64,000 nucleotides of DNA from Phytoamicus setariae (GTDB taxonomy: Bacteria; Pseudomonadota; Alphaproteobacteria; Rhizobiales; Rhizobiaceae). This document shows, piece by piece, positions 1 to 64,000 of this stretch (position 1 is its first letter; each line of letters starts with the position of its first letter). The stretch spans positions 1 to 64,000 of the forward strand of contig NZ_JAEQNC010000002.1 of NCBI RefSeq assembly GCF_016722925.1, read 5' to 3'. The position numbers and the translations under genes are program-made. Below the pieces are notes generated by a model. The model ran no database searches and was not told the DNA's origin. It saw only the letters and a program-made list of their open reading frames with translations.

Positions 1-88
1 TCGTCCATAGAACCTCCGTTCTGTGTCGCGCATAAAATAGCGGTCCAAGCACGGAGGTCTCTCAACTACGATGTAGAACACGTCCAGT

Positions 89-107
89 CCTCCACCGTAG
101 GTGGAGG
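89..107 (+). terminator. Hairpin near left edge, possible end of an upstream transcript
   Basis: Seven-base arms CCTCCAC and GTGGAGG enclose a 5-base loop and are followed by TTTACTT. It could terminate a rightward transcript that enters from outside the window, but no coding sequence for that transcript is visible. A separate, widely spaced inverted pair (ACCTCCGT at 12-19, ACGGAGGT at 51-58) lies just upstream. Its role is unknown. Confidence 0.3.
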
Positions 108-125
108 TTTACTTACTTCATAACG

Positions 126-154
126 AAAAAAGCGCCGGGCAGACCCGACGCTTT
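126..154 (-). terminator. Rho-independent terminator of the lipoprotein gene
   Basis: Read on the minus strand, a GC-rich stem (AAAGCG/CGCTTT outer arms with an inner CGGG/CCCG pairing) is followed by a run of T. It begins about 28 bases after the stop codon of the minus-strand lipoprotein gene, which is the expected place for its terminator. Confidence 0.7.
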
Positions 155-181
155 CCGATACATCGAATATTTCCGCGCTGG

Positions 182-589
182 TTACTTGGCGGCGTCCAGA
201 AATTGCTCGCACCAGGTCGGTTCGCCCTTGGCGCCCGTCTGCTTGTCCACGATCTTGGTGATCGACCTGATCATGTAGTTCTCGCCGACCGTCAGCTTGA
301 CCGTGCAGGAAAGGTACTGCGTGCGCGCCGAGGCCACGCGCTTGCGGCTTTTGCCTTCGCCTTCATACTGTGCGGGGATGCGGACTGTCTTGTAGCCGCC
401 ACGCCAGACATAGGTCGTCGACGAGCCGGTCTCTTCGTCCGATACCGGAGGACCGTAGGCGGCAAAGAACTTCCCGGCTTCCGTGCCGACCCAGCGCGCG
501 CTGAGAGGATCGGTGGACAGGCTTGCGGTGGTGGTGCATCCGGCGAGGGTCAGTGCCATGCCGGCGAGAAACAGCGAACGGAGATTCAT
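182..589 (-). CDS. Small outer-membrane or periplasmic lipoprotein of unknown function
   Basis: A 135-residue protein that starts at the ATG giving MNLRSLF, followed by a hydrophobic stretch and the lipobox LAGC with the lipidated Cys at residue 18. The reading frame is open further upstream, but the lipoprotein signal fixes this start. The mature part is short and polar. It contains two further Cys residues (in the YLSC and TWCEQ segments) that could pair, and a WRGGY segment. I do not recognise a named family; short SmpA/OmlA-like lipoproteins have similar size, but I see no decisive motif. It is monocistronic, divergent from dppA, and ends at a good terminator. Confidence 0.75.
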   Translation of the reverse strand: MNLRSLFLAGMALTLAGCTTTASLSTDPLSARWVGTEAGKFFAAYGPPVSDEETGSSTTYVWRGGYKTVRIPAQYEGEGKSRKRVASARTQYLSCTVKLTVGENYMIRSITKIVDKQTGAKGEPTWCEQFLDAAK

Positions 590-870
590 GCCTGAAACGA
601 TCCTTGTTGGTTGCCGGGCAAGCCGGCGTCGATACGGTGGGAGGTGCCGACAAACGCCATAATATGCTGTTGGCAAAAACGGAACTGGATTTTGGTTGTC
701 AACAGCCGTTTTTGTTCTTTTCTTGTCTCATTTGTTACAACTTGTTCCACAGAATTGACCTTTCGGAAAATATTTCTCCGGGTCCATATTGCATTTCGCT
801 TTTAAATGCGGTCCATTCCACGCAACCGGGCCGGTAGAGAAGCCGGTGCGGATATAACTTGGGGAAAGAC

Positions 871-2466
871 ATGAGAAAGCTAACCACTCTGCTGGCAGCA
901 ACTGCCATCGCGTCCGTTTTTGCCTATTCGGCGTCTGCCAAAACGCTGGTCTACTGCTCCGAAGCTTCGCCGGAAGGATTTGATCCTGGTCTTTACACAG
1001 GTGGTCAGACCTTTGACGCGTCCTCGCGTACCGCCTACAACCGCCTGGTCGAATTCAAGCACGGCAGCACCGAACTCGAGCCCGGCCTGGCCGAAAGCTG
1101 GACCGTTTCCGACGACGGCAAGGAATACACGTTCAAGCTCCGCGCCGGCGTGAAGTTCCAGACCACAGACTTTTTCACGCCAACTCGCGAACTGAACGCC
1201 GACGACGTGATTTTCTCCTTTGAGCGTCAGCTCAAGGCGGACAATCCGTGGAACAAGTATGTTGAAGGCGCTGCCTGGGAATATTCCGCCGGCATGGGCT
1301 TTCCGGAACTGATCAAGTCGGTCGAGAAGGTCGACGATCTCACGGTCAAGTTCGTCCTGAACCGTCCTGAAGCGCCGTTCCTCGCCGACCTCGGCATGGA
1401 CTTCGCCTCGATCATGTCCAAGGAATATGCCGACAAGCTGCAAGCTGATGGCAAGATGGCCCAGCTGAACCAGATGCCGCTCGGCACCGGTCCGTTCACG
1501 TTCGTCGGCTACCAGACCGATGCGGTCATTCGCTACAAGGCGCATCCCGACTATTGGCATGGCAAGGAAAAGATTGACGATCTCGTCTTCGCCATCACCA
1601 CGGATGCAGCGGTTCGCGCTCAGAAGCTGAAGGCCGGCGAATGCCACATCATGCCGTATCCGAATGCGGCCGATGTTGCTGAGCTGAAGAAGGATCCGAA
1701 CCTTAACGTCATCGAGCAGCCAGGCCTGAACGTTTCCTATCTGGCCTACAACACGCTTGTTGCACCGTTCGACAAGCCGGAAGTCCGCCGTGCGCTGAAC
1801 AAGGCGATCAACAAGCAGGCGATCGTCGACGCCGTGTTCCAGGGCGCGGCCCAGGTCGCCAAGAACCCGATCCCGCCGACGATGTGGTCGTATAACGACA
1901 AGATCGAGGACGACAAATACGATCCGGAAGCCGCCAAGAAGGAACTCGAAGCCGCTGGCGCTGCGGGCCTGAAGATGAAGCTCTGGGCAATGCCGGTCTC
2001 GCGTCCGTACATGCTCAACGCGCGTCGTGCGGCTGAACTGATGCAGGCCGACCTTGCCAAGATCGGCGTCGAAGTCGAGATCGTGTCTTTCGAATGGGCC
2101 GAATACCTCAAGCGTTCGTCTGACAAGGCGCGCGACGGTGCGGTCATCCTCGGCTGGACGGGTGACAATGGTGATCCGGACAACTTCCTCGATACGCTTC
2201 TTGGTTGCACGGCCGTGGGTGGCAACAACCGCGCGCAATGGTGCAACAAGGAGTTCGACGATCTCGTGAAGAAGGCCAAGCAGACTGCCGATCTGGCCGA
2301 GCGCACCAAGCTCTATGAAGAAGCTCAGGTGGTATTCAAGCGCGAAGCGCCGTGGGCGACGATCGACCACTCTGTCGGCTTTACGCCGGTCAGCAAAAAG
2401 GTCTCTGGATACTTCATGGACCCCCTTGGTATTCACCGTTTCGACGGTGTAGATGTTGCTGAGTAA
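871..2466 (+). CDS. dppA: Dipeptide ABC transporter, periplasmic substrate-binding protein
   Basis: A 531-residue family 5 extracellular solute-binding protein (SBP_bac_5), the ligand-capturing part of a dipeptide/oligopeptide importer. It has an N-terminal signal peptide (MRKLTTLLAATAIASVFA, cleavage near SASA-K), then the usual N-terminal pattern with SPEGFDP and a LVEFK...ELEPGLAESW segment that is typical of DppA/OppA. The ATG at 871 is preferred over an in-frame TTG at 859 because GGGGAAAG lies just before it. It heads an operon with dppB, dppC, an unknown membrane gene, dppD and dppF, and is separated from dppB by a strong hairpin. Substrate is inferred from family; other peptide-like ligands are possible. 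Confidence 0.92.
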   Translation: MRKLTTLLAATAIASVFAYSASAKTLVYCSEASPEGFDPGLYTGGQTFDASSRTAYNRLVEFKHGSTELEPGLAESWTVSDDGKEYTFKLRAGVKFQTTDFFTPTRELNADDVIFSFERQLKADNPWNKYVEGAAWEYSAGMGFPELIKSVEKVDDLTVKFVLNRPEAPFLADLGMDFASIMSKEYADKLQADGKMAQLNQMPLGTGPFTFVGYQTDAVIRYKAHPDYWHGKEKIDDLVFAITTDAAVRAQKLKAGECHIMPYPNAADVAELKKDPNLNVIEQPGLNVSYLAYNTLVAPFDKPEVRRALNKAINKQAIVDAVFQGAAQVAKNPIPPTMWSYNDKIEDDKYDPEAAKKELEAAGAAGLKMKLWAMPVSRPYMLNARRAAELMQADLAKIGVEVEIVSFEWAEYLKRSSDKARDGAVILGWTGDNGDPDNFLDTLLGCTAVGGNNRAQWCNKEFDDLVKKAKQTADLAERTKLYEEAQVVFKREAPWATIDHSVGFTPVSKKVSGYFMDPLGIHRFDGVDVAE

Positions 2467-2500
2467 CTAAATAAGGAATGCCGCATAAAGACGGCAGGTC

Positions 2501-2528
2501 CGGCGGGGTGGCTTTGGTCACCCCGCCG
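2501..2528 (+). promoter_or_regulatory. Intercistronic hairpin between dppA and dppB
   Basis: Perfect 10-base arms (CGGCGGGGTG and CACCCCGCCG) with an 8-base loop, in the 83-base gap between dppA and dppB. No T-run follows, so it is not a classical terminator. In other transport operons such structures protect the upstream mRNA from 3-prime decay and raise binding-protein level over permease level. That role here is inferred. Confidence 0.65.
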
Positions 2529-2549
2529 TAATAGATTGGATAGTTCCCC

Positions 2550-3554
2550 ATGCTGCGATTTTTGCTTGGCAGGCTTGCAGTCCTGATACCCACGTTTGTG
2601 GGCGTCGCATTGATTGCTTTTTCGTTCATCCGCCTGCTACCCGGCGATCCTGTCATGTTGATGTCGGGCGAACGGGTCATGGCTCCCGAGCGCTATGCCA
2701 AGGTCATGCATGACCTCGGGCTCGACCGGCCGTACTACGTGCAGTTCGTCGACTATTTCACCAACATCGTCAGTGGCAATTTCGGCAATTCGATCGTCAC
2801 GAAACGACCGGTGCTCGAAGATTTCATGACGCTGTTTCCAGCAACGCTAGAGCTGTCCTTCTGCGCCATCATCCTGGCGGTCGGACTTGGGATTCCGGCT
2901 GGCGTCATCGCTGCGCTGAAGCGAGGCACATGGCTCGACCAGACTGTCATGGGCACGGCTCTGGTCGGTTATTCCATGCCGATCTTCTGGTGGGGCCTGT
3001 TGCTGATCATCTTCTTCTCGGGCTATCTCGGCTGGACACCCGTCTCCGGCCGCATTTCCCTGATGTATTTCTTCCCACCGGTTACCGGCTTCATGCTGAT
3101 CGACAGCCTGCTGTCTGGTCAGGCCGGCGCCTTCAAATCGGCGCTGAGCCATTTGATCCTGCCGTCGATCGTGCTGGCGACCATTCCGCTGGCCGTCATC
3201 GCCCGGCAGACTCGGTCGGCCATGCTGGAAGTGCTGGGCGAAGACTATGTTCGCACGGCGCGCGCCAAGGGGCTGTCGCCGTTCCGCGTGGTCGGCGTGC
3301 ATGCATTGCGCAACGCCATGATCCCCGTCGTCACCACCATCGGCCTGCAGGTCGGCGTGTTGCTGGCCGGCGCGATTTTGACGGAATCGATTTTCTCCTG
3401 GCCGGGGATCGGCAAGTGGATGGTCGACGCGGTGTTCAAGCGTGACTATGTGGTTGTGCAGGGTGGACTGCTGCTGATCGCGGCGGTGATCATGCTGGTC
3501 AACCTGATCGTGGATCTTCTCTACGGGTTCCTGAACCCGCGGATCGGGCGGTAG
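2550..3554 (+). CDS. dppB: Dipeptide ABC transporter permease, DppB type
   Basis: A 334-residue inner-membrane permease of the DppB/OppB family. TM1 spans about residues 8-30 (LIPTFVGVALIAFSFIRLLPGD, the usual opening of the family). A periplasmic loop and further helices begin near residues 97, 133, 205 and 295. The cytoplasmic EAA loop that docks with the ATPases is visible at about residues 233-250 (YVRTARAKGLSPF). Length is normal. It is followed ten bases later by dppC, so the two permeases are probably co-translated. The ribosome binding site before the ATG is weak, consistent with lower expression than dppA. Confidence 0.92.
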   Translation: MLRFLLGRLAVLIPTFVGVALIAFSFIRLLPGDPVMLMSGERVMAPERYAKVMHDLGLDRPYYVQFVDYFTNIVSGNFGNSIVTKRPVLEDFMTLFPATLELSFCAIILAVGLGIPAGVIAALKRGTWLDQTVMGTALVGYSMPIFWWGLLLIIFFSGYLGWTPVSGRISLMYFFPPVTGFMLIDSLLSGQAGAFKSALSHLILPSIVLATIPLAVIARQTRSAMLEVLGEDYVRTARAKGLSPFRVVGVHALRNAMIPVVTTIGLQVGVLLAGAILTESIFSWPGIGKWMVDAVFKRDYVVVQGGLLLIAAVIMLVNLIVDLLYGFLNPRIGR

Positions 3555-3564
3555 GATAGAGCTC

Positions 3565-4458
3565 ATGGCAAGCACCGAAACCACTCGAACCGCCCCGCCT
3601 TCGGCTCTCGCCGAGTTCTGGTTCTATTTTTCCCACAACACAGGGGCCGTTATCGGTCTCGTCATCTTCGCAGCCGTCCTGCTCATTGCGATCTTCGCGC
3701 CCGTGGTGGCGCCATATCTGCCGCATGACCAGGATCGCGCCAAGCTCTTGCTGCCACCCTTCTGGATGGAAGGTGGCACGACGAGCTTTCTGCTCGGCAC
3801 CGACGCGGTCGGACGCGATATCCTCTCGCGCCTTATCTATGGTGCACGGTTTTCGCTGTTCATCGGTCTTGTCGTGGTGACACTGTCAGTGCTCTCCGGG
3901 GTGTTGATCGGTCTGATCGCCGGTTACTTCGGCGGCAAGATCGATACGATCATCATGCGGATCATGGATATCATCCTGGCATTTCCGTCTCTGCTGCTCG
4001 CATTGGTGCTGGTGGCGGTGCTTGGGCCGGGACTGCTGAATGCGATGATCGCGATTTCCCTTGTCAACCAACCGCATTTCGTCCGCCTGACGCGCGCTGC
4101 CGTGATGATCGAGCGGAACAAGGATTATGTCGTCGGCTCGCGTGTTGCCGGTGCTGGTACGCTGCGGCTGATGTTCTTGACCATCCTGCCGAATTGCCTG
4201 GCACCACTGATCGTTCAGGCGACACTGGCTTTCTCCGCCGCGATCCTCGATGCGGCCGCTCTCGGCTTCCTCGGCATGGGAGCGCAACCGCCGACTCCGG
4301 AATGGGGAACCATGCTGGCAGAGGCCCGCGAATTCATCCAGCGCGCCTGGTGGGTTGTGACCTTTCCGGGTCTGGCGATCCTCATCACGGTGCTTGCCAT
4401 CAATCTGATGGGCGATGGCCTGCGCGATGCGCTCGACCCCAAGCTCAAGAGGTCGTGA
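3565..4458 (+). CDS. dppC: Dipeptide ABC transporter permease, DppC type
   Basis: A 297-residue second permease subunit that pairs with DppB. It starts with a short cytoplasmic N terminus, then TM1 at about residues 26-52 (NTGAVIGLVIFAAVLLIAIFAP), the LLGTDAVGRDILSRLIYGAR motif that is highly conserved in DppC/OppC, and five more helices. The EAA loop lies at about residues 190-210 (SRVAGAGTLRLMF). Normal length. The stop codon is only two bases from the start of the next gene, a small membrane protein not normally part of this transporter. Confidence 0.92.
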   Translation: MASTETTRTAPPSALAEFWFYFSHNTGAVIGLVIFAAVLLIAIFAPVVAPYLPHDQDRAKLLLPPFWMEGGTTSFLLGTDAVGRDILSRLIYGARFSLFIGLVVVTLSVLSGVLIGLIAGYFGGKIDTIIMRIMDIILAFPSLLLALVLVAVLGPGLLNAMIAISLVNQPHFVRLTRAAVMIERNKDYVVGSRVAGAGTLRLMFLTILPNCLAPLIVQATLAFSAAILDAAALGFLGMGAQPPTPEWGTMLAEAREFIQRAWWVVTFPGLAILITVLAINLMGDGLRDALDPKLKRS

Positions 4459-4460
4459 CG

Positions 4461-5048
4461 ATGAATTGCTCTCTGATCTTCTCGGGCTATCCGCTTTTGG
4501 CAACAGTGCTCTCGCTGTTGCTGGCTGCAACGCTGGTCTGGCGTATGATGCACGCAGGCGACACCATGAGGCGGGCCGTTGCCCTGTCCGGCATTGGCGG
4601 CGGATTCCGTATACGCAGGCTCGCGCATGACTACGCTGCACTCATGCGGCAGGCCCGATCCATGATCGAACATGGATCCGACGCAAGCGAAATACTCGAG
4701 CGGGCGATTGGTGTCGTCCGGACCCGCCGGCTCTTTGTCATGTCGTTGCTTTTCCTCGCCTGGGCTGCCGGCATGGCGCTGGTGGTGCAGTTTGCCAGCG
4801 GCAATTCGGCCTGCCTGAAGACGATGGCCAGCGCCTTGACACTGCAACTGGACACGACGGTGGCGCATGCAAAGCCAGATGCCCAAGATGCCAGTCCGAT
4901 GGTTGCAGGCAAGCAGCTGACGACGTTGCAACGGCGGTCAGTTACCCAGCAGGGTTTCTCCGGTACGGCGGTCGGGGCGGAGCCTCGTGGCCAAAAACTA
5001 TCGACCATTCCCGCCAAGCGGACGGAGGTTGCAAATGGCCCTGCTTGA
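4461..5048 (+). CDS. Unknown two-helix membrane protein inside the dpp operon
   Basis: A 195-residue protein that I do not recognise. The ATG lies two bases after the dppC stop, and its own stop overlaps the start of dppD by 14 bases, so it is very likely translated with the transporter. Two membrane segments are visible, at about residues 10-27 and 90-110. Between them is a charged segment with a heptad-like helix (residues 50-85, RRLAHDYAALMRQARSMIEHGSD). The helical hairpin vaguely recalls flagellar motor/ExbB-type proteins, but no signature is present. The C-terminal 80 residues are polar, Gln/Thr/Ala-rich and probably disordered. Function unknown; an accessory or regulator of the importer is possible. 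Confidence 0.65.
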   Translation: MNCSLIFSGYPLLATVLSLLLAATLVWRMMHAGDTMRRAVALSGIGGGFRIRRLAHDYAALMRQARSMIEHGSDASEILERAIGVVRTRRLFVMSLLFLAWAAGMALVVQFASGNSACLKTMASALTLQLDTTVAHAKPDAQDASPMVAGKQLTTLQRRSVTQQGFSGTAVGAEPRGQKLSTIPAKRTEVANGPA

Positions 5049-6036
5049 AATCCGCAACCTGACGGTTGAATTCGAAACCACTTCTGGCCTGTTCCGCGCG
5101 GTAGACGGCGTATCGCTGGCCTGCGACCATGGCGAGATATTGGCAATTGTCGGGGAATCCGGCTCAGGAAAGTCCGTTGCCATGCTTGCCGTCATGGGCC
5201 TTTTGCCCTGGACGGCAAACATCACCGCCGACGCGATGTTGTTCGATGGCCGGGATTTGCAGACGTTGTCGGCCGACGAGCGCCGCAAGATCATTGGCAA
5301 GGACATCGCCATGATCTTTCAGGAGCCGATGACCAGCCTCAATCCGTGCTTCACGGTCGGCTATCAGATCGAGGAGGCACTCAAGGTGCATCTTGGTCTG
5401 GACAAGGCGGCCCGCCGAACGCGCGCCATTGAGTTGCTGCGCAAGGTTGGTATCCCAGCGCCCGAGAGCCGGCTGAGCAATTTCCCACACCAGATGTCGG
5501 GCGGCATGAGCCAGCGGGTCATGATCGCCATGGCGTTGTCGTGCAATCCCAAGCTTCTGATCGCCGACGAGCCGACCACTGCGCTCGACGTGACCATCCA
5601 GGCGCAGATTCTTGACCTGCTCATTCGGCTGCAGCAGGAAGAAGGCATGGGGCTGGTGCTGATCACCCACGACATGTGCGTGGTTGCAGAAACCGCCGAG
5701 CGTGTGCAGGTGCAATATGCCGGCCAGAAGGTCGAGGAACAGACGGTGATCGAACTGTTTGGCGATCCGCATCATCCTTACACCGCAGCTCTGCTGGCGG
5801 CTCTTCCCGAGCGTGCCGTTGCGGGCGGGCGCTTGCCGTCGATCGCTGGCGTCGTTCCGGGCCATCATGACAGGCCGACCGGCTGCCTCTTCTCGCCGCG
5901 TTGCGCATTCGTCACCGAGCTCTGTCGAAAGACGGTGTCCCGGCAGGGGACGGAATACGGCTCGGCGCTGTGCAACTACCCACTCAAATCAGGCAGGCCG
6001 ACCGGCCATCCCGCATATCAGGGAGAGCTGGCATGA
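5035..6036 (+). CDS. dppD: Dipeptide ABC transporter ATP-binding protein, DppD type
   Basis: A 333-residue ABC ATPase that energises the DppBC channel. Walker A is GESGSGKSV (residues 40-48), the signature is MSGGMSQRV, Walker B is [12 protein letters not shown], and the C-terminal oligopeptide extension has the conserved CLFSPRCAF cysteine pattern. The ATG at 5035 is chosen because GGAGG lies at 5024-5028 and the protein then begins [13 protein letters not shown] like its relatives. It overlaps the preceding unknown gene by 14 bases and the following dppF by four (ATGA), so translation is coupled. Confidence 0.93.
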
Positions 6037-6983
6037 CCGAAGCCATCATCCACGGCACCGATCTCAAGCGTTTCTACCAAGTCGGAGGCGGGCTCCTTTC
6101 CAAGCCAGCCACCGTAAAGGCGCTGAACGGGCTTAGCTTTTCGCTGGAGTCGGGCAAGACCCTTGCCGTTGTCGGCGAATCCGGCTGCGGAAAATCCACG
6201 CTCGCGCGTCTGGTGACGATGATCGAGGAGCCGACTGAAGGCAGCCTGACGATCAAGGGGCAAAAGGCCGACCCGTCCGACAAGACATTGCGCTCGACCG
6301 TTCAGATCGTTTTTCAGAATCCGTATGGCTCGCTCAATCCGCGCAAGAAGATTGGCGCGATTCTCGAGGAGCCGCTGAAGATCAACCTGCCTGACGACGC
6401 CGCCACACGCCGCGCCAAGGCGCTCGACATGCTGTCGAAGGTCGGGCTGCGCCCCGAGCACTATGATCGCTATCCCCATATGTTTTCGGGCGGTCAGCGC
6501 CAGCGCATCGCCATCGCCCGCGCGCTGATGCTGAGGCCCAAGGTGCTGGTGCTTGACGAGCCTGTTTCGGCGCTCGATCTGTCTATCCAGGCCCAGGTGC
6601 TCAATCTGCTGATGGATCTGCAGAAGGAAATGGGACTGGCCTATCTCTTCATCTCGCATGGTCTGTCTGTCGTGCGCCATATCGCCGACGACGTGATGGT
6701 GATGTATCTCGGCAAGCCGGTTGAATCAGGCCCGGTCGAGGAGGTCTACAATCATCCGCGCCACCCCTATACGGCCGCGCTGCTGTCGGCGACACCGATT
6801 GCCGACCCGACCCGCAAGAAGCGTCGCATCGAACTCAAGGGCGAACTTCCTTCTCCGCTCAATCCGCCGCCGGGGTGCCCGTTCAATCCGCGTTGCGCCT
6901 ATGCGACGGATGTCTGCCGGCAGACGATGCCCGAGGCGACGGTCGTGGGCGAGCACAGCTTTTACTGCTATCATCCGCTCTGA
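6033..6983 (+). CDS. dppF: Dipeptide ABC transporter ATP-binding protein, DppF type
   Basis: A 316-residue second ATPase of the importer, forming the heterodimer with DppD. Walker A GESGCGKST (about residues 48-56), signature FSGGQRQRIAIARAL, Walker B VLVLDEPVSALD, H-loop SHGLSVV, and a C-terminal oligopeptide-type domain with CPFNPRCAYA. The start is the ATG in the ATGA overlap with dppD, which gives [15 protein letters not shown]. Last transporter gene of the operon; 24 bases separate it from the AhpD-like gene, which may be cotranscribed. Confidence 0.93.
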   Translation: MTEAIIHGTDLKRFYQVGGGLLSKPATVKALNGLSFSLESGKTLAVVGESGCGKSTLARLVTMIEEPTEGSLTIKGQKADPSDKTLRSTVQIVFQNPYGSLNPRKKIGAILEEPLKINLPDDAATRRAKALDMLSKVGLRPEHYDRYPHMFSGGQRQRIAIARALMLRPKVLVLDEPVSALDLSIQAQVLNLLMDLQKEMGLAYLFISHGLSVVRHIADDVMVMYLGKPVESGPVEEVYNHPRHPYTAALLSATPIADPTRKKRRIELKGELPSPLNPPPGCPFNPRCAYATDVCRQTMPEATVVGEHSFYCYHPL

Positions 6984-7007
6984 TCTTTCCAGTCGGAGTG
7001 GCACGAC

Positions 7008-7592
7008 ATGTTCTTGCAAAACGTGGAAGAGAACGAGGGAACCGGCCGGGTCGGTGAAATCTACCGAAAGCAGCTGGACGCGCAGAGGTTTGTCATGGAG
7101 GCAACGAAATGCTTCACGACACGGCCGGACCTGCTGCCGATCTATACCGATTTCAACGATGCTATCCGGGCGGGTTTTTCGCTGGGCATGCGCGAATGGC
7201 GGCTCATCACCTTCATTGCCGCGCGCGATATTCCATCCACCTATTGCTCGCATGTCTACGGCAAGCAACTCATCGCCGATCTCGGTTCGACCGAAGCGGT
7301 GCTCGCGGTGCAGCGCGATTTCCGCAATGCCGGCCTGAGCGTGGCTGATGTCGAAATGCTCGCCTATGCCGAAAAGATCACCCGCGCCGCTTCATCGGTA
7401 GAACAAGGCGATATCGATCGCCTTCGTGCAGTGGGGTTCACAGACCAGCAGATCTCGGACATTGCGCTTTGTGCATCTTTCCGTTCCTTCGTCAGCCGGT
7501 TTTTCGATGCCGTTGGAGCAGGGCCGGAAGCGCATTATCTCAGCGGGGACGCGGCGTTTCGCGCGGCGATGACGGTCGGCAAAGCGATCTGA
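7008..7592 (+). CDS. AhpD/carboxymuconolactone-decarboxylase-like protein
   Basis: A 194-residue, mainly helical protein of the AhpD-like (CMD/peroxidase-related) family. These usually act as thiol peroxidases or their reductants through a CxxC...H motif. Here the corresponding segment reads STYCSHVYG (about residues 82-90), so the first Cys is replaced by Ser and one Cys and one His remain. Redox activity by the usual disulfide mechanism is therefore doubtful, although single-Cys members exist. It starts 24 bases after dppF with GGAGTGG upstream and could be the last gene of the dpp operon. Function uncertain. Confidence 0.75.
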   Translation: MFLQNVEENEGTGRVGEIYRKQLDAQRFVMEATKCFTTRPDLLPIYTDFNDAIRAGFSLGMREWRLITFIAARDIPSTYCSHVYGKQLIADLGSTEAVLAVQRDFRNAGLSVADVEMLAYAEKITRAASSVEQGDIDRLRAVGFTDQQISDIALCASFRSFVSRFFDAVGAGPEAHYLSGDAAFRAAMTVGKAI

Positions 7593-7750
7593 AAACGTGC
7601 CGCAGGTCTCGATGTCGCAGGTCGATTTTATCAGCGCGTTACCGATTGTCTTGCTGTATAAGTCACTCGAAACATGAGGGCGCAGCACTTGTTTTCGCTG
7701 TGTTCCAGTTGCTTTCGACCCGGGTCATCGGACAATTCCAAAGTTCATCC

Positions 7751-8905
7751 ATGCGTAGTGCTCTTACCATTCTCACTGTTGCGGTTCTGTCATCGGGGAC
7801 GGTGGCTCAGGCCGCGGACGTCGCCTTTCCCACAAGGGAAAAGCTCGGCGAGGCCCTGTTTTTCGATGTGAACCTGTCGAAGAACCGCACGCAGTCCTGT
7901 TCAACATGCCACATGCCCGACATTGGCTTTTCCGACCGTCAGGGTGCGATTGCAGGCAACGCGGTGTCCGTGGGCGACGACGGCAAGTCTGTTGGGGATC
8001 GCAACGCGCCTTCGGCCGCTTATGCCGCGTTGACTCCGCCCTTTCACAAGGATGTGAACGGTGCCTATCTGGGTGGCCAGTTCTGGGATGGCCGCGCCAG
8101 TTCGCTTGAGGACCAGGCAGCAGGGCCGCCGCTCAACCCGGGCGAGATGGGCATGCCGGACGCGAAGGCCGTGGCCGAACGGCTGAAGGAAAACCCGGAC
8201 TATGTCGCGGCATTTTCCGCGCTTTTTGGTGCCGACGTATTGAAGGATCCCAATCAGGCCTTCCGGGCAACCACGGAGGCGATCGCCGCCTTCGAGCGCA
8301 CACCGGAATTTGCACCGTTCGATTCCCGTTATGATCGCTATCTCAAAGGCGAGGTGAAGTTCACCGAGCAGGAGGAGCTTGGCCGGACGCTGTTCTTCTC
8401 GACGCAGTTCACCAACTGCAATCTCTGCCACGACGTGAAGGGCGCCGGCGGCAAGTTCGAGACGTCGACTTTCTCTTCGCACAAATATTTCAACATCGGG
8501 GTTCCCGCCAATGCGGCGATCCGGGCAACGAACGGCACCAGTTCCGGGTTCGTCGATGCCGGGCTTGCCGCCAATCCGCTGGTTAACGGCAACCCGATGG
8601 AGCGCGGCAAGTTCAAGGTTCCGGGCCTCAGGAATGTCGCTGTCACCGGTCCCTATATGCACAATGGCGTGTTCGGCGACCTGCGCACGGTGATCCTGTT
8701 CTACAACAAGTACAATTCCAAGAAGAAGAGCCGCCAGATCAACCCCGAGACCGGCCAGCGCTGGGCGGATGCCGAGATATCGGACAATCTGGCCAGAAAG
8801 GAACTGGAGACAGGTCCCGGCCTTGACGACAAACGCGTCGATGCGCTGGTGGCATTCCTGAAAACACTGACGGACAAGCGGTACGAGCATCTGTTGGATA
8901 AGTGA
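7751..8905 (+). CDS. Dihaem cytochrome c peroxidase family protein
   Basis: A 384-residue periplasmic protein of the bacterial dihaem cytochrome c peroxidase/MauG family, which reduces H2O2 using electrons from cytochrome c or oxidises protein side chains. Signal peptide at residues 1-21 (MRSALTILTVAVLSSGTVAQA). Two c-type haem motifs are seen: CSTCH at 50-54 and CNLCH at 223-227, with the expected spacing of about 170 residues. The segments FWDGRASSLEDQA and the GKFKVPGLRNV...GPYMHNGVF block are typical of the family. Length is slightly above classical CcpA. It stands alone with a 158-base upstream gap. The physiological electron donor cannot be told from sequence. Confidence 0.88.
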   Translation: MRSALTILTVAVLSSGTVAQAADVAFPTREKLGEALFFDVNLSKNRTQSCSTCHMPDIGFSDRQGAIAGNAVSVGDDGKSVGDRNAPSAAYAALTPPFHKDVNGAYLGGQFWDGRASSLEDQAAGPPLNPGEMGMPDAKAVAERLKENPDYVAAFSALFGADVLKDPNQAFRATTEAIAAFERTPEFAPFDSRYDRYLKGEVKFTEQEELGRTLFFSTQFTNCNLCHDVKGAGGKFETSTFSSHKYFNIGVPANAAIRATNGTSSGFVDAGLAANPLVNGNPMERGKFKVPGLRNVAVTGPYMHNGVFGDLRTVILFYNKYNSKKKSRQINPETGQRWADAEISDNLARKELETGPGLDDKRVDALVAFLKTLTDKRYEHLLDK

Positions 8906-8976
8906 TCTCGGTGCTGCGCTCGCGACCATCCGGAATATGTCCCGCGCGGATCATCCTCGGCCCCGCCGCGAGTCAT

Positions 8977-9050
8977 CCTCGGGCTTGACCCGAGGACCCA
9001 TCTTCAAGCTTCACACCTCTGGATCATGGGTCCTCGGGTCAAGCCCGAGG
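8977..9050. repeat. Perfect 25-base inverted repeat (intergenic palindromic element)
   Basis: Two 25-base arms (8977-9001 and 9026-9050) are exact reverse complements around a 24-base centre. Each arm is itself nearly palindromic (CCTCGGGCTTGACCCGAGG). The element lies between the cytochrome peroxidase and a secreted-protein gene. Elements with this CTCGGGCTTGACCCGAG core are common between genes in Rhizobiales, so it is read as a dispersed repeat rather than a gene-specific terminator, although it could fold strongly in either transcript. Confidence 0.8.
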
Positions 9051-9161
9051 AAGACACGTGGAGAGGTGCTGTGGCCTCCAGCGCTGTTAACGGGACCAGA
9101 AATAGAATTGCCGGATGGCTTGCTTCGGCGTTTTCGCACCTTGATAGTGTGGTTTGCGTAC

Positions 9162-9207
9162 CTCTTCTCCCATCAGGGCGAAGGTGGCCCAAGGGCCGGA
9201 CGAGGAG
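9162..9207. repeat. Degenerate half-copy of the CTTCTCCC/GAAGGTGGC repeat
   Basis: The segment CTCTTCTCCC...GGGCGAAGGTGGCC followed by GCCGGACGAGGAG resembles the right half of the two full copies at 25410-25528 and 36241-36380 but has diverged. It sits directly before the start of the next gene, so its end may overlap that gene's leader. Confidence 0.4.
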
Positions 9208-9223
9208 CTTTAACAGAGGTGTC

Positions 9224-9631
9224 ATGAAATATATCTGCAGGACTCTATTCATTGCGGCAACGTTGGCCGCACTTCCGTTTGCCCCTACGCAGGCCGCCGA
9301 CAAAACCACCGTGGTGAAGTTCAAGCCGCAAACCACATCGGCTACGATCAAGGGAAACCTGAAGGGCTACGACACCAACAACTACATGCTCGGCGCCAAT
9401 GCCGGACAGGTGCTGAAAGTCGTGCTGAAAGCCAGCAATAGCAGCTGCTATTTCAATATTCAGGGGCCTGACAGTGAGGAGGCGCAGTTCAACGGGTCGA
9501 TGACCATGGGGGATTTCTCCGGCACGTTGACCGTGGATGGCAACTACAAGGCCATGGTCTATCTCATGCGCAATGCCGCCCGACGCAACGAGATCTGCAA
9601 GTACACCATCACCTTTGAAATCGACGGCTGA
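9224..9631 (+). CDS. Small secreted (periplasmic) protein of unknown function
   Basis: A 135-residue protein with a clear signal peptide (residues 1-24, ending PTQA-A) and a mature domain of about 110 residues rich in Thr, Gly, Asn and Lys, predicted beta-rich. The pattern GYDTNNYMLGANAGQVLKVVLKA resembles small periplasmic proteins that are often called inhibitor of g-type lysozyme-like or pre-peptidase-like; I cannot settle which. Two Cys (in SSCYF and EICKY) could form a disulfide. ATG at 9224 is chosen because only it puts the hydrophobic signal at the N terminus. Monocistronic, directly downstream of intergenic repeats. Confidence 0.7.
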   Translation: MKYICRTLFIAATLAALPFAPTQAADKTTVVKFKPQTTSATIKGNLKGYDTNNYMLGANAGQVLKVVLKASNSSCYFNIQGPDSEEAQFNGSMTMGDFSGTLTVDGNYKAMVYLMRNAARRNEICKYTITFEIDG

Positions 9632-9725
9632 GCCGCTGGACAGCCGAGCTGGCATCCACTACGCCTGTTGCTTATAATCATACAATTCAGGAAGCGCCGG
9701 TTCGGCGTGGTGAAGGAGGCTAGCG

Positions 9726-10505
9726 ATGACTGTATCCGATCTTACCATTCCCGACCTCGCCGGCAAGGCGGTATTGATCACGGGGGCGTCTACCGGCATC
9801 GGCGCGGCGCTGGCCAAGGCATTCGCCGCCCAGGGTGTGATGGTGGGCTTGCACTACAATTCCAGTGTCGAAGCGGCGCACGCGGTCGCCAGCGAGATCG
9901 AGGCGGCTGGCGGCAGCGTCGTGCTGCTCAAGGGCGATGCGACGCAATCGGGCGACATGGCACGGGTGGTCGAGGAAGCGGCCAAGGCATTTGGCCGGCT
10001 GGACGGGTTGATCAACAATGCCGGCGGTATGGTTGCGCGCCTGACCTATGAGAACATGACCGATGCGCATTATGATGCTGTCATGGATTTGAACGGCCGC
10101 TCGGTGATTTCGACGACTACGTCAGCAATCCCCTATCTGAAAAAGCAAGGCGGGTTCATCATCAACACCACCTCTGTCGCGGCCCGAACCGGCGGCACCG
10201 CAGGCTCTGGCCCTTATGGCTCCTCCAAGGCGTTCGTCGCCGCCGTGACCAAAGGGCTGGCGCTCGAACTCGGCAAGTATGGCATTCGGGTCAATTCTGT
10301 CGCGCCGGGCTATATCGCAACGCCGTTCCAGGATCGCTATTCGCTGCCGGGGCAGGGCGAGGCCGTCGCCAAGGCTGTGCCGCTGGGCCGCGTCGGGACG
10401 GCGGAGGATTGCGTCGGCGCCTACCTGTTTCTCGCCTCTGAAACGTTGTCGGGCTATGTGACGGGTCAGATGATTGACGTCAATGGCGGCCAGATGATGC
10501 CTTGA
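9726..10505 (+). CDS. SDR-family NAD(P)-dependent oxidoreductase
   Basis: A 259-residue classical short-chain dehydrogenase/reductase. The cofactor motif TGASTGIG lies at residues 19-26, NNAG at 97-100, and the catalytic Ser150, Tyr164 and Lys168 are in place (TTS...YGSSK). The C terminus has the usual SGYVTGQMIDVNGG. AAGGAGG precedes the ATG by about six bases. The substrate cannot be deduced; similar proteins are annotated as 3-oxoacyl-ACP reductases or sugar/alcohol dehydrogenases. It converges on the MFS gene with only 13 bases between the stops. Confidence 0.9.
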   Translation: MTVSDLTIPDLAGKAVLITGASTGIGAALAKAFAAQGVMVGLHYNSSVEAAHAVASEIEAAGGSVVLLKGDATQSGDMARVVEEAAKAFGRLDGLINNAGGMVARLTYENMTDAHYDAVMDLNGRSVISTTTSAIPYLKKQGGFIINTTSVAARTGGTAGSGPYGSSKAFVAAVTKGLALELGKYGIRVNSVAPGYIATPFQDRYSLPGQGEAVAKAVPLGRVGTAEDCVGAYLFLASETLSGYVTGQMIDVNGGQMMP

Positions 10506-10518
10506 GGCGCCGCGATGC

Positions 10519-11724
10519 TCACGCAGTTGCCGCTTGCCGTTTTTCGAGAATGAGCAGACCAGCCACACCTGCGAGCGCCATGGCCACACCCAGCCAGGCA
10601 GTGCTGGAATAGCCCAAGGCAAGCGCGCCGATTGCGAAGGCGGCGGCACTCAGTCCATTCGAAAGGAACGAGGTCATCTGGTTGAGCGATGTCCCCAGTC
10701 CCGGCTTGTCCAGCCACAAATCCTGGAAATAGGAAAGCGGCAGCGACAGGATGGCGGCAATGCCAAAAGCATTGGGAACCAGCAGCAGGTAGATATGCCA
10801 AGGCTGCGTGGCGAAGCTGAGGGCGGCCATGAAACCGGCATAGATCAATGCGCCGATCGCCAGCGCCTGAACCACAGTGAGCCGCTTCAGCAGGCGTCCC
10901 CAGATCAACATGAACGGAATTTCGAGCGCCGCACAGAGGCCGGCCACGATGCCGACATCCATCAGCGTACCGCCGGCAATGCCGGTCATGATCAGCGGCT
11001 GGATGATGGCGATCAGCCGCGTCGCTGCTGTTATCAGCGACATCGAGGTGACGCGCGTCAGCATGATCGGGGTGGTGGCCAGCCTCAGCGAGGCAAAGAA
11101 CGACGGGCCGCCTGCCTGTTGTTTCGGTGCGGACCGCATCGGCGGCATCATGGTCAGGATCACCAGGAAACCTGCCAGGCAGGCTACAGCCGAAAACCCC
11201 CAGGCGCCCAGCATGGTCTCGGTATTTGCGAGCCAGAAACCGACCAATCCAGGCACAAGGATCCATGAGCCGGAAAACACAGCCCTAACGACCGATGTGA
11301 TGGCGCGCGCCTCGCTTGCCGCCAGCCTGTTGCTCAATGACCGGATGGTGGCAAAGCCAAGCGAGTAGCTGGAATTGGACAGCGGCACCAGCAGAACGGC
11401 ACATAGTGCGAAGACGCGGATGTCGGGGACAAGATAGATCGCTCCAAAGCCGACGATACCGGCAAGCAGCACGCCGAGCAGCAACGGCTTGCGATCGGCG
11501 ATCAGATCAGAGAACACTGCCACGGTGACGCCGTAGATCAGGTTGGCGAGTGCGATCATGAACAGCAGCAGCGACAGTGCCTGGTCGCTGAGATGGAACT
11601 GCCTGACGCCGACGATCGACAGATAGGGCAGGGTGGCGCCACCCGTCATGCCGCTTATGAACAAGGCAATGGTCGCCACGCGGATGGGCGGATTTCTCAG
11701 CACGATGAGGAAGGCGGAAAGCAT
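10519..11724 (-). CDS. MFS transporter, sugar-efflux (SetA/SetB) type
   Basis: A 401-residue inner-membrane transporter with about 12 hydrophobic segments. Its opening (IALFISGMTGGATLPYLSIVGV) and the NSSYSLGF...RAITSVVRAVFSGSW region match SetA/SetB-like sugar efflux permeases, which export glucosides and galactosides. The start at 11724 begins just before TM1. Upstream in-frame starts at 11751, 11787 and 11817 are possible, but none has a convincing ribosome binding site and the longest reaches close to the divergent tetR promoter. It is divergent from a TetR gene with a palindromic operator between them, so it is probably the regulated target. Substrate unknown. Confidence 0.8.
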   Translation of the reverse strand: MLSAFLIVLRNPPIRVATIALFISGMTGGATLPYLSIVGVRQFHLSDQALSLLLFMIALANLIYGVTVAVFSDLIADRKPLLLGVLLAGIVGFGAIYLVPDIRVFALCAVLLVPLSNSSYSLGFATIRSLSNRLAASEARAITSVVRAVFSGSWILVPGLVGFWLANTETMLGAWGFSAVACLAGFLVILTMMPPMRSAPKQQAGGPSFFASLRLATTPIMLTRVTSMSLITAATRLIAIIQPLIMTGIAGGTLMDVGIVAGLCAALEIPFMLIWGRLLKRLTVVQALAIGALIYAGFMAALSFATQPWHIYLLLVPNAFGIAAILSLPLSYFQDLWLDKPGLGTSLNQMTSFLSNGLSAAAFAIGALALGYSSTAWLGVAMALAGVAGLLILEKRQAATA

Positions 11725-11833
11725 GGACTCGGACCGTAAACAAAGGCGCATATTCAATCTTGCCGGCGGCTTATCAAGCCAATTCATCTGATGAAGGCCA
11801 TCGTCGAACGTGATCATTCCCTTTGGTTGACGC

Positions 11834-11853
11834 CATACCGACTGGTTGGTATG
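11834..11853. promoter_or_regulatory. Palindromic TetR-type operator in the MFS/tetR divergent promoter
   Basis: CATACCGACTGGTTGGTATG is a 20-base imperfect palindrome with eight of ten positions symmetric in each half. It lies 18-34 bases before the two candidate tetR start codons and about 110 bases upstream of the MFS start. The size and symmetry fit TetR-family operators. Binding by the adjacent regulator is inferred. Confidence 0.6.
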
Positions 11854-11886
11854 GTATGTGAGAATTTGTCGATGGATGGCGGTGCC

Positions 11887-12489
11887 ATGAATATCCAGCC
11901 CGATTCACGCACAAGGCTTCTGGATGCCGCGCTCAGCGTCTTTCGTGCCAAGGGCTACAATGCGGCGCGCGTGGAGGACATCTGTGCCGCCGCCGGGCTG
12001 ACCAAGGGTGGTTTCTTTCATCATTTCCGCAGCAAGGAAGATCTGGCGCTCAAGGCGGCGGAGCATTGGACCAGCATGACGGGACGGTTGTTCGAGGCCG
12101 CGCCCTATCACGATCTGGAAGACCCGGCGGACCGGGTGCTGGCGTACATCGACTTCCGCAAGTCGCTGCTGCGGGGCACGCTTGCCGAATACACCTGCTT
12201 TGTCGGCACGATGGTGCAGGAAGTCTACGACAGCAGTCCGGAAATCCGGGTTGCCTGCGAGCAAAGCATAGCGGCCCATGTCGCAACGTTGCTGCATGAC
12301 CTGGAGGCTGCCAAGCAGCTCCATGCAGCCAATGCTGACTGGAGCGCCGAAGGCCTTGCATTGCATATGCAGTCGGTCATCCAGGGTGCCTTCATTCTCG
12401 CCAAGGCCAGGAATGACTCTGCGGTTGCCGCCGAAAGTCTCGATCATCTCAAGCGATATGTCGGCCTGCTGCTTGGCCGCCATCTCTGA
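11887..12489 (+). CDS. TetR/AcrR-family transcriptional repressor
   Basis: A 200-residue repressor with an N-terminal helix-turn-helix at about residues 27-48 (ARVEDICAAAGLTKGGFFHHFRSKEDL, the family pattern) and a divergent C-terminal ligand domain. The start at 11887 (MNIQPDS) or at 11872 (MDGG) is preferred over more upstream in-frame codons, because those would run through the palindrome at 11834-11853. It is divergent from the sugar-efflux-like MFS gene and 20 bases upstream of a DUF899 gene that may share its transcript. It is likely autoregulated and controls the MFS gene. Inducer unknown. Confidence 0.87.
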   Translation: MNIQPDSRTRLLDAALSVFRAKGYNAARVEDICAAAGLTKGGFFHHFRSKEDLALKAAEHWTSMTGRLFEAAPYHDLEDPADRVLAYIDFRKSLLRGTLAEYTCFVGTMVQEVYDSSPEIRVACEQSIAAHVATLLHDLEAAKQLHAANADWSAEGLALHMQSVIQGAFILAKARNDSAVAAESLDHLKRYVGLLLGRHL

Positions 12490-12509
12490 CATCAACAGGG
12501 AGAAAGATC

Positions 12510-13193
12510 ATGCCTTCACCCGATATCGTCAGCCACGCCGAATGGCTCATCGCGCACAAGGCGCTTCTGGAGAAAGAAAAAGCCCTGACCCGCGCCCATG
12601 ACGCGCTCGCCGCCGAACGCCGCCGCCAGCCATGGGAGCGCGTCGAACGGCGCTATGTCTTCGAAAATCCGGCCGGGCAAACCGATCTGGAAGGCCTGTT
12701 CGAAGGCCGCAGCCAGTTGATCGTCTACCATCACATGCTCAAGCAGGATGATCCGTCGCCCTGCCAGGGCTGCTGCATGTTCACCGACAATGTCGGCAAT
12801 ATGGTGCATCTCAATCAGCGCGACACGACGCTGGCGTTTGTTGCCCGCGCGCCCGTCGACCAGATCGAGGCGCTGAAGGCAAGGATGGGCTGGACGCTGC
12901 CATTCTATTCCAGCCGTGACAGCTTCGGCAGCGACTTCGGGGTGGAAGGCGGTTTCGGCATCAATGTCTTTCTTCGGCGCGACGGTGCGATCTACCACAC
13001 CTATTTCACCACTGGCAGGGGCGCCGAAACCCTTGGAACCGCGTGGACCTTCCTCGACCTGACCCCCTATGGGCGGCAGGAAACCTGGGAAGTCTCGCCC
13101 GAAGGCACGCCGCAAACACCACCCTACCAATGGTGGCGCCGGCACGACGAGTACGAGAGCGTTGCCGGGAAAGCCGAGCATTGCTGCGGGTAG
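12510..13193 (+). CDS. DUF899 (thioredoxin-fold) family protein
   Basis: A 227-residue protein of the DUF899 family, which is distantly thioredoxin-like and sometimes called predicted dithiol-disulfide oxidoreductase. Recognised by HAEWLIAHKALLEKEKALTRARD-like opening residues, the YHHMLKQDDPSPCQGCCMF cysteine segment (about residues 72-92) and the WTFLDLTPYGRQE C-terminal block. A C-terminal CC pair follows. GGGAGAAAG precedes the ATG. It is 20 bases downstream of the TetR gene and in the same direction, so probably in the same operon. Biochemical activity has not been settled for the family to my knowledge. Confidence 0.85.
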   Translation: MPSPDIVSHAEWLIAHKALLEKEKALTRAHDALAAERRRQPWERVERRYVFENPAGQTDLEGLFEGRSQLIVYHHMLKQDDPSPCQGCCMFTDNVGNMVHLNQRDTTLAFVARAPVDQIEALKARMGWTLPFYSSRDSFGSDFGVEGGFGINVFLRRDGAIYHTYFTTGRGAETLGTAWTFLDLTPYGRQETWEVSPEGTPQTPPYQWWRRHDEYESVAGKAEHCCG

Positions 13194-13306
13194 GATTCTG
13201 CTCGCGAACTTCCTCGCGGCCGTCTGCCTCGCGGTCACCGTCACTTACTGGTTATGAGACCTGGCACGAATTCACTTCAAGCAGCCAGGCAGCATTTCGC
13301 TGGCTC

Positions 13307-13738
13307 TCACTTGGCAGCGCCAAGTAAGTAGCCTCCGTCCCAGTGCCAGATCTGCTTGTCGTCGACCGTGACCTTGACGATCGCCTGGAATCCGGCGAGC
13401 GTCCCGCTGCCGGCATGGAACGCACAGGTTCCGAACGGCGGGCTGGCCGTGTCGTAGGTGACGCAGTACCCGAGCGCCGAGTCGCCGTTTGCGACGGCAA
13501 TGACCGCCGTGCTGCTGCCGAAATAGGGACTGCCGGTCACCGGCCCATAGTAGAGGATCTTGGTGCCCGACGGGATCGCCGCGAGGTTCGATTCCGTAAT
13601 GGTGCAGAAGCTCGGGGTATCGCCGGTGTACTGGCTGCATTCCTTAGAGATCTTGAGGGGTTGCATAGCCGGCGCAGCGAATGCCACGGACGCCAGTGCC
13701 AGGATGGTACCAGCTGACAGGATCAACAGTCTGCTCAT
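13307..13738 (-). CDS. Secreted beta-barrel-like protein (AOC/dirigent-like), function unknown
   Basis: A 143-residue exported protein with a signal peptide at residues 1-21 (MSRLLILSAGTILALASVAFA). The mature part has four Cys in a CSQY...FCTIT...GYC...GTC arrangement and a GTCAFHAGSGTLAGFQAIVKVT segment. The GxGxLxGF pattern recalls the small barrel of allene oxide cyclase/dirigent-like proteins, but I cannot confirm that fold. Its ATG overlaps the stop of the gene before it by four bases, so the two form an operon. No enzymatic residues can be assigned. Confidence 0.65.
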   Translation of the reverse strand: MSRLLILSAGTILALASVAFAAPAMQPLKISKECSQYTGDTPSFCTITESNLAAIPSGTKILYYGPVTGSPYFGSSTAVIAVANGDSALGYCVTYDTASPPFGTCAFHAGSGTLAGFQAIVKVTVDDKQIWHWDGGYLLGAAK

Positions 13739-13995
13739 TGCCCACTCCCTTCGGTCGAGTTGAAGTCCGGGATTCTACTCGTTATCTCCTCTGCTAGCAA
13801 TTCGCTGCTTTGAATCATCTGGGCAAGGGGTTGCCATCTGCTCTCCACCGGCTTGCTGGATGCCCGCCAAAAATGCAGTTCGAAGTCGCTTTCGATGCCC
13901 ACTGACACGGCCCGCCACCCCGATCCATCATAGACGAGCCCCGGCACGAGGTAGGCGATAAACAGCACGGCAAGGATTCGCATTCCCGCTATCAT
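13735..13995 (-). CDS. Short membrane-anchored hypothetical protein
   Basis: An 86-residue protein with one N-terminal hydrophobic segment (about residues 5-21, ILAVLFIAYLVPGLV) and a polar remainder rich in Ser, Glu and Trp. It may start at the first ATG (MIAGMRI) or at the second Met. Its stop overlaps the start of the secreted barrel-like protein by four bases, the main reason to accept it as real. No family recognised. Confidence 0.5.
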   Translation of the reverse strand: MIAGMRILAVLFIAYLVPGLVYDGSGWRAVSVGIESDFELHFWRASSKPVESRWQPLAQMIQSSELLAEEITSRIPDFNSTEGSGQ

Positions 13996-14089
13996 GGTGT
14001 AATGATTGCCGGTGGTGTGTTGATAGTGCCTGATGAAATGCCCGATGCCAGAACTTCATCGGACAATCCGGCCGATTGAAGGAAGAATG

Positions 14090-15103
14090 ATGTCAAATCC
14101 GGTTCTTGTCGAGGTTACCCGTGGCAACAGGGTCGAAAGCCGCCACCGGGGTGCCGTCATTGTCGTCGATGGCGCGGGGCGTACGGTGTTTGCCGTAGGC
14201 GATGTCGATCACGCGACCTTTCCGCGTTCCGCCTGCAAGGCCATGCAGGCGCTGCCGCTGGTGGAAAGCGGTGCGGCGGATGCCTATGGATTCGGCAATC
14301 GTGAACTGGCACTGGCATCGAGCTCTCATTCCGGCGAGCCGGAACATGCTGCACTTGCCGCAGCGATGCTCAAGGCTGCGGGCCGTAGTGAGGCCGATCT
14401 CGAATGCGGCGCGCACTGGTCCTTTGAGCAGAAGGTTCTCAACAATCAGGCGCGTACGCTGGAGCGTCCTACCGCCCTCCACAACAATTGCTCGGGCAAG
14501 CATTCCGGCTTTATCTGCGCCGTATGCCACTCGGGCAGGGATCCCAAGGGTTACGTCGCCTATGAGCATCCGCTGCAAGCCGAAATCCGTGACGTCATGG
14601 CGGATCTGACCGGCAGCCCGCTCGATCGCGACAATTGCGGGACCGATGGCTGTTCCATCCCGACCTATGCCGTGCCGCTGAAATCTCTGGCACACGGCTT
14701 TGCCAAGATGACGACAGGACAAGGCATTGGCACCGAGCGTGCGAAGGCCTCCAGGCGCATCATGGAAGCCTGCATGGCCGAGCCTTTTTTCGTCGCCGGC
14801 ACGGATCGCGCCTGCACCCGGCTGATGAAGGTCGCGCCAGGGCGGATTTTCGCCAAGACCGGTGCCGAAGGCGTGTTTTGCGCAGCGGTTCCCGAACTCG
14901 GCTATGCCGTCGCGCTCAAGTGTGACGACGGCGCCACGAGAGCGGCCGAATCGATGGTTGCCGGCATTCTTGCACGTTTGCTTGCCGAGGATGCCGATGT
15001 ATCCGCACAACTCCTGGAAATGGCCAATCACACCATGCGCAACTGGAACGGTATGGAAGTCGGTCGGGTGGAGATAACGGACGCCCTGTTTGTTCCAGTT
15101 TGA
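14090..15103 (+). CDS. ansA: L-asparaginase, rhizobial (asparaginase II, PF06089) type
   Basis: A 337-residue enzyme that hydrolyses asparagine to aspartate and ammonia. It belongs to the family of the Rhizobium etli inducible/constitutive asparaginases, unrelated to E. coli AnsA/AnsB. The SxxK nucleophile motif is at residues 47-50 (SACK). Cys134 and Lys137 (NNCSGKHSG) and Cys188 (DGCSIPTY) match the metal-binding residues reported for the R. etli enzyme, shifted by one. GGAAG at 14081-14085 favours the second of two adjacent ATG codons. No transporter or regulator is adjacent. Cytosolic, since no signal peptide is seen. Confidence 0.88.
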   Translation: MSNPVLVEVTRGNRVESRHRGAVIVVDGAGRTVFAVGDVDHATFPRSACKAMQALPLVESGAADAYGFGNRELALASSSHSGEPEHAALAAAMLKAAGRSEADLECGAHWSFEQKVLNNQARTLERPTALHNNCSGKHSGFICAVCHSGRDPKGYVAYEHPLQAEIRDVMADLTGSPLDRDNCGTDGCSIPTYAVPLKSLAHGFAKMTTGQGIGTERAKASRRIMEACMAEPFFVAGTDRACTRLMKVAPGRIFAKTGAEGVFCAAVPELGYAVALKCDDGATRAAESMVAGILARLLAEDADVSAQLLEMANHTMRNWNGMEVGRVEITDALFVPV

Positions 15104-15243
15104 GACAAAAAGCGTCCATTGCTTCTGCCCTAGGAAAGTCCGGAAACCAGTTTTTCAACTGAATCCGCAATGAGTTTTCTGTTTTGATAATATAACCTGA
15201 TTACAGTTCTACTTCAGTATCCGCAGTCGGGGAGACATAAGCC

Positions 15244-15969
15244 ATGTATGCCGGACGATATTTATGGTGGAATGTAATTGCCGCCGCGGGGTATTTGTTC
15301 TTTTCCATCTACTTCTACTATGTGTCGTGGCTGGCAATCCGCGTATCAGGCTGCTCTGCTGTGGTTGGACATTGCGGATCTCTGGAGACGCAGTTGAACG
15401 CGGTGGTCCGCCCCTATGGCTTGCTGGCCTGCGGCATCATCGTTCTGGCAAGTGGCGTCTTGCGCATTCACTTCCTCAAGATGAGCCCGCTTTGGGGCCT
15501 GGCATTGTTCATCTGGTTCGGCGCATCGTCAAATTTCTTCTTCACCTTTGGCAATCTCTGGTTCGCCAATGTGAATGTCGCCGACATTGTCGCGGGGTTG
15601 CCGGTCGAAGCGCTTTTCCTGATCGCGCTGGTGCTCTTCATGTGCTTTCCGGTTGAACTCTACAAGAAATCGCCGCAAGGCGGCCTGCGGCTGATCTATT
15701 ACGTTGCCGGTTTCACCGCGTCCTATTCGTTTTCATTCACAGTTGCGAATGCCGAGTCGCTCCGAGCCTATGTGCGGATGCTCACCGGCTCCGAGGACAT
15801 GGTGCAGGCTACGATCCTGTTTCAGCAGAAGCTGCGGGAACTGTTGTCGATGGGGCAGGAGAGCACGCTTCCGATTGTGATCGTACTGGCTCTGTTTATC
15901 AGCGCGCTGAGCTATCTGGTGGTCATGCGCAAGGCACCTGGCGGGGGCGCGGCGGCCGCGGCTATCTGA
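15244..15969 (+). CDS. Polytopic membrane protein of unknown function
   Basis: A 241-residue inner-membrane protein with about six hydrophobic segments (roughly residues 9-30, 58-76, 82-104, 118-138, 150-165 and 208-226). The loop between the first two carries two Cys (SGCSAVVGHCGS), which could form a periplasmic disulfide. The C terminus ends in a Gly/Ala-rich tail. I do not recognise the family. The start follows GGGGAGACATAAGCC, a good ribosome binding site. Monocistronic, with about 140 bases of AT-rich promoter-like sequence upstream. Confidence 0.65.
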   Translation: MYAGRYLWWNVIAAAGYLFFSIYFYYVSWLAIRVSGCSAVVGHCGSLETQLNAVVRPYGLLACGIIVLASGVLRIHFLKMSPLWGLALFIWFGASSNFFFTFGNLWFANVNVADIVAGLPVEALFLIALVLFMCFPVELYKKSPQGGLRLIYYVAGFTASYSFSFTVANAESLRAYVRMLTGSEDMVQATILFQQKLRELLSMGQESTLPIVIVLALFISALSYLVVMRKAPGGGAAAAAI

Positions 15970-16005
15970 TGTAACCACGGCTTTGATCTTTGAATGAATT
16001 CGAGC

Positions 16006-16227
16006 CTAGGCCTGGCGCTTCGCCTTCTTGGCGGCGGGCTTTGCGGGCGCATTTTCCGCTGCAGCGGCCTCTTGTTCGAGCCGCAGCTTCTTCAACCGTT
16101 CGGTCTTCTTTTCGCGTGCTGCGAGTTCGGCATCGATAATCTGCCTGGCGGCACCATCTGTCTGCGCAATTTTCTGCTGACTGGTGAGCTTGGCGGGATT
16201 GAATAGCGTATCCTTGGTGGCAGCCAT
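16006..16227 (-). CDS. Small Lys/Ala-rich charged protein downstream of rpsU
   Basis: A 73-residue, highly charged protein. The first 25 residues read like a globular helix (LFNPAKLTSQQKIAQTDG); then comes a Glu/Lys/Arg helix (AAREKKTERLKKLRLEQE), and a C-terminal AKPAAKKAKRQA tail that resembles histone-like or ribosome-associated basic tails. ATG at 16227 is chosen because GGAAGGAGAAG sits right before it. It follows rpsU on the same strand after a strong hairpin. Small proteins of this kind are common in Rhizobiaceae as hypothetical proteins. RNA or ribosome association is only a guess from composition. Confidence 0.65.
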   Translation of the reverse strand: MAATKDTLFNPAKLTSQQKIAQTDGAARQIIDAELAAREKKTERLKKLRLEQEAAAAENAPAKPAAKKAKRQA

Positions 16228-16261
16228 CGCTTCTCCTTCCATAGGGAATGATGTTGTCGAG

Positions 16262-16285
16262 GCGGCCGCTTGATCGCGCGGCCGC
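16262..16285 (-). terminator. Hairpin after rpsU
   Basis: Two GCGGCCGC arms with an 8-base loop lie between the rpsU stop and the start of the small Lys-rich gene. There is no T-run, so it may be a processing or partial-attenuation structure rather than a full terminator. Confidence 0.45.
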
Positions 16286-16300
16286 GCTGGCGCCGGTCTG

Positions 16301-16537
16301 TTAGCGTGCCCGAACAGCCTTCTTGGGAGCAGGCAGCAGGCCTTCGCGCTGCAATTTCTTGCGGGCGAGCTTGCGCTGACGGCGAATGCCTTCGGCCTTT
16401 TCGCGCGCGCGCTTTTCGGAAGGCTTCTCATAGGCGGTGTGCGCCTTGGCTTCGCGAAACAGGCCTTCGCGCTGCATCTTCTTCTTCAGTACACGGAGAG
16501 CTTGGTCGACGTTGTTGTCTCTGACTAGAACTTGCAA
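16301..16537 (-). CDS. rpsU: 30S ribosomal protein S21
   Basis: A 78-residue S21 protein of the small ribosomal subunit, important for translation initiation. [14 protein letters not shown] and the [24 protein letters not shown] basic region are characteristic. The C terminus has a short alphaproteobacterial extension ending in a Lys/Arg-rich tail. The only start giving the conserved MQVLV is a TTG, preceded by AAGGAG about four bases upstream. This is an unusual start codon for a ribosomal protein. Followed by a hairpin and a small Lys-rich gene. Confidence 0.93.
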
Positions 16538-16710
16538 ATTGGCTCCTTAATGCGGACTGCAGTTGCGTCCGCGGACACGAGGGATTGAAAACGTTGGATA
16601 TGCGAGGGCTGCTGCAAGGCCTGCGGCATCGAAATCGCAATATTGCCGAAGATCGCTTCGATCCGGCTCGTTCTATGTTCTGGCAAGGACGCGAGCGCCT
16701 TGCCCCAAAT

Positions 16711-16735
16711 AAAAAGGCCGGGCTTGCCCGACCTC
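16711..16735 (-). terminator. Rho-independent terminator of cspA
   Basis: On the minus strand the stem AGGTCGGGC/GCCCGGCCT is followed directly by TTTTT. It starts about 60 bases after the cspA stop codon and fits a terminator for that transcript. Confidence 0.75.
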
Positions 16736-16795
16736 TTCCCGTCACTCAGCCCTATGCTGCCAGTACATCCGTGGTCAGCTGGGCGAATGACAAAC

Positions 16796-17005
16796 TTAAA
16801 CCGCCTGCAGGTTTTCCGCGGCGCTTTTGCCGGAACGGTTGTCCTTGACGATTTCGAACTGTACCTTCTGGCCTTCGACCAGCGTCCGCATGCCGGAACG
16901 CTCTACAGCGGAGATGTGCACGAACACGTCGGTCGTGCCGTTGTCCGGCTGAATGAAGCCAAAGCCCTTGGTGCTGTTGAAGAACTTTACGGTTCCTACG
17001 TTCAT
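16796..17005 (-). CDS. cspA: Cold-shock protein, CspA family
   Basis: A 69-residue single cold-shock domain that binds single-stranded RNA/DNA as a chaperone. RNP1 (KGFGFI) and RNP2 (VFVHIS) motifs are intact. The start at MNVGTVKFF with AAGGA upstream is chosen; an upstream in-frame extension is not supported. The C terminus [10 protein letters not shown] is typical of rhizobial paralogs. The long leader (over 200 bases to the divergent pentapeptide gene) leaves room for the thermosensing 5-prime UTR usual for csp genes, but no specific structure was identified. Confidence 0.93.
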
Positions 17006-17276
17006 GACGATTTCCTTTTCAATCGTTATGTTACGCCGACGAAACACTCGGCAGCGTATCGAAAATTGAGAGGAAAACTTGACGGGCCTCTGGCTCGAAC
17101 GAAGGTCGCTAGCAAATATCGATGCTGCTTATCTAGCCCATATCTTAACAATGCGCAAGGGGATGTGGAAAAATATTCTCATCATGAATGCAGGAAGAAA
17201 AAAAATTCTCAGAATAAGCGTTCTCGTCATTCTCACGGTCCGCGCCGGACTATATTCTTACTGAAATGGCGGCAAG

Positions 17277-17999
17277 ATGCGCCACGATTCTGGTTCCGAG
17301 ATGGTCAATATGCAGAATGAATACCTTGAAGTCGTCGAAGACAAGCGTCTTTCTCGCGCAGAGATCGAGGCTTTGTCGCGCCATGGCAAGCCCTGCAGGC
17401 TGCTGCGCTGCGATCTCGCCGAACTCGATCTCTCGGGCCTGACGCTGACCGGGTGGGGGTTCGACAGTTGCACCTTGAAGCAGGCAGAGCTCATGGGGAC
17501 GAAATTGCAGGCGTCGGTCTGGGCCAGCTGCAGGGGTGGCTTTGCCGAATTCGTCGGCAGCGATTTGCGCGAGGCCGAAATTACCGGCTGCGATTTTAAC
17601 AATGGTAATTTTCGCGGAGCGAATCTGACCGCCGCGAAAGTTCTCCGCTGCAAGCTTACCGGCGCCAACCTCGCCGAAGTCAAGTCGCTCAATACGTCAT
17701 TCGAGGAGACGCTGTTTGCCGATGCCAGGCTGCCGAACTTCTCGTTTCGCAAAGTGGTTCTCAAGAAACTCGATTTCCAGATGGCGGACCTGCGCAACGG
17801 TGATTTCCGCCAGGCGGTTTTCGAGGAATGCAGCCTTCGTGATGCGAACCTTGCCGGCTGCCGTTTCGACGGCGCCGATCTGCGCGGCGCCGATCTTGGT
17901 GGTGTCAGGCTGTTCGATGCAAAGCAGTTCAAGGGAGCGACGATCTCGCGCGCCCAGGCGGGTCAGTTGCTCGCCGAGCTCGGCCTCAATGTGCAATAG
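17277..17999 (+). CDS. Pentapeptide-repeat protein
   Basis: A 240-residue protein built mainly of A(D/N)LxX-type pentapeptide repeats from about residue 45 to 220 (for example DLAELDLSGLTLTG, NFRGANLTAAKV, GADLRGADLGG), which fold as a right-handed quadrilateral beta helix. Relatives include Qnr and McbG proteins that mimic DNA and protect gyrase, and chromosomal proteins of unknown role. Length is close to Qnr proteins, but no activity can be claimed. Start uncertain: ATG at 17277, 17301 or 17310, none with a strong ribosome binding site. Two hairpins follow the gene. Confidence 0.8.
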   Translation: MRHDSGSEMVNMQNEYLEVVEDKRLSRAEIEALSRHGKPCRLLRCDLAELDLSGLTLTGWGFDSCTLKQAELMGTKLQASVWASCRGGFAEFVGSDLREAEITGCDFNNGNFRGANLTAAKVLRCKLTGANLAEVKSLNTSFEETLFADARLPNFSFRKVVLKKLDFQMADLRNGDFRQAVFEECSLRDANLAGCRFDGADLRGADLGGVRLFDAKQFKGATISRAQAGQLLAELGLNVQ

Positions 18000-18007
18000 T
18001 TTCGGGG

Positions 18008-18079
18008 TCGCGGCGCATGCCGCGATGCCGGTGATCGGTTTAGGGAGGCCCGGCAGGCCGGAGCGCAGCAGGCTCCGGC
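18008..18079 (+). terminator. Two hairpins downstream of the pentapeptide gene
   Basis: TCGCGGC/GCCGCGA (18008-18025, 4-base loop) and GCCGGAGC/GCTCCGGC (18057-18079, 7-base loop) follow the stop codon. The second is followed by GATGAGAAAATTT, a weak A/T tail. They probably end the pentapeptide transcript, but neither has a classical T-run. Confidence 0.45.
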
Positions 18080-18177
18080 GATGAGAAAATTTGAACGACC
18101 ATGTCGGATCGTGGAGACCTGGCTCGTCTTAACATCGACGCAGGCATGAGCCGCGCAGAAAAAGAGGAGAGATACAG

Positions 18178-19041
18178 ATGTTCCGCACCGCGCTGATTGC
18201 CGTGGCTCTACTGGTCGCAAACCCTGTTTTCGCCATGTCCGAACCAGTTGGGAAACGGGTCGAGGTCAACGGCATGCAAATGTACTACGAGGTTTCCGGC
18301 GAGGGCGATCCGCTGATCGTGCTGCACGGCGCCTACATGAACATCCCGTCGATGGGTGCGATTATCCCGAAGCTGGCCGAGACCCATAAGGTCTACGCGC
18401 TCGAACTGCAGGGCCATGGTCGTACCACGGATATAGACAGGCCGATTACATATCCCAACCTGGCTGATGACGTCGCAGCGTTCATGGATGCCGCAGGCGT
18501 CAAGAAAGCCGATGTTTTCGGCTATTCCATGGGAGCCGCAGCCGGATTGCAACTGGCCATCCGCCATCCCGAAAAGGTCAGCAAGCTCGTCGTAGCCTCG
18601 GTTTCCTACGATGCGGAGGGCTTGCAACCGGAGTTCAAGGCCTTCATCCCGCAGATGACAGTCGAGATGTTCGTCAGCATGCCGTTCGCACAGGACTATC
18701 GCAAGCTTGCCGCCAATCCCGATGGTTTCCCGGCCTTGGTAAAAAAGCTGATCGCGCTTGAGCATGAGCCGATGGCGTGGGGGACGGATGTCAAGGCGCT
18801 CAAGACCCCGGTGCTGATCATTACGGGCGATGCCGACGTGGCGACGCTGGAGCATTCGGTCAAACTGTTCCGGTTGCTCGGTGGAGGCGCAATGGGCGAC
18901 ATGGGCAAGCCGCTGCCTGCTTCGCGCCTGGCTGTCTTGCCGGCAACATCGCATACGGCGGTGATCAACCAGGTCGATTTGCTGGATGCCTTGATCGAGC
19001 CCTTCCTGAACGGGCAGGTGCCGAAGGGAATGTTCGAGTAG
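18178..19041 (+). CDS. Periplasmic alpha/beta-hydrolase
   Basis: A 287-residue alpha/beta-hydrolase with a signal peptide (residues 1-19, VANPVFA). The oxyanion segment is LHGAY (about 49-53), the nucleophile elbow is GYSMG with Ser117, a GDAD segment near residue 220 probably supplies the acid, and the terminal SHT supplies His. All triad elements are thus present. AAGAGGAGAG precedes the ATG. An esterase, lipase or haloperoxidase-like role is possible; the substrate is unknown. Monocistronic, convergent with cysA. Confidence 0.82.
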   Translation: MFRTALIAVALLVANPVFAMSEPVGKRVEVNGMQMYYEVSGEGDPLIVLHGAYMNIPSMGAIIPKLAETHKVYALELQGHGRTTDIDRPITYPNLADDVAAFMDAAGVKKADVFGYSMGAAAGLQLAIRHPEKVSKLVVASVSYDAEGLQPEFKAFIPQMTVEMFVSMPFAQDYRKLAANPDGFPALVKKLIALEHEPMAWGTDVKALKTPVLIITGDADVATLEHSVKLFRLLGGGAMGDMGKPLPASRLAVLPATSHTAVINQVDLLDALIEPFLNGQVPKGMFE

Positions 19042-19091
19042 GACGTGGCGCTATCAGCCGGTGCCCGACTTTGCATCGATACTGCGGCATA

Positions 19092-19118
19092 AGAACCCTC
19101 TCCCAGAGAGAGGGTTCT
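19092..19118. terminator. Hairpin between convergent hydrolase and cysA genes
   Basis: Perfect 11-base arms (AGAACCCTCTC and GAGAGGGTTCT) around a 5-base loop, placed 50 bases after the hydrolase stop and 24 bases after the cysA stop (on the other strand). It probably serves as a bidirectional terminator, though the T-run is short. Confidence 0.6.
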
Positions 19119-19141
19119 CGGTGCCAGTGCGCAACCTGACA

Positions 19142-20179
19142 TCAGGCGTTAGGAAACACCTTCCAGCGCGTCGGGCGGAAACGAAGCTCGGTGCCGCGCT
19201 CGGCCGATGAGTCCAGCGGCACCTCTATTTCCACATGATGCGGCGTTGCCGAGGTTCCGACGTCGACCTCAACAATCCTCGTACCCGCCAGACGCCGTGC
19301 TGCGGTCACCTTGCCGGATATGCCGGGGCCCTCCGATACCAGTGAGACATCGCTCGGGCGAAAGAAGATCTGGCCGGTGCCGTCGGTCGGATGCTGCAGG
19401 CCGATTGCTTCACCGCCGAACTGCACGTCGCCATGCGCCATGCTCACCGGCAGGTTTACGCTGTCGCCAATGAAGGAGAAAACGAATGGCGAATTCGGGC
19501 GATCGTAGACATCGTCCGAGGAGCCAATCTGCTCGATCCGTCCCTGGCTCATGACGACCACGCGGTCGGCGAGTTCAAGCGCCTCTTCCTGATCGTGGGT
19601 GACGAAGATCGTGGTATGGCCGGTGCGGTCGTGGAATTCGCGCAGCCATTTGCGCAGTTCCTTGCGCACTTTTGCGTCGAGCGCGCCGAACGGCTCGTCG
19701 AGCAGCAGCACGCGCGGCTCGATTGCCATGGCGCGGGCGAGCGCCACGCGCTGCCGCTGGCCGCCCGAGAGCTGGTTCGGATAGCGCTTTTCCAGGCCGG
19801 TCAACTGCACCATGTCGAGCAGTTCGAGCGCCCTGCGGCGGATCTCGACCTTCGGCGGTCGCGTCGATTTGGGGCGCACAGTCAGGCCGAAGGCAATGTT
19901 GTCCAGGATCGTCATGTGCCGGAACAGCGCATAATGCTGGAAGACGAAGCCGACATTGCGTTCTTGAACGGGCTTCCACGAGGCATCCTCGTTGCCGAAG
20001 AAGATGCGGCCTGTGGTGGGCCGCTCCAGTCCGGCGACCAGACGCAGCAAGGTCGTCTTGCCGGAGCCGGACGGGCCGAGAAGCGCGATCAGTTCGCCTG
20101 ATTTGATGCCGAGCGAAACTTCATGCAGCGCCGGGTAGCGGTCGAATTCCTTGCGGATTTTTTCGATGCGAATTTCCAT
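19142..20179 (-). CDS. cysA: Sulfate/thiosulfate ABC transporter ATP-binding protein
   Basis: A 345-residue ATPase of the sulfate importer. Walker A GPSGSGKTT (residues 35-43), signature LSGGQRQRVALARA, Walker B VLLLDEPFGALD, H-loop VTHDQEEALELAD, and a C-terminal TOBE-like regulatory region of about 110 residues (FRPSDVSLV). Length is standard for CysA. Last gene of the order sbp-cysT-cysW-cysA on the minus strand; 12 bases separate it from cysW. Works with the neighbouring CysT/CysW channel and Sbp to bring in sulfate. Confidence 0.92.
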   Translation of the reverse strand: MEIRIEKIRKEFDRYPALHEVSLGIKSGELIALLGPSGSGKTTLLRLVAGLERPTTGRIFFGNEDASWKPVQERNVGFVFQHYALFRHMTILDNIAFGLTVRPKSTRPPKVEIRRRALELLDMVQLTGLEKRYPNQLSGGQRQRVALARAMAIEPRVLLLDEPFGALDAKVRKELRKWLREFHDRTGHTTIFVTHDQEEALELADRVVVMSQGRIEQIGSSDDVYDRPNSPFVFSFIGDSVNLPVSMAHGDVQFGGEAIGLQHPTDGTGQIFFRPSDVSLVSEGPGISGKVTAARRLAGTRIVEVDVGTSATPHHVEIEVPLDSSAERGTELRFRPTRWKVFPNA

Positions 20180-20191
20180 GGGGTGAAAACC

Positions 20192-21079
20192 TTAATGTTT
20201 GTTCGAGCCGGCGATGCCGTGCGAATACCAGATTTCGAGCACGGTACGGACAACCAGCGTCAGAAGGGCGAGTAGGGCGAGAAGGGAAGCAACAGCAAAC
20301 GCGCCGGCGAGATTGTACTCGTTGTACAGGATCTCGACATGCAGCGGCATCGTCGTCGTCAGGCCGCGGATATGGCCGGAGACGACCGAAACCGCGCCGA
20401 ACTCGCCCATGGCGCGCGCATTGCAGAGCAGCACGCCGTAGAGCAGGCCCCATTTGATGTTGGGCAGCGTCACCCGGAAGAAGGTCTGCCAGCCGTTCGC
20501 GCCGAGTGTGATCGCCGCTTCCTCCTCGGCAGTGCCCTGTTCCTGCATCAGCGGGATCAGTTCACGCGCAACGAAAGGGAAGGTGACGAAGATCGTGGCA
20601 AGCACGATGCCGGGAACGGCAAACAGGATCTCGATGCCATGATGCTTCAGCCACGGCCCCAGCACGCTTTGCGCGCCGAACAGCAGCACATAGACCAGGC
20701 CGGAAATGACTGGCGATACGGAGAAGGGCAGGTCGATCAGCGTGATCAGGAACGCCTTGCCCTTGAAGTCGAACTTGGCGATAGCCCACGAGGCGGCAAG
20801 GCCGAAGACCAGGTTCAGCGGCACGGCGATTGCCGCGACGAGCAATGTCAGCCGGATTGCGGCAAGCGCATCCGGTTCCCTCAGGGCCGCGATATATTCG
20901 CCGGCACCGTTGCGGAACGCTTCCACCATCACCGATATCAGTGGCAGGATGATGATCAGCAGCAGATAGGCGAAGGCGGCGAAGATGAAGGCTGCCTTTG
21001 CCCAGAAGGGCTCGGTGGTTGCGGAACGCCATTTTTTCGGGGCGGTGTAGGATGGCGGCCGGGATTGGCGATCATGCAT
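20192..21079 (-). CDS. cysW: Sulfate ABC transporter permease CysW
   Basis: A 295-residue permease with six membrane segments after a short polar N terminus (to about residue 27). The conserved [21 protein letters not shown] region and the EAA loop ([16 protein letters not shown], about residues 185-200) identify CysW. It overlaps the cysT stop by eight bases, so translation is coupled. Forms the heterodimeric channel with CysT. Confidence 0.92.
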
Positions 21080-21926
21080 TGGTGTATCTCCGCGTCCAGG
21101 CCTGAATGAGATTGATCACGAACAGCATCAGGAACGACACGGCCAGCATCACGGTCGCAATTGCCGTGGCGCCTGCATAGTTGAACTCTTCAAGGCGGAT
21201 GATGATCAGCAGCGGCGCGATTTCGGAAACATATGGAATGTTGCCGGCAATGAAGATGACCGAGCCGTATTCGCCGGCCGCACGAGCGAATGCGAGCGCA
21301 AAGCCGGTCAGGATCGCCGGCAGCAGGCTTGGCAGGATGACGCGGGAAATCGTCTGCAGGCGCGTGGCGCCCAGCGTGGCCGCAGCTTCCTCGACCTCCT
21401 TGTCAATCTCCTCGATGACGGGCTGCACCGTCCGCACGACGAAGGGCAGGCCGATGAAGATCAGGGCGACAATGATGCCGGCGGGCGTGAACGCGATCTT
21501 GATGCCGAACCAGTTGAAGATCTGTCCGACCCAGCCGTTCTTGGCGTAGAGGGCCGCGAGCGAGATGCCGGCAACGGCAGTGGGCAGTGCGAAGGGCAGA
21601 TCGACGATGGCATCAACGATGCGCTTGCCTGGAAAATTGTATCGTACCAGCACCCAGGCGACCGGCAGGCCGAACAGCACATTGATGATCGCGGCAATCA
21701 GCGCGCAACCGAAGGAAACTTTGAGCGCATTTTGGGTGCGCTCGTCGGCAAGCAGTTCGGCATAGCCGGAAAAGCCGATCGCTGCTGAATGCAGCACCAG
21801 CGCGGCGAGTGGAATCAGGATGATCAGCGTCAGCCAAGCGACAGTCACGCCAAAACTGAGCCCGAAGCCCGGTATGACGCTGTGCCTCCTGAAACCGATA
21901 CGCTCGGTCAGAGGTTGTTCGTACAT
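21072..21926 (-). CDS. cysT: Sulfate ABC transporter permease CysT (CysU)
   Basis: A 284-residue permease with six membrane segments. The [29 protein letters not shown] region and the EAA loop [16 protein letters not shown] are diagnostic of CysT/CysU. The gene is downstream of sbp on the same strand after a 140-base gap with a perfect hairpin, and overlaps cysW. This gap is much longer than the others in the operon and may set a lower expression level for the permeases. Confidence 0.92.
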
Positions 21927-22011
21927 TAGGTATTCCCCGTTGAATTTGAGGCGGGAGAGCCGGCTTTGCCTGTGTCTCTCCTAACAGTTTTATTTTGTTG
22001 TTTTTCAAGCA

Positions 22012-22038
22012 GTCGCGCTGCCATTCGAGCAGCGCGAC
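22012..22038 (-). promoter_or_regulatory. Intercistronic hairpin between sbp and cysT
   Basis: Ten-base perfect arms (GTCGCGCTGC and GCAGCGCGAC) and a 7-base loop, about 28 bases after the sbp stop. On the transcribed (minus) strand it is followed by A-rich sequence, not T-rich, so it is not a classical terminator. It mirrors the dppA-dppB hairpin in position. Confidence 0.65.
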
Positions 22039-22066
22039 CCCTCCGTCTCAATTAGCGGATACTAAC

Positions 22067-23104
22067 TTACTTTGCTGGCTTGTAAATCTGGTCGAAGATG
22101 CCGCCGTCGCCGAAATGCTCCGGCTGAGCCTTCTTCCAGCCGCCGAACAGCGGATCGTCGATGGTGACGAGATTGATCTTCGGCAGTTCCGCGATGCCCT
22201 TGACCAGTTCGGGCGAGATCGGCCGGTAATGGTTCTTGGCTGCAATCGTCTGGCCTTCAGCAGTGTAGAGATACTGGAGGTAGGCTTCGGCGACTTTGCG
22301 CGTGCCCTTGGCGTCGACATTGCCGTCAACTACGGCAACGGACGGCTGGGCCAGGATCGAAAGGCTGGGGGTGACGATTTCAAACCCTTCGTCCTTGAAT
22401 TCGTCCTGGGCGAGATAGGCTTCATTTTCCCACGCAAGCAGAACGTCGCCGATTTCACGCTGGGCAAAAGAGGTCAGGGCACCGCGGGCGCCGCTGTCGA
22501 GAACCGGGGCACGCTTGTAGAGGTCGGCAATGTAGGCCTTCACCTTTTCCTGGTCGCCACCGAATTCCTTGTTGGCCCAGGCCCAGGCGGCCAGATAGTT
22601 CCAGCGGGCGCCGCCCGAGGTTTTCGGGTTCGGGGTCACGATTTGCACGTCATCCTTGACCAGGTCGCCCCAGTCCTTGATGCCTTTCGGATTGCCCTTG
22701 CGGACGAGGAAGACGATGGTGGAGGTGTAGGGGGCGGAATCATGCGGAAGACGCTTCTTCCAGTCTTCCGCGATCTTGCCGGTCTTCTTGGCGATGGCGT
22801 CGATATCGCCTTCGAGCGCCAGCGTCACCACATCGGCATCGAGCCCGTCGATGACGGCGCGCGCCTGTTTGCCGGAGCCGCCATGCGACTGCTCGACGCT
22901 CACGTCCTCACCGGCTTCCTGTTTGTAATGGGCGATGAACGCCGCATTGAATTCCTTGTAGAGCTCGCGCGTCGGGTCGTAGGAGACGTTGAGCAGCGTG
23001 GTCGCCGAATAGGCCGGCAGCACCGTGGTTACGGCGAGTGCGAGGCCGAGTGCCGCGCCGCCCAGGCTCTTCAGCGTGTTGCGTCGGTTGAGTACAGAAA
23101 CCAT
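22067..23104 (-). CDS. sbp: Sulfate-binding periplasmic protein
   Basis: A 345-residue periplasmic binding protein that captures sulfate (or thiosulfate). Signal peptide to about residue 33 ([13 protein letters not shown]). [16 protein letters not shown] is the family's opening signature, followed by [26 protein letters not shown] and [27 protein letters not shown] precedes the ATG. First gene of the sulfate transport operon; its promoter carries a palindrome over the -10/-35 region. Sbp and CysP are hard to tell apart; sulfate specificity is the default assumption. Confidence 0.9.
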
Positions 23105-23135
23105 TTGGTCACCCTCCAGTTTGGTTAGTGCTTAA

Positions 23136-23163
23136 ACTCTATCTGGTAGGTAGAGTATGTCAA
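23136..23163 (-). promoter_or_regulatory. sbp promoter with overlapping palindromic operator
   Basis: On the minus strand a -35 box TTGACA (23163-23158) and a -10 box TAGAGT (23141-23136) are separated by 16 bases. The segment 23136-23156 is a palindrome (ACTCTAtCT, 3-base centre, AGgTAGAGT) that covers the spacer and -10. The position suits repression of the sulfate transport operon. The candidate regulator is the Rrf2 protein at 23950-24393. The rest of the gap to 23421 shows nothing recognisable. Confidence 0.55.
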
Positions 23164-23421
23164 CAAACTAAACATAAAAAGCAAAACGGGTTCGTTTCGC
23201 GCCGGTTTTTTGGAACGCAAGACAGATCGCGCCCGAATTGGCTGGAATAAAGATGGCGGAAAAGTGGCAGGGCGGGGTACGAAATTTCGTGCTAGCCAGC
23301 CGTTTGAGCGGCGTGGAGTCCGAAATCCGGGTTGTTCGGGCCGTCAAAGCGGTGGGATTCGGACCAGTTGCCAGCCCGCAATTGTGTTGTCGCAGCGTCG
23401 TTGTCGCTCGGCAGGGCAGGG

Positions 23422-23940
23422 CTATTCGGCAAACAGTTTGCTAACCCACTTGCCGTCGACCACGCGCCCCAGTTCCGTGTCATTTTGGTCGACAATGAGA
23501 GCGATGCCGCCGTTCCGTTCACCTGAGGCAAGGCAATAGACGGCCATGGCGACGCTGATCTGGGCCTGCCTGTTGATCCTTGTCCAGCTACGCCAGGAGA
23601 CTTTGGCGACGACATCTGCGCCTTGCCTTGCAAGCGAGACCAAGGGCCCCGCCGACTGGGCGATTTCAAGCTCTATTGTCGCGCTCCGGCACGCGGCATT
23701 TGACGCTTGGCCCCTGGCAGCTTCTCGTGCGCTGGCCAGCCATGTGATGCCGCCGAAGATGCTTCCGAGGATCAGCGCCGTGATGATGGCCAGGACAGTC
23801 ATACGCCCGCCAGACAGCGTGCGTCTCTCTGGCTGATGGCCAGGAGGGTGGGTGTCGACGAATTTCGGAACGCTTTGCGCCTCAATCGTCCGCTGTTCAT
23901 AGGCAGTGGGGCGCTCGGGTATAAAGAACTTGTCGTCCAT
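23422..23940 (-). CDS. Single-pass membrane protein of unknown function
   Basis: A 172-residue protein with a cytoplasmic N terminus of about 45 residues, one membrane segment (about residues 47-69, MTVLAIITALILGSIFGGITWLA) and a C-terminal domain of about 100 residues with two Cys (ACRSATIE, AVYCLASGE). No family recognised. It starts nine bases after the stop of the Rrf2 regulator on the same strand, so it is probably cotranscribed with it. A role in sulfur metabolism is suggested only by position. Confidence 0.6.
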   Translation of the reverse strand: MDDKFFIPERPTAYEQRTIEAQSVPKFVDTHPPGHQPERRTLSGGRMTVLAIITALILGSIFGGITWLASAREAARGQASNAACRSATIELEIAQSAGPLVSLARQGADVVAKVSWRSWTRINRQAQISVAMAVYCLASGERNGGIALIVDQNDTELGRVVDGKWVSKLFAE

Positions 23941-23949
23941 TCCAGCCGG

Positions 23950-24393
23950 TTATCCAGCCAGCATCACGGTAAAGCGGTTCTTCTCGTTCAGCGTATCGGC
24001 AATGGTCGCCGAAAACAGCACTTCACGGGTGGCGTCGGCAACGCGGGCGAAGACGTGACGGATCTCGCATTCGGTTTCGTTGAGACAGTCGTCGCATTTG
24101 CGGTAGGCGGTCTGCGACAGGCAGGGCAGCGGCGCGATCGGCCCGTCGATCATCCTGAGCACCTCGCCGAAGGTGATTTCCTCTGCCGGTCTCAGCAGGA
24201 GATAGCCGCCGTCCTTGCCGCGTTTGGACATCACCAAGCCGCGATGCTTGAGGTCGAGCAGGATCTGTTCGAGAAATTTTTTCGGGATCTTCTGCTGGTC
24301 GGCGATCTCGGCAATCAGCATCGGCGACTTGTCGTTCGACCGCGCCAGCGCAGCGAGTGCGCGCAATGCATATTTTGCTTTCTGGGAGATCAT
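23950..24393 (-). CDS. Rrf2-family transcriptional regulator with four-cysteine cluster
   Basis: A 147-residue regulator of the Rrf2 family (IscR, NsrR, RirA, CymR). The winged helix covers residues 1-75 (ALRALAALA, IPKKFLEQILLDLKHRGLV, SKRGKDGGYLL). The effector region has Cys91, Cys100, Cys103 and Cys109. Cys91 and Cys109 plus one of the middle pair resemble the three iron-sulfur ligands of IscR/NsrR/RirA; a fourth Cys is extra. Divergent from cysH and between cysH and the sulfate transporter, so it is a strong candidate for the local sulfur or cysteine regulator. Iron-sulfur binding is inferred. Confidence 0.85.
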   Translation of the reverse strand: MISQKAKYALRALAALARSNDKSPMLIAEIADQQKIPKKFLEQILLDLKHRGLVMSKRGKDGGYLLLRPAEEITFGEVLRMIDGPIAPLPCLSQTAYRKCDDCLNETECEIRHVFARVADATREVLFSATIADTLNEKNRFTVMLAG

Positions 24394-24646
24394 ACCGGAC
24401 GCCTGGACAATTGATTCTATTGCACACGCATACGTTACCCTTCTTCTGGGTCAAACGCAGCGCCGCAAGCCTATCTGTCCCCGCATAATCAGGCAAAAAT
24501 TCGAGCCATGCAGCAGGTTTTTCGCTGAATCCGGAACCGGGAGTGATATTTGCTCTGCATTCATCCGGAAGGGAAAACCGTTTTCTGTCCCCGGCCGGCT
24601 CGACCTGCGATATTCCGGCCAATTGGAAATGCAGGACAATCCAAAA

Positions 24647-25396
24647 ATGACCATGATCAATCTTTCCACCGAGGCTCAGTCCCTGAACGAGCGGATGCAG
24701 GAACTGGATCTTGCGGGACGGCTTTCCCTGGCCGCCAGCCTTGGTGGGCGTGTCGTCTTCACCACCAGCCTTGGTATCGAGGATCAGGTGATCACCCATT
24801 TCATCGGTGAAAACCGGTTCGATATCGATGTCGTCACGCTCGAAACCGGCCGGCTCTTCCCTGAAACGGTGCAGCTTATCGCCGATACGGAAAGCCGCTA
24901 CGGTATGGAAATCCGCCGCTTCTTTCCGGAAAAAGCCGATATCGACGCCTATGCGGCCCAATATGGTTTGAATGGCTTTTACGACAGTGTCGAGGCGCGC
25001 CACGCCTGCTGCGGCGTCCGCAAGGTCAAGCCGCTGGCACGCGCACTTGCCGGCGCTTCGATCTGGGTTACCGGCCTGCGCCGTGGCCAATCCGGCAATC
25101 GCGCCGACACGCCATTTGCCGAGTATGATGGCGAACGCAATCTCATCAAGATCAACCCGCTCGCCGACTGGGACATGGAGAAGATCAACTGTCTCGTCGC
25201 CGACGAGGCTGTGCCGATCAACCCCCTGCACGCCCGTGGTTACCCGTCGATCGGCTGCGAGCCCTGCACCCGCGCCATCAAGCCGGGCGAGCCGGAACGC
25301 GCCGGCCGCTGGTGGTGGGAAAACGACGAAAAGCGCGAATGCGGCCTGCACGTGCCGGAGGCGGCCCTACCGTCGCTGGAATCGAGCGAACTTTGA
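24647..25396 (+). CDS. cysH: Adenylyl-sulfate (APS) reductase, thioredoxin-dependent
   Basis: A 249-residue cytosolic enzyme that reduces activated sulfate to sulfite. The four iron-sulfur cysteines of the APS-using subgroup are present: CC at 121-122 and CEPC at 204-207. The catalytic Cys is C232 in ECGLH. This marks it as an APS rather than PAPS reductase. The start is taken as ATG 24647; ATGs at 24629 and 24653 are alternatives. It is divergent from the Rrf2 gene and followed, after an intergenic repeat, by cysD and cysN. Confidence 0.9.
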   Translation: MTMINLSTEAQSLNERMQELDLAGRLSLAASLGGRVVFTTSLGIEDQVITHFIGENRFDIDVVTLETGRLFPETVQLIADTESRYGMEIRRFFPEKADIDAYAAQYGLNGFYDSVEARHACCGVRKVKPLARALAGASIWVTGLRRGQSGNRADTPFAEYDGERNLIKINPLADWDMEKINCLVADEAVPINPLHARGYPSIGCEPCTRAIKPGEPERAGRWWWENDEKRECGLHVPEAALPSLESSEL

Positions 25397-25409
25397 AATT
25401 CGTCGATTG

Positions 25410-25528
25410 ACCCTCACCCTAACCCTCTCCCCGCACTCGGGGAGAGGGGACGCTAGAAGCGCAGACCGTGCTACGCGTCCCTTCTCCCGTTTTAACGGGG
25501 AGAAGGTGCCGGCAGGCGGATGAGGGGC
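25410..25528. repeat. Intergenic palindromic repeat, copy 1 (cysH-cysD gap)
   Basis: Ends are CCCTCACCCTAACCCTCTCCCC on the left and GGAGAAGGTGCCGGCAGGC...ATGAGGGGC on the right. Inner arms CTCTCCCCG/CGGGGAGAGG and CTTCTCCCGTT/AACGGGGAGAAG fold into two stems. It fills most of the gap between cysH and cysD without an obvious terminator. A second copy with the same ends lies at 36241-36380. Confidence 0.8.
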
Positions 25529-25587
25529 AAATCTTGAAAGCTGGATAACGTAATTCCCGGGCATTTCCGGGAGATTGGAATAGTGAA

Positions 25588-26538
25588 ATGTCCCATTCTG
25601 AATTCGATGCCCACACGCGGGATGCCGCTGCGCGGCCGCCGCTCGATCCGCATCTGAAGGCGCTGGAGAACGAAGCCATCCACATCTTCCGCGAAGTGGC
25701 AGGTGAGTTCGAGCGTCCGGTGATGCTTTATTCGATCGGCAAGGATTCGTCGGTGCTGCTGCATCTGGCGCGCAAGGCGTTTTATCCCGGCCGCATCCCG
25801 TTTCCGCTGCTGCATGTCGACACCGGCTGGAAGTTCAAGGAAATGATCGCCTTCCGCGACAAGATGGTGGCAGACTACGATCTCGATCTGGTCGCCCACA
25901 CCAATCCGCGCGGTGCGATCGAGAACGTCACGCCCTTCACCCATGGCTCGGCACTCTATACCGACATCATGAAGACCGAGGCGCTCAAGCAGGCTCTTGA
26001 TGCCGGAAAATATGATGCGGCATTCGGCGGCGCCCGTCGTGACGAGGAAGCTTCGCGCGCCAAGGAGCGTATCTATTCGTTCCGCACGCCCGATCACAAA
26101 TGGGATCCGCGCAACCAGCGTCCGGAACTCTGGAATATCTATAACGGCCAGATCCGCCGCGGCGAGAGCGTGCGTGCGTTTCCGCTGTCGAACTGGACCG
26201 AAGTCGACATCTGGCGTTACATCCAGGCCGAAAACATTCCGATTGTCCCGCTTTACTTCGCCGCCAAACGCCCGGTCGTCGAACGCGATGGTATGATGAT
26301 CCTCGCGGAAGATCCGCGGCTGGAGTTGCAGCCCGGCGAAGTCAAGCGCGAGGAAGTCATTCGTTTCCGCACGCTCGGTTGCTTCCCTCTGACCGGCGCG
26401 ATCCGCTCCACCGCCACCACGCTCGATGAAATCATCGCCGAGCTCGAAACCGCCACTGTCTCCGAACGTCAGGGCCGTGCCATCGACCGCGACCAGGCCG
26501 GCTCGATGGAAAAGAAGAAGCGCGAAGGGTATTTCTGA
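25588..26538 (+). CDS. cysD: Sulfate adenylyltransferase subunit 2 (CysD)
   Basis: A 316-residue small subunit of ATP sulfurylase, which forms APS from sulfate and ATP using GTP energy from CysN. The PP-loop [18 protein letters not shown] (about residues 49-66) and the [20 protein letters not shown] block are diagnostic. The C-terminal KKKREGYF end is normal. The stop is two bases before the cysN start. It is cotranscribed with cysN and possibly with cysH. Confidence 0.94.
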
Positions 26539-26540
26539 TC

Positions 26541-28016
26541 ATGACCACTGTTTCCAATCTTGCCGAACAGCAGCAGCTGGCTTCGGAAACCCAGAAAGTC
26601 ACCCGCGATTCCCGTCCGCTTCGCCTGATCACCTGCGGATCGGTAGATGACGGCAAATCGACGCTGATTGGGCGCCTGCTTTGGGACACCAAGGCGGTCA
26701 AGGAAGATCAGGCTGCAGCGCTGAACCGGGATTCCGCCAAGCAGAACGATCTCGGCCTGCCTGATTTCGCGCTGTTGCTCGATGGTCTCCAGGCCGAGCG
26801 CGAGCAGGGCATCACCATCGATGTCGCCTATCGCTACTTTGCCACCGAAAAGCGCTCGTTCATCGTTGCCGACACGCCAGGCCACGAGCAATATACCCGC
26901 AACATGGCGACCGGCGCCTCGACGGCTGATCTGGCCGTTCTGCTGGTCGATGCCCGCACCGGCCTGCTCGAGCAGACCCGCCGGCATGCCACGATCGCAA
27001 CATTGATGGGCATCCGCCAGTTTGTGCTCGCTATCAACAAGATCGACCTGATCGGCTACGACAAGGCGCGTTTCGACGAAATCTCCCATGAGTTCAAGGA
27101 GCTTGCGTTGTCGCTCGGCGTCCGTCAGGTCACCGCAATTCCGGTTTCTGCGCTCAAGGGCGAAAACGTCGTCTATGACGGCCGCGCCTCCATGCCGTGG
27201 TATGACGGCCCGACCATTGCCGAGGCGCTGGAAAAGGCCACCGTGCGGTCCAGCCAGACTGTCGGCTTCCGCATGAGCGTCCAGCGCGTGTCGCGCCCGG
27301 GCGAAAGCTTTCGTGGCTATCAAGGCACCGTTTCGGGCGGTTCGGTCAAGCCGGGCGACTCGATCGTCGTGCTGCCGTCCGGTATGATCGCCAATGTCTC
27401 CAAGATCGTCACCTTCGATCTGGTGCGCAATGCGGCGGTGGCCGGTGACGCCATCACCCTGGTGCTCGACCGGCAGGTCGACATTGCCCGTGGCGACATG
27501 ATCGTCACCATCGACAGCCAGCCGATGCAGGGATTGGGCTTTGACGCCCAGCTCGTGGCATTGCAGCCGGAAGGCATCGAACCGGGCAAGCGCTATTGGC
27601 TGAAATCCGGTTCGCGCCGCCAGCGCGTGCTGGTCGAACCGGCCCAGCAACTCGACCTCAAGTCGGGTAAGTGGAACACCGCCGAACGCCTGCCGATGAA
27701 CGGCATCGGCAAGGTGCATCTGGCATTCGAAGAGCAGGCGGTGTTCGACACCTACGAGCAGAACCGCTCGACCGGCGCCTTCATCCTCATCGATCCCGAC
27801 ACCAACAACACGGTGGCCGGCGGCATGATCACCGGCAAGCGCAGTTCGGTGTCCTCGATCCATGACGGCGATGCCCGTGTGATCCTGTCGCTTCCAGCCG
27901 ATCTCGCCGACCAGTTGATGAGTGGCGAGCTTTTCGCTGCCCGCCGCGACGAAGTGGAAATCCGCCGCCTCAGCGCCGGCAAGGCGAGGGACGTGTTGGA
28001 CGGCATCGACGGTTGA
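26541..28016 (+). CDS. cysN: Sulfate adenylyltransferase subunit 1 (CysN, GTPase)
   Basis: A 491-residue EF-Tu-like GTPase subunit of ATP sulfurylase. G1 GSVDDGKSTLIGRLLWD, the DTPGHEQYTRNM switch and NKIDL are intact, followed by the beta-barrel domains. At this length there is no C-terminal APS-kinase domain, unlike the fused CysNC/NodQ proteins of many rhizobia. The pathway here therefore ends at APS, matching the APS-type CysH next door. A perfect terminator follows 27 bases after the stop. Confidence 0.94.
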   Translation: MTTVSNLAEQQQLASETQKVTRDSRPLRLITCGSVDDGKSTLIGRLLWDTKAVKEDQAAALNRDSAKQNDLGLPDFALLLDGLQAEREQGITIDVAYRYFATEKRSFIVADTPGHEQYTRNMATGASTADLAVLLVDARTGLLEQTRRHATIATLMGIRQFVLAINKIDLIGYDKARFDEISHEFKELALSLGVRQVTAIPVSALKGENVVYDGRASMPWYDGPTIAEALEKATVRSSQTVGFRMSVQRVSRPGESFRGYQGTVSGGSVKPGDSIVVLPSGMIANVSKIVTFDLVRNAAVAGDAITLVLDRQVDIARGDMIVTIDSQPMQGLGFDAQLVALQPEGIEPGKRYWLKSGSRRQRVLVEPAQQLDLKSGKWNTAERLPMNGIGKVHLAFEEQAVFDTYEQNRSTGAFILIDPDTNNTVAGGMITGKRSSVSSIHDGDARVILSLPADLADQLMSGELFAARRDEVEIRRLSAGKARDVLDGIDG

Positions 28017-28042
28017 GAAGCCGGCGTCTAGCCTAAATTGTC

Positions 28043-28068
28043 AAAAAGGAGCCTTCTGGCTCCTTTTT
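28043..28068 (+). terminator. Rho-independent terminator of the cysHDN operon
   Basis: Perfect 11-base arms (AAAAAGGAGCC and GGCTCCTTTTT) with a TTCT loop; the T-run follows directly. It also has an A-run upstream and could act in both directions. Confidence 0.9.
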
Positions 28069-28193
28069 GCATTGCCCTTGCCTGACTGACGGGCAGCCAG
28101 CCTTGCATGCATGGGCCTGAATTACTCCCAATTGTTTATTTGAAGGCCGGTATATTACCATGCTCTAATGCAGGCTCATTCGGAGGATTTCCA

Positions 28194-30266
28194 ATGAGCA
28201 TCCCCACCGATACGCTTTTCTCCCAGCAATGGCATCTGTTGAACATGGTGGCCGGCGAATACGACCTCAACGTCACCAGCGTCTGGGACGAATTCACCGG
28301 CAGGGGTGTCAAGGTCATGGTGATCGACGACGGCTTCGATCACGCCCATCCGGATCTTTTGCCCAACTACGACACCGCCAATGACCACGATTATGGCAAT
28401 GACGACGCCAATGCCGCCCCATTCTATACATCAGACAATCATGGAACGGCGGTCATGGGTCTGATCGGCGCGGCCAATAACGGTACCGGCGCGGTCGGCG
28501 TGGCTTACAATTCGACCCTGATCGGTGCGCGCATCGACTACAACTTGAACGCAAACGACTGGACGACAAATCTGATTGGTGCGCTTCGGGATGCGGTGGA
28601 TCTCGACGTCGGCGTGGTCAACATGAGTTTCGGCGGTGCCGGCGATTTCGACAGCTATGACGGCGCCGCCAACATTGCGCGGTTTCACAAGGCGCTGGAT
28701 TATGCCGTTTCCGAAGGGCGCGACGGCCTGGGTCTGGCGCTGGTCAAGTCGGCCGGGAATTTCCGCACGTCGCTCACCGACGTCAATCACAACCAGGCCG
28801 ACAACGACAGCCGGCACATCCTGGTGGCGGCCGTGGACCGCAACGGCTATGTTTCCAGTTACAGCAGCTATGGTGCGCCCGTTCTTGTCTCGGGGTTCGG
28901 TTCGCAGTTCGAGGTCGTCACAACAGATCGTCTCGGCGCCGATGGCTACGACGCCGGCGATTTTACTTTTGACTTCTCCGGTACATCAGCTGCCGCGCCG
29001 ATGGTGAGCGGTATCGTGGCTCTGATGCTTGAAGCCAATGACCAGCTCGGATGGCGGGACATACAGAGTATTCTGGCGGCTTCGGCGCGCCATGTCGGCT
29101 CCAATGTCGATGGATCCAGCCTCGCCGGCAGCGAGCTTAATCCTTGGAACTGGAACGGCGCTGCCAACTGGAACGGCGGTGGCATGCATTACAGCGAGGA
29201 TTACGGCTACGGCCTGGTGGATGCGCTGGCTGCAGTTCGCATGGCCGAAAGCTGGACTGACCAATCCACGTCGGCCAACGAGAGACTCGTGACTGCCGAC
29301 CTTCTCGACCGACGGGTCATCATCCCGGACGGCGATCTGAACGGCAAGCTTTTCTCCGACAGGCTCACTGGCAAGCTGGTGGTCGAACGGGTAACCGTGA
29401 CCCTCGATCTGGACGTAGCCAACACGGCGGATCTGCGTGTCTTTCTCATCGGGCCGGAGGGGCATAGGCAAAGACTGATCGCCGATGCCCAGGCCTGGAC
29501 CTATGACGGCAAATATACTTTCCACAGCCAGGCATTCCGCGGCGAGATGAGCAATGGCGACTGGAAGGTGCGTATTGTCGATGATGCCTTCGGCTATCAG
29601 ACGGCTGTTTCCGATGTGAAGGTGCGAGCCTATGGCAGCAAGCCCACAGCGAATGACACCTACTTATACACGAACGAATTTTCGGATTTCCTCGGCAGCC
29701 ACTCGAATAACCTCAACGACAGGGATGGCGGGCGAGACCTCATGAACGCAGCTGCGGTGACCGGAGCCATGACGGTTGACCTGGCTGCCGGCACCGCGCT
29801 TGTCGATGGCGTCAGCATGCTGGTCAAGGGCATCGAGTCCGTCTTCGGTGGCGACGGCGATGATCTGCTGACCGGCAACAACGCCGCCAACCTCATTGCC
29901 GGCGGCAGGGGGCAGGATACGCTGGCCGGCGGTAGGGCTGGCGACAGGTTCATCTTTCGGGTCGTCGCCGACTCCCGCGACGGCGTCACGCACGACCTGA
30001 TTGCAGATTTTGGCATTGGCGCCGACATCATCGATCTCGGCGATATCGATACGCGCACGAGGAAGGGAGACCAGGACTTTACCTATATAGGCGCCCGCAA
30101 TTTCCACAATGTTGCAGGAGAAGTGCATTTTGTTCGCGTCGACAATGCGGGCACCAACGATGATTACACCCTGGTGGAGGCCGACCTTGACGGAGACGGT
30201 GCAGCCGATCTGCAGATCGAACTGTCCGGGCTCCTTGCACTCGCCAAGTCTGATTTCATCCTCTAG
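28194..30266 (+). CDS. Secreted kexin-like S8 serine protease with P domain and RTX C terminus
   Basis: A 690-residue protease without an N-terminal signal peptide. The subtilisin/kexin domain (residues 30-355) has Asp45 in VIDDG, His83 in DNHGT, oxyanion Asn189 in SAGN, and Ser265 in SGTSAAAPM. A P/Homo-B domain follows (about 385-480, GDWKVRIVDDAFG). A short RTX block (about 549-588, GGDGDDLLTG, GGRGQDTLAGG) and a C terminus ending in SDFIL, a negatively charged residue before hydrophobic ones as in type I secreted proteins, complete it. GGAGG precedes the ATG; longer upstream reading is not supported. It converges with a type I secretion gene pair that probably exports it. Calcium binding is inferred from the RTX repeats. 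Confidence 0.88.
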   Translation: MSIPTDTLFSQQWHLLNMVAGEYDLNVTSVWDEFTGRGVKVMVIDDGFDHAHPDLLPNYDTANDHDYGNDDANAAPFYTSDNHGTAVMGLIGAANNGTGAVGVAYNSTLIGARIDYNLNANDWTTNLIGALRDAVDLDVGVVNMSFGGAGDFDSYDGAANIARFHKALDYAVSEGRDGLGLALVKSAGNFRTSLTDVNHNQADNDSRHILVAAVDRNGYVSSYSSYGAPVLVSGFGSQFEVVTTDRLGADGYDAGDFTFDFSGTSAAAPMVSGIVALMLEANDQLGWRDIQSILAASARHVGSNVDGSSLAGSELNPWNWNGAANWNGGGMHYSEDYGYGLVDALAAVRMAESWTDQSTSANERLVTADLLDRRVIIPDGDLNGKLFSDRLTGKLVVERVTVTLDLDVANTADLRVFLIGPEGHRQRLIADAQAWTYDGKYTFHSQAFRGEMSNGDWKVRIVDDAFGYQTAVSDVKVRAYGSKPTANDTYLYTNEFSDFLGSHSNNLNDRDGGRDLMNAAAVTGAMTVDLAAGTALVDGVSMLVKGIESVFGGDGDDLLTGNNAANLIAGGRGQDTLAGGRAGDRFIFRVVADSRDGVTHDLIADFGIGADIIDLGDIDTRTRKGDQDFTYIGARNFHNVAGEVHFVRVDNAGTNDDYTLVEADLDGDGAADLQIELSGLLALAKSDFIL

Positions 30267-30349
30267 CAGCCCAAGCGTCTGGGCGGACCGAGTGGATCAC
30301 ACGTTCACGCTGGTCCAATAGGTCAACCGAGCGAGAATCCGGAAGCATT

Positions 30350-30371
30350 CTCCTCCCCCGCAGGGGAGGAG
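30350..30371. terminator. Hairpin between the protease and secretion genes
   Basis: Nine-base arms CTCCTCCCC and GGGGAGGAG with a 4-base loop in the 111-base gap between the convergent protease and HlyD genes. Probably a bidirectional terminator; no clear T-run on either side. Confidence 0.5.
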
Positions 30372-30377
30372 GCTTGA

Positions 30378-31694
30378 TTACCGCTCCAGCATCGACTTGC
30401 CGAAGTAGCTGGTCAGCGGGCGCACGAGATAGTCGAACGGCGTGCGCATGGTCGTCTGGATGAACGCCTCGACCGGCATGCCCGGTTTGATCTCCGCCGT
30501 CGTCCCGAGATACTTTTCCTCACCCGGCTTGAGCGCCAGGGTGACCTGGAAGAAGCTTTGGCCAGAACGCTCATTGGTGATGATGTCGGCGGACACGCGC
30601 TTGACCGTACCCCTGAGATCAGGTGTGTGGCGGCGGTCGAAGGCCTCGAAGCGGATGACCGCGTCCTGGCCTTCATGTACCTGATCGATCTGGGCCGGCG
30701 AAACCTGGACGCTGATGACCAGCTTCACCTGATCCGGTACGATTTCCATGATCGGCTCGGCGGCGCGCACCACCCCTCGCACCGTGCGGACGGCGAGGTT
30801 GAACACCTTGCCTTCCATCGGCGCCTTGACCTCGATGCGCGAAAGCGTTTCCTGGATCGAGTTCCGGCGTTCCTTCAGTTCTGAAACGCGTGCATCTGTC
30901 TCGGAGAGCGTCTTGATCGCTTCCTCACGCATCTGTGCGCCGACATTGATGATCGCAAGTTCCATTTCCGCGATGCGCGCCTTGTTCTCGTTGATCGATG
31001 ATTGGGATTCGGCGATGCTGCCGCGTGCCTGGGCCGCCTCGCGCTGGAAGGCGAAAACACGACTCTTCTGCGTGAGCCCCTTTGCAAGCAGCTTCTTCTG
31101 GCTCTCGATATCCTCTTCGAGCAGCCCGAGCTGCTTGGTCAGCGCGTCGATGCGGGCGGTGAGGCCTTCATTCTGCTTGCCGATCTGCGCCTGGCGTTCC
31201 CCGAGCTGTTCCATCTGTTTGTCGCGGGTCTCGCGGCGAGCAAGCAGAAGTTCGGACTGGCTGCGAATGATCTCGGCTGCAGTCGGGTCGGTCTTGGCGC
31301 GTTCGACTAGCTCCGGATCGAAGGTAGCCTTCGGCGCTTCGTCCTGTTCGGCGATCGAACGGGCGCGCGTGCCGAGCAATGGGAAAAGCTGGCTTTCGAT
31401 AACGGCGAGCTCAGCCCTGTCGAAGGCATCGTCGAAGACAAGCACGGTCTGCCCGGCCTTGACGATATCGCCTTCCTTGACGAGGATTTCGCCGACGACG
31501 CCGCCGGTCGCGTGCTGGACGATCTGCCGCTTGGTCTCGACTTCGATGACGCCCATGCCCACCACCGCACCCGCCATCTGGGTGAACAGCGACCAGGCGC
31601 CGAAGCCGAACACCAGGACGAAGAGGGTGAAGAAACCCATAATGAGGTAGCGCTTCATGCTCCAGGTCTGGAGCGGGGTTCTTTCTGCAGTCAC
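30378..31694 (-). CDS. Type I secretion membrane-fusion protein (HlyD/PrtE family)
   Basis: A 438-residue periplasmic adaptor. One membrane segment (about residues 15-36, FFTLFVLVFGFGAW) follows a short cytosolic end. A lipoyl/barrel half (GVIEVETKRQIVQHATGGVVGEILVKEGDIVKAGQ) is followed by a long coiled coil (about residues 155-290) and the second half with PMEGKVFNLAVRTVRGVV. The start is a GTG in a GTGA overlap with the ABC gene stop, so the pair is translationally coupled. It would bridge the ABC exporter to an outer-membrane TolC, which is not encoded here. Confidence 0.9.
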   Translation of the reverse strand: MTAERTPLQTWSMKRYLIMGFFTLFVLVFGFGAWSLFTQMAGAVVGMGVIEVETKRQIVQHATGGVVGEILVKEGDIVKAGQTVLVFDDAFDRAELAVIESQLFPLLGTRARSIAEQDEAPKATFDPELVERAKTDPTAAEIIRSQSELLLARRETRDKQMEQLGERQAQIGKQNEGLTARIDALTKQLGLLEEDIESQKKLLAKGLTQKSRVFAFQREAAQARGSIAESQSSINENKARIAEMELAIINVGAQMREEAIKTLSETDARVSELKERRNSIQETLSRIEVKAPMEGKVFNLAVRTVRGVVRAAEPIMEIVPDQVKLVISVQVSPAQIDQVHEGQDAVIRFEAFDRRHTPDLRGTVKRVSADIITNERSGQSFFQVTLALKPGEEKYLGTTAEIKPGMPVEAFIQTTMRTPFDYLVRPLTSYFGKSMLER

Positions 31695-33667
31695 TTTTCG
31701 CCCCCGTTCTCGGGTTTGCCCGACTCGGTGCCTTCTTTCACGTCAACTTGGCCTTCGCCGGCAGGCTTGTCGGACGCCGGTCCGCCAATCTGCTTGCGCG
31801 GCGGCGCCAGCCCTGCTGCGCCGGACAACAGTCCGGTGCCGAGGATTCCCGGCAGCGGCTGGGCTCCTCCCTGGCCGGAAGGCCTGGGTGGCGTCGGGTG
31901 AGGTGCGGCGGGAGTGGTTGCCGGTGGTCCAGCTGCTGGCGGTCCATCGGCCGGCTTGGTGCCGATTTGCTGGTAATTGCGCAGGTGCTGCTTGAGCACT
32001 TCGTCACGCGGTCCGAAGGCTACGCGGTTGCCGCCTTCGAGAATGAGGATCAGGTCGCATTCCTCGATGGCTGCCGGGCGGTGCGCCATGATGACGACCG
32101 AGCGGCCTTCCTTCTTGGCGTTGCGGATGGCGATGTTGAGCGCGGCTGAGCCTTCGGCGTCGAGATTGGCGTTGGGTTCGTCCAGCACCAGCAGCACGGG
32201 GTCGGCATAGAGAGAGCGGGCAAGGCCGATACGCTGCTTCTGGCCGCCGGAAAGCCGCTGGCCCTGGGCGGGCAGCTTGGTGTCGTAGCCGTTGCCGAGC
32301 CTGAGCACCAGATCGTGGGCTGCCGCTTTCTGCGCTGCCGCTACGACCTTTTTCGAGTCCGGTTCGAGTGCCAGGCGGGCAATATTCTCGGCGATCGTGC
32401 CTTCGAACAGGACGACGTCCTGCGGCAGGTAGCCGACATAGTTTGCGAGGTCGTCGACGCTGTACTGGTCGATCGAGGCGCCGTCGAGCCTGACCTTGCC
32501 GGCCTGGATCGGCCAGACGCCGGTCAGCACGCGGGCAAGCGTCGATTTGCCGGAACCGGACTGGCCGATGACGCCGAGCGCCTGGCCGGGTCCGAGTTCG
32601 AACGACAGGTTGCGGAGCGTCGGCATGCGCTCGCCCGGCGGCACAACGGAAATGTTCTGCACTTCCAGGATCGCGCGCGGCTTGGGAAGCGTGGTGCGAG
32701 CGCCTTCCGGCGGCACCTTGGCGAGCACGTCGGAGAGGTTCTTCCAGCCCTGCAGCGCGCGCTGGATCAGCGACCACTGGCCGATCACCTGTTCGATCGG
32801 CGAAAGCGCGCGACCGATGATGATCGAGCTTGCAAGCATCGCGCCCGAGGAGATGTGGCCCTGAATGGCCAGCCAGGCACCGGCGCCGAGAATGGCCGAC
32901 TGCAGGAAAATGCGGAAAGTCTTTGATGTCGTGGAGTAAAAGCCGTTGTTGTCGCTGTAGTGGATATTGGCCATCAGCGTATCTTCGCGCAGCGCCTTCC
33001 AGCGGGTAGCGGTCGAGGACCGCATCCCGAGCGCCCGCACGGTATCAGCCTCGCGCTGCAATGTGCCGGTCATTTCCTCCGAAAGACGGGCCGTATTCAT
33101 CGCCTTTTCCTGGTCGCCCTTGGTGCCGTTCTGATTGAGCCAGGTGAGTGCGACAAGAATGAGACCGCCGACCACACCGATCACGCCCATCAACGGATGG
33201 AATATGAAGATGATGACGACGAAGATCGGGGTCCAGGGAACGTCGAAAACCGCAAACGCCGCCGGCGAGGCAAGCGCCCGCTGCACCGAATCGAGATCGC
33301 GCATCGCGGTTGTGGCGTTGATGCCCTGCGAGGCAAGCATGGTGCGGTCGGTGACTATGCGGAACACGCGCATTTCCAGGTTGGACTGGAATCGGGCGCC
33401 GATGCGGGCGGCAAGGCGTCCGCGCATGTGGTCGAGCACACCCATGATCGCATATAGCGCCACCAGCAGCACGGTCAGCACCACCAGCGTCGGCTCGGAA
33501 CGGCTCGACAGCACCCGGTCGTAGACCTGCAAGCTGTAGATCGATCCGGTGAGAACCAGCAGGTTCACAAAAAATGAAAATATCCCGATGGCTATGAAAG
33601 CAAAGCGGCTATCGGCTAGGGCTGCGCGTAGTTCCTCTACGCCGTTCTTCTTCGGGGCAGCACTCAA
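31691..33667 (-). CDS. Type I secretion ABC transporter, PrtD family
   Basis: A 658-residue fused permease-ATPase that exports RTX-type proteins. Membrane domain about residues 22-300; Walker A GQSGSGKST (about 370-378), signature LSGGQKQRIGLARSLY, Walker B VLLVLDEPNANLD. The family is usually near 570-590 residues; here a Pro/Gly-rich tail of about 85 residues follows the ATPase domain, which is unusual. The only start fitting the family N terminus is a TTG with a weak ribosome binding site. Operon with the HlyD gene. The adjacent RTX protease is the likely cargo. Confidence 0.9.
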   Translation of the reverse strand: MSAAPKKNGVEELRAALADSRFAFIAIGIFSFFVNLLVLTGSIYSLQVYDRVLSSRSEPTLVVLTVLLVALYAIMGVLDHMRGRLAARIGARFQSNLEMRVFRIVTDRTMLASQGINATTAMRDLDSVQRALASPAAFAVFDVPWTPIFVVIIFIFHPLMGVIGVVGGLILVALTWLNQNGTKGDQEKAMNTARLSEEMTGTLQREADTVRALGMRSSTATRWKALREDTLMANIHYSDNNGFYSTTSKTFRIFLQSAILGAGAWLAIQGHISSGAMLASSIIIGRALSPIEQVIGQWSLIQRALQGWKNLSDVLAKVPPEGARTTLPKPRAILEVQNISVVPPGERMPTLRNLSFELGPGQALGVIGQSGSGKSTLARVLTGVWPIQAGKVRLDGASIDQYSVDDLANYVGYLPQDVVLFEGTIAENIARLALEPDSKKVVAAAQKAAAHDLVLRLGNGYDTKLPAQGQRLSGGQKQRIGLARSLYADPVLLVLDEPNANLDAEGSAALNIAIRNAKKEGRSVVIMAHRPAAIEECDLILILEGGNRVAFGPRDEVLKQHLRNYQQIGTKPADGPPAAGPPATTPAAPHPTPPRPSGQGGAQPLPGILGTGLLSGAAGLAPPRKQIGGPASDKPAGEGQVDVKEGTESGKPENGGEK

Positions 33668-34153
33668 ATCAGGTCTCTCTCGGTCATATGTGACGGATGC
33701 ACGCGATATTGTGACGGCCGGTTTGATATCGGTGTAACACTCTGCATCTCAGTCGTTTGCGCAGTCAGCAGTGAGATCGCATTAACCTCGTTTACGACAA
33801 ACAATCAATAGAAAACCCGCTTCAAAACTGTGTGAAAGCCGGTTGTTGGAGAGCCGGTTCCACAATCGGCAACTTCGTACCAGCGTTACGCGCCGCCGCC
33901 TTGCGTCGTGGCCCGGCTGTTTTCATGCGCCTCGCCTCCGGCACTGAGTTTCTTTGAAAAGGGAAATACAATTTCAACAAAGTCTTGCGAGGTTCACGAG
34001 GCGGCGTTTCCGTCGGAGTGGGTTGGGGTGAGGGGCAACTGGTGACGGACCGGTGGGGAGCACCAAGTGCCGGACGGGAGAGACGCAGACAATTGACGCC
34101 CCGCTGGATATTTCTCTAGTGTCGGTGGCTCGTTCCGCATCGAGAGGCCTCGC
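33668..34153. other. 486-base intergenic region upstream of the secretion genes and ltrA-like gene
   Basis: This divergent region contains the upstream sequence for the PrtD-type gene, a possible 34-codon reading frame on the minus strand (see separate entry), and, near 34020-34040, a GGGGTGAGGGGCA fragment that resembles an end of the intergenic repeat family. Otherwise I see no recognisable element. Confidence 0.4.
33822..33926 (-). CDS. Possible 34-residue basic peptide upstream of the secretion operon
   Basis: An ATG at 33926 on the minus strand has a strong GGAGGCGAGG ribosome binding site and opens a 34-codon frame whose product starts MKTAGPRRKAAARNAG and ends before the T1SS ABC gene by about 155 bases. 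It is short and Arg/Lys/Ala-rich. No homology can be judged. It could be a leader peptide or a small protein, or a chance frame. The ribosome binding site is the main argument for it. Confidence 0.3.
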   Translation of the reverse strand: MKTAGPRRKAAARNAGTKLPIVEPALQQPAFTQF

Positions 34154-35443
34154 ATGAACCATACCGCGCCGACGCCAGAAGAGTTGCATCATCACGCCGC
34201 GCGCATGCTTGGGCGGGACCCGCATGAGGTCCATCGGGCCGCCACTCCGCTCGAGCTGCTGTTCGACCTGACCTTTGTCATTGCGTTCGGGCTTGCCGCA
34301 TCGCAGCTTGCCCACTATCTCGCGGAGGGGCACTACGGCACGGCGCTGATCGGCTTCGGGTTTGTAAGCTTCGCCATCTGCTGGGCGTGGATCAATTTTT
34401 CCTGGTTCGCCTCGGCCTACGATACCGACGACTGGATCTTCCGTGTCGTCACCATGGTGCAGATGATCGGCGTGCTGATCCTGGCGATCGGCCTGCCCAG
34501 GATGTTCGCATCGATAGAGCAGGGCTCCCATCTCGACAACGGCATCATGGTGCTGGGCTATGTGATCATGCGGGTCGCGATGATCTTCCAATGGCTGCGC
34601 GCCGCCAGGCAGGATCCGGCCCGCCGCCGCGCCTGCCTGACCTATGCGACAGCCATCGCCATCGCCCAGATCGGCTGGACCGTACTGATTTTTGTCGATT
34701 TCTCGCTGGTCGTGACATTTATCTTCTCCGCCATCCTGATCTTGATCGAGCTGGCCGGGCCGGTAATTGCCGAAACCCGGGATGGTGGTACGCCCTGGCA
34801 CGCCCACCACATCGCCGAACGCTACGGGTTGCTGGCGATCATCGCGTTGGGCGAAGGCGTCGTCGGCACGGTCGCCAGCCTGTCGGCAGTGGTCGACGCG
34901 CAGGGCTGGACGATGGATACGGCGCTGGTCTGCATCGCCGGCACCGGCCTCACATTCGGCATGTGGTGGGTCTACTACATCGTCCCTGCCGGCAGGATGT
35001 TGCATGCGCATCGCAAGCGTGCCTTCGCCTGGGGCTATGGCCATATCATCATCTTCGCTTCGATCGTGGCGACCGGCGCCGGCCTGCACGTCGCCGCCTA
35101 CTATATCGAGCACAAGGCGCATATCGGCCCGGTGGCGACCGTGCTGACGGTCGCCATGCCTGTTGCTGTCTATCTGCTGTCGATCTACGCGATCTACACA
35201 TATCTCGTCCGTCGATGGGATCCGTTCCATGCCTTGCTTCTGGGAGCAACGGCGCTGGTCATCCTGCTGTCGGTCGCAGCCGCCTGGGCCGGTGTCGACA
35301 TGGCGATATGTCTGGTGATCCTGATGCTGGCGCCTGTCGTTACCGTCGTCGGCTATGAACTGCTCGGCCACAGGCATCAGGCGGAGGCAGTCGCCGACGA
35401 TGCGGGGAAACCAGCGTCTTCTGACAATGTAATGCGGGGTTGA
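34154..35443 (+). CDS. Low temperature requirement protein A (LtrA) family membrane protein
   Basis: A 429-residue polytopic membrane protein of the LtrA family (PF06772), with about 11-12 hydrophobic segments. The N-terminal block TPLELLFDLTFVIAFGLAASQLAHYL and the HIAERYGLLAIIALGEGVVGT segment are characteristic. LtrA was named from growth of Listeria in the cold; its molecular role remains unclear. The stop overlaps the likely start region of the next gene (SGNH hydrolase), so they may form an operon. Confidence 0.88.
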   Translation: MNHTAPTPEELHHHAARMLGRDPHEVHRAATPLELLFDLTFVIAFGLAASQLAHYLAEGHYGTALIGFGFVSFAICWAWINFSWFASAYDTDDWIFRVVTMVQMIGVLILAIGLPRMFASIEQGSHLDNGIMVLGYVIMRVAMIFQWLRAARQDPARRRACLTYATAIAIAQIGWTVLIFVDFSLVVTFIFSAILILIELAGPVIAETRDGGTPWHAHHIAERYGLLAIIALGEGVVGTVASLSAVVDAQGWTMDTALVCIAGTGLTFGMWWVYYIVPAGRMLHAHRKRAFAWGYGHIIIFASIVATGAGLHVAAYYIEHKAHIGPVATVLTVAMPVAVYLLSIYAIYTYLVRRWDPFHALLLGATALVILLSVAAAWAGVDMAICLVILMLAPVVTVVGYELLGHRHQAEAVADDAGKPASSDNVMRG

Positions 35444-35445
35444 AC

Positions 35446-36225
35446 GTGCGGAGTGCAAATTTCAGGGGGGCGGGATTGGTCTTGGCAATCATGCTGGCCG
35501 TGGCATTTTCATTGCTTGGTGCGGCCGACCTGCAGGCAGGGGAATGCAACGCCTATGCTGTAGAGGTCGCAACTTCGCCGGTGCCGTACCAGTATCCGCA
35601 TGGGCTGGAGAAGGCCGCATTGCTGTTGGCGAAGGTACCCGCCCGGGCAGACACGATACTCATCGGGGATTCGCTAGTGGAATTCTGGCCGAAGGACGTT
35701 GTCATCAGGCAGTTCAAGTCCGAAAGCGTCTGGAACATCGGTGTCGGCGGGGCCGAGACCCAGACAGTGCTCTGGCAGCTCGAGAGAATTGACGCGCCAT
35801 CGGTTGCGCCCAAGCGGCTGCTCGTTCTCATCGGCACCAACAATCTGACGCATGACTATCTGCCGGCCTGCGCCATCGCCGCGGGCATCAAGACTGTCGT
35901 CACGGCGGCGCATGCAAAATGGCCGGCAGCGAGGGTGGATATAATGGGCATTCCGCCACGTGGCGCCGACTTCCGCTTCCGGGATGCCGACCGGCTGTCG
36001 GTCAATGCCGAGATCCGAAACTGGAGCGGGCAATATCCGTTCATGCACTATTTCGAGGTCGATGCCTCGGAAATGACATGCGGCCGGTATGGGGATGCTG
36101 TGGAAGTGGCTGCGGCCGGCGCCGAGGTTGCGACAGGCAGCCGCTGCGAAAACTATGCCGACGATTTCGGCCACTTTCGGCGGCCAGGTTATGACGTGGT
36201 GTTTGCGGCAATGACGAAGCACTGA
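35446..36225 (+). CDS. Secreted SGNH/GDSL-type hydrolase
   Basis: A 259-residue exported hydrolase. Signal peptide to about residue 31 (AVAFSLLGAADLQA). Block I is LIGDSLVEFW with the Ser nucleophile, block III is GTNNLTHDY, and the C-terminal DDFGHF probably supplies Asp and His. All SGNH elements are therefore visible. Substrate may be an acyl or acetyl ester on sugars, but this is inferred. The start is taken as GTG 35446, six bases after a GGGG; TTG 35440 or ATG 35491 are possible. It follows an LtrA-type gene almost without a gap. Confidence 0.78.
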   Translation: MRSANFRGAGLVLAIMLAVAFSLLGAADLQAGECNAYAVEVATSPVPYQYPHGLEKAALLLAKVPARADTILIGDSLVEFWPKDVVIRQFKSESVWNIGVGGAETQTVLWQLERIDAPSVAPKRLLVLIGTNNLTHDYLPACAIAAGIKTVVTAAHAKWPAARVDIMGIPPRGADFRFRDADRLSVNAEIRNWSGQYPFMHYFEVDASEMTCGRYGDAVEVAAAGAEVATGSRCENYADDFGHFRRPGYDVVFAAMTKH

Positions 36226-36240
36226 GGCTTGGTCGAGGGG

Positions 36241-36380
36241 TGCCCCTCACCCCGGAGCAATCGGATTGCTCCAAACCTCTCCCCGTAAGAACGGGGAGTG
36301 GGAATCTGCTCCGAGTTCGCCGCGAGCACCTTCTCCCCGTCCTTACGGGGAGAAGGTGGCGGCAGCCGGATGAGGGGCAA
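36241..36380. repeat. Intergenic palindromic repeat, copy 2 (SGNH-fba gap)
   Basis: Shares its ends and right arm with the copy at 25410-25528: TGCCCCTCACCCC on the left; CCTTCTCCCCGT...ACGGGGAGAAGGTGGCGGCAGCCGGATGAGGGGCA on the right. Inner stems pair CTCTCCCCGT with ACGGGGAG and CTTCTCCCCGT with ACGGGGAGAAG. It separates the SGNH hydrolase gene from the convergent fba gene, where it may serve as a terminator. Confidence 0.8.
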
Positions 36381-36391
36381 GCGAGCCGATG

Positions 36392-37456
36392 TCAGGAAAT
36401 CTTCGGCGCCAGGCTGCCGGACTTGTAGCGCTTGGCCATCTCGGTCAGCGAAACGATCTTGATCTTGTCGGCGTTGCCGGCGGTACCGAAGGCTTCGAAG
36501 CGCTCGATGCACAGCTTCTTCATCGCCGCCATGGCCGGTGCGAGATACTTGCGCGGATCGAATTCCGACGGGTTTTCTGTCAGAACCTTGCGGATCGCGC
36601 CGGTCATCGCCATGCGGTTGTCGGTGTCGATGTTAATCTTGCGCACGCCATGCTTGATGCCGCGCTGGATTTCCTCGACCGGTACGCCCCAGGTCGGCTT
36701 CATCTGGCCGCCGAACTTGTTGATGATTTCCTGAAGTTCTACCGGCACCGAGGACGAGCCGTGCATGACCAGATGGGTATCCGGCAGGCGGCGGTGGATT
36801 TCCTCGATGACGTTCATGGCCAGCACGTCGCCGTCTGGCTTGCGCGAGAACTTGTAGGCGCCGTGGCTGGTGCCCATGGCGACGGCCAAGGCATCGACCT
36901 GGGTGTCGCGGACGAACTGGGCTGCCTGCTCCGGATCGGTCAGCAACTGGTCGTGGCTCAGCACGCCTTCGGCGCCGTGGCCGTCTTCCTGCTCGCCTTC
37001 ACCGGATTCCAGCGAGCCAAGCACGCCGATTTCGCCTTCGACCGAGACGCCGCCCCAATGGGCCATGTCGACCACCCGGCGGGTGATGCCGGCATTGTAG
37101 GCGTAGTCGGCCGGGGTCTTGCCGTCTTCCTTCAGTGAGCCGTCCATCATCACGGAGGTAAAACCGTGCTGCATGGCGGTAGCACAGGTGGCTTCGTTGT
37201 TGCCGTGGTCGAGATGCATACAGATCGGAATGTCCGGATGGACTTCGACCAGCGCGTCGATCAGCTTGGCAAGTACCACATCGTTGGCATAGGCGCGGGC
37301 ACCGCGGCTCGCCTGCAGGATCACCGGTGAACGGGTTGCCGCCGCCGCTTCGAGGATCGACAGACCCTGCTCCATGTTGTTGATGTTGAAAGCCGGAACG
37401 CCATAGCTGTATTCAGCAGCGTGGTCCAGCAGCTGTCTTAGGGTAATGCGTGCCAC
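36392..37456 (-). CDS. fba: Fructose-bisphosphate aldolase, class II
   Basis: A 354-residue zinc-dependent aldolase of glycolysis/gluconeogenesis and the Calvin-type cbbA branch. The HLDHGNN segment carries zinc-binding His residues, [10 protein letters not shown] a metal-binding Glu, and GTSHGAYK and HGSSSVP the phosphate-binding loops. The start is the GTG at 37456, preceded by AAGGAGG, giving the conserved [19 protein letters not shown]. Monocistronic; no other glycolytic gene is adjacent. Confidence 0.93.
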
Positions 37457-37950
37457 GAAAAATCCTCCTTCGATAGATAGTGCCAGCGACAGTGCGAACT
37501 TCAAGGCCTTTTTTCGCGCTCACGACGATTTGAAAAGGCTTTAAACTTCCTAAAAATATTTAGGTCTGGGTCTAGGTGCAGTGCAGGGCAGGGAAAGTCA
37601 AGGTTACCTTAGCACCCATTTCGACATTCCGGACCCACGATAAATCCAATCCCATTCCATACTGCCAGAGCCGCCAGTAGTTTAAATCGATTGTATGTAA
37701 GGTTCTCTGCATAGACCATCGGGAACCGCAAAATTGAAACGTTTTAAGTCGCCAATGCCGACGAATTAACCAGTCCGCGAAAAAGTCATTTATCCCCAGC
37801 CGGCGATGTTGCTTGGGGATGCGGGCGCCCACGAGGCTCAGTGCATGACGGGCCGCTGGATTTGAGTATCTCAAAAAATCGATAGGGGGCTTCCTATTTC
37901 GCTTGATGTCAATTATATGATAGCTGCCTAACTATATAGGATCTTATTAA
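37457..37950. other. 494-base intergenic region between fba and the MarR gene
   Basis: Lower in GC than its surroundings, especially at 37500-37580 and 37870-37950. It holds the fba promoter side, a palindrome before the MarR start (separate entry) and a 100-codon minus-strand frame (37572-37874) that I do not accept as a gene. No other recognisable element is seen. Confidence 0.4.
37920..37935. promoter_or_regulatory. Possible MarR operator upstream of the emrBA operon
   Basis: ATAGCTGCCTAACTAT is a 16-base imperfect palindrome with arms ATAGcT and AaCTAT, located 16 bases upstream of the GTG start of the MarR gene in AT-rich sequence. Position and size suit autorepression by MarR; this is inferred. 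Confidence 0.45.
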
Positions 37951-38382
37951 GTGTCAGCCCCGCCGTCGCTATTCGAGGAAATGAACAATGTTACCCGCAA
38001 GGCGCGGACATTGTTCGACAATCATGTCAAGGAAAAGGGACTGACCTTGGCGCGGGCCCGGATTCTTCGTCTTCTGGCAAATTCCAATGCCGGGGCCACG
38101 CAGCGCACGCTGGCCCATGAACTCGAAATCGAGGGTCCGACGCTGGTGCGTGTGCTCGACAATCTGGAAGCGCAGGGCTGCATCGAGCGCCTCGCAGTCG
38201 CGACCGACCGTCGCGCAAAGCAGATCGTGCTGACCGAGGAAGGCATCCGGCAGGCCGCCGAGGTAGAGGGAATCGTCGAGCATTTCCGGGCGGCCATCCA
38301 GGGCGACATCGCGCCCGATGATCTGCAGGTTGTGCTCCGGGTCATCGCCCAGATGAACCGGAATCTGGAGTTGCTTCAGTGA
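37951..38382 (+). CDS. MarR-family transcriptional regulator
   Basis: A 143-residue winged-helix regulator. The DNA-binding core is LARARILRLLANSNAGATQRTLAHELEIEGPTLVRVLDNLEAQGCIERLAVATDRRAKQIVLTEEG. The wing with DRRAK is diagnostic. Starts at a GTG and its stop overlaps the emrB start (GTGA). By position it is the local repressor of the EmrB/EmrA efflux pair; the ligand is unknown. Confidence 0.9.
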   Translation: MSAPPSLFEEMNNVTRKARTLFDNHVKEKGLTLARARILRLLANSNAGATQRTLAHELEIEGPTLVRVLDNLEAQGCIERLAVATDRRAKQIVLTEEGIRQAAEVEGIVEHFRAAIQGDIAPDDLQVVLRVIAQMNRNLELLQ

Positions 38383-40139
38383 GCGGCACGGTCCTCAAGG
38401 CCTCGACTGAACCGGAAGACCAGGCGGCAACGCCCGAGGTCGATGAAGCCGCGCATCCGGGCGCGGCTTTGCCCGTTGCTGGCGGGGCGGCCATCGATCA
38501 GCCCGTATCCGATGCCGAATCTGTTCCGGAGCCGGCCAAGCCTGCACCTGCCGCAGCGCCGGCGCCCATCCCCCTGTCGCGCTCGGTTGTCTGCATTCTT
38601 GCAGCTGTCTTCCTCAGCCTCTCTCAAGGCCTGGGGATGAATTTCATCGCCGCCAACATTCTGCAGATCCAGGGCTCTTTCGGCGCCACCACCAACGAGG
38701 CGACATGGTTGCTCGCCGCCTACATGGTGCCCAACGCAAGCCTCTCGCTGATCATGGTCAAGGTGCGCAACCAGTACGGTTTGCGCAGCTTCGCCGAAAT
38801 CGGCATTCTGGTGTTCGTGGCGATTTCGATTGTCCACCTCTTCGTCGATGACTTCAATACCGCGCTGGTGCTGCGCTTCTTCGCCGGGGCCGCCGCTTCG
38901 CCGATGTCTTCGCTCGGCTTCCTCTACATGCTGGAAGCTTTTCCGCTCGCCAGGAAGATGAACTGGGGCCTGTGCGCCTCGCTCGCCAATATAGCCATTG
39001 CCGCGCCGCTCGCCCGCATCCTTTCGCCGACGCTGCTCGATATCGGCGGCTGGCACGCGATGTACATGTTCGAAGTCGCGCTGGCCCTGATTGCCTTTGC
39101 TTTCGTCTATCTCGTCAAGCTGACGCCGATGCCGCGTGCCAAGGTTATCGGCGTGATGGATATCGTCAGTTATCTCTTCATCGGTGCGGGATTTGGCTGC
39201 CTTGCGATCGTGCTGACACTCGGCCGTCTCTACTGGTGGACGGAAGCGCCCTGGCTGGGCGAGTTGCTGGTTGCCTCGATCGTGGCGCTCACCGCCGCGG
39301 CCGTCATCGAGCTGAACCGCAAATCGCCGCTGCTCGATATCCGCTGGATCACGTCGCGCGAAATCCTGCATCTCACCGGGGTGCTGCTGATCTTCCGCGT
39401 CGCCCTGACCGCCCAGACCTCAGGATCGACCGGTTTTTCTCAGGTTCTCGGCTTGGCTCCCGAGACCGCGCAATGGATGTGGGTTGCCGTGCTCGCCGTG
39501 TCGATCATTGCAGGGCTCGGCTGTGCCTTCCTGATGCAGCCGGGTAGGGAGCCCCTGCTGCATATTATTGCGCTGGTGCTGATCGCTGCCGGCTCCTACA
39601 TGGATGCATTCGCGACCAACCTGACACGGCCCGACCAGATGATCGTGAGCCAGATGCTGATCGCGGCAGGCGGGGCCTTCTTCCTGCCGCCAGCGCTCAG
39701 GCTCGGCCTGATGTCGGCGCTGAAGAACGGTCCCAACTACATTCTCAGCTTCATCGTCATCTTCCTGTTTACCCAAAGTCTGGGCGGACTGCTGGGATCA
39801 GCGCTGCTCGGCTCGTTCGTGACGTTGCGAGAGAAGTTTCATTCGAGCTATCTCGTGGAACAGCTTCCGTTTACCGACCCGTTGGTCGCAAGCCGCGTGA
39901 GCCAGCTCGGCGGCGCCTATGGAAGGGTGCTGACCGACAAGGCGCTGCAGAACGCCGAAGGCGTCCAGCTGCTCGGCCAGCTCGCGACTCGGGAGGCCAA
40001 CATCCTCGCCTACAACGATCTCTACTATCTGACGTTCATCATCTGTGTCGCCGCGCTCGCGGCACTGCTGATCCACGTTCTGTATGACGCGCTGAAGGCG
40101 CGCCTTCAGCCCAACCCCGCGACCGCAGCGCAATCTTGA
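38379..40139 (+). CDS. emrB: Multidrug efflux MFS transporter, DHA2/EmrB type
   Basis: A 586-residue inner-membrane proton-drug antiporter with about 14 membrane segments after a Pro/Ala-rich cytoplasmic N terminus of some 60 residues. The motifs LSQGLGMNFIAANILQIQGSFGAT and TWLLAAYMVPNASLS fit the DHA2 family. Translational overlap with the MarR gene (GTG start) and 16 bases to the emrA-like gene make an operon. Expected to work with the adaptor EmrA and an outer-membrane TolC. Confidence 0.9.
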   Translation: MSGTVLKASTEPEDQAATPEVDEAAHPGAALPVAGGAAIDQPVSDAESVPEPAKPAPAAAPAPIPLSRSVVCILAAVFLSLSQGLGMNFIAANILQIQGSFGATTNEATWLLAAYMVPNASLSLIMVKVRNQYGLRSFAEIGILVFVAISIVHLFVDDFNTALVLRFFAGAAASPMSSLGFLYMLEAFPLARKMNWGLCASLANIAIAAPLARILSPTLLDIGGWHAMYMFEVALALIAFAFVYLVKLTPMPRAKVIGVMDIVSYLFIGAGFGCLAIVLTLGRLYWWTEAPWLGELLVASIVALTAAAVIELNRKSPLLDIRWITSREILHLTGVLLIFRVALTAQTSGSTGFSQVLGLAPETAQWMWVAVLAVSIIAGLGCAFLMQPGREPLLHIIALVLIAAGSYMDAFATNLTRPDQMIVSQMLIAAGGAFFLPPALRLGLMSALKNGPNYILSFIVIFLFTQSLGGLLGSALLGSFVTLREKFHSSYLVEQLPFTDPLVASRVSQLGGAYGRVLTDKALQNAEGVQLLGQLATREANILAYNDLYYLTFIICVAALAALLIHVLYDALKARLQPNPATAAQS

Positions 40140-40155
40140 GTATCAGGTAATTGAA

Positions 40156-41199
40156 ATGTCCAGTTTTGTTCGCCACACAGCAACCGCGCTTGCCATCCTC
40201 GTTGGTATCGCCGGCGTCGCCCTCGTTCTCTATGCCTGGCAGCTGCCGCCCTTTCACGGCACGGTCGAGACGACCGAGAATGCCTATGTGAAGGGGCAAC
40301 TGACGATCGTCGCTCCGCAGCTCGCCGGCTACATCGCCGACGTGCCGGTCAAGGATTATGACAAGGTCAGCAAGGGTGACGTGCTTGTCAGGATCGATGA
40401 CCGCATCTATCGCCAGAAAGTCAAGCAGGCCGAAGCAACGCTCCACTCGAACAAGGCGCAGGTCGCGGCGCTCGAACAAAAGCGCATGTCCGGTCGGGCA
40501 CGCCTGAATGCGGCCAAGGCGGGCGTCGAAGGTGCGGCAACGACATTGAAAACGGCGCAAGCCAATTTCGACCGCAACCAGTCACTCGCCCAGCGCGGCA
40601 TCGTCGCCACGAGCTCCTTCGAGCAGGCTGCCAGCACCCTGGAGCAGGCACGTGCATCGCTGGCGCAAGCCCAGGCGAATGTTGAGGTCGCCGAGCAGGA
40701 TCTCGCTTCGATCGAGGTTTCGCGCCAGAGCCACGAGGCGGCCGTCGATGGTGCCGAGGCCGCCCTGCAGCTGGCCGAGATCGATCTGAGCAACACCACC
40801 ATCGTCGCACCTGCGGATGGACGTCTTGGCGAGGTCGGTGCCCGCGTCGGCGCCTATGTCACCGCTGGCACGCAGTTGATGGCGGTCGTGCCGGAAAAGA
40901 TCTGGGTTGCGGCCAACTTCAAGGAAACCCAGCTTGCCGGCATGAAAGTCGGCCAGAAGGTCACCTTCACGGTCGATGCGCTGAACCACGAGAGGTTCAC
41001 GGGAAGGATCGAAAGCTTCTCGCCAGCTGCCGGCAGCGAATTCTCGGTGCTGAAGGCCGACAATGCCACCGGCAATTTCACCAAGATCGCCCAGCGCTTG
41101 CCGGTCCGCATTGCTATCGACCCGGGCCAGACCGTCGCCGAGCGCTTGGCTCCAGGCATGTCAGTGATCGTTCAGATCGACACTGCAGCGAAGGGGTAG
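40156..41199 (+). CDS. emrA: Multidrug efflux periplasmic adaptor, EmrA type (HlyD family)
   Basis: A 347-residue membrane-fusion protein. One membrane segment at about residues 10-30, then a lipoyl half (VETTENAYVKGQLTIVAPQLAGYI, typical EmrA), a helical hairpin rich in Ala/Gln (about 85-205), and the second half ATIVAPADGRLGEVG...VPEKIWVAANFKETQL. Downstream partner of the emrB-like gene. Connects the pump to TolC. Confidence 0.9.
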   Translation: MSSFVRHTATALAILVGIAGVALVLYAWQLPPFHGTVETTENAYVKGQLTIVAPQLAGYIADVPVKDYDKVSKGDVLVRIDDRIYRQKVKQAEATLHSNKAQVAALEQKRMSGRARLNAAKAGVEGAATTLKTAQANFDRNQSLAQRGIVATSSFEQAASTLEQARASLAQAQANVEVAEQDLASIEVSRQSHEAAVDGAEAALQLAEIDLSNTTIVAPADGRLGEVGARVGAYVTAGTQLMAVVPEKIWVAANFKETQLAGMKVGQKVTFTVDALNHERFTGRIESFSPAAGSEFSVLKADNATGNFTKIAQRLPVRIAIDPGQTVAERLAPGMSVIVQIDTAAKG

Positions 41200-41392
41200 C
41201 GTTTTTTGCCCGTGTCGAAGGGCGGCCTGGGGGTCGGTTCAGCCAACCACTTTCGTCCTTCATGCCCTGCTGGTTAAAATATGACTGCAAAAGGAAGCTT
41301 TCACGCAATCGTGATGTCGGGTTGAACTGACAGGCCTGCGACATTCTGCCATAGGATTCGCATCCTAACACCACCTGACCCATGGAGAAGTC

Positions 41393-41788
41393 ATGAACGT
41401 TTTCGACCGGTTGAGCCCTTACTCGCCGCACATCCTCAGCATCGTCCGGATCGTTGCCGGCCTGATCTTTCTGGCGCATGGCACTGCCAAGCTCCTCGGG
41501 TTCCCCGCTTCGGATATGAATCCTCCGGCCGGTAGCTTGCCGTGGATTGCCGGCGTCATCGAACTGGTCTTCGGCGCGCTGATCGCAATCGGCCTCTTCA
41601 CCCGTCCGGCCGCCTTCGTTGCTTCCGGCATGTGCGCGTTTGCCTATTTCATCGCGCACGCGCCGCAGAACTTCTTCCCGGTTCTGAATGGTGGCGACGC
41701 CGCGATCCTTTATTGCTTCTTCTTCCTCTACCTCGTCTTCGCAGGCGCAGGTCCGCTCAGCCTCGACGCCACGCGCGGCAAGGCCTGA
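41393..41788 (+). CDS. DoxX-family membrane protein
   Basis: A 131-residue inner-membrane protein with four membrane segments. SIVRIVAGLIFLAHGTAKL and GVIELVFGALIAIGLFTRPAAFV are typical of DoxX/YphA-type proteins, thought to associate with membrane redox systems; DoxX is named after an archaeal quinol oxidase subunit. GGAGAAG precedes the ATG. Monocistronic. Confidence 0.88.
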   Translation: MNVFDRLSPYSPHILSIVRIVAGLIFLAHGTAKLLGFPASDMNPPAGSLPWIAGVIELVFGALIAIGLFTRPAAFVASGMCAFAYFIAHAPQNFFPVLNGGDAAILYCFFFLYLVFAGAGPLSLDATRGKA

Positions 41789-42021
41789 ACGAGAATTGGC
41801 GGGGCGCGTCCGCGCGCCTCGCCGCACAGAATGCGGTGATCATCTTTGAATGATTGTACCGGAAAGTTTGGTGTGATGAGCGCCAAGGCCTTGAGCATCG
41901 CCCTCGGGAATCCGGTGCGCCAATGGCGAGGCAATGTAGCGCCTCACATCGACTGGCCGAAATCAGGCCCTTTGAAATTCAATCAACATCAGCCTGACAA
42001 GCCAGTCTCGGCAGCGACCGC

Positions 42022-42207
42022 TCACTGCGGACGCTTTGGGTCGGACTCCTTGATGGCTTCCTCGTGATACCAGGCGCTTTCATAAATGACCGGCTCGATC
42101 GGAGCCGTCGGGCCTTTTTCGGCAGCCTTGCCAAGCGCCAGCGTGGCTCGTCCGCCAACGGGAAATTGGTAGATCGTTGCGGAGGGCCTGTTTACACCTG
42201 TAGTCAT
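42022..42207 (-). CDS. gstI: DUF2735 small protein, GstI-like inhibitor of GSII synthesis
   Basis: A 61-residue protein with the DUF2735 pattern (SATIYQFPVGGRA near the N terminus, SAWYHEEAIKES near the C terminus). In Rhizobium leguminosarum the small gene divergently placed upstream of glnII is gstI, whose product lowers glutamine synthetase II synthesis. Position, orientation and size agree with that gene here, so the name is inferred from both family and context. GGGAGTGAGG lies upstream of the ATG. It is separated from glnII by a 518-base regulatory region. Confidence 0.8.
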   Translation of the reverse strand: MTTGVNRPSATIYQFPVGGRATLALGKAAEKGPTAPIEPVIYESAWYHEEAIKESDPKRPQ

Positions 42208-42454
42208 TCCGACCTCACTCCCTCTCCCGTGGGAACTGGATTGCACATTCCGATCATAGCACAGGCACATTAGAAATGCGTGACCTGACTAAAAAAAATC
42301 CATTCTGGCTAAAAAATGTGCAGCATGGACGCTTTTCCTGGTCCGTCGGTCGAGCAGTCGCAATCGGCAGGAAAGATTGTTCTCCGGCGGGAAATCGCTG
42401 ATATCCTGAAATTGGTGTGAAACGAGGCACTTAACCTCCTGTTTGCCCTGATGT

Positions 42455-42481
42455 CTGAAGTGTACTTTTCGGTACGCTCAG
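42455..42481. promoter_or_regulatory. Inverted repeat upstream of the glnII promoter
   Basis: CTGAAGTGTAC and GTACGCTCAG form an imperfect inverted repeat with a 6-base centre, about 130 bases upstream of the sigma-54 promoter of glnII. It may be a protein site or a hairpin. I could not match it to an NtrC consensus with confidence. The remainder of the 42208-42725 gap holds the sigma-54 promoter and no gene. Confidence 0.3.
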
Positions 42482-42611
42482 GCTTTAGGCAAGCGGCTCG
42501 CAAGGTGCTGGAAAACCAGAAAAATCAGGAAGCGGGTGCGGCAGCCTGTCGCATATTTTCATGCTGCGCTGCGAAGTGATTCCTGTGGATGGAATGCCGC
42601 AAGGCCCCGAC

Positions 42612-42628
42612 TTGGCACGGCTCCTGCA
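42612..42628 (+). promoter_or_regulatory. Sigma-54 promoter of glnII
   Basis: TTGGCACGGCTCCTGCA has the -24 GG (42614-42615) and -12 GC (42626-42627) with exactly ten bases between, as required for RpoN. It lies 98 bases before the glnII start. glnII of rhizobia is known to be transcribed from an NtrC-activated RpoN promoter under nitrogen limitation, so this is a well-supported call. Confidence 0.85.
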
Positions 42629-42725
42629 TATCAGGATGCAAGCCGCCTCGTTGGACCTCGGTTCGACAGGGTGGCGTCCTGGGATCTTTTTCCTGCCTCG
42701 CACTGTAACTTATCAGAGGTTCGCA

Positions 42726-43760
42726 ATGACCAAATACAAGCTCGAGTACATTTGGCTCGATGGATATGCCCCGGCGCCTAATCTCCGCGGGAAAACCCAG
42801 ATCAAGGAATTCGCATCCTTCCCGACGCTCGAGCAACTGCCGCTCTGGGGCTTCGATGGCTCTTCGACCAAGCAGGCCGAAGGCCGCAGCTCGGATTGCG
42901 TGCTCAAGCCCGTCGCCATCTATACGGATCCGGCCCGCACCAACGGCGTGCTTGTCATGTGCGAAGTGATGATGCCCGATGGCGTCACGCCGCATGTTTC
43001 CAACACCCGCGCCACCGTACTCGATGATGAAGGCACCTGGTTCGGCTTCGAGCAGGAGTACTTCTTCTACAAGAACGGCCGGCCGCTCGGTTTCCCCGAG
43101 CAGGGCTTTCCCGCTCCGCAGGGCCCATACTACACCGGCGTCGGTTATGCCGCTGTCGGCGATATTGCCCGCCAGATCGTGGAAGAGCATCTCGACCTTT
43201 GCCTCGCTGCCGGCATCAACCATGAAGGCATCAATGCCGAAGTGGCCAAGGGCCAGTGGGAATTCCAGATTTTCGGCAAGGGTTCCAAGAAGGCCGCCGA
43301 CGAAATCTGGATGGCGCGCTACCTCCTGCAGCGCCTGACCGAGAAATACGGCATCGACATCGAGTACCATTGCAAGCCGCTCGGCGACACCGACTGGAAC
43401 GGTTCGGGCATGCATGCCAACTTCTCGACCAAGTTCATGCGCGAAGTCGGCGGCAAGGCCTATTTCGAAGCGCTGATGGCTCAGTTCGAAAAGAACCTGA
43501 TGGATCACATCGCCGTCTACGGCCCGGACAATCACCTGCGTCTGACCGGCAAGCATGAAACTGCACCCTGGAACAAGTTCTCCTGGGGCGTGGCCGACCG
43601 TGGCGCTTCGATCCGCGTTCCGCATTCCTTCGTCAAGAACGACTACAAGGGGTACCTGGAAGACCGCCGCCCGAATTCCCAGGGCGACCCATACCAGATC
43701 GCATCGCAGATCCTGAAGACGATCTCGGAAGTGCCGACCGCCGTGTCGGTTGCCGCCTGA
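42726..43760 (+). CDS. glnII: Glutamine synthetase II (eukaryote-like)
   Basis: A 344-residue glutamine synthetase of the eukaryotic-like GSII type, forming glutamine from glutamate and ammonia. LEYIWLDGYAP at the start, the FGFEQEYFFYK metal site, AGINHEGINAEVAKGQWEFQ, and DWNGSGMHANFSTKFMR are all characteristic. Starts at the ATG after AGAGG. Driven by a sigma-54 promoter; the divergent gstI-like gene may restrict its expression. A 15-base-pair terminator follows. Confidence 0.96.
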   Translation: MTKYKLEYIWLDGYAPAPNLRGKTQIKEFASFPTLEQLPLWGFDGSSTKQAEGRSSDCVLKPVAIYTDPARTNGVLVMCEVMMPDGVTPHVSNTRATVLDDEGTWFGFEQEYFFYKNGRPLGFPEQGFPAPQGPYYTGVGYAAVGDIARQIVEEHLDLCLAAGINHEGINAEVAKGQWEFQIFGKGSKKAADEIWMARYLLQRLTEKYGIDIEYHCKPLGDTDWNGSGMHANFSTKFMREVGGKAYFEALMAQFEKNLMDHIAVYGPDNHLRLTGKHETAPWNKFSWGVADRGASIRVPHSFVKNDYKGYLEDRRPNSQGDPYQIASQILKTISEVPTAVSVAA

Positions 43761-43784
43761 TCTCAGCGGATCTGATCAATGCCA

Positions 43785-43818
43785 GAGGGCGGGAACCCCG
43801 GGGTTCCCGCCCTCTTTT
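43785..43818 (+). terminator. Strong terminator after glnII
   Basis: Fifteen-base perfect arms, 43785-43799 and 43800-43814 (GAGGGCGGGAACCCC and its complement), followed by TTTTT. It lies 24 bases after the glnII stop and also just after the stop of the convergent GH26-like gene. Confidence 0.92.
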
Positions 43819-43832
43819 TGTTTGTTGCCGGT

Positions 43833-44795
43833 TCAGTTGGTGGTCGTATCGTCCCGCACGCGCCAGTTCGGCTTGCCGAGGTCGAATGGCCAGGGATGAA
43901 CGTCGCGGTCGTTGAAATAGACGACTTCCTTGAGCGCGGGGAACTTGTCGTTCTTCGCGGTGGCCGCTTCCATCCATGACTGAAGGTAGTCGCTGCAGCC
44001 CTCATATCCCAGTTCGGCCACCCAGATCGGCTTGCCGTAGTGCGAGACGCGCTTGTAGCCGGGTTCCAGTGCTTCAGCGAAGGTTTTCGGCCCGCCATAT
44101 GCCTTGTCGTCATAGGCTTCGAGACCAAATACCGACAGACCGACGATGTCGACATAACTGTCGCCGGGATAGTACTTCTCCAGACCATCAAGCCCCTTCG
44201 GGGACCACATGACCTGTACGCTCGGCGTGTCGGCGCGGAACTGGTCCACGACCCGCTTGTAGGCGGTGATGTAGTCCTGCGCCGGCCAGTCCGACCAAGA
44301 GAAGCGGCCGGTCTTGTCTTCCATTTCCTGGCCCCAGCGAATGATAACGGGGCTCTTCATCGTCTTGATGATCGCCGAGATCGCCTTGATGTTGGCGTCG
44401 TAGTCGCCGGCCAGCACCTTGCGGCGTAACTGGTCGGAGCTCAGCCGCCAGTCCTCGTTCCATGACCATGGCTCTATGCTGATCAGCAGCTTGCGGTTTC
44501 GTTCGTGGGCGTAGTTGTCTGCCACCTGCAGGGTTCCGAGCTCGACATCCTCCCATGGCAGGAACAGCGCTTCGGTGGCGACGTCCTTCTGGGCGCTGAA
44601 GTCGCCGTGCGGATCGTAGGCGCCGAACTTGGTCGCATTGGTGTGAACGACCGGGCGTTTGTCGCCGTCAGGCAGCCGTTTGCAGGTCTTCTGCTCCGCC
44701 TGCGCCGGCCATGCCGCGGTGCCCGCGATGAAACCGGAAATCGGCATCACGAACAGGGCTCCAGCTGCTGCTGCTGTCGTAAATCTATGTCTCAT
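43833..44795 (-). CDS. Secreted glycoside hydrolase, GH26/clan A-like
   Basis: A 320-residue exported protein with a signal peptide (to about residue 33, AAWPAQA). The (beta/alpha)8 barrel shows Glu157 in RWGQEMED, placed like the acid/base of GH26 mannanases, and Glu261 in WVAELGYEG at the end of a strand, placed like the nucleophile. A His/Trp-rich ligand pocket (IEPWSW) is also seen. The family call is from motif layout, so GH26 or a related clan A family. Start at 44795 with AAAGGAGGG upstream. Last gene of the UXS-galE-GT2-DUF995 operon, so it probably trims or processes the polymer made by the GT2. Confidence 0.75.
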   Translation of the reverse strand: MRHRFTTAAAAGALFVMPISGFIAGTAAWPAQAEQKTCKRLPDGDKRPVVHTNATKFGAYDPHGDFSAQKDVATEALFLPWEDVELGTLQVADNYAHERNRKLLISIEPWSWNEDWRLSSDQLRRKVLAGDYDANIKAISAIIKTMKSPVIIRWGQEMEDKTGRFSWSDWPAQDYITAYKRVVDQFRADTPSVQVMWSPKGLDGLEKYYPGDSYVDIVGLSVFGLEAYDDKAYGGPKTFAEALEPGYKRVSHYGKPIWVAELGYEGCSDYLQSWMEAATAKNDKFPALKEVVYFNDRDVHPWPFDLGKPNWRVRDDTTTN

Positions 44796-44823
44796 GGCAC
44801 CCTCCTTTGGGGTTGCCGAATGC

Positions 44824-45330
44824 TCAGAAGCTCTCCTTGAGCTTAGCGACATTCGGCGAGATTGTGTCTTCCCTCACGAGTTTCTTGTACTCATCCGTCG
44901 GCTGCGGCTTGTATGTCTTGAAGACGTACCATTGTCCCGCCGGCTCGCGCCGCTGGTAAATGGTTCCGCGGTCGCGGACATGTGCGAAACATGTTCTGTT
45001 TGGTGCCTGATCCTGCTTGGTAGCCCAGACGGCGACGAGGCACAGGCGTCCTTTGTCGCTGATCTGCCAGTGGCCTTCAGCGACGGTCGGCGTACCATCT
45101 TTTTCGGACCACGCTATGAAGCGTCGATCCTTGTTGATGAAGCGTCCGCCGCCTGCGTCCCACTGCCACGTCCTGTCGCCATAGAGCTTCTTCAACTCCA
45201 TCGCGGTCATCGGCACTGTGTTGCGCGGAAGGATCCTGCTGGGTTGGGCGATGGCGAGCGGCGGAAGGGTCGCGGCCGTTATGCCCACGGCGGTGACGAC
45301 CAGCATGCATGCCTTAGCAAACTTGTTCAT
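44824..45330 (-). CDS. DUF995 exported protein
   Basis: A 168-residue protein of the rhizobial DUF995 family with a signal peptide (residues 1-28, PPLAIA). The mature part has LKKLYGDRTWQWDAGGGRFINKDRRFIAWSE and a WYVFKTY segment, plus two Cys (RLCLVA, NRTCFA) that may pair. Its function is unknown, but such genes often sit in polysaccharide loci, as here between a GT2 synthase and a glycoside hydrolase. Starts 15 bases after the GT2 stop. Confidence 0.8.
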   Translation of the reverse strand: MNKFAKACMLVVTAVGITAATLPPLAIAQPSRILPRNTVPMTAMELKKLYGDRTWQWDAGGGRFINKDRRFIAWSEKDGTPTVAEGHWQISDKGRLCLVAVWATKQDQAPNRTCFAHVRDRGTIYQRREPAGQWYVFKTYKPQPTDEYKKLVREDTISPNVAKLKESF

Positions 45331-45345
45331 TCCCGTTTCCTTCTG

Positions 45346-47211
45346 TCAATGTAGACCATGCCATTTGATCTTGAAGTGGGTGAGCTTGACACGTGAACCG
45401 CCCTGTCCAGCGCCGGCAACGGCAAAGCGCGTTTCGGTGAAAGTGACGACATCCTGGCCATGAGCGACAGCCTCGAGCCCGGACAGGCCGCGTGCATAAA
45501 CTGCGGTTCCGGTGAGGCTGAGACAGAGCGCCATTGTTGCTGCCGCGTATCCACCGGCATTCGCCCGAGAAAAGTAAGACAGCCCGTTTTCGCTGGCGTG
45601 CTTGATGATGATCACGGCCAGAACCGCGAAATAGACGGCAGAGTTGAGGATTGCGAACAGGTAATAGCCCTGGGCTGATCCGGGATCGGAGACCAGCAGT
45701 GCCGCCGCGGCGGAGGTCCCCGAAAGCACGATGTAGGGCGCCAGGACTCGGATGGGCGGAAAGGCGCTCACCTTGTTTCCCTTCGGCGTGATGCGGAAAT
45801 CCACGAACGAGCCGGCCAGCACGTCCCGGACAGCAAACAACGAACCGAAGAACGACCACGGCCAGCGGGCCAGTAGAAAGACCGTTGCTTCCCAGCCGAG
45901 GATTTTGGCATCGTGCGGCCGGAACGTGCCGGTCGAGCGCCAGTAGAAGGCAAGGGCGACGAGCACCAGCGACAAGGGTACGATGTGGACCAGAAAGTCC
46001 GGATATTCGATGTTGACGAAGTTGCGACCGGTCGTCAGCGCAATGATCGGCAGCAGGAACATCAGCGCCATAAACGTCGAAAACAGTGGATACCAGAGCT
46101 GGGAGAAGATGAACTGGAACCGCAGCTTGCCGCTGAGACGGGGAATGTAATCCCCGGAATAGCGCAGCAGGATCATGACCAGGCTTCGCGACCACTGAAA
46201 CTCCTGCACAGCGAGGTCGGCGAATGTGCCGGGACCTTCGCCGTGCGCGATTGCGGCGACCGCATGCACGCCCTTCCATCCACCGGCATTCATGATCAGC
46301 GTGGTGGAATGGTCTTCGGCGAGTTCCGGTCCCAGTCCGCCGACCGCCTTCAGGGCTGCAGTGCGGACAGCATAGTGTGAACCGATGCAGAGCGGCGCCC
46401 AGCCGTTGTTGTAGCCGATCTGCAGGCAACCGTGCATGCTGGCTTCCGCCTGCAGCCTGCCACGCGCCGACCAGCTTTCATCGGCATTGGAATCGCAGAT
46501 GCTGGGGGCCGAAACATAGCCGACTTCGGAATCGGCGAATGGGCGCATGATTTCCCTGAGATAGGTGATCTCGGGTACATGGTCGGCATCGAACTGCGCA
46601 ACGAAGTCGTAGCGCTCGTAGCCATAATGATCGTAGAAATAGGCGAGATTGCCTTCCTTGCAACGTGTGCGGCGTGGCCAGGCCTTGCGGTGATAGTCCT
46701 CGACACCCTGGCGGGAGGAGATATAGACGCCGTTGCGCTGGCACCAAGCGATGGTTTGAGCATCCGGCGCCTCGTCGGCGAGCCAGACGTCGAAATCGTA
46801 ATCGATCTGATCCAGCATGGCGCCAAGCGTCTTGCGGACGATATGGAACGGCTCGGACGGCGCCTTGGTGACAACCATGGCGATACGTCCGGGCACGATC
46901 TGGTGGGCCACTGGCTTTGGTGCCGTGCTGCCCGAAAACATGTAGATGAAATAGCCGGGCAACAGGGTTATCCAGGCCATGATGGCGCTCAGGACCACGT
47001 ACCAGACGATCCCCTCTGCGTGGCCCGGCTGGAACCACCAGACCCAGAACCAGGCCAGCGCGCCCAGCCAGCAGCCGACGCCCGCCATATAAGCGAGCCG
47101 TCTGCTGCCGCAAAACACCGGGACGAGGCTGGCTCCAACCTCGACCTCGCCCGGCAAGGGCCTTGACGGCACGGCGCCGCTCAGGGGTGGGTTGTCATGC
47201 CACGAGTTCAT
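45346..47211 (-). CDS. Membrane-bound processive GT2 glycosyltransferase (cellulose-synthase-like)
   Basis: A 621-residue inner-membrane enzyme. Two helices at about residues 42-60 and 70-92 precede the GT-A domain, with Asp146 (LADE), the FDADH DxD at 207-211 and LAEDH at 298-301 in the usual order. The acceptor motif QxxRW reads QEFQW (336-340), so the Arg is replaced by Gln. At least six helices follow. No PilZ domain is seen. It probably polymerises and extrudes a polysaccharide directly. The start overlaps galE by 17 bases. Sugar identity is unknown; UDP-sugars from the neighbouring UXS and GalE are natural candidates. Confidence 0.85.
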   Translation of the reverse strand: MNSWHDNPPLSGAVPSRPLPGEVEVGASLVPVFCGSRRLAYMAGVGCWLGALAWFWVWWFQPGHAEGIVWYVVLSAIMAWITLLPGYFIYMFSGSTAPKPVAHQIVPGRIAMVVTKAPSEPFHIVRKTLGAMLDQIDYDFDVWLADEAPDAQTIAWCQRNGVYISSRQGVEDYHRKAWPRRTRCKEGNLAYFYDHYGYERYDFVAQFDADHVPEITYLREIMRPFADSEVGYVSAPSICDSNADESWSARGRLQAEASMHGCLQIGYNNGWAPLCIGSHYAVRTAALKAVGGLGPELAEDHSTTLIMNAGGWKGVHAVAAIAHGEGPGTFADLAVQEFQWSRSLVMILLRYSGDYIPRLSGKLRFQFIFSQLWYPLFSTFMALMFLLPIIALTTGRNFVNIEYPDFLVHIVPLSLVLVALAFYWRSTGTFRPHDAKILGWEATVFLLARWPWSFFGSLFAVRDVLAGSFVDFRITPKGNKVSAFPPIRVLAPYIVLSGTSAAAALLVSDPGSAQGYYLFAILNSAVYFAVLAVIIIKHASENGLSYFSRANAGGYAAATMALCLSLTGTAVYARGLSGLEAVAHGQDVVTFTETRFAVAGAGQGGSRVKLTHFKIKWHGLH

Positions 47212-48187
47212 GGGCGACCTCCAGCCCGAAAGTCGGGGCGGCGGTCCTGATGATCGTCTCGAGATCCGAGAACCGCGGCATGAATTTCAATTCGGACGTC
47301 GCTGTATGCACATCGGAATAAAGGGCAGGTGGGTCGCCCGCCCGGCGCGGTTCGCACTGCACCGGCACGCGGCGATGCGTCAGCCGCTCGATCGTGTCGA
47401 TGATCTGCTTGACCGAGGCGCCTTGGCCGGAGCCAAGATTTGCGACCATGTTCTTGCCTCCGTCGAGCAGGTGTTCCACTGCCGAAACATGGGCTTGGGC
47501 CAGATCCATGACATGGATGTAGTCACGGATGCAGGTGCCGTCGGGGGTCTCATAGTCGTCGCCGAAAACCTTGAGCATATCGATGCGGCCTGCGGCAGCC
47601 ATCAGCGCCCGAGGAATGAGATGGGTTTCCGGGTCGTGCTTTTCCCGCAGTTCGCCGTCTAGATCGGCGCCGGCAGCGTTGAAATAGCGGAGCGCGACAT
47701 AGCGCATCCTGTAGGCATCGACATAGTCCTGCAACATCATCTCGCCGATCAGCTTGGTGCGCCCGTATGGATTGATCGGCGCTAGCGGACTGTCTTCGGT
47801 GATGGGAAGTTTCGAAGGAATGCCATAGGTGGCGCAGCTGCTCGAGAACACGACATTGCGGAGATTTGTATCCACGCAGGTGTCCAGAAGCGCCAGACTA
47901 CCGGCGACGTTGTTGTTGTAGTACTTGCGGGGATCCACCGTGGATTCGCCGACATAGGCCGATGCCGCAAAGTGAATGACGCACTGCGGCTGCCAGCGCT
48001 TTATCGCATGGCGAAGCTGGTCGCGGTCGCGAATGTCTCCATGGACCAGCGGCCCCCACCGGACATTGTCTTCATGGCCGGTGGCGAGATTGTCGTAGAC
48101 GACGGGCATGTAGCCCGCCTTGTAGAGCTGTTTGCAGGTGTGGCTGCCGATATAGCCGGCGCCACCGGTGACGAGAATATTGTCCAT
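47195..48187 (-). CDS. galE: UDP-glucose 4-epimerase
   Basis: A 330-residue extended SDR that interconverts UDP-glucose and UDP-galactose. The NAD motif GGAGYIG is at residues 8-14, the catalytic SSSCATYG and YGRTK motifs are present, and the GDDYETPDGTCIRDYIHVMDLA block is diagnostic of GalE. Ten bases after the UXS gene and overlapping the GT2 gene, so it supplies precursors for the polymer of this operon. A paralog of ExoB-type epimerases may exist elsewhere. Confidence 0.92.
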   Translation of the reverse strand: MDNILVTGGAGYIGSHTCKQLYKAGYMPVVYDNLATGHEDNVRWGPLVHGDIRDRDQLRHAIKRWQPQCVIHFAASAYVGESTVDPRKYYNNNVAGSLALLDTCVDTNLRNVVFSSSCATYGIPSKLPITEDSPLAPINPYGRTKLIGEMMLQDYVDAYRMRYVALRYFNAAGADLDGELREKHDPETHLIPRALMAAAGRIDMLKVFGDDYETPDGTCIRDYIHVMDLAQAHVSAVEHLLDGGKNMVANLGSGQGASVKQIIDTIERLTHRRVPVQCEPRRAGDPPALYSDVHTATSELKFMPRFSDLETIIRTAAPTFGLEVAHELVA

Positions 48188-48197
48188 GTGACCGCCC

Positions 48198-49226
48198 TCA
48201 GTTCCCGGTCGCCGCGCGGCTCAACGCGCTGCCGAAGTAGGCTGCAGTCGCCGAAAGCCCCGTTTCGATGTCGATTGAAGGGCGCCAATCGAGCATGGCA
48301 GCGGCGCGGCTGATATCAGGCCGGCGTTGCTGGGGGTCGTCCACGGCCGGTGGCATATGCACGATTTCGGACTTGGAACCGGTCAACCGGATGATCCTCT
48401 CGGCGAGGTCGATCATCGTCAATTCCGTAGGGTTGCCCAGATTGATCGGCCCCGTCACGTCGGGTGCCGTCGACAGGAACTTCAGGAAGCCGCCGATCAG
48501 GTCGTCGACATAACAGAAGGAACGCGTCTGAAGGCCCGTTCCGTAGATCGTGATGGGTGCATTGCTGAGCGCCTGGACCATGAAGTTGGACACGACCCGT
48601 CCATCATCCAGCCGCATGCGCGGACCGTATGTGTTAAAGATCCTTGCGACCTTTATCTTGACGCCGTAGAGGCGCGCATAGTCGAAATAGAGCGTTTCAG
48701 CGCAACGCTTGCCTTCGTCGTAACAGGCGCGGGGACCAGTGGTGCTGACATTGCCGAGATAGTCTTCCTTCTGCGGCGAGATCAGGGGGTCGCCATAGAC
48801 CTCGGAGGTCGATGCCTGAATAATGATTGCATTGCGTCGGCGCGCCAGATCCAGAAGGTTCTTCGTGCCCATGATGTTTGTCATCAATGTGCCGATCGGG
48901 TCGGCCTGATAGGCCGGCGGCGAAGCGGGGCTGGCAAAATTGTAGATCGCATCAACCTTCTGATGCAACGGATTACGAATGTCGTGTTTGCGGAATGTGA
49001 AGCCTTCCAGGTCGAGAAGGTGCCGGACATTGTCAATTCTGCCGGTCGAGAGATTGTCGATGCAGATAACTTCGTGGCCCAGTTCCAACAATCTCTCACA
49101 AAGATGTGAACCGAGGAAACCGGCGCCGCCGGCGACAAGTACTTTTAGTGGCTTATCAATATTTACTTTGGGAAAATCAATGACATTTCCAATTTTACTG
49201 GAATTAACGCTGCCTGTATTCGTCAT
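48198..49226 (-). CDS. UDP-glucuronate decarboxylase (UDP-xylose synthase)
   Basis: A 342-residue SDR-type epimerase/decarboxylase. The NAD motif GGAGFLG is at residues 33-39, followed by NFASPASPPAYQADPIGTL and CYDEGKRCAETL, which are typical of UXS enzymes that turn UDP-glucuronate into UDP-xylose. The C-terminal RRPDISRAAAMLDWRPSI helix is also typical. A 25-residue polar leader precedes the Rossmann fold. AGGAGGCG precedes the ATG. First gene of the operon with galE, GT2, DUF995 and a GH26-like enzyme. Without a test, epimerase rather than decarboxylase activity is possible. Confidence 0.88.
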   Translation of the reverse strand: MTNTGSVNSSKIGNVIDFPKVNIDKPLKVLVAGGAGFLGSHLCERLLELGHEVICIDNLSTGRIDNVRHLLDLEGFTFRKHDIRNPLHQKVDAIYNFASPASPPAYQADPIGTLMTNIMGTKNLLDLARRRNAIIIQASTSEVYGDPLISPQKEDYLGNVSTTGPRACYDEGKRCAETLYFDYARLYGVKIKVARIFNTYGPRMRLDDGRVVSNFMVQALSNAPITIYGTGLQTRSFCYVDDLIGGFLKFLSTAPDVTGPINLGNPTELTMIDLAERIIRLTGSKSEIVHMPPAVDDPQQRRPDISRAAAMLDWRPSIDIETGLSATAAYFGSALSRAATGN

Positions 49227-49500
49227 GAATACGCCTCCTACATGGATACACTAACCAAAGTCTTGACTGCGCATTCTCAAATATGAACACATGAACTCAT
49301 GGCAATACTTTTCCACTCTCAAAACATGGTCTGAGTGAGCGGTCTGGCATTTGCGTGAAAAATAAACTTGAAATGGTCAGGCAGGTAAATCGGCCCGATT
49401 AAGTAGTTATAGTTACCTATACATTAAATTCACTATGCAGTATAAATCTGAGGCTGTCAAAGCGGTAAATCATTTTTAACCTTTTGATATAAAAGATTCT

Positions 49501-49758
49501 TTAGTGGCAGGTAAAAATCAACAAAAAATTGCATTCATACATTACTGAAGATTGCAAAGTATTACTTGCTTTGAGCAACAGCCAGTTGCACGTTGGTGAA
49601 GCTTCGGTGATATTCTGTTTCAAATTAGTGCGAAATTGGGAATAAAATTCGTCGTTAGTATCAAAATATTGCGCTTTCCGGGCACTTATGTTTACACGCA
49701 AAGCCTTGCCGTACGGATTTGGAGCAACAATGAGACTCTTTTTGTGAACAGGCGACAT
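49501..49758 (-). CDS. Small hypothetical protein in an AT-rich stretch
   Basis: An 85-residue reading frame with a near-perfect ribosome binding site (GGAGG five bases before the ATG), giving MSPVHKKSLIVAPNPYGKALRV. The first 45 residues look like a folded basic domain; the remainder (after about residue 50) is hydrophobic and less protein-like, so the frame could be truncated or shifted. Lies 274 bases upstream of the UXS operon on the same strand, in sequence clearly poorer in GC than the rest. Codon use is atypical for the window. Function unknown. Confidence 0.42.
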   Translation of the reverse strand: MSPVHKKSLIVAPNPYGKALRVNISARKAQYFDTNDEFYSQFRTNLKQNITEASPTCNWLLLKASNTLQSSVMYECNFLLIFTCH

Positions 49759-49868
49759 GCTCACCTCCGAAGGATCTCTAATGAAGCCCTTGTTAATGAA
49801 TGGCTAGGATAATATGAGCGGTAATCGGGCGGCCAATCCTGATGTTGACTGCTTTTATGAGGATCGTG

Positions 49869-50219
49869 ATGCATTCGTTTAAAACCGCCGCGGCAGAGTG
49901 CTGCACGTATTCCTTCGATATTGGGCGTGGAGTGAAGGTTGCAGCGGCGATCGGGCTTGTCGCTGTGCTGGCATCCTGCTCCTTGCAGCCGGAAGCCAAG
50001 GCTGGTTCCCCTGTTGTGGGTGCAAACTCATTGAACAACAAGGTTGCGACCGTGGGGCGCATGCAGACCACCCAGACGCAACTCGCTACGGCCGAAACCG
50101 ACAATGTTGACGTGGACCTGCAACAGAGCGCGTCTGTGGTCGGCTATTACGGCAAGGGGCCATACATCTGTTCACCGAGTGGGTTCGGTCACAGGTCGCA
50201 ATGCGTACCGAGAATGTAG
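49869..50219 (+). CDS. Small putative lipoprotein with a C-terminal Cys-rich tail
   Basis: A 116-residue protein. A positively charged lead of about 24 residues precedes a hydrophobic stretch and a lipobox LASC (about residue 37-40), which would make it a lipoprotein. The C terminus KGPYICSPSGFGHRSQCVPRM holds a conserved-looking Cys pair that I recognise from small exported rhizobial proteins of unknown role. ATG 49869 is preferred because GAGGATC precedes it. A terminator follows. Confidence 0.6.
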   Translation: MHSFKTAAAECCTYSFDIGRGVKVAAAIGLVAVLASCSLQPEAKAGSPVVGANSLNNKVATVGRMQTTQTQLATAETDNVDVDLQQSASVVGYYGKGPYICSPSGFGHRSQCVPRM

Positions 50220-50267
50220 GTAAACAGGATTGCGGCTGTTGCTGAACAATCCCATGCATTGTCTGTA

Positions 50268-50293
50268 AAAGCCTGGCTTAGCCGGGCTTTTTT
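50268..50293 (+). terminator. Rho-independent terminator after the small lipoprotein gene
   Basis: AAAGCC-GGC arms pair with GCC-GGCTTT across a TTA loop, followed by TTTTTT. About 50 bases after the stop. It also lies between this gene and the convergent GH128-like gene. Confidence 0.85.
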
Positions 50294-50370
50294 GTCGGGA
50301 ACTGCAAATCTGCCGAGCATGCAATCCTTTTACATGCCACATCGCCGGCAAGAGCAGGTTCCAGTCAGTT

Positions 50371-51573
50371 CTAAATGGCCAGGTCGACAAAAGTGTTGCC
50401 AACGGCCGTCATATGCCCGTTGCTGTCAAGCAGTTCGGTATTGACGTTCCAGCCATCACCGCCTTCATAGGCTCCAAACCAGGCATGCCGCTTGACGAAA
50501 CTGAGGTCATCAAGCATTTGCGTGGCGGCTTCGGCAAACTTTGCAGCCTCCCTTGCCGAATAGCGGTCCGGATTTTCCCAGTCAATCAGCGCCCATTCGG
50601 TCACCCAGATCGGTTTGTGATACTCTTTGTAGACGTCGCGCAGAAAGTTCTTGAAGTCGCCGAGGTTGCCGTCATCCGAATAGTAGTGAACGGTGACGAA
50701 ATCGACATCGTATCCCCTAGCCTCCGCCTTGCTCATGAACTTGCCAAGCCACGACGTCGCGCCCAGCGTCTCGTCCTGGGTCGTTGCCGGGGAGCCAAGC
50801 AACTTGCCGGTCGCCATCAGCTTGGGCCAGAGCTTCAGAGCCTCGGCGACCGTCATGTCGGATTGGCTGTGGTTGTCCGGTTCGTTGAAGCCGAGCAGGT
50901 AGTTCGACGATGAATTTTTGGCGCTACGCAGGTCTGCCCTGTTTACGTCATCGGCACCCCAGATCATCGGGACAAAACTGTCGTCAGCGGCAAGCCTGCC
51001 CGTGGCGGTCGGCGACCAGAGGGGCGATGGCTGCCAGTTGTAGTACCAGCCAAAATTGAACCTGCCGAGATCTTCCTGGGCGGTGCCGTTGGCATCGAAA
51101 TCCCATGTGCCGATGCCGATCTTGCCGGATTGTTCGATCAGGCCGGCGCTGCGGGCGGGATTGTGCATCTTTGCCGCCGCAAAGGCGGGCGCGTCCATCG
51201 GGATGCCGTCATCGGGCTTGTGATGGCTGGTCCGGTCGTGGCGAGCGGCGTGATGATCTTCCGGCGCGCGTAAGCTTTGGTGTGTGGCGGTCACCAGGTC
51301 GAGGAGGTCGGTGTCGTGCTGTCCGCCGTCGATGCTGGCAGACAGATGCGCGCCCTGTCGGTCGCCGCCATACGGGGAGAGGGCGCCTCGGTCATCGTGA
51401 AAGCCATGCGTCGCGGATAGTGCGTCGGACCGCATGTTGAAGACAAATTCGTCTTGGAAAATCCTGGTAGCGCCCGGACGATGTAAGTCGAGTGCCCAAG
51501 CCCAAGACTGCGCGTTCCAGCCATCGGCATTGCCTGACCATTCACCCGGCCATTTTTCGCGACGTTGAGACAC
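50371..51573 (-). CDS. GH128-like glycoside hydrolase (glycosyl hydrolase catalytic core)
   Basis: A 400-residue protein whose C-terminal 250 residues match the glycosyl-hydrolase catalytic core family (GH128, usually beta-1,3-glucanases). Glu231 in LGFNEPD and Glu326 in WVTEWAL are the expected acid/base and nucleophile. The N-terminal 150 residues are unlike any domain I know, Asp/His-rich (HHAARHDRTSHHKPDDG) and without a signal peptide. Starts with GTG preceded by GGAG. Alone, next to the polysaccharide locus; a role in cutting a glucan is inferred. Export route unknown. Confidence 0.72.
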   Translation of the reverse strand: MSQRREKWPGEWSGNADGWNAQSWAWALDLHRPGATRIFQDEFVFNMRSDALSATHGFHDDRGALSPYGGDRQGAHLSASIDGGQHDTDLLDLVTATHQSLRAPEDHHAARHDRTSHHKPDDGIPMDAPAFAAAKMHNPARSAGLIEQSGKIGIGTWDFDANGTAQEDLGRFNFGWYYNWQPSPLWSPTATGRLAADDSFVPMIWGADDVNRADLRSAKNSSSNYLLGFNEPDNHSQSDMTVAEALKLWPKLMATGKLLGSPATTQDETLGATSWLGKFMSKAEARGYDVDFVTVHYYSDDGNLGDFKNFLRDVYKEYHKPIWVTEWALIDWENPDRYSAREAAKFAEAATQMLDDLSFVKRHAWFGAYEGGDGWNVNTELLDSNGHMTAVGNTFVDLAI

Positions 51574-51586
51574 GCGCTTTCTCCAC

Positions 51587-51598
51587 CCAACATGTTGG
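51587..51598. promoter_or_regulatory. Perfect 12-base palindrome upstream of the GH128-like gene
   Basis: CCAACATGTTGG lies 14 bases upstream of the GTG start on the minus strand, in the leader. It could be a small operator or part of the ribosome binding region. Not matched to a known factor. Confidence 0.3.
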
Positions 51599-51777
51599 TT
51601 TGTTGCCGGAGCATGGCAGGGGAGAATTTATGTCTGCGAAAAGTAATGGTTAGAAATTTAGTGAAGTGTGAATTTCGGTAATACGAGGCGCACGACCGCG
51701 CATTGGCCATCGACAGGCGGCGCCAGCGTGCGCTGTACGTCTACTCTGAAATGTTGGGGGGTATCGGGATTTAAGCT

Positions 51778-51854
51778 TGGTCGGAGTGAGATGATTCGAA
51801 CATCCGACCCCCTCGTCCCGAACGAGGTGCGCTACCAGGCTGCGCTACACTCCG
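51778..51854 (-). tRNA. tRNA-Pro(CGG)
   Basis: On the minus strand a 77-base cloverleaf: acceptor stem CGGAGTG pairs perfectly with CACTCCG, discriminator A and encoded CCA; D arm GCGCAGCCTGGTAGCGC; anticodon stem CCTCG/CGAGG around TTCGGGA, anticodon CGG; T arm GGATGTTCGAATCATCT. This fits Pro tRNA. It lies between the GH128-like gene and the capsule export genes, so it marks a possible insertion boundary for the capsule locus, though no att repeat was seen. Confidence 0.95.
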
Positions 51855-52014
51855 AACTCAAGCGAGGGTGATATAGACCAGCTTCTTTAATTCCACAAGC
51901 CAAAACTCGAAAAAAATATCTGTCTTTGTCGACGTGCTGTAAGTCGTTGAAAAAAAGCGATTAATGCGCTGAATTCGTCCGCCCCTCAGTCAGAAACGCA
52001 AGAGTGCAGGCGGG

Positions 52015-52680
52015 TCAGGCGAAGATCCGGTTGACCTTGTTGAACACGGAGACGGCCTCGGCCATATCTTCATAGAAGGTCAGTTTGCCGTTATTGAGCA
52101 CGCCTGCTTCCTGGCAGTATTTGGTGATTATTTCGGGCTTGGAGGAGGCGATCAGGAATTTGACTCTGTCGCGGTTCTCTTCCAGATGCTGCACGCAGCG
52201 TCGACGAAACGCGGAATCGCCGCCTTCCATACCTTCGTCCACCAGGATCCGGTCGAAGCCCATGGAAAACAACGCGCTGATCGAGAGACGCGAGCGCATC
52301 TCGAAATTATATTGCCGCATCGGTTGGTCCAGATAACGCCCAAGTTCGGAAAACTGCTGCACGAATTCATAGGCTTCGTCGAAGTTGCGACCATAGACAT
52401 CCGTCAGAAACCGGAGGTTCTGCTTGCCGGTCAGCTTGTTGGAAATGTTGCCTTTGAACGTGTAGGGCCAGGATATGCCGCCGTTGCGGAAGATCCGACC
52501 CTCGCTGGGTGATATGTTGCCGGAAGCCAGATTGATGAAAGTCGTTTTCCCCTGGCCTTCCGGAACCAAAATGCCGCTACTTACCTCGTCGGCAAACGTG
52601 CGATTGATATTTCTTAGCACCCAGCTGATTTCGCCTTTGCGGTTGCGATAGGCTTTTCCGGTGTTCTCGAAGGTAATCAA
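52015..52680 (-). CDS. kpsT: Capsule exporter ATP-binding subunit, KpsT-like, with degenerate motifs
   Basis: A 221-residue ABC ATPase matching KpsT over its length (for example LTGKQNLRFL, ISWPY, FSELGRYLDQP, MRSRL). Several key positions differ from working ATPases: the P-loop is VPEGQGKTT (first Gly is Val39), the SGM of the signature is FEM (YNFEMRSRL), and the H-loop SHS is SSK, so the switch His is lost. Walker B keeps its Glu (LVDEG). ATP binding may persist; hydrolysis is doubtful. It overlaps kpsM by four bases. Family and context say polysaccharide export; its activity is an open question. Confidence 0.85.
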   Translation of the reverse strand: MITFENTGKAYRNRKGEISWVLRNINRTFADEVSSGILVPEGQGKTTFINLASGNISPSEGRIFRNGGISWPYTFKGNISNKLTGKQNLRFLTDVYGRNFDEAYEFVQQFSELGRYLDQPMRQYNFEMRSRLSISALFSMGFDRILVDEGMEGGDSAFRRRCVQHLEENRDRVKFLIASSKPEIITKYCQEAGVLNNGKLTFYEDMAEAVSVFNKVNRIFA

Positions 52681-53528
52681 ATTTCGTCCTCGTCGTCGTC
52701 GTCGGCCTTGGAGCGGATGATTTCGTTTCGGAACAGTCGTTCAATCGACAGCGAAAACAGGAAAACCACTGTTGTGAAGCCAAGCAAATATTCCGGGTCG
52801 TAGACCGAGAGATAGTCGAGGTAGGAGTGCGACCTGAGCGCCTCGACGCAATGCAGGAAAGGATTCCATATGATGATGTTGAGGATTTCAGGTGGCATCT
52901 GTGCCGGCACGAACAAGATGCCCGAGGTGATCACGAGCGGCATCGACATCATCTTCCAGATGCTGCGCCAGATGGGGACGAGCGCCCCGACCGTGGCGTT
53001 GAACATGGCCATGGCGATGCAGAAGTAGAATATCAGCAGCAAGGAGATGACGAAGCCCTGGAAGTCGGTGATGACCTCCTGACCCATGATACGGCTGACG
53101 GCTGTGAAGAAGCACGCCAGGATAAGGACCCAGATTGTGAACTCCACGGTGGTCCGGGCAATCACCACATCCGGTGGCTTGACGGCGCCGAAATCGAAGA
53201 GCGCACTGTTTGACATTATGGCCCTGCCGCCTTTGTTGATGATGTTGCGCGTTGCGCGCAGCGCCACGATCCCGGTGAGCAGGAACAGAATCGAACTTTC
53301 GCCGAACGCCGGATTGACATTCTTGATGTAGATACGGGCAAACAGCAGAAGACTGATCAGGATCGCCGGCTCCACCAGCGTCCAGACATAAGAGAATGGA
53401 CTCGACCCAAAGCGCATCGCCGCTTCGCGGAAAATCAGCGCAACGATGACTCTGAGGTTCGTTGCAGCACCCCGCAGGGCGTCGCTGCCGGCCGACATGC
53501 GCCGCATGTCGTTTTCGGTCGTCGCCAT
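52677..53528 (-). CDS. kpsM: Capsule exporter permease, KpsM family
   Basis: A 283-residue ABC-2 type membrane protein with about six hydrophobic segments. The SPFSYVWTLVEPAILISLLLF, ISWxP-like and FVPAQMPPEILNIIIWNPFLHCVEALRS regions fit KpsM-type polysaccharide exporters. The C terminus is an acidic ADDDDEDE tail, unusual for the family. Coupled to kpsT by overlap; kpsE lies 56 bases upstream. It forms the transport channel for the capsule polymer. Confidence 0.87.
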   Translation of the reverse strand: MATTENDMRRMSAGSDALRGAATNLRVIVALIFREAAMRFGSSPFSYVWTLVEPAILISLLLFARIYIKNVNPAFGESSILFLLTGIVALRATRNIINKGGRAIMSNSALFDFGAVKPPDVVIARTTVEFTIWVLILACFFTAVSRIMGQEVITDFQGFVISLLLIFYFCIAMAMFNATVGALVPIWRSIWKMMSMPLVITSGILFVPAQMPPEILNIIIWNPFLHCVEALRSHSYLDYLSVYDPEYLLGFTTVVFLFSLSIERLFRNEIIRSKADDDDEDEI

Positions 53529-53584
53529 TATATCTCCTGTCGGCAGTTTCCGCGCGCTGGTTTCAGCATCTATGTGCGTTCATC

Positions 53585-55027
53585 TTAGATCGCGTGGTCG
53601 CGGAACGAGCGGTAGAGGAACTGGCTAAGCATCCACACGGCCAGGAAAACCAGCAACGCGATAAACGTATCGAGAAGGCGCATCGGATAAAGCGCGATTT
53701 CCGGCCGGGTCGGTGCGATGAAGGTCGCAAAGTAGCGTTCCTGCTTCTGCGCCTCCGCCAGTGCGGTTTCGAATGCGGCTAGCGCGGTCGTGTAGGCCTG
53801 GGTCGCAAAGCCCTGCTCGACAGTCAGTTCCTCGAACTTGTTGAGGATTTCGGCAACATTTCTGTCGTCTCCGGGCTTGGCGTGTTTGGCGTCGACCGTT
53901 GGGTCTCCAAGCTTGTCTTTCTGGGAGGCGAGCGCCTCTTCGGCTGCGGTGATCTGCTTATGCAGCATCCGGGCGGACGGAGAGTCTGCCGAAACACTCT
54001 GCAGCAGGGCGCTGCGGCGGGTTTTTAGGTTCTGCAGTTGATTTTCGAGCGATTGGGTAAGCTGCGTTTCAGTCGCGCTGATCGTGCTGATGTCGATCGT
54101 CTTTTCCTTCGTCCGCAGCTCACGGATGCCTTCCCGGACTTTCCGCAGCCGGTCCTCGGCGCGATCGACCTGCTTGGATGCCATGATCGTCATCTGCTGG
54201 CGGTTCTTCTCCGAAAGGTCGTTGACGAGCTTTTCAGAGACCTTGAGCACCGCATCGGCGATGGCTTTGGTGTCGTCAGCGGAGAAAGCGTAGATGTAGA
54301 GCGTAGTATTGCCGGTCGTAGAGTTGAAGCTAACCTCTGTCATGTCACGCCAGTATTCCGTGAACTTTTCGAGAGGCATGTTCGGTTCTATCCGGTAGAG
54401 CCAGTCAACATTGTCCCGCGAGTAATACTTGCGCAAGTCGATACCGAGTTGGCTTTGAACGTCGCGAATAAGCTGCAGAGATTGAACATAGCTCGCGACA
54501 ATGTAGGAATCGCCAGATTGCACGGAGCTTCCAAACAGACCAGAGAGGCCAAAGCTCGACATGGACGACTGGCTGGAGCCCCGGACGGAGAATTGCGTCT
54601 CGACCTGATATTGGGGGCTGGCGATGAAGGTGTAATAAAACCCGCAGATTGCAGCCGGGATCAACACCATCAGCAGAAACGATACGGCGGTCCAGGACAG
54701 CCGATTCGTGATTTTCATCGGAGCTAGCGGTGCGATAGCGGCTGCAGCTTCGGCTGCCTCTGCTTCCGCACGCTGCTTTTTGCGACGTAGCCCTCGGCCC
54801 CGCCCAACCGGAGTTTCTTCCTGAGGCGCCTCGGTCTCTTGCGCCCGTTTGCGGTTTTGAAATGCACGCACGCTCAGCGCTTCTGCTGTGGAATCCGTCT
54901 CTGCGGAGTTCTTGCGCTCCAACCGCCGGCGCAAACGTTCTTCACGTCGTTCGTCCTTGGTTCCCGGGAATTTGATTGGCTCGTTGACTTCAGGTTCGCC
55001 GGTGCGAGTTGTTTCCAAAACAGTCAT
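53585..55027 (-). CDS. kpsE: Capsule export periplasmic adaptor, KpsE family
   Basis: A 480-residue inner-membrane protein of the PCP-3/KpsE type. Membrane segments at about residues 112-133 and 453-474 enclose a periplasmic domain with a QYQVETQFSVRG beginning and a long coiled coil (about 255-370). A cytoplasmic N terminus of 110 residues, rich in Arg, Glu and Ala, is longer than in E. coli KpsE. It guides polymer across the periplasm with KpsMT and an outer-membrane KpsD, which is not encoded here. First gene of the kpsE-M-T transcript. Confidence 0.87.
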   Translation of the reverse strand: MTVLETTRTGEPEVNEPIKFPGTKDERREERLRRRLERKNSAETDSTAEALSVRAFQNRKRAQETEAPQEETPVGRGRGLRRKKQRAEAEAAEAAAAIAPLAPMKITNRLSWTAVSFLLMVLIPAAICGFYYTFIASPQYQVETQFSVRGSSQSSMSSFGLSGLFGSSVQSGDSYIVASYVQSLQLIRDVQSQLGIDLRKYYSRDNVDWLYRIEPNMPLEKFTEYWRDMTEVSFNSTTGNTTLYIYAFSADDTKAIADAVLKVSEKLVNDLSEKNRQQMTIMASKQVDRAEDRLRKVREGIRELRTKEKTIDISTISATETQLTQSLENQLQNLKTRRSALLQSVSADSPSARMLHKQITAAEEALASQKDKLGDPTVDAKHAKPGDDRNVAEILNKFEELTVEQGFATQAYTTALAAFETALAEAQKQERYFATFIAPTRPEIALYPMRLLDTFIALLVFLAVWMLSQFLYRSFRDHAI

Positions 55028-55437
55028 ATTAAAATCCAGTTGACGCTATCGAGTCGGAACGGGTGAAGATCGGGTAGAAGGTCGAAAATACTGCGGCGGA
55101 TACGAGTTTCTATGGTGCCCCGCAATGTTTCATTCTTCCCTCCCGGTCGGATTACGTCCGGAACCGATTGTTGGTCACCGATCCAGCTACTGCCGCACGA
55201 TGCCCGGAACCGCGGTGCAATCTATTATATTTCCATTGTGCCAACAATATGGTTTAGAACACGTTGATTTAACGCAATTTAACAATCGGCCCGCTTGCGT
55301 GACAGCCTCTGATTTATAGTTTTGGAATGGTGACGGCATTGGCGCGGTGTTGCATTGGCCCTCGCATGCGTGGCATGGAAACCTCGTAGCGGAAGCCGCT
55401 ACGATCAACTCTGAACAGGAACCGCTACCCGTATTCC
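55028..55437. other. 410-base divergent promoter region of the capsule locus
   Basis: AT-richer gap between divergent kpsE and a glycosyltransferase gene. It should hold promoters for both. A hairpin lies at its right end (separate entry). No known box was recognised. Confidence 0.4.
55385..55403 (+). promoter_or_regulatory. Hairpin in the leader of the capsule glycosyltransferase
   Basis: CGTAGCGG and CCGCTACG are perfect 8-base arms with a 3-base AAG loop, 34 bases upstream of the ATG at 55438. Possible leader control of the glycosyltransferase mRNA. The motif AACCGCTACC recurs right before the start. Function not known. Confidence 0.4.
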
Positions 55438-56865
55438 ATGGAAAAGATTTCCCTGATCATCCCGCTTAGACTGACTGCGGGTACCTTCGAGGGCGAAGCG
55501 CGGCTTCGACGAATCTGTGCGACGGTTCCTCGCGACCTCTATGAGATCGTCATCTCCGACTATGGCACGGACGAGGCGTTTGCAGGTCCGCTTTGTGGTT
55601 TGGAAGCCGAAGGGATCCGGGTGGTGCGCCACCCTTCGCCAGCAGCCATTTTTTCGATCGGCCAGAGCCGGGACTACGGCGTCCAGATGGCGCGCGGACG
55701 CGTCGTGATGTTCAACGACATCGACTTTTCTGGTACCGTCGAGATGTATCGCCAGATCCATGCGGAGGTCGAGCGTCGCGACATCGCGACCAATCTGTTC
55801 GATTTCTTTTGCGTGCCGGTGCTGTTTCTGACGGAGGAGGGGACCGGTCGCTGGAGGTCGAGGCTTTCGACAGGCCAGCTATTTCTTGACGCCGTCACCC
55901 TCGAAAGCTTGGAACGAGATGACCCCGGTATCCAGTTCACGGCTTTCGGCAGCTCGGCCATGGTGGTCAACAGGCATCACTACCTGTCTTTGGGGGGGCA
56001 CGACACGCGGTTTTCCGGGCACGGGGGCGAGGACTACGATCTCTTGCATCGGCTGTCCGCGCTTGCACCGAAAGGTCCGCGTCCCAACGACTATTTACGG
56101 GACTACAGGGACAATGGCGTCCGCAGCTACTGGGGTTTTCGACCGTTTTTTGCCCTTTATGGCCTCGATGCCTTCATCCGCGGCCTCTATCTCGTTCATC
56201 TCTGGCATCCGCGGAGGCCTGAAAAAGGATACTTCCGGCCGCGTTCCAACTTCCGCCATCTGCGCAAACTGATGGCGGGCTTTGAGAAGCGCGGTACGAT
56301 GCCGCTGCCGCTGGCTGATTTGCAGGCAAAGGATAAATGGATCGTTCTGGTTCGCAACCGCCGTGATCTGGAGACGGTGCGACAATTGTTGCCGCTGGCC
56401 CGCGAATACGAGGTGGTCAAGTGCCGCGCAATTCCGGATGCACGTGAACTGGCCAATCTGGCGAAGAGAGGGCGCGCCTCCGCTATCCTCATTTGCCCTG
56501 AGGTGGGCGGAACCATGTCGGAACGGCAAGTAGAAGGGGCAGACGTTTTCCGGTTTGGAAAGGCGGCGGGCGAGGACCGGATCCAGGTGAGTGTTGCAGG
56601 GCGCTCCGAGCCGGCCCGGGCTGGCCATTTTACGATACGATCGACGCGTGCCGTGAGTTTATTCCGCTACTGGCGGCAGCTCGATTTGGGTTCGCTGGGC
56701 AGCGTTGACAGCGGGCGAATTCCGTCTCCGGAGGCATTGGATTCTGTGATCTTCTCTTCCTTCGGCGGCGCTTCGCTCCTCGATCGCAAACTCCATCCTC
56801 GCCCCGTTCCGAAGAAGAAATCTTCTCTTTGGGTGCGCTTCAAGCGCACCCTTACGGGATACTGA
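55438..56865 (+). CDS. Two-part capsule glycosyltransferase, chondroitin-polymerase-like
   Basis: A 475-residue cytosolic glycosyltransferase. The N-terminal half is GT-A type: ISLIIPLR, a FNDIDFSG DxD segment (about residues 98-105), and the GGHDTRFSGHGGEDYDLLHRL motif found in the second domain of GT2/GT27C-like transferases. The C-terminal half (about residues 290-475) shows alpha/beta segments such as KWIVLVRNRRDLETVRQLL and is unlike anything I recognise. Divergent from kpsE. Probably adds sugars to the capsule repeat unit; specificity unknown. Confidence 0.75.
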   Translation: MEKISLIIPLRLTAGTFEGEARLRRICATVPRDLYEIVISDYGTDEAFAGPLCGLEAEGIRVVRHPSPAAIFSIGQSRDYGVQMARGRVVMFNDIDFSGTVEMYRQIHAEVERRDIATNLFDFFCVPVLFLTEEGTGRWRSRLSTGQLFLDAVTLESLERDDPGIQFTAFGSSAMVVNRHHYLSLGGHDTRFSGHGGEDYDLLHRLSALAPKGPRPNDYLRDYRDNGVRSYWGFRPFFALYGLDAFIRGLYLVHLWHPRRPEKGYFRPRSNFRHLRKLMAGFEKRGTMPLPLADLQAKDKWIVLVRNRRDLETVRQLLPLAREYEVVKCRAIPDARELANLAKRGRASAILICPEVGGTMSERQVEGADVFRFGKAAGEDRIQVSVAGRSEPARAGHFTIRSTRAVSLFRYWRQLDLGSLGSVDSGRIPSPEALDSVIFSSFGGASLLDRKLHPRPVPKKKSSLWVRFKRTLTGY

Positions 56866-56947
56866 TCGCCTCTGGATGTTGCTTAGAGCCGCCACCCATA
56901 TTAGAGCCAATTCAACGATCGAAACGACTGCTTTGAAAGGGATTCGG

Positions 56948-57802
56948 ATGCCAAGGACGGTTTTGCATATTGGCGCGCACAAGACAGCCACGACCTATAT
57001 GCAGAAGAAACTCGCCGTCAATGTTGATGCGCTTGCCGCGCGAGGTATCCGCTACGACCCGCTGGACAGCTTCCGCAAGAACGTCAGCTGCTACCTGCAG
57101 GATAAAGACCGGGCAAACGCCAAGTTCATCGCGGAGCTCAAGTCGGATATCAAGACACAGGATGTGCTGATCTCGGAGGAGAATATCCCGGGCATGCCGA
57201 GCGACCTGGTTAAATCCGGCGTCTATTACGCTGGCGCCAAGGGACGGATGCGCAAGTTCGCCAAATTGCTCGATATCGACACGCCCGAGATTTTTGTTGG
57301 ACTTCGCGAGTACTCGTCCCTGATCGTTTCGATGTATAGCGAGTATCTACGGCACCGCGAATTCTTTCACTTTTCCGAGTACCACGCGCTGTACAAGAAG
57401 TCGAAGTTCACCTGGATGGGGTTGATTTCGGATGTTGTCGAAGTTTTTCCGAACGCGCGGATTTGCGTTTGGGATTTTTCGAAATTCCGCACCATTGAGC
57501 CAGAGGTCTTCAAGGCAATGCTGGGGCAGGACGCGAGTTTTCTGGTGGCTCCCGAAGGACCGGTCCGTGAATCTTTCTCCGAAAAGGCCCTGCAGGTATT
57601 TGAGACGTTAAGTGAGATTCTGACCCATCACGAACTGAAGGGCCTGATAGGGCCGATTTCGCGCGCTTTGCCGAAAGGCGATACTTACAAGGCTTTCAGT
57701 CCGTTGCCCGCAGACGTGATCGCGGAAATGAAGGTGGCGTATGAGCGCGATCTCAGGGCTATAGCCGCCCGCTTTCCGCAAATCGAGTTCATCGGCGGCT
57801 GA
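56948..57802 (+). CDS. Sulfotransferase-like protein, copy A
   Basis: A 284-residue PAPS-dependent sulfotransferase-like protein. The phosphosulfate loop is GAHKTATT (residues 9-16) and the 3-prime phosphate site is LREYSSLIVSMY, with Arg120, Ser128 and Tyr130 in the typical RxxxxxxxSxY spacing. Start at 56948 with AAAGGGATTCGG upstream. It is clearly a relative of the protein at 62279-63160 but not of the one at 57820-58653. Likely sulfates a capsule sugar. No signal peptide, so it acts in the cytosol. Confidence 0.8.
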   Translation: MPRTVLHIGAHKTATTYMQKKLAVNVDALAARGIRYDPLDSFRKNVSCYLQDKDRANAKFIAELKSDIKTQDVLISEENIPGMPSDLVKSGVYYAGAKGRMRKFAKLLDIDTPEIFVGLREYSSLIVSMYSEYLRHREFFHFSEYHALYKKSKFTWMGLISDVVEVFPNARICVWDFSKFRTIEPEVFKAMLGQDASFLVAPEGPVRESFSEKALQVFETLSEILTHHELKGLIGPISRALPKGDTYKAFSPLPADVIAEMKVAYERDLRAIAARFPQIEFIGG

Positions 57803-57819
57803 GCCATGGGCCGTTGCGC

Positions 57820-58653
57820 TTAACCGGTCTTTTCGTAGAACTCCAATCCGAACGTGTCGATCAGATACTGTTTCTGAGGCTCCATCAAGGCTGCGAGTCG
57901 TTCAGAAACCCAATCCGGTACGGCCACCGGCTTCGTCTGGTGCACGGTCTCGGTCAATTGCTTGTAGTTGTCGTAGGCTGGAGCGCCTATGAAAGTCTCG
58001 ATAGTGCGGATCATCCCTGCCGGATCTGTCTTTATCAACGAAAAAGGGAGCACGAGAAGCTGCTCCGGGGCGAGGAGGCGCTGCCAGCGGGGAATGAACT
58101 CGCTGTAGTTTCCACGGTCAGTCTTTTTTATCCGCCTGATCAGTTGCTGCCATGCCGGATCGTCTAGCGCTTCACCCGATCGGAGCGCTTCCATCTTTAT
58201 CTGCGACAGCGCGCGGGCAAGCGGCTCCCGGACGATCAGGACGAATTTGGCGTCGGGCAGCAGGGACTTGGCATAGGCGATCTTGTCTTCTGGCAATGTC
58301 AGATAAGCGGGCGTGATTTCGCCACTGACGCGGCCGGTGGCATCAGGATGAGAGAACATCTTTCGGTACCATTGCTCCGTGCCGACATCCTGGCCCACCA
58401 GATTTCGCAGGAACCGGGCCTCGTCCGCACCTTCCGATCCCTTGATTCCGCCGTTCTTTTCGAGACGCTGGGCTCGCTTGAGAATGTGTTCTCTGCGCTT
58501 TTCCTTGGCGCTCTCTGCTTCACCCATTCGGTCGAAGAAATGAACTTCCTTGAGCGGGGGCAACCATATTCCGGGATTTTGAGACAAAATCTCATACAGC
58601 CAAGTTGTCCCCGCCTTTTGGGCGCCAATGCAAATGAAGCTGGGAAGTGACAT
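57820..58653 (-). CDS. Sulfotransferase, heparan-type (Sulfotransfer_1)
   Basis: A 277-residue sulfotransferase. PAPS loop GAQKAGTTWLY (residues 10-20), KEVHFFD after it, and the 3-prime phosphate site VREPLARALSQIKME with Arg142 and Ser150. These match carbohydrate sulfotransferases (heparan/NodH-like). Runs opposite to the copy A gene, whose stop is 17 bases away, and is followed upstream by two more minus-strand transferase genes. Probably modifies the same capsule. Confidence 0.88.
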   Translation of the reverse strand: MSLPSFICIGAQKAGTTWLYEILSQNPGIWLPPLKEVHFFDRMGEAESAKEKRREHILKRAQRLEKNGGIKGSEGADEARFLRNLVGQDVGTEQWYRKMFSHPDATGRVSGEITPAYLTLPEDKIAYAKSLLPDAKFVLIVREPLARALSQIKMEALRSGEALDDPAWQQLIRRIKKTDRGNYSEFIPRWQRLLAPEQLLVLPFSLIKTDPAGMIRTIETFIGAPAYDNYKQLTETVHQTKPVAVPDWVSERLAALMEPQKQYLIDTFGLEFYEKTG

Positions 58654-58687
58654 GACTGAGGATCCTTTCTTGATAATACCTGGAATA

Positions 58688-59671
58688 CTAAATCCAGTCG
58701 CCTGATGAAATAATTCCGGTTTTCAGAAGGTCGGCCGAAGAGTCGTAGCGTGTACTGACTCCCTCGTGATACAGCGTCTTGTTCTCCGCAACGGTGTTGG
58801 CGATTTCCGTGCCATATATGCGGACCATCGCTTCATTCGTCATGCTCGGTTTCCTGGCAGCGATCTGAGGAAACCTGAAAACAGCCGCCGCAACGACTGC
58901 GCCTTTCAAGTCCAAAAGGCGCATCAGCTTGTGCGGCCTGAGCACCCTGCCGCGGTCGTGGAAACAATAGTTCCAGCGCCACCACACGCCCACCACTCGA
59001 TTGAGATTTGGTGACGAAGCTGGGTCCGGCTTGTGGGAAAGGCGAAGTGCCAGGCCGCCTTTGACCGAGGCGACCCCATCGCCAAGATCCTTATGATAGT
59101 AGCCGTCTTTGTCGAAGTAGCAGCAATGCTCGAAAGGGTTTTGCGTTTGCGCGTTATCGTCAGTGGCCCTATCCGAATCGAGGGCGTAGGCATCGAGGCG
59201 GGTTCCGAACAGCGAAACCCTTTTCTCGTTCTTGAGAAAATCGGCCAGTTCACCGATCTTTCGTTCCTCGGCAAAAGGACATACGACATATTCGCCGGGG
59301 TCGGCGAGCAAGCAGAAATTCTGTGTCGCAAAGCGCCTGAGAATCACATTGCGCCACTCGTAGCCATCGCCTGCACGCTTGAGGCCACCCGCTGCGGAGA
59401 AAACCGAGACATCGTCTCTGGTTGCGAAGATCTTGGAGCATTCTTGCTCCGCACCATGGTCGATGAAGAGAAAGTGGCTGACACCAATACTGCGATAGTA
59501 GTCGCAGAAATGCAGGACCTGCTCATCCCACGTGTTGTCGCAGGCCAGCAGCAAAACGTCCCCGCGTCTGATGTTGGCGGTATTGTCGATGCGCGTCCGC
59601 ATCCAGAGGCGGTAATAGACGTACTTCCAGAAGCCGACATACTGCCAGAAAATCAGATTGAGAACTTTCAT
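58688..59671 (-). CDS. Glycosyltransferase family 2-like protein (Glyco_tranf_2_4 type)
   Basis: A 327-residue protein with an N-terminal LLLACDNTWDEQVLHFCDYYRSIGVSHFLFIDHGAEQE block, matching the GT2_4/GT92-like pattern in which a conserved Asp-containing strand follows a conserved RNE/DNTWDE site. The middle contains DPGEYVV, the likely metal site. The C terminus has no known domain. Same strand as the sulfotransferase and GT14 genes, with gaps of about 35 and 100 bases, so a likely transcript of three genes. Specificity unknown. Confidence 0.7.
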   Translation of the reverse strand: MKVLNLIFWQYVGFWKYVYYRLWMRTRIDNTANIRRGDVLLLACDNTWDEQVLHFCDYYRSIGVSHFLFIDHGAEQECSKIFATRDDVSVFSAAGGLKRAGDGYEWRNVILRRFATQNFCLLADPGEYVVCPFAEERKIGELADFLKNEKRVSLFGTRLDAYALDSDRATDDNAQTQNPFEHCCYFDKDGYYHKDLGDGVASVKGGLALRLSHKPDPASSPNLNRVVGVWWRWNYCFHDRGRVLRPHKLMRLLDLKGAVVAAAVFRFPQIAARKPSMTNEAMVRIYGTEIANTVAENKTLYHEGVSTRYDSSADLLKTGIISSGDWI

Positions 59672-59773
59672 GGCATCAATCCGCGTTTGTGAGTGACTCT
59701 TTCCGGCAACGAGGTTTCGCTGCTCCGTGTCGATAGCAACGGCAGGTCTTCCGGCACGGGATTGATGTCTGAT

Positions 59774-61549
59774 CTATTCATGCCGGATTCCTGAACTCTC
59801 CGGCTGTCGAGGACGCAGCTTGAGGTCGGGGATGATCTTCCAGGGCGTTGATCCGTTTTCGGGCAGGTTGAGATTGCTTCGCCATTCTATCGGCAGAGCG
59901 CCGGGCGCGTCGCCCAATTCTGCCGGCATGGCCGCCGAGGCGATATCATACAAGGTAAGGATTGCCGCCGCGGAATTTCCATGTGAGCCGGCCAGATCCG
60001 CCTCGAGATCGGCACGCCTGATCGGTGTTCGTTCCGACTGCAGAATGGTGTCCAGCATGTTCCTGATCTCGACATCGGTGTCGATAGGGCCATCGAGCTG
60101 ATCGAAGTCCGTGTTGAGGGATTGCCGATCATCCGGAGCTCGTTCCGGCGTTTTGGAGCCGCAAAGCAGCCAGTACAGGTCCCGCCATGTCGTATCGGGA
60201 AATCTGGGCGCCACGGCAAATACCGCTGCCTTTGGCGACCGGAGGAAATGCGCTTCTATTTCGGGATGGTCGCCCGGCGACATCGCAAAGACCGGGATGC
60301 CCGCGCAGCGCAGGAAGATCCGGCGCAGGTAGTTGGCCGGATAGCTGTCGCGGATTGCCGCTTCGCAGGGCCTCAAGCCATGAAAGTCTTTGATATTGTT
60401 TCCGAAGTTGACAACGCCAGGCTGGAAAATCCGTCCGAGCACGGTGTAGCCCGCCAGACCTCTGATCTGGTCGGTCACCGCTTCTGTAACGGATGGCGGA
60501 CCGTAGAGGACGACAAAGCTGCGGTCATATTCGAGCAGGCTCTCGGGCAGATCTTCTTTGCCATTGTTGGCAAACAGGCGGCTGTAGCCTGGCTCCAACA
60601 CGGATTTCCGGGCCGCGATCTCGCGCCGCGGAAGCCGCCATTTGACGGGCGGTTCAAGGAGTGGCGATGCAGGATTTGAGGTCTGAAGAGCCCGCCGGGA
60701 CAGCTCCACACGCAATGTCTTGGCGTTGGGGTCGATCTTCCGCGCGAAGAAACGCGGTATGCTGTCCAGCAGCGGCATATGCCTGTCGGAAAACACCAGT
60801 GGCAGCCCCCCTTCATTGAACTGGTAGAAGGTGAGGCTGTGCCCAGTCACATTTCCCGGGGGCACGAAATGGTACACCAAAGTCTGGAAAACCAGCTCGT
60901 CCGCTATCCATGTCGTTTTGAAGAATTTGTAGATGCCGGGGTTTCTATCGAGAAAGTCCAACATCCTGGCGCACAGCGACCAGGTCAGTGTCCACCATTG
61001 TGAGCCGAATCTCGGCACGAGACCTGGCGGCAGCTTGCGTTTCAGGCGGAGAGTCTTCTGTGTCACGTACAGGCTTTTGAACAGCGCGGGATGGTTGCGC
61101 TGGTTGCAGATGTGGTGGTACCGGTAACGGTCCTCACGCATTCCGCCGCTGACCCAGCTTGAATCGTACGCCTCGATGAATTCCCGGTCCGGATGACTGT
61201 CAAGGAAGGCCGACAGTTCGGCGAGTGGCCTGATTGGCATGCACACACCGCTGACCAGCATGACGCGGTCGCTATCGATCTGCTTGTCCCGGATCAATCG
61301 CAGTGCCCGCAGGGTTGCCTCGACGAGACTGAAATCGCCCCAGCCGCATTTGATTCGCTCGCGGACAAGATGCACACGGTTGGATCCGGCGAACTGTTCC
61401 TTCAGCTTTGAGAATTCTGCAGCCGGCGACTTTAGGTCGTAATGAATGACGGCATGAGCATGCGCGTCGAAGCCTGTCAGAAGTCGCGCCAGATCGCTGA
61501 CAAGTTCGGCGTTTTCATGCGCAAGAATGATGAAGGTGATTTTTGCCAT
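59774..61549 (-). CDS. Core-2/I-branching (GT14) glycosyltransferase with C-terminal unknown domain
   Basis: A 591-residue protein. The N-terminal 300 residues match core-2/I-branching beta-1,6-N-acetylglucosaminyltransferases (AHENAELVSDLARLL, WGDFSLVEATLRAL, MLVSGVCMPIRPL, GSQWWTLTWSLC, ADELVFQTLV). The C-terminal 290 residues form a separate domain, which I think corresponds to the DUF5927 type (moderate confidence). Start ATG 61549, the first matching the family N terminus; a longer frame upstream is not supported. Probably branches the capsule sugar chain. Confidence 0.8.
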   Translation of the reverse strand: MAKITFIILAHENAELVSDLARLLTGFDAHAHAVIHYDLKSPAAEFSKLKEQFAGSNRVHLVRERIKCGWGDFSLVEATLRALRLIRDKQIDSDRVMLVSGVCMPIRPLAELSAFLDSHPDREFIEAYDSSWVSGGMREDRYRYHHICNQRNHPALFKSLYVTQKTLRLKRKLPPGLVPRFGSQWWTLTWSLCARMLDFLDRNPGIYKFFKTTWIADELVFQTLVYHFVPPGNVTGHSLTFYQFNEGGLPLVFSDRHMPLLDSIPRFFARKIDPNAKTLRVELSRRALQTSNPASPLLEPPVKWRLPRREIAARKSVLEPGYSRLFANNGKEDLPESLLEYDRSFVVLYGPPSVTEAVTDQIRGLAGYTVLGRIFQPGVVNFGNNIKDFHGLRPCEAAIRDSYPANYLRRIFLRCAGIPVFAMSPGDHPEIEAHFLRSPKAAVFAVAPRFPDTTWRDLYWLLCGSKTPERAPDDRQSLNTDFDQLDGPIDTDVEIRNMLDTILQSERTPIRRADLEADLAGSHGNSAAAILTLYDIASAAMPAELGDAPGALPIEWRSNLNLPENGSTPWKIIPDLKLRPRQPESSGIRHE

Positions 61550-61931
61550 GAGCTCTTGGGGCTGATGAAAATCAGGCGGGAGATATACAGTGGAGGGGAA
61601 GGATGACAACGCGCCATGGGCACACGAAACCGGGACGCGATTGCACGCTTGGGGGCAAAACTGAGACCGGGTTGGTCAACTCCATCCTCTCTCCGGTATG
61701 ATAGACATACGGCACATCTGGTGTTCAGTCCTGCCTAAGAGACCTGCCGCATAGCTGCTTGATTTTGCGTTCGCGGCGGTTGGCGGTGCGCCCAACAGCG
61801 CACTTGTTTCGTCATAGGCGCTGGACTATGTTCCGTCTGAGCGTTTAGCCATGCTGGCGCGAGAAAGCAATATGGAAGACAATTTTCCAAGGTTGCAGTG
61901 CTGCATCTGATATTCACAGGGAGAAAATGAC
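61550..61931. other. 382-base gap with no gene seen
   Basis: Between divergent GT14 and small coiled-coil genes. I see no family or palindrome here; it should contain both promoters. The ribosome binding site of the next gene (AGGGAGA) lies at its right end. Confidence 0.4.
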
Positions 61932-62078
61932 GTGGCGGATATTGCTGGAGCGAGGAAGAGATTGAAGGAAGTGAAGGCCGAGATCGCCAGCGCGAAGTCC
62001 AAGCTCACAGCGCTGAAGGCCGAACGGACTGCACTCAAGGCAAAGATCGAGGCAGAGGCGCCAAAGAAGGCGACCTGA
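61932..62078 (+). CDS. 48-residue Lys/Ala-rich coiled-coil protein in the capsule locus
   Basis: A 48-residue protein starting at a GTG with AGGGAGA upstream: MADIAGARKRLKEVKAEIAS then a heptad-like run (AKSKLTALKAERTALKAKIE) with Leu/Ala at a/d positions and basic ends. It is predicted to be a single amphipathic coiled coil. A rho-independent terminator follows 88 bases after the stop. It lies between the GT14 and the second sulfotransferase copy. No name known. It may be an assembly factor or a scaffold. Confidence 0.6.
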   Translation: MADIAGARKRLKEVKAEIASAKSKLTALKAERTALKAKIEAEAPKKAT

Positions 62079-62166
62079 GATTGTTCTGACCAGAGTGAAC
62101 GCAATGCGCCCGTCCCAAAGGGTGTTGCTCTGGCGGTTTCAGTAATCTGACCAGAATTCCAGGGCC

Positions 62167-62190
62167 GGCCGATACGTCGGCCTTTCTTTT
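62167..62190 (+). terminator. Rho-independent terminator after the coiled-coil gene
   Basis: GGCCGA and TCGGCC pair around TACG, followed by TTTCTTTT. It terminates the short coiled-coil transcript just before the next sulfotransferase gene. Confidence 0.8.
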
Positions 62191-62278
62191 GCTGTTGACA
62201 ATCCTTCGTCCTGATCGGAGAGCATTGCCACCTAGGCTCGTTGCGACGAGAATGCTTGCCAGCCGGAATGCTTGCGAT

Positions 62279-63160
62279 ATGAAAATTCATTGTCACCTCG
62301 GCGTCCACAAAACGGCGACGACCTTTATCCAGAGCCAGCTTAGTGAAAACCGCGCGCAGCTTGCCGCCGGAGGAATTGGCTATGCGGGTATCTGGACGAT
62401 CCGCAAGCACTTCACCAACGCATTCGATCGCCTTTCGTGGTTCGATCCGGTCTGGCGCCCGTTGGTTCGGCCCTATCTGCGAAAGCGCCTCGACGCATTG
62501 CTGCAGCAGCATGCGAAGGGCGAGACATTCATTTTATCGGATGAGAACCTGCTTGGGCTTATTTCGGCAAACTACGTCACCCGAAGGCTCTATCCGCGGG
62601 CCGGCGCCCGTGTCGCCATGCTCGACGGTTTGCTCCGCCCTCATGACGTGCATTATTTCATCTCCGTACGCCGCTATCCGGAGTATCTGACCTCGTCATG
62701 GCTGCAAATGGCAGCGCGCGCCAAGGCGCCGGCATTCGAGAAATACCAAGGTCGTTTCTCGCCGCCGATGCGTGGATGGACGGAAATCGTTTCAGATATC
62801 GCCCGGGCAGTCGGGCCAGAGCGGCTTACCGTGTGGACCTACGACTGGTTGCGTGATGATCCCGCCCGTGCCTTGACACTTCTAGCGCCCGGTGTTCGCC
62901 TGAATGTTCCCGAACATGAGTTGCGTCGGGAGGTCCTGCCGTCGCTGAGCATCAAGGGTCTGAAAGTCATCACCCAGCTGGAGGGGCACCTTTCCCAGAG
63001 CGAACTCAGGCGTCTCGCCAAGCTGATCCGATCGTTCCCGTTCGACGACCCCAATCCGCGTCTGGAGATATCCGATGTCGCGCTGCTGGCTGCGTTCGAT
63101 CGGAAATACGAGCAGGATCTCGAAAACATTCGAGCCTTGGGCGTCGACCTGCGCGTCTAA
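62279..63160 (+). CDS. Sulfotransferase-like protein, copy B
   Basis: A 293-residue protein related to copy A at 56948-57802: the PAPS loop GVHKTATT (residues 8-15) is followed by FIQSQLSENRAQLAAGGIGY, matching the A copy pattern (Q, L, N, LAA, GI, Y). The 3-prime phosphate motif is FISVRRYPEYLTSSWL. Start ATG 62279; the ribosome binding site is weak and an upstream start is possible. Last gene of the capsule cluster on this side. Function as for copy A. Confidence 0.78.
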   Translation: MKIHCHLGVHKTATTFIQSQLSENRAQLAAGGIGYAGIWTIRKHFTNAFDRLSWFDPVWRPLVRPYLRKRLDALLQQHAKGETFILSDENLLGLISANYVTRRLYPRAGARVAMLDGLLRPHDVHYFISVRRYPEYLTSSWLQMAARAKAPAFEKYQGRFSPPMRGWTEIVSDIARAVGPERLTVWTYDWLRDDPARALTLLAPGVRLNVPEHELRREVLPSLSIKGLKVITQLEGHLSQSELRRLAKLIRSFPFDDPNPRLEISDVALLAAFDRKYEQDLENIRALGVDLRV

Positions 63161-63294
63161 GCACGATTCCGCATGGCGGGAGTGTGCTCCAAATTCCTCT
63201 GTACACGATTCGGGTGTATCATTGATCGTGGTCAAGGCGGCGCCGTTGCTGCCAGATAAACGTGACCGGGTTACAAGGCTCAGGAGGTTGCGCG

Positions 63295-63705
63295 ATGTAC
63301 AGGAAAATTATCGTTCCGGTTGAAATGGGGCAGCTGGACAAAGGGGAGAAAATCCTCAGGAAGGCGGTGGCGCTTCTCGACGCCGGCGGCGAGATTGTCC
63401 TACTCAACGTTGCGGAAAACATCCCGGGTTATCTGACCATCGACCTGCCACCGGATTTCATTGATACCAGTGTCAAGGATGCCGAAGATCGTTTGAAGTT
63501 GCTGAGCGGCAGGTGTGATGCGGACGCCGAGATTGTCGTGCGGATCGGCTCGCCGGCGCGCGAAATCATTGCCACCGCTGACGACCTGCAGGCCGACCTG
63601 ATCATCATCGCTTCACACAGGCCCAATCTGTCAAATTATCTGCTGGGAAGCACAGCTGACCGTGTTGTTCGCCACGCCAATTGCTCGGTTCTGGTGGATC
63701 GATAA
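63295..63705 (+). CDS. Universal stress protein (UspA family)
   Basis: A 136-residue UspA-type protein. KIIVPVEMGQ at the start, and the nucleotide-binding GSTADRVVRHANCSVLV (GxxxxxxxxHxxCSVLVVR-like) at the end, with LIIIASHR, all typical. It is 32 bases upstream of the DksA/TraR-like gene, likely an operon. The GSxxxRVVRHA motif suggests ATP binding, but this is not proven. Confidence 0.9.
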   Translation: MYRKIIVPVEMGQLDKGEKILRKAVALLDAGGEIVLLNVAENIPGYLTIDLPPDFIDTSVKDAEDRLKLLSGRCDADAEIVVRIGSPAREIIATADDLQADLIIIASHRPNLSNYLLGSTADRVVRHANCSVLVDR

Positions 63706-63737
63706 ACACGAACACTTTGCCGCGATAGGAGGCGTGG

Positions 63738-64000
63738 ATGCAGGAAAGAACTGACTTTGAAACGGTGTTGAGAGCCCGGAAGGTCGAGCTGGAGGCGCGT
63801 CTGCGCAGGATCGAGGATGATCTCGACGAGCCGGCCAGCGCGGATTGGTCCGAACGCGCCGTGGAACTCCAGGATGACGAGATGCTGGAGGGCATGGGGC
63901 ATGCGGGATCTGCTGAACTGAAGGCGATTGACGCCGCCCTGGCCCGGCTGGACAAGGGCACGTTCGGCATTTGCCCGCGCTGTGGTGGTCCGGTCTCCGA
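63738..64000 (+). CDS. DksA/TraR C4-zinc-finger family protein (truncated by window end)
   Basis: The first 88 codons of a DksA/TraR-type regulator: helical N terminus with MQERTDFETVLRARKVELEARLRRIE, then ELKAIDAALARLDKGTFGICPRCGG, the first half of the C4 zinc finger. The stop and second CxxC are beyond the window. TAGGAGG precedes the ATG. It probably binds RNA polymerase; TraR-like small regulators are also possible. Confidence 0.9.
   Translation, partial: MQERTDFETVLRARKVELEARLRRIEDDLDEPASADWSERAVELQDDEMLEGMGHAGSAELKAIDAALARLDKGTFGICPRCGGPVS

Follow-up and report, generated by a model that had tools for sequence, protein, structure and literature searches.

The stretch of DNA that we analyzed, referred to here as the window, is 64,000 nucleotides long (G000:C12:1-64000) and comes from a genome of 5.6 Mb. 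Between positions 52015 and 63160, a preliminary description had placed genes for KpsE, KpsM and KpsT together with genes for three glycosyltransferases and three sulfotransferases. We found all nine open reading frames there, each of them open and at the coordinates previously recorded. Likely starts for stA and stC were taken from alignments with relatives. The genes are as follows; the universal-stress-like gene is a flanking gene for which we claim no membership in the pathway.

52015-52680, minus strand: kpsT-like ABC ATPase (PF00005 at 23.5 bits, below the cut-off of 25)
52677-53528, minus strand: kpsM, inner-membrane permease (passes PF01061; NF050053 at 109 bits, below the curated cut-off)
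53585-55027, minus strand: kpsE, export protein of the KpsE/BexC/CtrB family (TIGR01010 at 175 bits, below the curated cut-off)
55438-56865, plus strand: GT2a, glycosyltransferase (PF10111 above cut-off; PF02709 weak)
56948-57802, plus strand: stA, predicted sulfotransferase (R120-x7-S128; the listed open reading frame begins at 56876)
57820-58653, minus strand: stB, sulfotransferase (PF13469 and PF00685; R142-x7-S150)
58688-59671, minus strand: GT2b, glycosyltransferase (PF13704 above cut-off; motifs altered)
59774-61609, minus strand: GT14 with a C-terminal DUF5927-like region (PF02485 above cut-off; likely start M21, at 61549)
62279-63160, plus strand: stC, predicted sulfotransferase (the listed open reading frame begins at 62189)
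63262-63705, plus strand: usp, universal-stress-like protein (named by sight; adjoins stC in relatives)

Pfam recognizes stB as a sulfotransferase (PF13469 at 70.5 bits); searches of Pfam and NCBIfam gave no match for stA or stC. The latter two proteins are 25% identical (E 4e-16), and both keep HKTATT near the N-terminus and the R-x7-S motif. Across seven sequences aligned for stA, G-A-H-K-T-A-T, R120 and S128 are invariant. We take G-x-H-K-T-A-T to be the 5'-phosphosulfate loop, and R-x7-S the 3'-phosphate site, of PAPS sulfotransferases. The predicted structure of stA (pLDDT 90.8, built from five sequences) was aligned best by VIA-align 2 with heparan sulfate sulfotransferases. These are human NDST1 (sulfotransferase domain) and 3-OST enzymes, with Z scores from 12.7 down to 11.6 over roughly 212-220 residues at an rmsd of 3.8-4.1 Å; the first 25 rows were all sulfotransferases. 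Foldseek returned no match for this model at E ≤ 0.001 and ranked GTPases first, and a sequence search of the PDB gave no match for stC and two for stA, both at chance level. The assignment of stA as a putative sulfotransferase rests on the VIA-align 2 fold alignment and the motifs, and that of stC on its likeness to stA and the motifs.

The protein with the DUF5927-like region matches PF02485 at 56.8 bits. The two best fits to its predicted model (mean pLDDT 69.7), which are tied, are mouse C2GnT-L (Z 21.4) and xylosyltransferase 1 from human (Z 20.9); B3GalT5 comes next (Z 13.2). A sequence profile at E ≤ 0.01 recovered xylosyltransferase 1 alone. Judged by its modeled fold, the protein, earlier portrayed as an animal-like core-2 transferase, is a GT14 enzyme. 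Core-2 activity does not follow because the fold fits C2GnT-L and xylosyltransferase 1 equally, and we rejected it as unproven. A limited literature search found no paper on DUF5927.

The same preliminary description had noted that kpsC, kpsS and kpsD are missing. This holds for the window, where tblastn gave no match at 1e-3, but not for the genome, since a search elsewhere located all three on contig C33. On this contig cysD, cysNC and cysQ face kpsS, kpsC and kpsD; CysNC is 630 aa long and includes an APS kinase domain. The domains of KpsC/S (PF05159) and KpsD (PF02563) are above cut-off in all nine genomes of the genus. Linkage of cysQ to kpsS was seen in seven of the nine; in the other two (G005 and G008) kpsS lies no more than about 0.3 kb from a contig end. 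The cysNC on C33 is the one APS kinase match in the window genome, and every genome of the genus has one strong match (230-237 bits), with a weak second (21-24 bits) in four. In the window, positions 24215-28016 carry an APS-type reductase, CysD and a CysN without the kinase. The reductase matches TIGR02055 at 266 bits (cut-off 235) and is below the cut-off of the PAPS reductase model TIGR02057. Because it also passes NF002537 (phosphoadenylyl-sulfate reductase; 258.8 against a cut-off of 154), its assignment to APS is probable rather than certain and an assimilatory demand for PAPS is possible. Since these assimilation genes appear to be APS-type and rhizobial CysH favors APS, according to the available part of a review, we infer that PAPS serves sulfation.

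The genome belongs to the genus of Rhizobium alvei, now named Fluviirhizobium alvei in the NCBI taxonomy. In the part of a 2026 taxonomy paper available, R. alvei does not fall within Rhizobium and is grouped with R. aquaticum, R. setariae and Onobrychidicola. A synteny search, as the preliminary description had advised, found KpsM and GT14 each in all nine genomes of the genus, with kpsM, kpsT and kpsE adjacent throughout. There is exactly one KpsM match per genome, and the window kpsM is the sole KpsM found in its own. Six genomes (G000, G001, G004-G007) have a single block of kpsTME, GT2a, stA, further sulfotransferase-type genes, GT2b, GT14, stC and usp. The other three (G002, G003 and G008) have two blocks, kpsTME-GT2a-stC-usp lying apart from GT14-GT2b-stB (with stA and/or stF), so that stC stays with kpsEMT in each of them. 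This conservation in 9/9 genomes, in one block or two, indicates that the cluster is not due to chance. A family-wide search with the GT14 profile (E ≤ 1e-20) matched 7/297 genomes from 3/106 genera, and five of the seven genomes are of this genus.

The number of sulfotransferase-type genes in these stretches varies from three to seven per genome: three in G000 (the window genome) and in G003 (no stA seen), four in G001, G002 and G008 (counting stG, below the Pfam cut-off, in the last), five in G007, and seven in each of G004, G005 and G006. Relatives have up to four further genes of this type within the same block. Two of these extra genes, stE and stH, are above the cut-off of PF03567, and stF and stG match sulfotransferase families below cut-off. 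No Pfam match was found for stD, whose name reflects its opening HIGIHRTGTT and a weak resemblance to stA. The window lacks stD, stE and stF; there, stB is 17 bases from stA and 34 bases from GT2b.

The window species is an outlier in two of its glycosyltransferases. Its GT2b is 30-34% identical to those of five relatives, which share 64-74% among themselves, and its GT14 is 39-43% identical to those of relatives, compared with 44-65% among the relatives; for KpsM the window values are 60-78%. The GT2b motif VDPDE of seven aligned relatives (VDVDE in Amylibacter) is ADPGE in the window, and the RNE and DN-x-S (DNDS) motifs are also changed. Based on the loss of GT2b motifs and the outlier status in the genus, the polymer of the window species probably differs from that of its relatives, and the window GT2b is perhaps inactive. 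Neither this motif loss nor the loss of catalytic ABC motifs in KpsT (see below) was part of the preliminary description.

We compared the loci of kpsS (E ≤ 1e-50), which was found in 13/151 family genomes, 11 of them outside the genus; these 11 were viewed with two flanks of about 9 kb (L121 being shorter at a contig end). In four of the 11 (L120, L121, L122 and L125), cysD-cysNC-cysQ-kpsE-kpsM-kpsT faces kpsS-kpsC-kpsD. Two more (L123 and L124) have cysQ-kpsEMT-kpsSCD, with cysQ as the only cys gene, and five have kps genes without cysD, cysNC or cysQ. The full linkage in four genomes and the cysQ in two indicate that the association of PAPS genes with kps genes reaches beyond this genus. 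We had considered a PAPS-kps linkage specific to the genus, from a count of 0/11 outside it, and rejected this idea. The count came from flanks of 1.5 kb around kpsS, which were too narrow because two of the seven positives in the genus itself have gaps over 1.5 kb. In all nine genomes of the genus, kpsEMT is absent from precisely this site and lies with sulfotransferase genes instead. The simplest history would be that kpsEMT moved out of an ancestral cys-kps cluster in this genus. In those 11 genomes, a tblastn search of the 20 kb surrounding the kps genes found no homologue of stA to stH, though four of the 11 have a linked cysNC, so PAPS linkage is no predictor of these enzymes.

As in group 2 capsule systems, kpsM, kpsT and kpsE lie together and kpsC, kpsS and kpsD are present in the genome; as would be expected for a sulfated capsule, the PAPS genes are linked to capsule genes and sulfotransferase genes lie at the capsule locus. 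Because kpsEMT lies with sulfotransferases and the cys and kps genes are linked, a sulfated capsule seems well supported. We consider it fairly likely that the genus has an ABC-exporter (KpsMTE-type, group 2) pathway making a sulfated capsule and split over two genome sites, an estimate that covers the sulfated-capsule reading as a whole with the mechanism of KpsT set aside. KpsC and KpsS (C33) would make a lipid-linked starter, to be extended by GT2a, GT14 and possibly GT2b (window). The products of stA, stB and stC would move sulfate to the polymer from PAPS, which CysD and CysNC (C33) would make, with CysQ removing PAP. The polymer would leave the cell through KpsM and KpsE (window) and KpsD (C33). 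Export of a sulfated polymer by KpsMTE, as first proposed, is still the best reading and is strengthened by the linkage of kpsSCD to PAPS genes; the supposed lack of kpsC/S/D does not form part of it.

A rather unlikely alternative is that the sulfotransferases act on LPS or a glycolipid and lie near kpsEMT because both belong to one region for surface glycans. Sulfation of LPS with PAPS as the donor occurs in S. meliloti and M. loti, according to the parts of the sources available, and the GT14-GT2b-stB block is separate from kpsEMT in three members of the genus. However, the genes form one block with kpsEMT in six of the nine genomes and stC accompanies kpsEMT in the other three, and the PAPS genes adjoin kpsSCD, not recognized LPS genes. 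Modification of Nod factors would have a precedent in NodH, described as a rhizobial sulfotransferase in the portion of the literature available, but the gene context here is capsular and we regard this as extremely improbable. A search for NodA matched none of the nine genomes and none of the control genomes either, so nodA may yet be present. A point against the sulfated-capsule reading is the degenerate KpsT, which argues against ordinary export by this transporter.

The window KpsT reads VPEGQGKTT at Walker A, NFEMRSRL at the signature, ILVDE at Walker B and IASSK, with no His, at the H-loop position. Every KpsT of the genus has lost the H-loop His (SSK, TGS, TGN, TSD and similar versus SHS) and the Ser-Gly/Ala-Gly of the ABC signature, and eight of the nine have lost the first Gly of Walker A, which R. 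alvei retains. The catalytic Glu of Walker B is retained in the window and G005 and is Asp in the other seven. The Walker A Lys, the Walker B Asp and a Gln at the Q-loop position are each retained in all nine. The canonical KpsT catalytic site of group 2 capsule systems is therefore absent throughout the genus. As a comparison, the H-loop His and signature are retained in 18/18 comparators (Walker A of L101 is unreadable), consisting of 14 KpsT encoded beside KpsM in other Rhizobiaceae, that of S. meliloti, and three distant paralogues (L061, L062 and L094) that are not clear KpsT; the KpsM loci L107, L108, L109 and L113, in pieces without KpsT, were left out. Both kpsT and kpsM are open in 9/9 genomes. 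In seven pairs, dN/dS was 0.20-0.35 for kpsT and 0.14-0.28 for kpsM, values that are rough because dS is 0.73-1.15. Judging from these ratios, KpsT is under purifying selection despite the motif loss. With S. meliloti KpsT as the query (E ≤ 1e-12), the degenerate KpsT was the only match in eight of the nine genomes among 150 of the 188-277 candidates per genome; G006 has two further matches, one of which (L094) has all the motifs.

With the Lys of Walker A and the Asp of Walker B retained but the H-loop and signature lost, KpsT would probably still bind ATP and keep KpsM together, while hydrolyzing ATP very little or in an unusual way. It may be a dead ATPase, an unusual but active one, or one paired with an unlinked partner. 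That it is active through non-canonical residues, with export being ordinary and ATP-driven, is possible but less likely than not. The genus-wide Lys, Asp and Gln, the catalytic Glu (two genomes) or Asp (seven) and the low dN/dS all fit this idea, and it has to contend with the loss of His and signature in 9/9 and of the first Walker A Gly in 8/9, when all 18 comparators have the His and signature. We propose, tentatively and as a doubtful case, that kpsEMT left its cluster and joined the sulfotransferase block and that KpsT lost hydrolysis, giving an exporter without canonical hydrolysis by its own ATPase. Export would then occur without KpsT hydrolysis, for example gated by ATP binding and driven by polymerization or by the charge of the heavily sulfated chain. 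Equally doubtful is that an intact ABC ATPase encoded elsewhere acts alongside KpsT or in its place. There are asymmetric ABC transporters in which one of the sites is degenerate, and G006 has its two further KpsT matches, the motif-complete L094 among them, but in the other eight genomes the candidates searched hold no substitute of the KpsT class. Decay of the exporter locus could explain a KpsT that is degenerate genus-wide, and a window species with a degenerate GT2b and fewer sulfotransferases; with kpsT and kpsM open in all nine genomes and the dN/dS values of both genes as low as they are, it seems very unlikely. Group 2 capsule export is assumed to be driven by KpsT hydrolysis, and a motif-less KpsT under apparent selection would be a natural test of this. 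Our limited literature search found no paper on the KpsT H-loop and, judging by title, none on a degenerate KpsT.

The preliminary description had called sulfated capsules rare in rhizobia and suggested an undescribed polymer. The kind is already known, given the precedents in Vibrio sp. KMM 8419 and M. loti, and it is the variant, with its split locus, many sulfotransferases, GT14 and degenerate KpsT, that is new as far as our searches show. The capsule of the Vibrio strain has been proven by chemical analysis to be sulfated, and its cluster contains kpsDMTES, cysNDC and sulfotransferase genes (PMC11641403). Like the genus, it has kps export genes, a cysN/D/C set (a second set in Vibrio) and sulfotransferases. 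In the available part of that description, its 80-gene cluster has GT2, GT61 and GT4 and three sulfotransferase genes, whereas the genus has a GT14, as many as seven sulfotransferase-type genes, and its genes at two sites. The KpsT of the genus lacks the H-loop and the signature. M. loti has nodPQ-dependent sulfated polysaccharides and a KpsS sulfotransferase (PMC6192434, PMC11625862). As far as the available parts of these sources go, it is similar in that a rhizobial surface polysaccharide is sulfated with PAPS, a likeness by description and not by KpsS sequence, and it differs in genus, polymer and number of sulfotransferases. A limited search, judged by title and abstract, found no paper on a sulfated capsular polysaccharide of rhizobia. 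Bacterial sulfated capsules resemble sulfated glycans of animals and algae, and defined gene sets are few. The natural variation across the genus, with three to seven sulfotransferase-type genes on one backbone, would allow enzyme positions to be mapped across strains.

The nearest loci share only parts of this arrangement. In the KpsM/KpsT/RkpR region of S. meliloti pSymB (L076), the genes for KpsM and KpsT adjoin one for a protein of polysaccharide export, as in the genus, but KpsM is about 30% identical, the KpsT motifs are intact and there is no annotated sulfotransferase among the 22 features shown. The four loci with the full cys-kps cluster match the genus in gene content and order, kpsEMT excepted, and for most of them KpsT identity is 40-41% and KpsM identity 41-43%. 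They differ in that kpsEMT is still in the cluster, KpsT is intact and no stA-stH homologue is nearby. In Amylibacter/Rhodobacteraceae (L049-L051), GT2b is beside GT14-DUF5927 and cysQ is nearby (45-47%), and L050/L051 encode a protein distantly related to stA some 6 kb further on; there, however, GT14 identity is 26-32%, and the KpsM-like call in L050 is weak (22%, no Pfam match). GT2b-GT14 pairs were also seen on Shinella plasmids, one of them adjoining a KpsD-like gene.

The sulfotransferase gene stB of the capsule locus falls into two subtypes. Alignment of stB, drawing on loci L017, L019 and L020 of the genus genomes, placed the window's genome (G000) with G005, G006 and G007, as against G001 and G008; identity was 49-63% within the subtypes and 33-37% between these two groups. 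Fragmented genes were also seen in the genus (entry for loci L022 and L023): GT14, GT2b or kpsE in G003, a genome that is 86% complete, and GT14, stC and stH in G004, which is 84% complete. These could be real breaks or assembly errors.

Other window genes were as follows.

24215-28016: APS-type reductase, CysD and CysN without kinase (sulfate assimilation), 24 kb from kpsT
28107-30266: protein with subtilisin-like N-terminus and serralysin-like C-terminus (TIGR03921 and NF035945, both below cut-off)
45346-49226: cellulose-synthase-like glycosyltransferase, GalE and sugar-nucleotide dehydratase/epimerase
50371-51573: protein with a glycosyl hydrolase catalytic core (PF11790, 177.5 bits), adjoining kpsT

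The glycosyl hydrolase is a possible capsule-trimming enzyme; in the relatives, tblastn of the 20 kb surrounding each locus found no homologue of it. The genes at 45346-49226 possibly form an exopolysaccharide cluster, and their dehydratase/epimerase resembles, as judged by sight, UDP-xylose synthase.

The assimilatory cysD/cysN pair lies approximately 8 to 11 kb past kpsT in two relatives, G004 and G005. Two genomes from a single other genus (L123, L124) have a kps cluster in which cysQ is retained and cysD and cysNC are absent, a pattern resembling loss or relocation of sulfate activation there. On Shinella plasmids (L059, L060), GT14-GT2b has a type I secretion system and a gene annotated as a sulfotransferase in its vicinity; L059 additionally carries a KpsD-like gene (62%).
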